Below are positions 1-21,215 of a DNA stretch of 21,215 nt, one piece after another; within the stretch, counting starts at the first letter, position 1; every line of letters begins with the position of its first letter. This stretch comes from a virus. The stretch spans positions 1 to 21,215 of the IMG/VR virus record IMGVR_UViG_3300009684_000206; one strand, 5' to 3'. Under the pieces are notes generated by a model. It saw nothing but the letters and a program-made list of their open reading frames with translations, did no database searches and was not told the DNA's origin. Both the position numbers and the translations under genes were made by a program.

Positions 1-3000
1 ATAAATTCTGTTCAAATTACAAATCCTGGATCTGGATATGGTTCTCCAGATATTTTAAATTATGATAGATATCCGTTAGTTACTCTTTTAAATGGAAGCG
101 GAGCTAGATTACTCCCAATTGTCAATGATGGAAAAATAGTAGAAGTTTTGGTTATAGATTCCGGAAGCTTTTACAACTCCCCACCGGATTTAGTAGTTGA
201 AGGTGTTGGCAAATATGCAAAATTGGTTCCAATTATAAATGAAGGAAAAATAATTTCAATTAGGATTGATAATCCAGGAATTGGATATAGTAATAAAACT
301 GCAGTCAATATTATTTCTCCAGGACTAAATGCAGCTTTTAAAGTAAATATTCAAAAGTGGACAGTAAATCTTTTTCAAAAATATTTGAATATTATTTCAG
401 ATGATGATGGAATTCTTAAAAAATCGATTAATCAAGATTTTGGTATTGAATATTGTCACCTATATGCGCCCAGAAAATTGAGAGAATCAATCTATGGGAG
501 AGATGCTGATAATAATATAAAATATGGAGTGTTTGATTTGCAGAAAAATAGTGGTGGAAATGAAATATCGTCAGATTATCATTCCCCCATAATTGGATGG
601 GCTTACGATGGAAATCCAATTTACGGTCCATATGGATTTTCAACAAAATCTCAAGGTTCTGTACGGATAATGCAATCTGGTTATAAAATAATAACCAAAA
701 CAAATAGACCACCATTCCCACAAGGATTTTTTATTGATGATTATGAATTTGATAATTCTGGAGATCTTGATGAGCATAATGGAAGATTTTGCAAAACTCC
801 CGAATTTCCTATGGGAACCTACGCATATTTTGCAACTGTAAATCCAATTTCCGTCGATAGTTCTGGATGTTTTGCAAAATATAGGCAACCAATATTTCCA
901 TATTTAATTGGAAATACATTCAAATCAAAACCAAATCCATTCAATTTTGATAAAAAATCAAATCAAATTTCATATAATTTAAATAAAAGCGAATGGTTTA
1001 GGAATACAACACCTTACAATTTAACTAAAAATAATTCACATTATGATTTTCTCCTTCAACCAAATAAGTTAAAAAATTTTACAGTTAATATTAATGAAAT
1101 TTCCAAAGGTTCTATAGAATCAATTGGAATTATAACGGGAGGAAATAATTATCAAGTCAATGATTCTGTAGTATTTGATACTCTTGAAGGAACATCAAAA
1201 GCAATAGCAAAAGTTTCTAAAGTATTAGGAAAGGAAGTTACAAATATTAGTGTGGCATCGACTATAATTTCAAATATTCAATTTTTTCCTTTAAATTCAT
1301 ATGATACTTATATTGGATTTTCAACATATCCACATAAATTTTTAGATTTTGATTTGGTATCCATATCTGGATTAAATACATCTATTGCAGCGCTGCAGAA
1401 CTCTTTTAATATTGGAATAAGCTCAAATATTTTCATATTAAACACTGGAATAGGAAGTACTGGAGTAACAGGAATAGTTACATATTTTAATATTTCTGGA
1501 GAAATATCATACCCACAAATCGTAGAAAATGACATTTTAACAATCGATAATGAACAAGTTAAAGTTTTAAATGTTGATCAAAAAAATTCAAGGATAAGAG
1601 TACTTAGAAAGTATAATGGAACATCGGATTCTTCTCACGATGCTTTAACAACAATAACAGAAAATACTAGAAAATTTACATTCAAAACAAAATCTCAAAA
1701 TGATATTGCATTTAATTTAAATAAAGAAATATATTTTAATCCAATAGAATCTCTTGGACTTGGATCTGTAAGCGGAGTTGGAATAGGAACAACAATTTAT
1801 TTTTCAAATCCAGGGGCAGGATTGACTCAAATTTTTATTCCCACCCAATCAATTTATATTCCAAATCACAAATTAAAAACTGGAGATATTCTAACTTATT
1901 CTACAAATAATAATGGAGGATCTTCAATTGGAGTTTCTACAAATGGAACAACAAGTTTTTCTTTTGAAAATCAATCCATTGTTTATGTTGCAAAAATTTC
2001 CAACGATTTAATTGGCATTTCAACATTTAAAGTTGGAATTGGAACAACAGGAACTTTTGTTGGAGTTGCCAGTACAACTTCCAACAAAAGTTTACTTTAT
2101 TTTACTGGAATAGGAACTGGATTATATCACAGTTTCATAACAAACAAACAAAATGTTGTGTTGGGAGAGATTAATAAAAATGTAGTGACTGTTTCGACGG
2201 CAGAGACGCATGGATTATCGATTAATGATGTTGTGGAGTTATCCGTAAAACCATTTACTACAACGACAATAATTGTAAAGTATGATGATTACAATAAAAG
2301 AATAATATTTAATCCAAAATCATTTAGTGCATCAGATGTCAATATTTCTGATGATACAATTACTCTTATAAATCATGGATATAAAACTGGCGATAAAGTA
2401 ATTCATACTTCAACTTCGCCATCGGGAGGAGTGACTAACGAAGAAATATATTACGTTGTTTATTACACAAAAGATAAAATAAAACTTTCTAATACATTTT
2501 ATCAATCAAAAAATGAAGAAATTGTAGATATTTCATCTTCTTCTTCAGGAAATATTTCCGCAGTTAATCCACCAATTAATGCTTATAAAAATACTAAAGT
2601 TAAATTTGATTTATCAGATTCTTCTTTATCATTCACAAATTCTTCTACTCTTTATTCTGCATTTGATTTAAATCTATATGAAGATAATCAGTTTAAAAAT
2701 GTTTTTGATAGTTCAAAATATAGAAATTTCTTTGAAGTTTCTAAAGTTGGAAATGTTGGAATTACTTCCAATGCATCTTTAACCTTAATTGTCAGTGATT
2801 ATTTGAGTTCTAATTTATATTACAAATTTACTCCAAAAAATACAAATATTTCCCCGTCAACAAAAAAAGAAATTATCATTGATACCGAAGTATTAAATTT
2901 CAATCAAATAAATATTATCAATAGTAACTATTCTGGAAAACAAGTAATAACTGGAGTTGGAACAAATAATACTTTTACTTTTAATTTAAATCAATATCCT

Positions 3001-6000
3001 GAAAGTTCTTCGTATTCTTTTAATGAATCTCTTATTGAATATTTTACAAATTCCACATCTGTTTTTGGTGCAATATCAGATATTAAAGTAACTTATGGGG
3101 GGAAGGGATATTCTTCTATTGTTGGAATTTCTACAATCAGAACAAGTAATGGATTTGGTGCATTACTTGAGCCATCTAGTACGTCAATAGGATCAATAAC
3201 ATCATATACTATCGGGGATATTGGATTTGATTACCCAACAGATAATACTTTAAGACCTGTTTGCAATTTGCCAGAAATTTTATTCATAGAACCACTAACA
3301 TCATTTGATGAAATTGGAATTACTTCTGCTGGAAAAAATTATTCAATCGCACCGAATCTTGTTGTCTTAGATGGGTATACAAATAAAGTTGTAAAAGATA
3401 TTGTATTAAAATATAATATAGGTAACCCAAATGTACAAATACTTCAAAATACTTTTGGAATTTATAATGTAACTCCAAAAATTATACCAATATCAAATTC
3501 CAATGGTATTAATATTAAATCAATTTCTCACAATATCTCAACAAATGAGGTGACAGTTGGATTAAATACTGGATTTAGTGATTCCTTTCCATTCTCGGTG
3601 GGAGATAAAGTTCTAATTGAAAATGTTAGTGTTGGGGTTGGTTCTACTGGTAAAGGATATAATTCTTCAGAATATGGATATGCTTTATTTACTTTAACAA
3701 AAGTTCCTGCAGGAAATAGTGCTCTTGGAGGAAATGTTGGCGTAGTTACTTATAGTTTAAGTAACTATTTGAATTTGGGAGAAATTCCAGGAAATTTTGA
3801 TAAAATTAATTCTTCTGGAAAAATTATTGCAGAAAAAGATTTTCCAGTTTTCAATATTAAATTAAAGAAAAATGATTTTTCTATTGGAGAATCTGTAAAA
3901 GTTGGAGATAATTATGGAATTGTTGAAAGTTGGAATAATAAAATTAATTTATTGAAAGTTTCCACCTCTAAAGATTTTAAAGTTGGAGATATTCTTGTTG
4001 GACAAACTTCAAGAACTCAAGGCGCAATTAAAAATAAAATTGATTTTAATTCAGAAATTGTATTGGGATCTTCATCAATTGTCAAAAAAGGTTGGAGTAA
4101 AGAATCTGGATTTTTAAATTATAATACCGAAAGAATATGTGATAACAATTATTACCAAAACTTTTCCTATTCACTCAAATCCAAAGTTTCTTTTAATACT
4201 TGGGATGATGCAGTAAGTTCTCTCAACCATCCGTCAGGATTTTTAAAATTTAGTGATTTGATTATTGAATCTATGGATGATAATTTTGGTGGAGTTTTTT
4301 CAGATAATAAAGGTAGTGATATTGATATTACTGTTGATGTCTATAATGAAATTAATTTAAATTGTTATACAGATTTTGATTTAGTGACTGAAAATTCTCT
4401 TAATATTGGAGATAAAAAAGTTTCAGATGAAATTTATTTCAACTCTAGAGTTTTAACTGATTATTATGAATCGTTTGGAAATAGAGTTCTCACAATAGAT
4501 GATATAAGCAATCAATTTAATAGTAATCCTCGTCCAACTAAGTTTTCTATTGTTGATACTTTTGATTTGCAATCCAAGTATAAAAAATATTTTACATATG
4601 TGAGAGATAAGAGATATGTTGGAGAAAGACAATTTTGTATTGTTTCATTATTTTATGATGAGGGAATTGGTTATATTAATCAATATGGTAATGTCAATAC
4701 TCAGCAGGATTTGGGAAGTTTTGATTTCAATATTGCTGGAGCTGAGGGGCAACTTCTATTCTATCCAACAAAATATGCAGTTAACAATTATGATATCAGT
4801 CATACTAGTATTGATATTTTAAATTCGGTAACTGGAATTGGTAGCACTTCTCTTGGAAATATTGTTGATATAAGAACAAGTAATGTTCTTGCTTCACCAT
4901 CTACACCAACAACAATTGTTTCAATAGGAACTACCTTTAGAACTTCCAAAGTTCTTGTCGAAATAGATGGAGGAAATGATGGACAAATTCAAATCAATGA
5001 GGTAAGTTTGATTCATGATGGAACAAACGTCGAATTTTTGGAATATGCACAAATCACAAATCATTCGACAGATACATTTCAAAGTACTGGATTGGGAACA
5101 TATAATGCATATATTTCTTCTGGATATTTAAATTTGAATTTTACACCAAATGTCGGAGTGGCTGCCACTATCAATACAGTTAGTGTATCTTTATCAAGTA
5201 CAATATCTACTGGTGTAGGTACAGAGTATCTCAATTCTAATGAGCAGAATATATCATTTTTAGATTCTTCTTATGTTTCAATCGCATCCACTTCATCACC
5301 AATTCAAAATATAATAACAAAATATCCAAATACTGGTCCAAATGAACACTCTGCATCATATTTTATAGTAAGTGTTGAAGATACAACAAATAGTAGATAT
5401 CAAATGTCGGAGGTTATTGTTATTGATGATGGGACAGATACTTATATGACGGAATATGGAAATTTAGAAACATATTCTTCATTAGGAACTATAGGAGCTG
5501 CTGTTTCTACCTCCGGCTATACAAATTTAACTTTTACACCAAATGCAAATATTAACGTTCAAGTTCGAACTTTCCAAATTAGTATGCAAATAGCTGATGC
5601 ATATGAATTGGGTTCTACAGAAATTTTATTAAACAATACAAAAATTACAGCCGGATATGGATTTTATGGAGGAACAGAGACAGATATTAAAAGAGAGTTT
5701 GATTTAAAGCATAATCAAAGACAAATATTTCAAAGAGATTTCAACGGAGAAAGTGCTAATATTGTTGATATTACCTCTGACACAATAATTATTCCAGAAC
5801 ATTATTTTGTGACTGGAGAAAAAGTATTGTATACTTATTCCGGAGCTGGAACCACTCAAGCGATTGGAATTGGAACAACCACTATTACTGGTATAGGTAC
5901 TACAAGCAAATTACCATCTCAAGTTTATATTGTTAAAGTAAATGAACAAAAAGTAAGATTATCTGCATCTGCAGAAGATGCATTGAAAGTTATTCCAAAA

Positions 6001-8976
6001 ACTTTAGATATTAGTAATGTTGGTATTGGAACTTCTCATACATTTACTTCAATAAATCAAAATGGAAAATGTTTAATCTCTATTAATAATTTTATTCAAT
6101 CTCCAATTGTAGCAACTTCGGTAACTACAGGATTGACAACTAATATTGGTGTTGTTGATAATATAATTAAATTCTCAGGAATAACTTCTTTCTTTTCTGG
6201 TGATTTAATTAAAGTAGATGATGAAATTATGAGAATCAACACAGTTGGTTTGGGCAGTACAAACTATATTTTTGTTGAAAGACCCTGGATGGGAACAGGA
6301 TTATCAACTCATACAGCATATTCTGTTGTAACCAAAGTTCAAGGAAATTATAATATTGTAAATAATAAAATTAATTTTGTAGAGGCACCTCAAGGTCCAA
6401 TACCAATTGGAAGTTCTACTAATCCACCAAGTGAAAGAGATTGGAGTGGAATTACAACTTATGCAAGATTTCAAGGAAGAACTTTTTTGAAATCTGGACA
6501 AATTAATTCAACTGAAGAAACTTATACAAGAAATTATATTTTTGATGATATTTCACAATATTTTGATGCCAAGACAAAGAAATTTACTCTAACTTCAGGA
6601 AAACAAAATATTTCTGGATTTTCAACCAACAATTCCATAATTTTAATTAATGGAGTTTTTCAAGGACCAACAGGATTGTTGCCAATACCTCAAGATTATA
6701 ACTTAACAGAATCTTCTGGAATTACTAGTATAACATTTACTGGAACAGCAACATCTATTAGATATGATGCAAATAACGCAAATATTCCTATTGGAGGAAT
6801 TATTGTTTCTGTTGGATCAACAGAAGGACTTGGATATCAACCTCTTGTTTCAGCAGGAGGAACTGCGGTAGTTTCTATAGCAGGAACTATTTCTACAATC
6901 AGTATTGGTAATAGTGGTTCTGGGTATCGTTCGGGAATTCAGAAAATTGTGAAAGTGGGAGTTGTTACTTCATCAACAGGTATTCCAAATATTCAATATG
7001 TAGGTATTGCATCAATTTCTAATGGAAATATAGTTTCTGTTGCAATTACCAATCCGGGAATAGGATATACAACATCAAATCCACCCGCTGTTATTTTTGA
7101 CAAACCTTTAAATTATTCAAATATTCCCTTAATTTATAGCACATCTTCTCCTTCTGGATTTGGAACTGAAGCAACAATTGATATTGTTGTTGGGCAAGGA
7201 TCCAGTATTATTAATTTCGAAATTAATAATACTGGATATGGATATGGACAAAAACAAATATTAACTGTTTCTGTTGGAGGAACTACTGGAATTCCTCTTG
7301 ATAGTTCAAAGTCATTTAAAGAATTTCAAATTACAATTGATAAAACAATTTCAGACTCATTTTCTGGATGGAATGTTGGGGAACTTGAAGTACTCGATAC
7401 AATTGAAAGTCAATTTGATGGAATTAAAAAATCATTTACAATTTCAAAAAATAATTCTCCACTAACCATAAGAGCTGCAAAAGGATCTGTTATCGATGTT
7501 CAAACAACTATTTTGGTATTTTTAAATGATATTTTACAAGTTCCTGGGGAGGGTTATACTTTTACTGGAGGGAGTGTTATTGCATTTGCAGAAGCTCCAA
7601 AGGGTTCATCCTCAGATAATGCAACTTCTGGTGATAGATGTAAAATTTTATTCTATAAAGGAAATGGTGATGTTGATGTCATTTATAAGGATATATTACC
7701 TACAGTTAAAATTGGTGACAATTTAACTATTAATGATGATTTCACTCTTTGTGAGTATTCTATACAAGAAGAGAAGAGGTTGGTAGAAGAAGTTATTTCT
7801 TCAGATACTGTTCAGACAAATCCATATGACGGTGCTGGAATTTCTGTAAATTCACTTTGTCTTAGACCAGTAACTTGGTGTAAACAAACTTCAGATAAAA
7901 TTATTAATGGGCAAATTATTAGCAAGAGTAGAGTTCTTTATGAACCTTTAGTAAATCCAACAACAAATATTATTCAATCAGTTGGTGTTGGTTCTACAGT
8001 AATTTTTGTTGAAGGTGTAAAAACTTTCTTTGATTCAATAAAGGAAAATACAACAACAAAGAATAAATATTCTATTGCAATTTTATCTCAAGATTATATC
8101 ATTTCTGCAGCAGCGACTGCAATAGTATCTTATGCGGGGACTATATCATCGATTATAATTTCCAATGGTGGAGTTGGTTACACAACAAATCCGATTGTTT
8201 CTATTGCCGATCCTGCTGGATATGGAATTTCCATTCCAGCAACAACATATAATATTGCGGATAATATTCCTGTTGGATTGGGCACAACAGCAGCGGCAAC
8301 AGCATCAATTTCTGTTGGTGGTACAGTTTCATCGATATCAATTAACACCGCAGGGGCAGGGTATACAAGCTCAAATCCGCCACAAGTTCTTATAGAAATT
8401 CCAAAATCAATATATGAAACAAATACTTCGTTATCTTATGAAGGAGATTTTGGAATAATTGTTGGGGTAAAAACAACTTCTGTTGGAGTTGCTTCTACTG
8501 GACTTATTTTTGATTTTTATATTCCACAAAATTCATATTTAAGAAATTCTTCAATTACTGGCATTATAACCACTAGTGGCATTCAAACTGGATATTATTT
8601 TGTTGTAAATAATAGCAATATTGGAAATGGAGTTACATCACTATATCAAAATGGTTCCATTTTAGGAGTTAGTACTCAATTTTTAAATGGAGTTTATGAA
8701 GTTGCCAGCGTTTCGATCGCCCAAACTTCAGTTCCAGGAATTGCTCTCACATATGTGGCAAGAATTGTAACCAGTATTTCAAGTTATAATTCTTTAAGTG
8801 GAATTGGATATAGTTCTTTTTATGGAGAATTTTCCTGGGGCAAAATAATTTTAGGTAGCAGAAGTAACCCAAAAATATTTAATTCTTATGTGAAAAATGG
8901 AATTTTGGGAATTACAACTTCATCAACAGTGACTAGAATTTCTCCACTAAAATATGTTGGGTACTCTTCACTTTAA
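1..8976 (+). CDS. Giant YHYH-domain virion structural protein (5' partial), in the gp7 position
   Basis: The frame is open from base 1, so the true start lies upstream; 2991 residues are visible. Base 148 is only an internal TTG. Near the visible N-terminus (about 439-917) is a YHYH-type domain with GWAYDGNPIYGPYG (595-636), an NGRF block, PMGTYAYFAT (811-840) and a closing FPYLIG. The rest is a chain of small beta modules: GYT repeats, 'HxxxTGDxV' segments, an RG/GT turn module, a CDNNYYQNFSYS...HPSGF block (about 4129-4260), a GxFDFxIxGAEGQLLF block (about 4700-4770), a tandem duplication at 4951-5598 and two FDGxKKxFTI modules. The C-terminus has a GEFSWGKI...SRS segment (about 8824-8865). 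Proteins of this type lie beside gp8 in marine T4-like phages. By position it replaces T4 gp7, but I see no clear gp7 similarity. A baseplate or fibre role is inferred; the YHYH call is strong. Confidence 0.85.
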   Translation: MNSVQITNPGSGYGSPDILNYDRYPLVTLLNGSGARLLPIVNDGKIVEVLVIDSGSFYNSPPDLVVEGVGKYAKLVPIINEGKIISIRIDNPGIGYSNKTAVNIISPGLNAAFKVNIQKWTVNLFQKYLNIISDDDGILKKSINQDFGIEYCHLYAPRKLRESIYGRDADNNIKYGVFDLQKNSGGNEISSDYHSPIIGWAYDGNPIYGPYGFSTKSQGSVRIMQSGYKIITKTNRPPFPQGFFIDDYEFDNSGDLDEHNGRFCKTPEFPMGTYAYFATVNPISVDSSGCFAKYRQPIFPYLIGNTFKSKPNPFNFDKKSNQISYNLNKSEWFRNTTPYNLTKNNSHYDFLLQPNKLKNFTVNINEISKGSIESIGIITGGNNYQVNDSVVFDTLEGTSKAIAKVSKVLGKEVTNISVASTIISNIQFFPLNSYDTYIGFSTYPHKFLDFDLVSISGLNTSIAALQNSFNIGISSNIFILNTGIGSTGVTGIVTYFNISGEISYPQIVENDILTIDNEQVKVLNVDQKNSRIRVLRKYNGTSDSSHDALTTITENTRKFTFKTKSQNDIAFNLNKEIYFNPIESLGLGSVSGVGIGTTIYFSNPGAGLTQIFIPTQSIYIPNHKLKTGDILTYSTNNNGGSSIGVSTNGTTSFSFENQSIVYVAKISNDLIGISTFKVGIGTTGTFVGVASTTSNKSLLYFTGIGTGLYHSFITNKQNVVLGEINKNVVTVSTAETHGLSINDVVELSVKPFTTTTIIVKYDDYNKRIIFNPKSFSASDVNISDDTITLINHGYKTGDKVIHTSTSPSGGVTNEEIYYVVYYTKDKIKLSNTFYQSKNEEIVDISSSSSGNISAVNPPINAYKNTKVKFDLSDSSLSFTNSSTLYSAFDLNLYEDNQFKNVFDSSKYRNFFEVSKVGNVGITSNASLTLIVSDYLSSNLYYKFTPKNTNISPSTKKEIIIDTEVLNFNQINIINSNYSGKQVITGVGTNNTFTFNLNQYPESSSYSFNESLIEYFTNSTSVFGAISDIKVTYGGKGYSSIVGISTIRTSNGFGALLEPSSTSIGSITSYTIGDIGFDYPTDNTLRPVCNLPEILFIEPLTSFDEIGITSAGKNYSIAPNLVVLDGYTNKVVKDIVLKYNIGNPNVQILQNTFGIYNVTPKIIPISNSNGINIKSISHNISTNEVTVGLNTGFSDSFPFSVGDKVLIENVSVGVGSTGKGYNSSEYGYALFTLTKVPAGNSALGGNVGVVTYSLSNYLNLGEIPGNFDKINSSGKIIAEKDFPVFNIKLKKNDFSIGESVKVGDNYGIVESWNNKINLLKVSTSKDFKVGDILVGQTSRTQGAIKNKIDFNSEIVLGSSSIVKKGWSKESGFLNYNTERICDNNYYQNFSYSLKSKVSFNTWDDAVSSLNHPSGFLKFSDLIIESMDDNFGGVFSDNKGSDIDITVDVYNEINLNCYTDFDLVTENSLNIGDKKVSDEIYFNSRVLTDYYESFGNRVLTIDDISNQFNSNPRPTKFSIVDTFDLQSKYKKYFTYVRDKRYVGERQFCIVSLFYDEGIGYINQYGNVNTQQDLGSFDFNIAGAEGQLLFYPTKYAVNNYDISHTSIDILNSVTGIGSTSLGNIVDIRTSNVLASPSTPTTIVSIGTTFRTSKVLVEIDGGNDGQIQINEVSLIHDGTNVEFLEYAQITNHSTDTFQSTGLGTYNAYISSGYLNLNFTPNVGVAATINTVSVSLSSTISTGVGTEYLNSNEQNISFLDSSYVSIASTSSPIQNIITKYPNTGPNEHSASYFIVSVEDTTNSRYQMSEVIVIDDGTDTYMTEYGNLETYSSLGTIGAAVSTSGYTNLTFTPNANINVQVRTFQISMQIADAYELGSTEILLNNTKITAGYGFYGGTETDIKREFDLKHNQRQIFQRDFNGESANIVDITSDTIIIPEHYFVTGEKVLYTYSGAGTTQAIGIGTTTITGIGTTSKLPSQVYIVKVNEQKVRLSASAEDALKVIPKTLDISNVGIGTSHTFTSINQNGKCLISINNFIQSPIVATSVTTGLTTNIGVVDNIIKFSGITSFFSGDLIKVDDEIMRINTVGLGSTNYIFVERPWMGTGLSTHTAYSVVTKVQGNYNIVNNKINFVEAPQGPIPIGSSTNPPSERDWSGITTYARFQGRTFLKSGQINSTEETYTRNYIFDDISQYFDAKTKKFTLTSGKQNISGFSTNNSIILINGVFQGPTGLLPIPQDYNLTESSGITSITFTGTATSIRYDANNANIPIGGIIVSVGSTEGLGYQPLVSAGGTAVVSIAGTISTISIGNSGSGYRSGIQKIVKVGVVTSSTGIPNIQYVGIASISNGNIVSVAITNPGIGYTTSNPPAVIFDKPLNYSNIPLIYSTSSPSGFGTEATIDIVVGQGSSIINFEINNTGYGYGQKQILTVSVGGTTGIPLDSSKSFKEFQITIDKTISDSFSGWNVGELEVLDTIESQFDGIKKSFTISKNNSPLTIRAAKGSVIDVQTTILVFLNDILQVPGEGYTFTGGSVIAFAEAPKGSSSDNATSGDRCKILFYKGNGDVDVIYKDILPTVKIGDNLTINDDFTLCEYSIQEEKRLVEEVISSDTVQTNPYDGAGISVNSLCLRPVTWCKQTSDKIINGQIISKSRVLYEPLVNPTTNIIQSVGVGSTVIFVEGVKTFFDSIKENTTTKNKYSIAILSQDYIISAAATAIVSYAGTISSIIISNGGVGYTTNPIVSIADPAGYGISIPATTYNIADNIPVGLGTTAAATASISVGGTVSSISINTAGAGYTSSNPPQVLIEIPKSIYETNTSLSYEGDFGIIVGVKTTSVGVASTGLIFDFYIPQNSYLRNSSITGIITTSGIQTGYYFVVNNSNIGNGVTSLYQNGSILGVSTQFLNGVYEVASVSIAQTSVPGIALTYVARIVTSISSYNSLSGIGYSSFYGEFSWGKIILGSRSNPKIFNSYVKNGILGITTSSTVTRISPLKYVGYSSL
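439..917 (+). other. YHYH-type domain within the giant protein
   Basis: The order of conserved blocks fits the YHYH family: a DYHSP segment (574-588), GWAYDGNPIYGPYG (595-636), a DxxNGRF element (about 769-789), TPEFPMGTYAYFAT (about 796-840) and a terminal FPYLIG (about 898-915). The eponymous Y-H-Y-H reads Y-A-Y-F here (820-831), so both histidines are lost. The family's biochemical role is not established. In phages it occurs in large structural proteins, where a surface- or glycan-binding task is plausible but unproven. Confidence 0.8.
4951..5598 (+). repeat. Tandem duplication of a beta module (about 80 residues per copy)
   Basis: Copy 1 (4951-5199) and copy 2 (5362-5598) share the same order of blocks: a strand of VLVEID / FIVSVED type, an EVSLIHDGT / EVIVIDDGT block, an EYAQI / EYGNL block, then SSGYLNLNFTPN / TSGYTNLTFTPN, closed by a VSVSLSS / FQISMQIAD strand. 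About 54 residues separate the copies. The copies have clearly diverged, so the duplication is old. It is a protein-level repeat, not a DNA direct repeat. Confidence 0.8.
6547..7690 (+). repeat. Two diverged FDGxKKxFTI / INGVxQxP modules
   Basis: The first copy (about 6547-6750) reads DISQYFDAKTKKFTLTSG, then IILINGVFQGP, a QDYNL element and ITFTGTA. The second (about 7393-7690) reads TIESQFDGIKKSFTISK, then VFLNDILQVPGEGYTFTGG, IAFAEAPKG and KILFYKGNGDVDV. The order of blocks is the same: a variable target strand, a 'functional name plus fold' strand, a GYTFTGG-like turn and an edge strand. GYT-type repeats fill the stretch between the copies. The pattern occurs in phage tail and fibre proteins. 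The function is structural by inference. Confidence 0.6.
6889..8403 (+). repeat. Cluster of 'TNxGxGYTxxPxV' beta repeats in the giant protein
   Basis: At least five copies lie in the C-terminal third: SIGNSGSGYRSG (about 6898), ITNPGIGYTTSNPPAVIF (about 7042-7098), INNTGYGYGQKQILTV (about 7219), IISNGGVGYTTNPIVSI (about 8155-8205) and INTAGAGYTSSNPPQVLI (about 8341-8395). Each follows an Ala/Thr/Ser-rich strand of A-x-V-S-x-x-G-T-I-S-S-I type, giving a unit of roughly 30-40 residues. Further copies sit at about 13-57, 133-201, 250-315, 1111-1173, 3070-3135 and 3304-3373. Base identity between copies is limited, so this is an evolved protein repeat. Confidence 0.8.
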
Positions 8977-8980
8977 CATA

Positions 8981-8988
8981 GATAAATA
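8981..8988 (+). promoter_or_regulatory. T4-late-type promoter box upstream of gp8
   Basis: GATAAATA lies in the 27-base gap between the giant gene and gp8, ending 15 bases before the gp8 ATG. It differs from the T4 late consensus TATAAATA only at the first base. T4 late promoters are read by the sigma-like gp55 and need only this -10 box. The sequence is AT-rich, so chance matches occur; the placement is the main support. No clear Shine-Dalgarno precedes the gp8 start. Confidence 0.55.
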
Positions 8989-9003
8989 AATAAAAAAACA
9001 AAT

Positions 9004-10566
9004 ATGTCAGCAATTATAACTGATCAATTTCGTATATTAAATGCAAAGAATTTTATTGCAAGTGTCGCTTCAACAAACAATTCTTATTATACATTTGTAG
9101 GACTTCCAAATTCAAATGATATAAGTTCAACCTGGGATATTTCTCCACCGGATCCAAAAGATAATTTTGATGAAGAAAATAATTATTGGGACACTCTAAT
9201 CGCTCTTAAAAAAATTAATTCTACTGATATTAAGCAAGTTATAAGAAAAATTACTTGGCAATCTGGTGTCACATATGATATGTATCGTCATGATATAAAA
9301 AGTACTAATAGATCTAAACCTTCAGATGCAACAAGTTTATATGATGCAAATTATTATGTAATTAATAGTGATTATAGGGTTTATATATGTTTGCAAAATG
9401 GAACTACTCCAGAAAATCCTTCTGGAAGAGCTTCTTTAGATGAACCAACATTTACGGATTTAGAACCAAAAGAAGCAGGTTCTAGTGGAGATGGATATAC
9501 ATGGAAATATTTGTATACTATTAAACCAAGTGATATTATTAAATTTGATTCTACAAATTTTATGCCAGTTCCAATTGACTGGGAAACAAATTCAGATTAT
9601 TCTCCAGTAAGAAATAATTCATCTGCGCCAAACAATCAATTAAAAATTATAACTATTGTAGATAGAGGTGTTGGATTAGGAACTGCAAATAAAATTTATA
9701 CGAGGGTGCCAATTAAAGGTGATGGTTCTGGGGCTGAAGCTACAGTTGTTATTAATAGTTCATCTAAAGTAGAATCTGTAACTATTTCTTCCGGTGGTGA
9801 TGGTTATACCTTTGGTACTTTGGATCTTGCTTCAGGAAATGTTCCAACTGGATCAACAAAACCAATATTTAATATAATTATTCCCCCATCTGGAGGACAT
9901 GGTTCAGATATCTATAGAGAATTGGGAGCAAGAAATGCTTTAATTTATTCTAGAATTGAGAATGATACTGAAAATCCAGATTTTATAGTTGGAAATCAAA
10001 TTGCAAGAATTGGTATTATTGAAAATCCATTAAAATATAATTCTTCTTCATTATTAGTTGATGATAAGGCTAGTGGTGTTTATGCGCTAAAATTAACTGG
10101 AGTTGGATATAGTTCTGCATCATTTACTGCAGATTCTTTAATAACTCAAACAATAGGACTTGGTTCGACTGCTGTTGGTAGAGTTATCTCTTATGATAAA
10201 GTGACGGGAGTTTTAAAATATTGGCAAGATAGAACAACTTCTGGATTTAATACTGATGCAACTCAAAATTCTTCTCCATCATATGGATTCAATTTAAATA
10301 GATTTGTTGCAAATCCAGATTTTGCTGGGGGAGGAAGTATTAGTATTGTTGGAACAGAAACTAATCTTGCAATACAAACATCATTTACCGGCATTTCAAC
10401 AGTAATAAATAGTAAGACATATTACCTAGGTCAATCATTTGCACAAGGTATCTCTCAACCAGAAGTCAAAAAATATTCTGGAAATATCATCTATGTAGAT
10501 AATAGACCTTCAATTACAAGATCAACAAGCCAAAAAGAAGATATTAAAATCATATTGCAGTTTTAA
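9004..10566 (+). CDS. gp8: Baseplate wedge subunit gp8 (T4-like), enlarged
   Basis: This is a structural subunit of the baseplate wedge; in T4 gp8 joins gp7 and gp10 and later gp6. Conserved blocks are the N-terminal ITDQFRILNAKNF, the central DGYTWKYLYTI (residues 163-173; T4 has DGYVWEYLFEI) and the C-terminal IIYVDNRPSITRSTSQKED followed by IKIILQF, matching T4's MIYMENRPPI...EEINILFTF. It is 520 residues, against 334 in T4. Much of the extra length lies between the central and C-terminal blocks (about residues 215-415), which hold GYT-type repeats (TISSGGDGYTFGTLDL) and an ITQTIGLGSTAVGRVISYDK module. It starts 27 bases after the giant gene and ends 6 bases before the DUF4815-like gene, suggesting co-transcription with the latter. 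The assignment is confident; the role of the insertion is unknown. Confidence 0.93.
   Translation: MSAIITDQFRILNAKNFIASVASTNNSYYTFVGLPNSNDISSTWDISPPDPKDNFDEENNYWDTLIALKKINSTDIKQVIRKITWQSGVTYDMYRHDIKSTNRSKPSDATSLYDANYYVINSDYRVYICLQNGTTPENPSGRASLDEPTFTDLEPKEAGSSGDGYTWKYLYTIKPSDIIKFDSTNFMPVPIDWETNSDYSPVRNNSSAPNNQLKIITIVDRGVGLGTANKIYTRVPIKGDGSGAEATVVINSSSKVESVTISSGGDGYTFGTLDLASGNVPTGSTKPIFNIIIPPSGGHGSDIYRELGARNALIYSRIENDTENPDFIVGNQIARIGIIENPLKYNSSSLLVDDKASGVYALKLTGVGYSSASFTADSLITQTIGLGSTAVGRVISYDKVTGVLKYWQDRTTSGFNTDATQNSSPSYGFNLNRFVANPDFAGGGSISIVGTETNLAIQTSFTGISTVINSKTYYLGQSFAQGISQPEVKKYSGNIIYVDNRPSITRSTSQKEDIKIILQF
9646..10250 (+). repeat. Beta-module insertion within gp8
   Basis: This segment lies between the T4-conserved central and C-terminal blocks of gp8. 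It contains an IVDRGVGLGTANKIYTRVP unit (about 9655-9710), a VTISSGGDGYTFGTLDL unit (about 9778-9830) and a SLITQTIGLGSTAVGRVISY unit followed by a TGVLKYWQ strand (about 10135-10230). The same unit types occur in the two giants and in gp14. Boundaries are approximate because they come from comparison by eye with remembered T4 gp8. Confidence 0.6.
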
Positions 10567-10572
10567 CGAATT

Positions 10573-13500
10573 ATGTCACAAGAAACCAATCTCAATGTTG
10601 CTCCATATTTTGATGATTTTGATGCAAATAATGACTATTATAGAGTGTTGTTTAAGCCTGGATATCCTGTTCAGGCAAGAGAGTTAACAACTTTACAGTC
10701 AATATTACAAAATCAAATTGAAAAATTTGGACAACACTTCTTTAAGGAAGGATCCAAAATAATTCCAGGTAATACTGCGTATAGTCAATCATATTATGCA
10801 GTTGAATTAAATGACACTTATCTTGGAATTGCAATAGTAGAGTATATTGATCAGCTGATTGGATCAAAAATTACTGGACTGACATCTGGAGTAACTGCAA
10901 TTATTCAAAGAGTTTTGATGTCAGATGAATCTGAAAGAGGAAATACAACACTTTATGTAAGTTATCTTTCATCCAACACTAACGACAATTCAACATTATA
11001 TTTTTCAGATGGAGAATTGTTATCTTCCGACAAAACAATAATCTCAGGTAATACAATAATTGCCACTGGAGAAGCTTTTGCTTCAACAATTGCAACTAAT
11101 GCAACTTCGATTGGTTCTGCATATTCCATTTCAAATGGCATATATTTTGCTAAAGGAAATTTTATTGCTGTAAATAATGAGACAATATTACTAGAACAAT
11201 ACAATAATACCCCAAATTACAGAATTGGATTATTAATTGCAGAAGAAATAATAAATTCAGATGTTGATACGACTTTAAATGATAATTCAAAAGGATTTAA
11301 CAATTATGCTGCACCAGGGGCAGATAGATTAAAAATTACTGCATCTCTATTTAAAAAAAGTTTAACTGATTTTGATGATAATAATTTTATTGAATTAGCG
11401 ACAGTAAATGATGGTATTTTAAAATCAAATAAAAGGACAAATTCATCTGTATTTCAAGATGAATTGGCAAGAAGAACTTATGAGGAATCTGGCGATTATT
11501 ATGTATCTCCTTTTGATATTTCCGTAAAAGAATCTTTAAATAATAATCTTGGAAATAATGGAATTTTTAATTCAAACCAATTAACTTATGGAGGTTCCAC
11601 TCCATCCGAAGATTTAGCAGTCTGTCAAGTATCTCCTGGAAAGGCATTTGTAAGAGGATATGAGGTAGAAAATACTGGTACAGTATTCTTGGATATTCCA
11701 AAACCAAGGACTGTGAGCACCTTAACTGCTCAAGCAATTAATTATTATACTGGGCCCACATTAAAACTCAATAGAGTTTATGGAGCTCCAACTATAGGTA
11801 TTGGAAATACCTATATCTTAAGTTTGAGAGATAGTAGAGTAGGTTCTGCTTCAACTTTACAATATGGTAAAGAAATTGGTTTGGCAAGGATTTATGACTT
11901 TAATCTTTCTTCTGGAAGTTATAATAATTCAAATTCAAATATAAATCAATGGGATATTTCACTATACGATATCCAAACTATTTCTGAAATTACTCTTAAT
12001 GAGCCAATTACGCTTCCAATTTCAACATTTATTAAAGGTAAGTATAGTGGAGCAACTGCATTTCTAAAAGAACCTGTATCTGCAGGGGCCGCTTTAACAG
12101 TTTATCAAAAGAATGGTGAATTTATTAAGAACGAATCTTTTATTATTGATGGAATTGAAAATAATAGAGTTGCTGTTGCAGTAACATCATATGGAATTTC
12201 TGATATTAAATCTGTTTATGCAATAGTAGGAACAGCAATTACATTTACTGCCGATGTTATTCAAGATAATTCAATTAGTATTGGTGTAGCAACTATTAGT
12301 GCGTATAATCCGATTGGAATTAGTACGATTGTAAGTGCAAATCCACTTTTTCCACAAAATTTGAGAGTTGGAAATTTACTCAAATTTAGTAACGGAATTT
12401 CTATAGATCCCACTCTAGTAAAGATTGTTAGCGTTGGTAGTACATCAATTAATGTTTCTGGGATATCCACAGTTGTAGGAGTTGTTAAAGGATATTTACC
12501 AACATCTACTTTGCAAATTAATGACCTTACATTAGTAACTACTAACTTACAATCCTCAGGCGACAATACTCTTTATACACCATTACCAAAAATAAATATA
12601 GAATCTGTAGATTTAACCAATGCAACATTAACAATTAGAAAAAAATATTCCGTTTCAATTTCTAGTAATCAACTTTCTTCCAGTCAGACTGCATCAACTA
12701 ATGAAACATTTTTGCCATTTACTGAGGAAAGATATTCACTGATTCGTTCTGATGGAACAACAGAAACACTAACTTCAGATAAAGTAAAAATTACAAATAA
12801 TGGCAAATCACTGCAAATTTATAATTTGGGAAGCAATGATTCAAATTCCACTTTAGTAGTAACTATTAGTAAAATTAATCCAAAGGCAAAAGTTAAAATT
12901 AAAAACAGAGTTGATGCATTAATTGTAGATAAATCAAAGTATGAAGCATCTGGAGTTGGAACAACAACTTTAAATGATGGATTGGTATATGGAAATTATC
13001 CTTTTGGCGTAAGAGTTCAAGATGAAATTATTTCATTAAATTCTCCAGATATTATAGAAATTCATGCAATTTATGAGTCTGCAAATACTTCAAATCCATC
13101 AGCACCAAAAGTAATTCTTTCATCAATAAATGGTCCAACTACTAAAACTTCCGATTTAATTGTTGGGGAAAGATTTACTGGAAAAACTAGTAATGCATCT
13201 GCAATATATGCCGAAAAAATAAATGATTCTCAAATATCATTCATCCCAAAAAATCAAAATACTTTTAGACAGGGTGAAGTTATTGTTTTTGAAGAATCTA
13301 AAATTGAGGCAGTAATTACAACAATAGAAATTGCAAGTTTTGATATTTCATATCATTACAAATATAATAATGGGCAGAAATCAACATTTTATGATCAAGG
13401 ATTAATTACTAGAAAATCTGATGCTAAGGAACCAACAAAGAAGTTAAAAATATATTTTTCTAGTGGATATTACCAGTCTACAGATGATGGTGATATTACA

Positions 13501-16500
13501 ACAAAAAATTCTTATAATACATTTGATTATGTTAGAGAAATTCAAACTGTAAATTCGATAAGGAATACTGATATTATCGATATTAGACCTAGAGTTTCTA
13601 GGTATTCTGTAATAGAAAATTCAAGATCACCACTAGAATTTTATGGAAGAACATTTGATTCTTCTGGAAGTTCTGCAGCAAATATTCTGGCATCAAATGA
13701 ATCTATCATTACAAATTTTTCATTCTATTTGGGAAGAATTGATAGAATTTATTTATCTAAAGATGGGAAATTTCAAATTAAATATGGAACACCATCAGAA
13801 AAACCAGAAAAACCTGTTTCTATAGATGATGCTTTAGAAATTGCGTCTATAGATATTCCACCATATCTTTATAATGCATCCCAAGCCTCTTTAACTTTTC
13901 TTGAGCATAAGAGATATAGGATGGTTGATATTAAACAACTTGAAAATAGAATTAAAAATCTTGAATATTATACTGCATTATCGTTACTTGAAACCAATAC
14001 AGCAAATCTATTTGTTCCAGATTCTTCCGGATTAAACAGATTTAAATCTGGATTTTTTGTTGACAATTTTACATCACTTCTTGCACAAGAAGACAGAGTT
14101 CCTTTCAAAAATAGTATTGATATTTCAAATAAAGAGTTAAGGCCTCAGCATTATACAACGGCAGTGGATTTGATTGTAGGATCTGCTTCTGGAACATCTC
14201 CAAATTCAGATGTTGCATATATTGCCCCAGAAGGAACTAATATTGTAAAGAATAAAGACATCATAACATTAAATTACACCGAAATTGAATGGATTAAACA
14301 AACTTTTGCAACAAGAACAGAAAGTGTAACACCTTTCCTTGTAAGTTTTTGGCAAGGTTCAGTTGAACTTACTCCAGCATCAGATACTTGGGTTGATACA
14401 GTTAGACTTGAAGCAAAAATTACCAATACTGAAGGAAACTATACAGAAACTCTTGCCCTTGCATCAAGAACTTTAAGTGTAGATTCTCAAACTGGATTTT
14501 CTCCAGTAATTTGGAATGCCTGGGAAACTTCTTGGACAGGTAAAGAACCAAGTACTAATACTGCAGATAGAAAAGAAACAACAACTAGTTCTGGAAGATG
14601 GGGGGAAAGAGGCCTCAGGGGTAATGGAGATCTAACTGGTGGTGAATGGATAACTGATCAAATTACAACAGTATATAAGGATACTATTCAAGAAATAAAG
14701 GAGACAGGAATACAAAGTAGAACGGGAACCAGAACTATTGTAACAGAGCAATTTGATAAAACTTCAGTTGGTGATAGAGTTGTAAGTAGAGATCTCATTT
14801 CTTTTATGAGATCTAGAAATGTCCAATTCATTGCCAAAAAAGTAAAACCACTAACTCAAATATATGCTTTCTTTGATGGTATTGATGTAACCAAATATTG
14901 TATTCCAAAATTACTAGAAATTTCAATGATTTCCGGAGTTTTTCAACCAGGAGAAACTGTAATTGGATCTAGACAAAATATAGGATTCTCACCATCAGTT
15001 CCAGATTCTTCAATTCCAAAAATAAAATTTAGAGTTGCTCAATCAAATCATAAAGAAGGTCCATATAACTCCGCAACTTCCGTATTTTTAACAAATCCAT
15101 ATAACAATCAATCATTACCCCAATCTTATTCTTCAACATCTACGATTCTAAATATAGATACTTTTTCACTTGCAAATCAACCTGAGGGTGGATTTAGTGG
15201 GTGGGTAGAATCTAATATGAGTTTAGTTGGACAAAGTAGTGGTGCTCAGGCAACTATTTCAAATATCAGATTGATATCGGATATTTCTGCTACATTGATG
15301 GGAAGCTTTTTTATTGCAAATCCAAATTCTCCCTCAAATCCAAAATTTCAAACTGGAACTAAAGTTTTTACTCTAGTCAATAGCAGCACAAATGATCAAA
15401 ATGCTGCTACTACAATTGCAGAAGAAGGATTTATTTCTAGTGGAACTTTAGAAACTGTACAAGAAAATATTATTTCTATTAGAAATGCAAGAATACAAAA
15501 TAAAAAGGAATTTGAACAGAAACCTGTTTCCAAAACAACAGGATCTCAAGTTATTTCCACACAAACAATTTCACAAACGCCATCAATAAATAAAACCATT
15601 GTTTGGTACGATCCTTTAGCACAATCTTTCTTGGTTGAAGATGAAACTGGAGTATTTATTACAAAATGTGATGTATTTTTTCAATCAAAAGATGATGCAA
15701 ATATTCCCGTAACATTCCAAATTAGAACCATGCAAAATGGTTATCCCACTCAAAAGGTATTACCATTTTCAGAAATTATTATTGATCCATCTCAGGTTAA
15801 TATATCGAATGATTCTTCTATTCCAACAACTTTTGACTTTCAATCTCCGGTTTATTTGGAGGGTGGTAAGGAATATGCAATATGTATTGCATCACTTTCA
15901 ACAAAATACAATGTTTATATTTCAAGAGTCGGTGAAAGTGATTTAATCACCCAAACATTTATTTCAAATCAACCATATTTAGGATCTTTATTTAAATCGC
16001 AAAATGCTTCGACTTGGGAAGCAAGTCAATGGGACGATTTGAAATTTACTCTTTATAGAGCGAATTTCGTATCAAGTGGTACAGTTAATGTTTATAGTCC
16101 AGATTTATCTGAAGGAAATGGCGAAATTCCAACATTAATGCCAAACTCTATCAATTTAAATTCAAGAAAAATTAGAGTAGGACTTGGTTCAACTCTTCAA
16201 GATTCTGGATTAACATTGGGCAATATTATTTTACAAGAAAGAACAAATGCTAGTGGTAGGTATGTTGGTAATGCTGGAATTGCAACTGGAACACTAAATG
16301 TAATTAATTCTGGCATTGGATATACACCATCCACAAATACTTATACATTTAATGATGTAAATTTAATTAATGTTACAGGTACAGGTCGAAATGCAACTGC
16401 AAATATTACCATTAACAATGGTGTAGCAATTGCCGCAACAATTGTATCTTCTGGGTATGGATATAAAGTTGGTGATATTGTTGGTATTACAACAATTGGA

Positions 16501-18057
16501 AACAATTCTCTTGGAGCAAACTCTAGATTCTCTATTGTTTCAATTGCCAGCACAAATGAGTTGTTGATTGACAATATTCAAGGAGATTTTGTAATTTCTG
16601 GTGTTGGAAATACTGTCAAATATACAAATAATTCCGGATTAACAACAACTCTCAATTCTTCTACCGGAGGAAATGTACAAATTTCAAACATAAACATTGT
16701 AAATGATGGACTACATGTTTTAGTAAATCATAAAAACCATGGAATGTATTTTGACACCAATTACGTTACAATTTCAAATACCCAATCCGATATTATTCCA
16801 ACAAAACTTTCTGCTGCACTAAATTCAACGTCAACTTCACCAATTATATTGGATGATGTATCCAATTTATCAATATTTGAAAATGTTGGAGTTGGAACAA
16901 CTAATCTGGGATATGTGTTAATTGGTGAAGAAATTATTTCTTATACAAGTATATCCTCAGGTTCTCTTGCGGGAATTGTATCCAGAGGTGTAGATAGTAC
17001 AATAACTAAAAATTATCCTGCAGGAACTCCTGTTTATAAGTATGAGTTGAGTGGGATTTCTCTCAGAAGAATTAATAAAACTCACAATTTAGCAGATGTT
17101 GATAAAACTCAAATTTCAACTCCAATTAAATTTGATTCTTATCATATTAAACTTGATATGGGTTCCAGTGGGATTGGAAGATCTGATGGATTAAGTTTCC
17201 CCAAACTTTATGCAAATCAGTCAAAATCTGCAGGTGGATATAATACTAAGGCAACTCAAAATATTCAATATGAAATTATTACACCCAACATACAAAATTT
17301 AACAGTTCAAGGTACTTCTTTAAGTGCAGAAATTAAAACTATTTCTGGAGTAAGTATTAGTGGAAATGAAATTCCATTTATTGATAAGGGATATCAACCA
17401 ATATCTCTGAATAAATCAAATTATCTAGAATCTCCAAGATTGATTACATCAAAAATTAATACTGATAGGAAGTTAACTGTTGGACAAAAATCTCTTGCGA
17501 TGACTTTATCATTAGGAACGGTTGATTCAAGAGTAACTCCCGTAATAGATACTCAAAGAATGAATGCAATTTTCACATCAAATAGAGTCAATGATGTGAT
17601 TACTAATTATATAACTGACAGTAGAGTAAATAGTATTTACGATGATCCAACAGCGTTCCAATACTTATCTAAAGAAATTGATTTGGAAAATTCAGCAACT
17701 TCTATTAAGATTCTTGTCAATGCTCATATAAATCTATATTCCAGTATTCGTGCATTCTACGCAATTAGTGAAAATCCAAACTTTACTCCAATTTATACAC
17801 CATTTCCCGGATTTAATAATTTAGATTCTAAAGGACAAGTTATTAGTCCAGAAAATAATGATGGCAATTCTGATATGATGATTTCTAATACAACATCATT
17901 AGGATTTTTACCCTCACAACTTCAATATAAAGAATATACATTCACTGCAGATCAGCTTCCATCTTTTAGATCTTATAGAATTAAAATTATTATGACATCA
18001 ACTAATCAAGTTTATGTACCAAGAATGAAAGATCTTAGAGTCATTGCTTTTGCGTAA
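10573..18057 (+). CDS. Giant DUF4815-like virion structural protein, probable baseplate/fibre component
   Basis: A complete 2494-residue protein. The N-terminus (ETNLNVAPYFDDFDANNDYY, then RVLFKPGYPVQARELTTLQS) is the hallmark of DUF4815-type proteins of T4-like marine phages. Further blocks: a short helical segment YRMVDIKQLENRIKNLEYYT (about residues 1115-1135), a Trp-rich region around residues 1255-1360, KPLTQIYAFFDGIDVTKY (about 1425-1442), a YDPLAQSFLVEDETG domain (1679 to about 1832), GYT-type repeats (about 1907-1970), a GEEII...VSRG module (about 2115-2155) and a C-terminal domain YLSKEIDLENSATSIKILVN (from residue 2364). It lies between gp8 and gp13, where T4 encodes gp9, gp10, gp11, gp12 and Wac, so it probably replaces some of them. 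That role is inferred. Its ATG is 6 bases after the gp8 stop with no clear ribosome site, suggesting translational coupling. Confidence 0.85.
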   Translation: MSQETNLNVAPYFDDFDANNDYYRVLFKPGYPVQARELTTLQSILQNQIEKFGQHFFKEGSKIIPGNTAYSQSYYAVELNDTYLGIAIVEYIDQLIGSKITGLTSGVTAIIQRVLMSDESERGNTTLYVSYLSSNTNDNSTLYFSDGELLSSDKTIISGNTIIATGEAFASTIATNATSIGSAYSISNGIYFAKGNFIAVNNETILLEQYNNTPNYRIGLLIAEEIINSDVDTTLNDNSKGFNNYAAPGADRLKITASLFKKSLTDFDDNNFIELATVNDGILKSNKRTNSSVFQDELARRTYEESGDYYVSPFDISVKESLNNNLGNNGIFNSNQLTYGGSTPSEDLAVCQVSPGKAFVRGYEVENTGTVFLDIPKPRTVSTLTAQAINYYTGPTLKLNRVYGAPTIGIGNTYILSLRDSRVGSASTLQYGKEIGLARIYDFNLSSGSYNNSNSNINQWDISLYDIQTISEITLNEPITLPISTFIKGKYSGATAFLKEPVSAGAALTVYQKNGEFIKNESFIIDGIENNRVAVAVTSYGISDIKSVYAIVGTAITFTADVIQDNSISIGVATISAYNPIGISTIVSANPLFPQNLRVGNLLKFSNGISIDPTLVKIVSVGSTSINVSGISTVVGVVKGYLPTSTLQINDLTLVTTNLQSSGDNTLYTPLPKINIESVDLTNATLTIRKKYSVSISSNQLSSSQTASTNETFLPFTEERYSLIRSDGTTETLTSDKVKITNNGKSLQIYNLGSNDSNSTLVVTISKINPKAKVKIKNRVDALIVDKSKYEASGVGTTTLNDGLVYGNYPFGVRVQDEIISLNSPDIIEIHAIYESANTSNPSAPKVILSSINGPTTKTSDLIVGERFTGKTSNASAIYAEKINDSQISFIPKNQNTFRQGEVIVFEESKIEAVITTIEIASFDISYHYKYNNGQKSTFYDQGLITRKSDAKEPTKKLKIYFSSGYYQSTDDGDITTKNSYNTFDYVREIQTVNSIRNTDIIDIRPRVSRYSVIENSRSPLEFYGRTFDSSGSSAANILASNESIITNFSFYLGRIDRIYLSKDGKFQIKYGTPSEKPEKPVSIDDALEIASIDIPPYLYNASQASLTFLEHKRYRMVDIKQLENRIKNLEYYTALSLLETNTANLFVPDSSGLNRFKSGFFVDNFTSLLAQEDRVPFKNSIDISNKELRPQHYTTAVDLIVGSASGTSPNSDVAYIAPEGTNIVKNKDIITLNYTEIEWIKQTFATRTESVTPFLVSFWQGSVELTPASDTWVDTVRLEAKITNTEGNYTETLALASRTLSVDSQTGFSPVIWNAWETSWTGKEPSTNTADRKETTTSSGRWGERGLRGNGDLTGGEWITDQITTVYKDTIQEIKETGIQSRTGTRTIVTEQFDKTSVGDRVVSRDLISFMRSRNVQFIAKKVKPLTQIYAFFDGIDVTKYCIPKLLEISMISGVFQPGETVIGSRQNIGFSPSVPDSSIPKIKFRVAQSNHKEGPYNSATSVFLTNPYNNQSLPQSYSSTSTILNIDTFSLANQPEGGFSGWVESNMSLVGQSSGAQATISNIRLISDISATLMGSFFIANPNSPSNPKFQTGTKVFTLVNSSTNDQNAATTIAEEGFISSGTLETVQENIISIRNARIQNKKEFEQKPVSKTTGSQVISTQTISQTPSINKTIVWYDPLAQSFLVEDETGVFITKCDVFFQSKDDANIPVTFQIRTMQNGYPTQKVLPFSEIIIDPSQVNISNDSSIPTTFDFQSPVYLEGGKEYAICIASLSTKYNVYISRVGESDLITQTFISNQPYLGSLFKSQNASTWEASQWDDLKFTLYRANFVSSGTVNVYSPDLSEGNGEIPTLMPNSINLNSRKIRVGLGSTLQDSGLTLGNIILQERTNASGRYVGNAGIATGTLNVINSGIGYTPSTNTYTFNDVNLINVTGTGRNATANITINNGVAIAATIVSSGYGYKVGDIVGITTIGNNSLGANSRFSIVSIASTNELLIDNIQGDFVISGVGNTVKYTNNSGLTTTLNSSTGGNVQISNINIVNDGLHVLVNHKNHGMYFDTNYVTISNTQSDIIPTKLSAALNSTSTSPIILDDVSNLSIFENVGVGTTNLGYVLIGEEIISYTSISSGSLAGIVSRGVDSTITKNYPAGTPVYKYELSGISLRRINKTHNLADVDKTQISTPIKFDSYHIKLDMGSSGIGRSDGLSFPKLYANQSKSAGGYNTKATQNIQYEIITPNIQNLTVQGTSLSAEIKTISGVSISGNEIPFIDKGYQPISLNKSNYLESPRLITSKINTDRKLTVGQKSLAMTLSLGTVDSRVTPVIDTQRMNAIFTSNRVNDVITNYITDSRVNSIYDDPTAFQYLSKEIDLENSATSIKILVNAHINLYSSIRAFYAISENPNFTPIYTPFPGFNNLDSKGQVISPENNDGNSDMMISNTTSLGFLPSQLQYKEYTFTADQLPSFRSYRIKIIMTSTNQVYVPRMKDLRVIAFA
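14593..14665 (+). other. Gly/Arg/Trp-rich segment in the DUF4815-like protein
   Basis: Residues about 1341-1364 read RWGERGLRGNGDLTGGEW, unlike the Thr/Ser/Asn-rich beta modules around it. Upstream is a Trp-rich stretch with TWVDTVRLEA, WNAWETSWTG; downstream are RTGTRTIVTEQ and FDGIDVTKY. The composition suggests a flexible or exposed linker between two conserved blocks. It could equally be an ordinary loop, and no function is assigned. Confidence 0.4.
15607..16068 (+). other. Jelly-roll-like C-terminal domain in the DUF4815-like protein
   Basis: Residues 1679-1832 form a compact non-repetitive unit. It begins YDPLAQSFLVEDETGVFITK and continues with CDVFFQSKDDANIPVTFQIR, SPVYLEGGKEYAICIAS, YISRVGESD and a closing DLKFTLYRANF. 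Alternating beta strands around a 'yLegGkeYaiciaS' core resemble the sandwich-type binding domains seen in phage tail and fibre proteins. The fold is inferred from the pattern alone. Confidence 0.5.
16291..16488 (+). repeat. GYT beta repeats in the DUF4815-like protein
   Basis: Two units are visible: LNVINSGIGYTPSTNTYTF (about 16294-16350) and AATIVSSGYGYKVGDIVGI (about 16432-16488). Between them is an Ala/Thr/Asn strand (RNATANITINNGVAI). They follow the same plan as the repeats in the YHYH giant, gp8 and gp14. Confidence 0.7.
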
Positions 18058-18058
18058 A

Positions 18059-18286
18059 ATGTCTTATATGAAGGTGCATGGATATTCGCATTTGTTGAGA
18101 GATTCAAAAACAAATTCCATTATTAATAGTAATATGACAGAATATCAAGAGTATATTGCAAGACGTAATGCAAAAATTGAAGAAAGTCAAAAAGTACAGA
18201 ACTTGGAAGAGGATATCTCCAATATGAAAAGTGATATTGGTGAAATTAAAAATTTATTAAGGAGTTTAGTTAATGAATCCAGATAA
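18059..18286 (+). CDS. Small charged protein with C-terminal coiled coil, function unknown
   Basis: A 75-residue protein whose ATG lies one base after the TAA of the DUF4815-like gene. A second ATG at 18068 (MKVHGYSHLLRD...) is an equally good start; neither has a clear ribosome site, so translation probably relies on coupling to the upstream gene. The N-terminal half has HGYSHLLRDSKTNSIINS and a TEYQEYIARRNAKIEES helix. The C-terminal part (NLEEDISNMKSDIGEIKNLL) has hydrophobic residues at heptad-like spacing, predicting a coiled coil. Similar small proteins occur beside gp13 in marine T4-like phages, to my recollection. It may be a virion accessory or assembly factor, but nothing in the sequence fixes its job. 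Confidence 0.75.
   Translation: MSYMKVHGYSHLLRDSKTNSIINSNMTEYQEYIARRNAKIEESQKVQNLEEDISNMKSDIGEIKNLLRSLVNESR
18259..18264 (+). promoter_or_regulatory. Shine-Dalgarno AAGGAG for the overlapping small gene
   Basis: A perfect AAGGAG lies inside the coding end of the preceding small gene, 8 bases before the ATG at 18273. It is the strongest ribosome site in the window. It is the main evidence that the short, otherwise easily missed downstream frame is translated. Confidence 0.8.
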
Positions 18287-18452
18287 TATCATTTTAGAAA
18301 ATTTATCAAAAAGTTTTGAATACGCAAAAGCATGTTCTGAGCTCGATAAAATTGAAAATATCGAACAACTTAGAGATATATCAAAGGCATATATGAAATT
18401 ATATTTGAAGCAACAAGAAGTTGTAAGTAATTTAGCAAAAATTGATTCATAA
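18273..18452 (+). CDS. Small helical protein (59 aa), function unknown
   Basis: The frame runs from ATG at 18273 to TAA at 18450-18452 and encodes 59 residues beginning MNPDNIILENLSKSFEYAKA and ending QQEVVSNLAKIDS. It overlaps the previous small gene by 14 bases in another frame and has a strong AAGGAG site at ideal spacing. The composition is helical and charged, with no membrane segment or signal peptide. The middle (LRDISKAYMKLYLKQQEVV) looks like one amphipathic helix and resembles short proteins I recall next to gp13 in T4-like cyanophages. Without this gene the interval before gp13 would be an unexplained gap of about 190 bases. The role is unknown; position suggests a structural or assembly task. 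The gene itself is well supported. Confidence 0.8.
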   Translation: MNPDNIILENLSKSFEYAKACSELDKIENIEQLRDISKAYMKLYLKQQEVVSNLAKIDS

Positions 18453-18455
18453 ATA
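18448..18455 (+). promoter_or_regulatory. T4-late-type promoter box upstream of gp13
   Basis: CATAAATA overlaps the stop codon of the 59-residue gene and ends 20 bases before the gp13 ATG. It differs from the T4 late consensus TATAAATA at one base and matches the box before gp15 exactly. It would give the neck genes 13 and 14 their own late transcript. Confidence 0.55.
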
Positions 18456-18463
18456 TTTTTAAC

Positions 18464-18470
18464 AAGGAAA
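18464..18470 (+). promoter_or_regulatory. Shine-Dalgarno for gp13
   Basis: AAGGAAA lies 5 bases before the ATG at 18476 (7 bases counted from AAGGA). It supports that ATG as the gp13 start. Confidence 0.7.
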
Positions 18471-18475
18471 AATAA

Positions 18476-19324
18476 ATGGCGCAACCATCTACTAGACAAG
18501 AATTAATTGATTATTGCAAAAGAAAGCTGGGGGCTCCTGTTTTAGAAATTAATGTTGCCGATGAACAAATTGAAGATTTGGTAGATGATGCGGTTCAATT
18601 TTTCCAAGAAAGACACTTTGATGGTGTATATCCAACATTTTTTAAGTACAAAGTAACTCAAAATGATATTGATAGAGGTAGAGCTTCTCTCGATAAGGGA
18701 GAACCGGTAGGAATTACGACTACAAAAGTAACAACAAATATTGTAGGAACCGCAACCACTTTTTCGTATTATGAGAATAGTAACTATTTGCAAATCCCAC
18801 CCAATATTATTGGAATAAACAAAGTATTCACATTTGATGGAACAAATAGCATCGCTAGCAATATGTTTAGTGTGAAATATCAGTTATTCTTGAATGATGT
18901 TTATTATTGGGGTGCTGTTGAGATGTTAAGTTATGCTATGGTAAAGACATATCTTGAAGATTTAGATTTTTTACTAACAACACAGAAGCAAATTAGATTT
19001 AATAAAAGACAAGATCGTATGTATTTGGATATTGACTGGGCATCTATAAATGCTGGACATTATTTTATTATTGACTGCTACAGTACTTTAGATCCAAGTG
19101 ATTATGGAAGAGTTTGGAATGATTCATTTATAAAACCATATTTAACATCTTTAATCAAAAAACAGTGGGGACAAAATATGATGAAATTTACTGGAGTTAA
19201 ACTTCCTGGTGGAGTAGAACTTAATGGGCGCCAAATGTATGATGATGCCCAAAAAGAAATCGATGTTTTAATGGAAAAAATGTCAAATACTTATGAACTT
19301 CCTCCTCTGGATATGATTGGTTGA
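18476..19324 (+). CDS. gp13: Neck protein gp13 (T4-like head completion protein)
   Basis: This protein forms part of the neck ring that seals the DNA-filled head and accepts the tail; in T4 gp13 and gp14 act together after packaging. It has 282 residues, against 309 in T4. Shared features include the N-terminal RQELIDYCKRKLGAPVLEIN, matching T4's LKDVILRRLGAPIINVEL; the DEQIEDLVDDAVQFFQERHF helix followed by DG; the block KLPGGVELNGRQMYDDAQKE, matching LPGGVTIDGQRL...; and the C-terminal PPLDMIG, matching PPFGILVG. The start has a good ribosome site and a late promoter box. The stop codon lies one base before the gp14 ATG, so the two neck genes are probably translationally coupled. Unlike its neighbours it carries no GYT-type repeats. 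Confidence 0.95.
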   Translation: MAQPSTRQELIDYCKRKLGAPVLEINVADEQIEDLVDDAVQFFQERHFDGVYPTFFKYKVTQNDIDRGRASLDKGEPVGITTTKVTTNIVGTATTFSYYENSNYLQIPPNIIGINKVFTFDGTNSIASNMFSVKYQLFLNDVYYWGAVEMLSYAMVKTYLEDLDFLLTTQKQIRFNKRQDRMYLDIDWASINAGHYFIIDCYSTLDPSDYGRVWNDSFIKPYLTSLIKKQWGQNMMKFTGVKLPGGVELNGRQMYDDAQKEIDVLMEKMSNTYELPPLDMIG

Positions 19325-19325
19325 T

Positions 19326-20705
19326 ATGTTAAATCCATTTTTTCTTCAAGGTTCAAAAACAGAACAAAATCTTGTTCAGGATTTAATCAATGAACAATTG
19401 AGAATGTATGGTATTGAAGTATATTATATTCCAAGGCATTATTTGTCTTCAAAAACAGTTATACGGGAAGTTGTTGAATCCAAGTTTACTAATAATTATC
19501 CAATTGAAGCTTATGTGGATAACTATGATGGGTATGGAGATAATACCCAAATTCTTTCAAAATTTGGAATTCAAGCATTAAATCAAATTACTTTAACAAT
19601 ATCTAAAGAAAGATTTGAAACTTATATTAGTCCATTGATTAAATCCTTACCAGATATTAAATTATCAAATAGACCAAAAGAAGGTGATTTAATTTATTTT
19701 CCCTTGGGAGATAAATTATTTGAAATTAAGTTTGTTGAGCATGAGAAACCATTTTACCAGTTACAAAAAACATATGTTTATACATTAACTTGCGAACTCT
19801 TTAGATATGAGGATGAGATTATCGATACCGGAATTGGGGAAATTGATGACAATTTGACAGATAATGCAAATATTGAAACTCTCACCTTAGTATCTTCTGG
19901 ATCTACAGCAACCGCATACACATCTATAGTTAATGGAGCAATTACATCTATAATTGTCACAAATAGAGGTAGTGGATATACTTCAGTACCAATTGTTGCA
20001 ATATCTTCTTCTCGTGTTTCTGGAGGAACAGCAACAGGTATTGCAACTATGATAGGTGGAATTATTGATTGTAATGGAACAACATCATCAAAAGTTCAAG
20101 GGGTGCAAATCACAAATCCTGGATTTGGATATACAGTTGCGCCTGGAATCGTTTTTATTGGTGGTGGAGGATCTGGTGCTGCGGCAACAACAATAATATC
20201 AAATCAAGCAATTGGAATTGTTACCATAAGTGGTGGTGGAGCTGGATATGTAACTTCACCATCTGTCACTTTCAGTTCACCTGGAATAGGAACAACTGCC
20301 ACTGCAATTTCAATAGTAAGTGCTGCTGGAACAATATCCACAATAAGAATTACTAATGCAGGATCTGCATATACATCAACACCAACAATAACTATTGGAT
20401 CTCCCAATATGATTGGTATTGGTACATATATTTTAAATGAAACAATAACTGGTTCTATTAGTGGAACCACAGCTTTAGTAAAGGTGTGGGATGTGACAAC
20501 AGGAAAATTAGGAATTTACAAATCAAATGGAGCATTTACTCCAGGAGAACTTATTGTTGGTTCTGCAAGTAGTGCAACATATCAATTTAAAATTGAAAGT
20601 TATTTCACTTCGACAACCGATTTATACCCCAAAAATAATGAAATAGAAACAGATGCAGATTCTATTTTGGATTTTAGTGAAAATAATCCTTTTGGAAATC
20701 CATAA
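19326..20705 (+). CDS. gp14: Neck protein gp14 (T4-like) with large beta-repeat insertion
   Basis: A head-completion/neck protein that works with gp13. I chose the ATG at 19326 ([14 protein letters not shown]), one base after the gp13 TGA; a TTG at 19317 in the same frame is less likely. Blocks shared with T4 gp14 are [12 protein letters not shown] (T4 VECYYVPREYVS), an [14 protein letters not shown] region, and [20 protein letters not shown] at residue 117, followed by FYQL (T4 [20 protein letters not shown]...FYQL). The C-terminal NNPFGNP resembles T4's short SSPFDND tail. It has 459 residues, against 256 in T4. The excess is a run of GYT-type repeats plus a [10 protein letters not shown] module at about residues 189-427, inserted between the T4-like N-terminal domain and the tail. 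The identification is firm; the insertion's task is unknown. Confidence 0.93.
   Translation: [459 protein letters not shown]
19890..20606 (+). repeat. GYT beta-repeat array inserted in gp14
   Basis: Four regular units can be read: [17 protein letters not shown] (about 19956-20006), [19 protein letters not shown] (about 20109-20165), [19 protein letters not shown] (about 20226-20282) and [19 protein letters not shown] (about 20349-20405). Ala/Thr-rich strands separate them. A distinct closing unit follows: [40 protein letters not shown] and [13 protein letters not shown]. This is the cleanest copy of the array in the window. T4 gp14, as I recall it, has no such segment. Confidence 0.8.
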
Positions 20706-20708
20706 ATA
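20701..20708 (+). promoter_or_regulatory. T4-late-type promoter box upstream of gp15
   Basis: CATAAATA overlaps the gp14 stop codon and ends 31 bases before the gp15 ATG. It is identical to the box before gp13 and one base off the T4 late consensus. The intergenic bases hold no convincing hairpin terminator and no clear Shine-Dalgarno. Confidence 0.5.
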
Positions 20709-20739
20709 TAACTAATCACATAATACGAGTAAATTTATT

Positions 20740-21215
20740 ATGTTTGAATATTTTTATCACGAAATACTAAGGAGAACGGTTAGTTCTTTTGGATCTCTCT
20801 TTAATGATATTTCCATTAAACATGCGGATACAAATGGCGATATTAACAGTATAATTAAAGTTCCACTTGCATATGGGCCCACTCAAAAATTCTTAGCAAG
20901 ATTGGAACAGTCCCCAAATCTAGACAAACCTATTCAAGTAACATTGCCAAGAATGTCATTTGAATTTGTCGGATTAACTTATGATGCCTCAAGAAAATTA
21001 ACTACAACCCAGACATTTATAACTTCTATTTCTGGTTATGGAACTGATATAAGAAAAACATATATGCCTGTTCCATATAATATGCAATTTGAATTGAGCA
21101 TTTATACAAAATTAAATGATGATATGTTGCAGATCATAGAACAAATTCTCCCATATTTTCAACCTTCTTATAATTTAACGGTTGATCTTGTAGAACAAAT
21201 TGGAGAAAAAAGAGA
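20740..21215 (+). CDS. gp15: Tail sheath stabiliser / tail terminator gp15 (3' partial)
   Basis: The first 158 residues are visible; the frame runs off the right edge. T4 gp15 (272 residues) caps the completed tail tube and sheath and provides the surface that binds the head-neck. The match starts at the N-terminus: MFEYFYHEILRRTVSSFGSL against T4 MFGYFYNSSFRRYATLMGDL. It continues with an IIKVPLAYGPTQKFLARL region (T4 IRVPITYASKEHFMMKL), a LPRMSFEFVGLTYDASRK region (T4 LPRINLHLVDFSYNA), and YNMQFELSIYTKLNDDMLQI followed by EQILPYFQP (T4 YELSIFTRYEDDMFQIVEQILPYFQP). Its order after gp13 and gp14 is that of T4. No GYT-type repeats are seen in the visible part. Confidence 0.94.
   Translation, partial: MFEYFYHEILRRTVSSFGSLFNDISIKHADTNGDINSIIKVPLAYGPTQKFLARLEQSPNLDKPIQVTLPRMSFEFVGLTYDASRKLTTTQTFITSISGYGTDIRKTYMPVPYNMQFELSIYTKLNDDMLQIIEQILPYFQPSYNLTVDLVEQIGEKR

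Follow-up and report, generated by a model that had tools for sequence, protein, structure and literature searches.

A giant VrlC/DUF4815 protein between gp8 and gp13 of a cyanophage-like contig is probably an enlarged TmpG/gp106-type baseplate protein with a putative small partner encoded downstream

In the T4 genome the interval between gp8 and gp13 holds genes 9, 10, 11, 12 and wac. According to the available part of a 2010 review, cyanomyoviruses are without wac, g10, g11, g12, g34, g35 and g37, and unknown structural proteins may substitute for them; its table, the marks of which are unreadable in that text, places gene 9 (baseplate socket) among the genes common to cyanomyoviruses (PMC2984593). 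According to the accessible text of a 2020 study, the baseplate of pelagi- and cyanomyophages is two-layered and VrlC belongs to it (PMC7029224). Both the absence of the T4 genes (2010) and VrlC as a protein of two-layered baseplates (2020) are already in print. In Ackermannviridae, the available part of a further review reports the absence of gp9–gp11 and gp12 and a resemblance of VriC to the baseplate proteins of phages A511 and phi812 (PMC11721090). Literature naming DUF4815 contained nothing relevant in titles and abstract openings.

In Listeria phage A511, gp106 is said to be attached through gp104/gp105. The protein is reported to form trimers arranged as pyramids, some of them pointing up, which turn cellward after the fibre protein gp108 binds (PMC9863714, a review, from the part available). 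Statements made here on A511 and phi812 rest on later papers, reviews and titles of PDB entries. TmpG of Kayvirus (phi812, PDB 9euf/9eui) and A511 gp106 have a core in common with VrlC and, in predicted models, a fold match that extends to the C-terminal half; unlike VrlC, they are about half the size and belong to phages of Gram-positive hosts, and the small protein encoded downstream of them (phrog_1074) is at best weakly similar to that of the locus studied here.

The window analysed here is an entire IMG/VR virus record of 21,215 bases, which ends upstream of the gp16–gp17 interval. Its giant open reading frame (ORF; Table 1) starts with ATG and is free of internal stops. With this frame intact, the sequence-only reading was right that one giant chain and two tiny proteins take up the interval between gp8 and gp13, in place of T4 genes 9–12 and wac. 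The spacing between gp8 and the giant is six bases, the same as in most loci compared, while gp7 and gp8 are separated by 27 bases, leaving no room in the window for a gp9/gp10-N gene there. The giant adjoins the gp8 wedge gene and precedes gp13, as in T4-like cyanophages.

Table 1. Genes of the window and segments of the giant protein, with the basis of each assignment
Feature	Coordinates	Strand	Basis and remarks
gp7-like giant ORF, 5' end open	<1–8976	+	2,991 aa; phrog_2885 baseplate wedge subunit, E 0
gp8 baseplate wedge	9004–10566	+	Pfam Phage-Gp8, E 9.2e-14; phrog_438, E 2.3e-161
VrlC/DUF4815 giant baseplate protein, 2494 aa (P0001)	10573–18057	+	phrog_358 full length, E 0; PF16075, E 3.6e-52
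N-terminal core common to TmpG/gp106, residues 1–326, minus a lobe at about 73–178	10573–11550	+	hhalign blocks 1–72 and 179–326; DUF4815 matches
Residues 583–914, largest insertion vs TmpG	12319–13314	+	hhalign gap; contains most of the barrel 842–921
Conserved DUF4815 core, residues 1043–1279	13699–14409	+	DUF4815 and phmmer matches, hhalign
Insertion vs VriC and TmpG, residues 1440–1550	14890–15222	+	hhalign gap
Predicted jelly-roll domain 1, residues 1677–1831	15601–16065	+	VIA-align to phi812 TmpG 9euj_G
Insertion vs VriC, residues 1841–1993, two GxGY repeats	16093–16551	+	hhalign gap; motif scan
Predicted C-terminal jelly-roll domain 2, residues 2338–2494	17584–18054	+	VIA-align; weak hhalign match to TmpG
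75-aa ORF (phrog_473), C-terminal half coiled-coil-like	18059–18286	+	ATG start; alternative 80 aa from TTG 18044
59-aa ORF, no assigned function	18273–18452	+	relatives in many, though not all, loci
gp13 head-tail adaptor	18476–19324	+	phrog_211, E 9.1e-47
gp14	19317–20705	+	Pfam T4_neck-protein, E 4.3e-32
Partial gene in the gp15 place	20740 onward	+	gene order only

The giant belongs to the DUF4815 family, with 177.9 bits against the PF16075 profile (curated cut-off 30), and the phrog_358 profile aligns with it over residues 1–2494. By tblastn, homologues occur in 1,538 of the 50,697 phage records, and the alignment spans 80% or more of the query in 374; sorted by name, the 1,538 are predominantly records of Synechococcus (376), Staphylococcus (341), Salmonella (162), Bacillus (95), Vibrio (73), Enterococcus (70), ‘Cyanophage’ (61) and Listeria (54) phages, among others. 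Given the number of homologous records and the full-length profile match, the ORF is not a chance one. The best named isolates by identity over the full length are S-SM2 (57.7%), SynMITS9220M01 (56.7%) and Bellamy (56.2%); IMG/VR copies are nearer, at 57–73% over the full length, with one partial copy at 100%. The S-SM2 gene is annotated as VrlC, while other homologues carry the labels ‘virulence associated’ or ‘hypothetical’.

In the three isolates the proteins of this family (SSM2_099 of S-SM2, gp113 of Bellamy, SynMITS9220M01_085) comprise 2519, 2522 and 2542 aa, respectively, compared to 2494 aa in the window, and the gene order gp6-gp7-gp8-VrlC-small genes-gp13-gp14-gp15-gp16 is followed by the window as far as it reaches. 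The isolates have a third small gene (128–139 aa) before gp13, whereas the window has two. The arrangement is similar in Salmonella phage moki (Ackermannviridae), where VriC (HYQ36_gp010, 1612 aa), collinear with the giant over its full length as part of the VriC-type group, has downstream of it, in order, a small protein from a related family (phrog_4322), a second small gene and gp13; unlike VrlC, it is about 880 residues shorter and has tail spike genes directly upstream.

We propose that the giant is the cyanophage VrlC, probably an enlarged member, judging from homology, of the DUF4815 baseplate family that includes VriC, TmpG and gp106, and that it would form a trimer in the outer baseplate, with jelly rolls facing outward and the 75-aa protein as its partner. 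The probability of this whole reading is roughly 0.8. Family, gene order, collinear homology, the match of predicted folds and the coexistence with fibre-like genes in relatives were all computed in this work.

Collinear homology to the phi812/A511-type protein is observed at the level of sequence, profile and predicted fold. Profiles were built for three groups: 19 cyanophage proteins; four VriC-type proteins (two from Ackermannviridae, one from Pootjesviridae and one from an unclassified Vibrio phage); and five TmpG/gp106 proteins of Herelleviridae, with LMTA-94, rather than A511, as the Listeria member. In hhalign comparisons the cyanophage profile aligns with the VriC-type one collinearly, residues 3–2494 to 2–1612 (1,572 columns, E 3e-156), the VriC-type profile with TmpG/gp106, 1–1596 to 1–1134 (E 8e-80), and the cyanophage profile with TmpG/gp106, 1–1840 to 1–951 (E 1.3e-70). 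A weak collinear C-terminal match links the 2338–2494 region of the window protein to TmpG 1017–1147 (E 0.058), and in residues 1841–2337 hardly any sequence similarity to TmpG can be detected. As judged from gaps in these alignments, the extra segments are situated at about 73–178, 393–454, 583–914 and 1440–1550 relative to TmpG, and at about 1836–1993 relative to the VriC group. The giant also matches the phi812 baseplate chain 9euf_0 directly (phmmer E 4.5e-42; four ordered stretches and a weak one). Staph1N TmpG aligns to this chain across all 1,152 residues, and its sequence occurs in 15 PDB entries (81 chains).

Structures were predicted with AlphaFold2 as two models, residues 1–1190 and 1300–2494, from 72 sequences each (of 88 selected), with mean pLDDT of 82.5 and 77.4, respectively. 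For each half-model the top Foldseek matches are baseplate chains of phi812, pre- and post-contraction (E 6.0e-13 and 4.0e-10); TM-scores normalised by model length are low (0.07–0.25), so that the fold match holds domain by domain. The N-terminal half aligns by VIA-align to a phi812 chain with Z 15.6 and rmsd 21.5 over 291 residues spread over several domains, while against the pre-contraction chain 9euf_0 Z is only 7.3 (rmsd 17.4), among unrelated folds. In the second half, jelly roll 1 matches 9euj_G with Z 19.6, rmsd 3.0 and 36% identity over 149 residues, and residues 1411–2494 match 9euf_0 with Z 18.1 and rmsd 7.4 over 431 residues. Jelly roll 1 also resembles jelly rolls from capsid and tail-tip proteins of other viruses (Z 10.2–11.6), and jelly roll 2, which lies within the 431-residue match, weakly resembles ephrin-receptor-type jelly rolls (Z 5.7–6.7). 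The long beta strands 1358–1408 and 1625–1676 are predicted with low confidence. For the Vp4/Deep-Blue homologues, the available text designates two domains at the C-terminus as carbohydrate-binding modules (lectin-like CBM), on the basis of AlphaFold2 and Dali comparisons (PMC11406892). The role best supported for VrlC is one in the baseplate, and its two predicted jelly-roll domains are of the kind called carbohydrate-binding in its relatives; they may bind sugars.

A substitution of VrlC for T4 gp7 was proposed for pelagi- and cyanomyophages in the accessible part of the 2020 study (PMC7029224). In the predicted structure, a barrel of about 80 residues (842–921) resembles residues 765–844 of 5iv5_BJ, a T4 baseplate chain that its length and numbering would identify as gp7 (Z 7.7–7.9, rmsd 1.9, 72 residues); the score ties with unrelated folds, namely ATP synthase and riboflavin synthase barrels, and the candidate gp7-like barrel is a lead only. 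At the same time, the window has a separate giant ORF in the gp7 place, upstream of gp8, the S-SM2 counterpart of which is annotated as gp7 ‘baseplate wedge initiator’, and this speaks against the proposed replacement. The hhalign comparison with T4 gp7 yields E 0.077 at best, with probability below 1%. On the whole we consider that VrlC is very improbable as a substitute for gp7.

The giant and T4 gp9, gp10, gp11, gp12 and wac are alike in genome position, with no sequence or profile similarity found. The sequence-only reading had suggested profile searches of segments of the giant against gp9–gp12. No resemblance was detected: the three family profiles show no similarity to T4 gp9, gp10, gp11, gp12 and wac (best hhalign E 0.2, each T4 protein being a single sequence, so that very remote homology could escape); seven segments of the giant, compared with Pfam up to E 10, match DUF4815 alone and no gp9/10, gp11, gp12 or fibritin family; and no T4 gp9, gp10, gp11 or gp12 chain is recognised among the matches listed in the PDB fold searches. 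A gene fusion of gp9–gp12 as the origin of the giant was rejected, there being no profile or Pfam similarity. The size of VrlC, about twice that of TmpG, would rather be explained by beta-rich lobes inserted at several points of a common scaffold.

The gene content of relatives bears on the same question. The gp11, collar (gp12) and fibritin families were found in none of the 11 non-T4 VrlC-bearing records searched (six named phages and five IMG/VR contigs of 60–284 kb that include fragments), T4 itself scoring in every search, and the gp9/gp10-N family (PF07880) was not found in S-SM2, SynMITS9220M01 and Bellamy. These negative results, together with the location between gp8 and gp13, speak for the view that one chain replaces gp9, gp10, gp11, gp12 and wac and makes up the whole host-contact apparatus. 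However, a gp9/gp10-N protein is encoded alongside a VrlC-family protein in 9 of the 22 distinct records other than T4 (3/11 and 6/11, from two sets of 12 records after exclusion of T4 and one repeated record). The positives are Syn30, S-RIM2, P-TIM68, where the match covers only profile positions 4–39 (36 positions), and six contigs (G003 and G006–G010), five of which, G006–G010, were drawn as S-RIM2 relatives and lack independence. In G003, whose VrlC is 59.8% identical to that of the window, the gp9/gp10-N gene (608 aa) is located between gp7 and gp8, upstream of VrlC. In addition, phrog_677 matched five of 12 records, T4 included, the Bellamy match covering the second half of the profile only, outside the gp9/10 N-part. 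A megablast search of phages with 2,000 bases around the gp9/10 gene of another locus (L048) gave no match.

Separate fibres are also seen in relatives. S-SM2, Bellamy and SynMITS9220M01 have fibre-like genes between gp16 and gp17 (phrog_30742, phrog_17885). In cyanophage S-CREM2, gp124 is homologous to VrlC, with 38% identity over one long stretch and 30% over another; the available part of the virion proteome study lists it with 450 unique peptides, the most in the table, and 46% coverage, along with two separate proteins that its authors name as short (gp126) and long (gp85) tail fibres (PMC10665884). VriC of Sajous1 (gp140, 311 spectra) is among the best-represented virion proteins in the text available (PMC10892097). 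With relatives carrying separate fibre genes, it is unlikely that host contact is left to VrlC alone, also in the phage of this 21-kb contig as judged from them. The sequence-only interpretation is thus supported in part, as to the location of the giant in the gp9–wac slot; that a single protein makes up the entire host-contact apparatus is not supported, in view of the gp16–gp17 fibre-like genes, the gp9/gp10-N proteins, the S-CREM2 fibres and the lack of similarity to T4 gp9–gp12 and wac, and replacement of gp9 to wac by one chain seems exceedingly improbable. Nor is the contrast drawn between one multi-domain protein and several trimers supported, since the A511 homologue gp106 is itself reported as trimeric (PMC9863714, available part).

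A narrower possibility is that VrlC acts as the main receptor-binding protein, determining host range. The predicted jelly rolls, of the kind called CBM in relatives, are consistent with it, and host recognition by VriC has been speculated upon in a review (PMC11721090, part available). We analyzed conservation in blocks of up to 60 residues. In 50 close relatives, identity is at least 0.49 in 40 of the 42 blocks; the least conserved block is the linker 1321–1380 (0.27), the remaining ones ranging from 0.44 to 0.89. In 37 distant relatives, identity to the window protein drops to 0.15 at 2341–2400 and 0.10 at 2401–2460, the C-terminal domain being among the most diverged parts of VrlC. Over the 43 loci that contain all three of gp8, VrlC and gp13, with VrlC at more than 50%, mean identity is 61.9% for VrlC, compared to 68.9% for gp8 and 75.5% for gp13. 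The absence of a hypervariable block other than 1321–1380 fits a scaffold better than the main receptor binder, while the C-terminal divergence and the lower conservation of VrlC fit a host-contact role of the C-terminal domain as well. Fibre-like genes elsewhere in relatives argue against a primary receptor-binding role, as do evolution experiments with S-TIM4, where, in the accessible text, mutations are reported in tail-fibre and baseplate genes as classes (PMC6224464). On balance we find it very unlikely that VrlC is the main receptor binder and determines the host range.

For VrlC as a TmpG/gp106-type protein, the following sequence of events can be suggested, with the trimeric state, baseplate position and reorientation taken over from A511 and phi812 by homology. 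VrlC would assemble as a trimer at the outer baseplate, adjoining the gp6-gp7-gp8 wedge, with the N-terminal core and the long beta strands serving as anchor and stalk and the jelly rolls 1677–1831 and 2338–2494 facing outward. A separate fibre would bind the cell first; the VrlC pyramids might then turn toward the cell, by analogy with A511, so that the jelly rolls touch the envelope, and VrlC would help to fix the baseplate, with sheath contraction to follow. The 75-aa protein would act as the dedicated partner of VrlC, perhaps as its chaperone. This reading bears on the question posed in the available part of the 2010 review (PMC2984593), as the slot would hold a TmpG/gp106-type protein with a solved relative, and the annotations ‘virulence associated’ and ‘hypothetical’ could be replaced by a structural hypothesis open to cryo-EM of a cultured cyanophage.

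The 75-aa protein matches phrog_473 with E 3.8e-25. Its homologue is encoded directly 3' of VrlC in all 65 close loci tested and in 57 of 60 S-RIM2-like loci (each E 1.2e-17 or better), and in the other three S-RIM2-like loci it is found 265–283 bases downstream of VrlC. Of 80 close loci, 71 have a scored VrlC and 65 were tested; of 77 S-RIM2-like loci, 62 have one and 60 were tested. In the loci left out, the sequence stops fewer than 270 bases past VrlC or a scored ORF is lacking. Because small proteins from the close loci and from relatives went into the profile, homology is partly circular there, while position is not.

In Ackermannviridae the small protein (phrog_4322) looks homologous to phrog_473, judging from a cross-match with E 2.9e-5 and hhalign probability of 73–96% for this group and those of its members that were compared. 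Small proteins of Herelleviridae (phrog_1074) are encoded directly 3' of TmpG/gp106 in Staph1N, LMTA-94 and SBSphiJ5, as gp107 follows gp106; the Listeria one is weakly similar (phrog_473 E 0.012; hhalign E 6.5e-5, 64%; hmmsearch 1.0), and those of Staph1N and SBSphiJ5 have no significant similarity to the 75-aa family. The Staph1N small protein has no matches in PDB, although TmpG is present in 15 entries; that of the window has five at E up to 1, the best being a human C-type lectin stalk (5e-5), with no stretch passing alone. The equivalent protein is listed as a chaperone in the accessible part of the Vp4 study (PMC11406892), and gp125, the small partner in S-CREM2, is missing from the virion proteome table in the text available, where small proteins are easily missed (PMC10665884). 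The 75-aa protein is perhaps a dedicated partner of VrlC, possibly a chaperone. The conserved pairing of the giant with a tiny, coiled-coil-like protein encoded immediately after it is possibly new: in literature searched by terms other than the name of the small protein, we met no description of such a partner across the three phage groups.

A broader and more tentative scenario, which we regard as possible but on the whole doubtful when all its parts are taken jointly, is that VrlC and the tiny protein form an ancient two-gene cassette of the ‘second baseplate layer’, common to T4-like cyanophages, Ackermannviridae and Herelleviridae and replacing the gp10–gp12 outer baseplate. The small protein would be a trimerisation or insertion chaperone absent or unseen in the virion, and the cyanophage scaffold would have been doubled by beta-rich lobes, some of them derived from repeat units also present in gp7, gp8 and gp14, which would give a decoration code shared among several proteins of the baseplate and neck.

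The small protein was also sought in 17 other loci. A match directly downstream of VrlC is absent in five of them (L089, L091, L092, L093 and L095) and is in place in 12, nine of which are clear (E 1e-7 or better), two weak (L088, 0.0082; L096, 0.021) and one not significant (L090, 1.0). In L095 a small-protein match overlaps the end of VrlC (E 1.6e-5), and in L091 one is observed 5.3 kb upstream (E 4.1e-5).

A short GxGYT-type beta repeat was detected by a motif scan of the window proteins in gp7, gp8, gp14 and VrlC, the giant DUF4815 baseplate protein, while the same scan yielded no hit in gp13. This repeat is perhaps a decoration unit common to baseplate and neck proteins. A phmmer search with gp14 as the query matched gp7 and gp8, and did not match VrlC.

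VrlC and gp14 also both carry a recurring TSGAxA-type segment, as judged by eye. The VrlC copy at residues 842–921 resembles residues 765–844 of a T4 baseplate chain (5iv5_BJ, taken as gp7 from length and numbering) in the structure alignment of predicted VrlC models, with Z 7.7, a score tied with those of unrelated folds.

Positions of repeated segments and of tropism-determinant proteins
Feature	Protein	Position	Basis
TSGAxA-type segment	VrlC	residues 99–150, 487–536, 842–921, about 1550–1600	by eye
TSGAxA-type segment	gp14	residues about 373–415	by eye
GxGYT-type repeat	gp7	window <1–8976	15 motif hits
GxGYT-type repeat	gp8	window 9004–10566	3 motif hits
GxGYT-type repeat	VrlC	residues 1914 and 1961	2 motif hits
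GxGYT-type repeat	gp14	residues 218–349	4 motif hits
Major tropism determinant N-terminal domain	Syn30 protein	L097 17830–24369	
Major tropism determinant N-terminal domain	S-RIM2 protein	L098 19743–25481	

The gp7-like giant (window <1–8976) contains a YHYH domain (E 2.2e-22). The length of gp14 is 462 aa in the window versus 853 aa in the related locus L048 (18747–21308), presumably due to a longer C-terminal extension in the latter.

Gene content between VrlC and gp13 varies among relatives. The third small gene of S-SM2 (L004 22940–23329), missing from the window, matches with E 3.6e-19 a family annotated “L-shaped tail fiber protein assembly” (phrog_3304), and in Syn30 and S-RIM2 this interval encodes a protein of 1912–2179 aa whose N-terminal domain is that of the major tropism determinant.

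In contig L029, VrlC is split into two frames (1261–6639 and 6823–8724), which may reflect a sequencing error or a real break. In L024 and L039 the tblastn match begins ahead of the VrlC ORF, by 3.5 kb (the stretch from 10001 to about 13490). The Synechococcus elongatus genome, used as a bacterial control, has a DUF4815 score above the cut-off, perhaps reflecting a prophage or tail-like locus.
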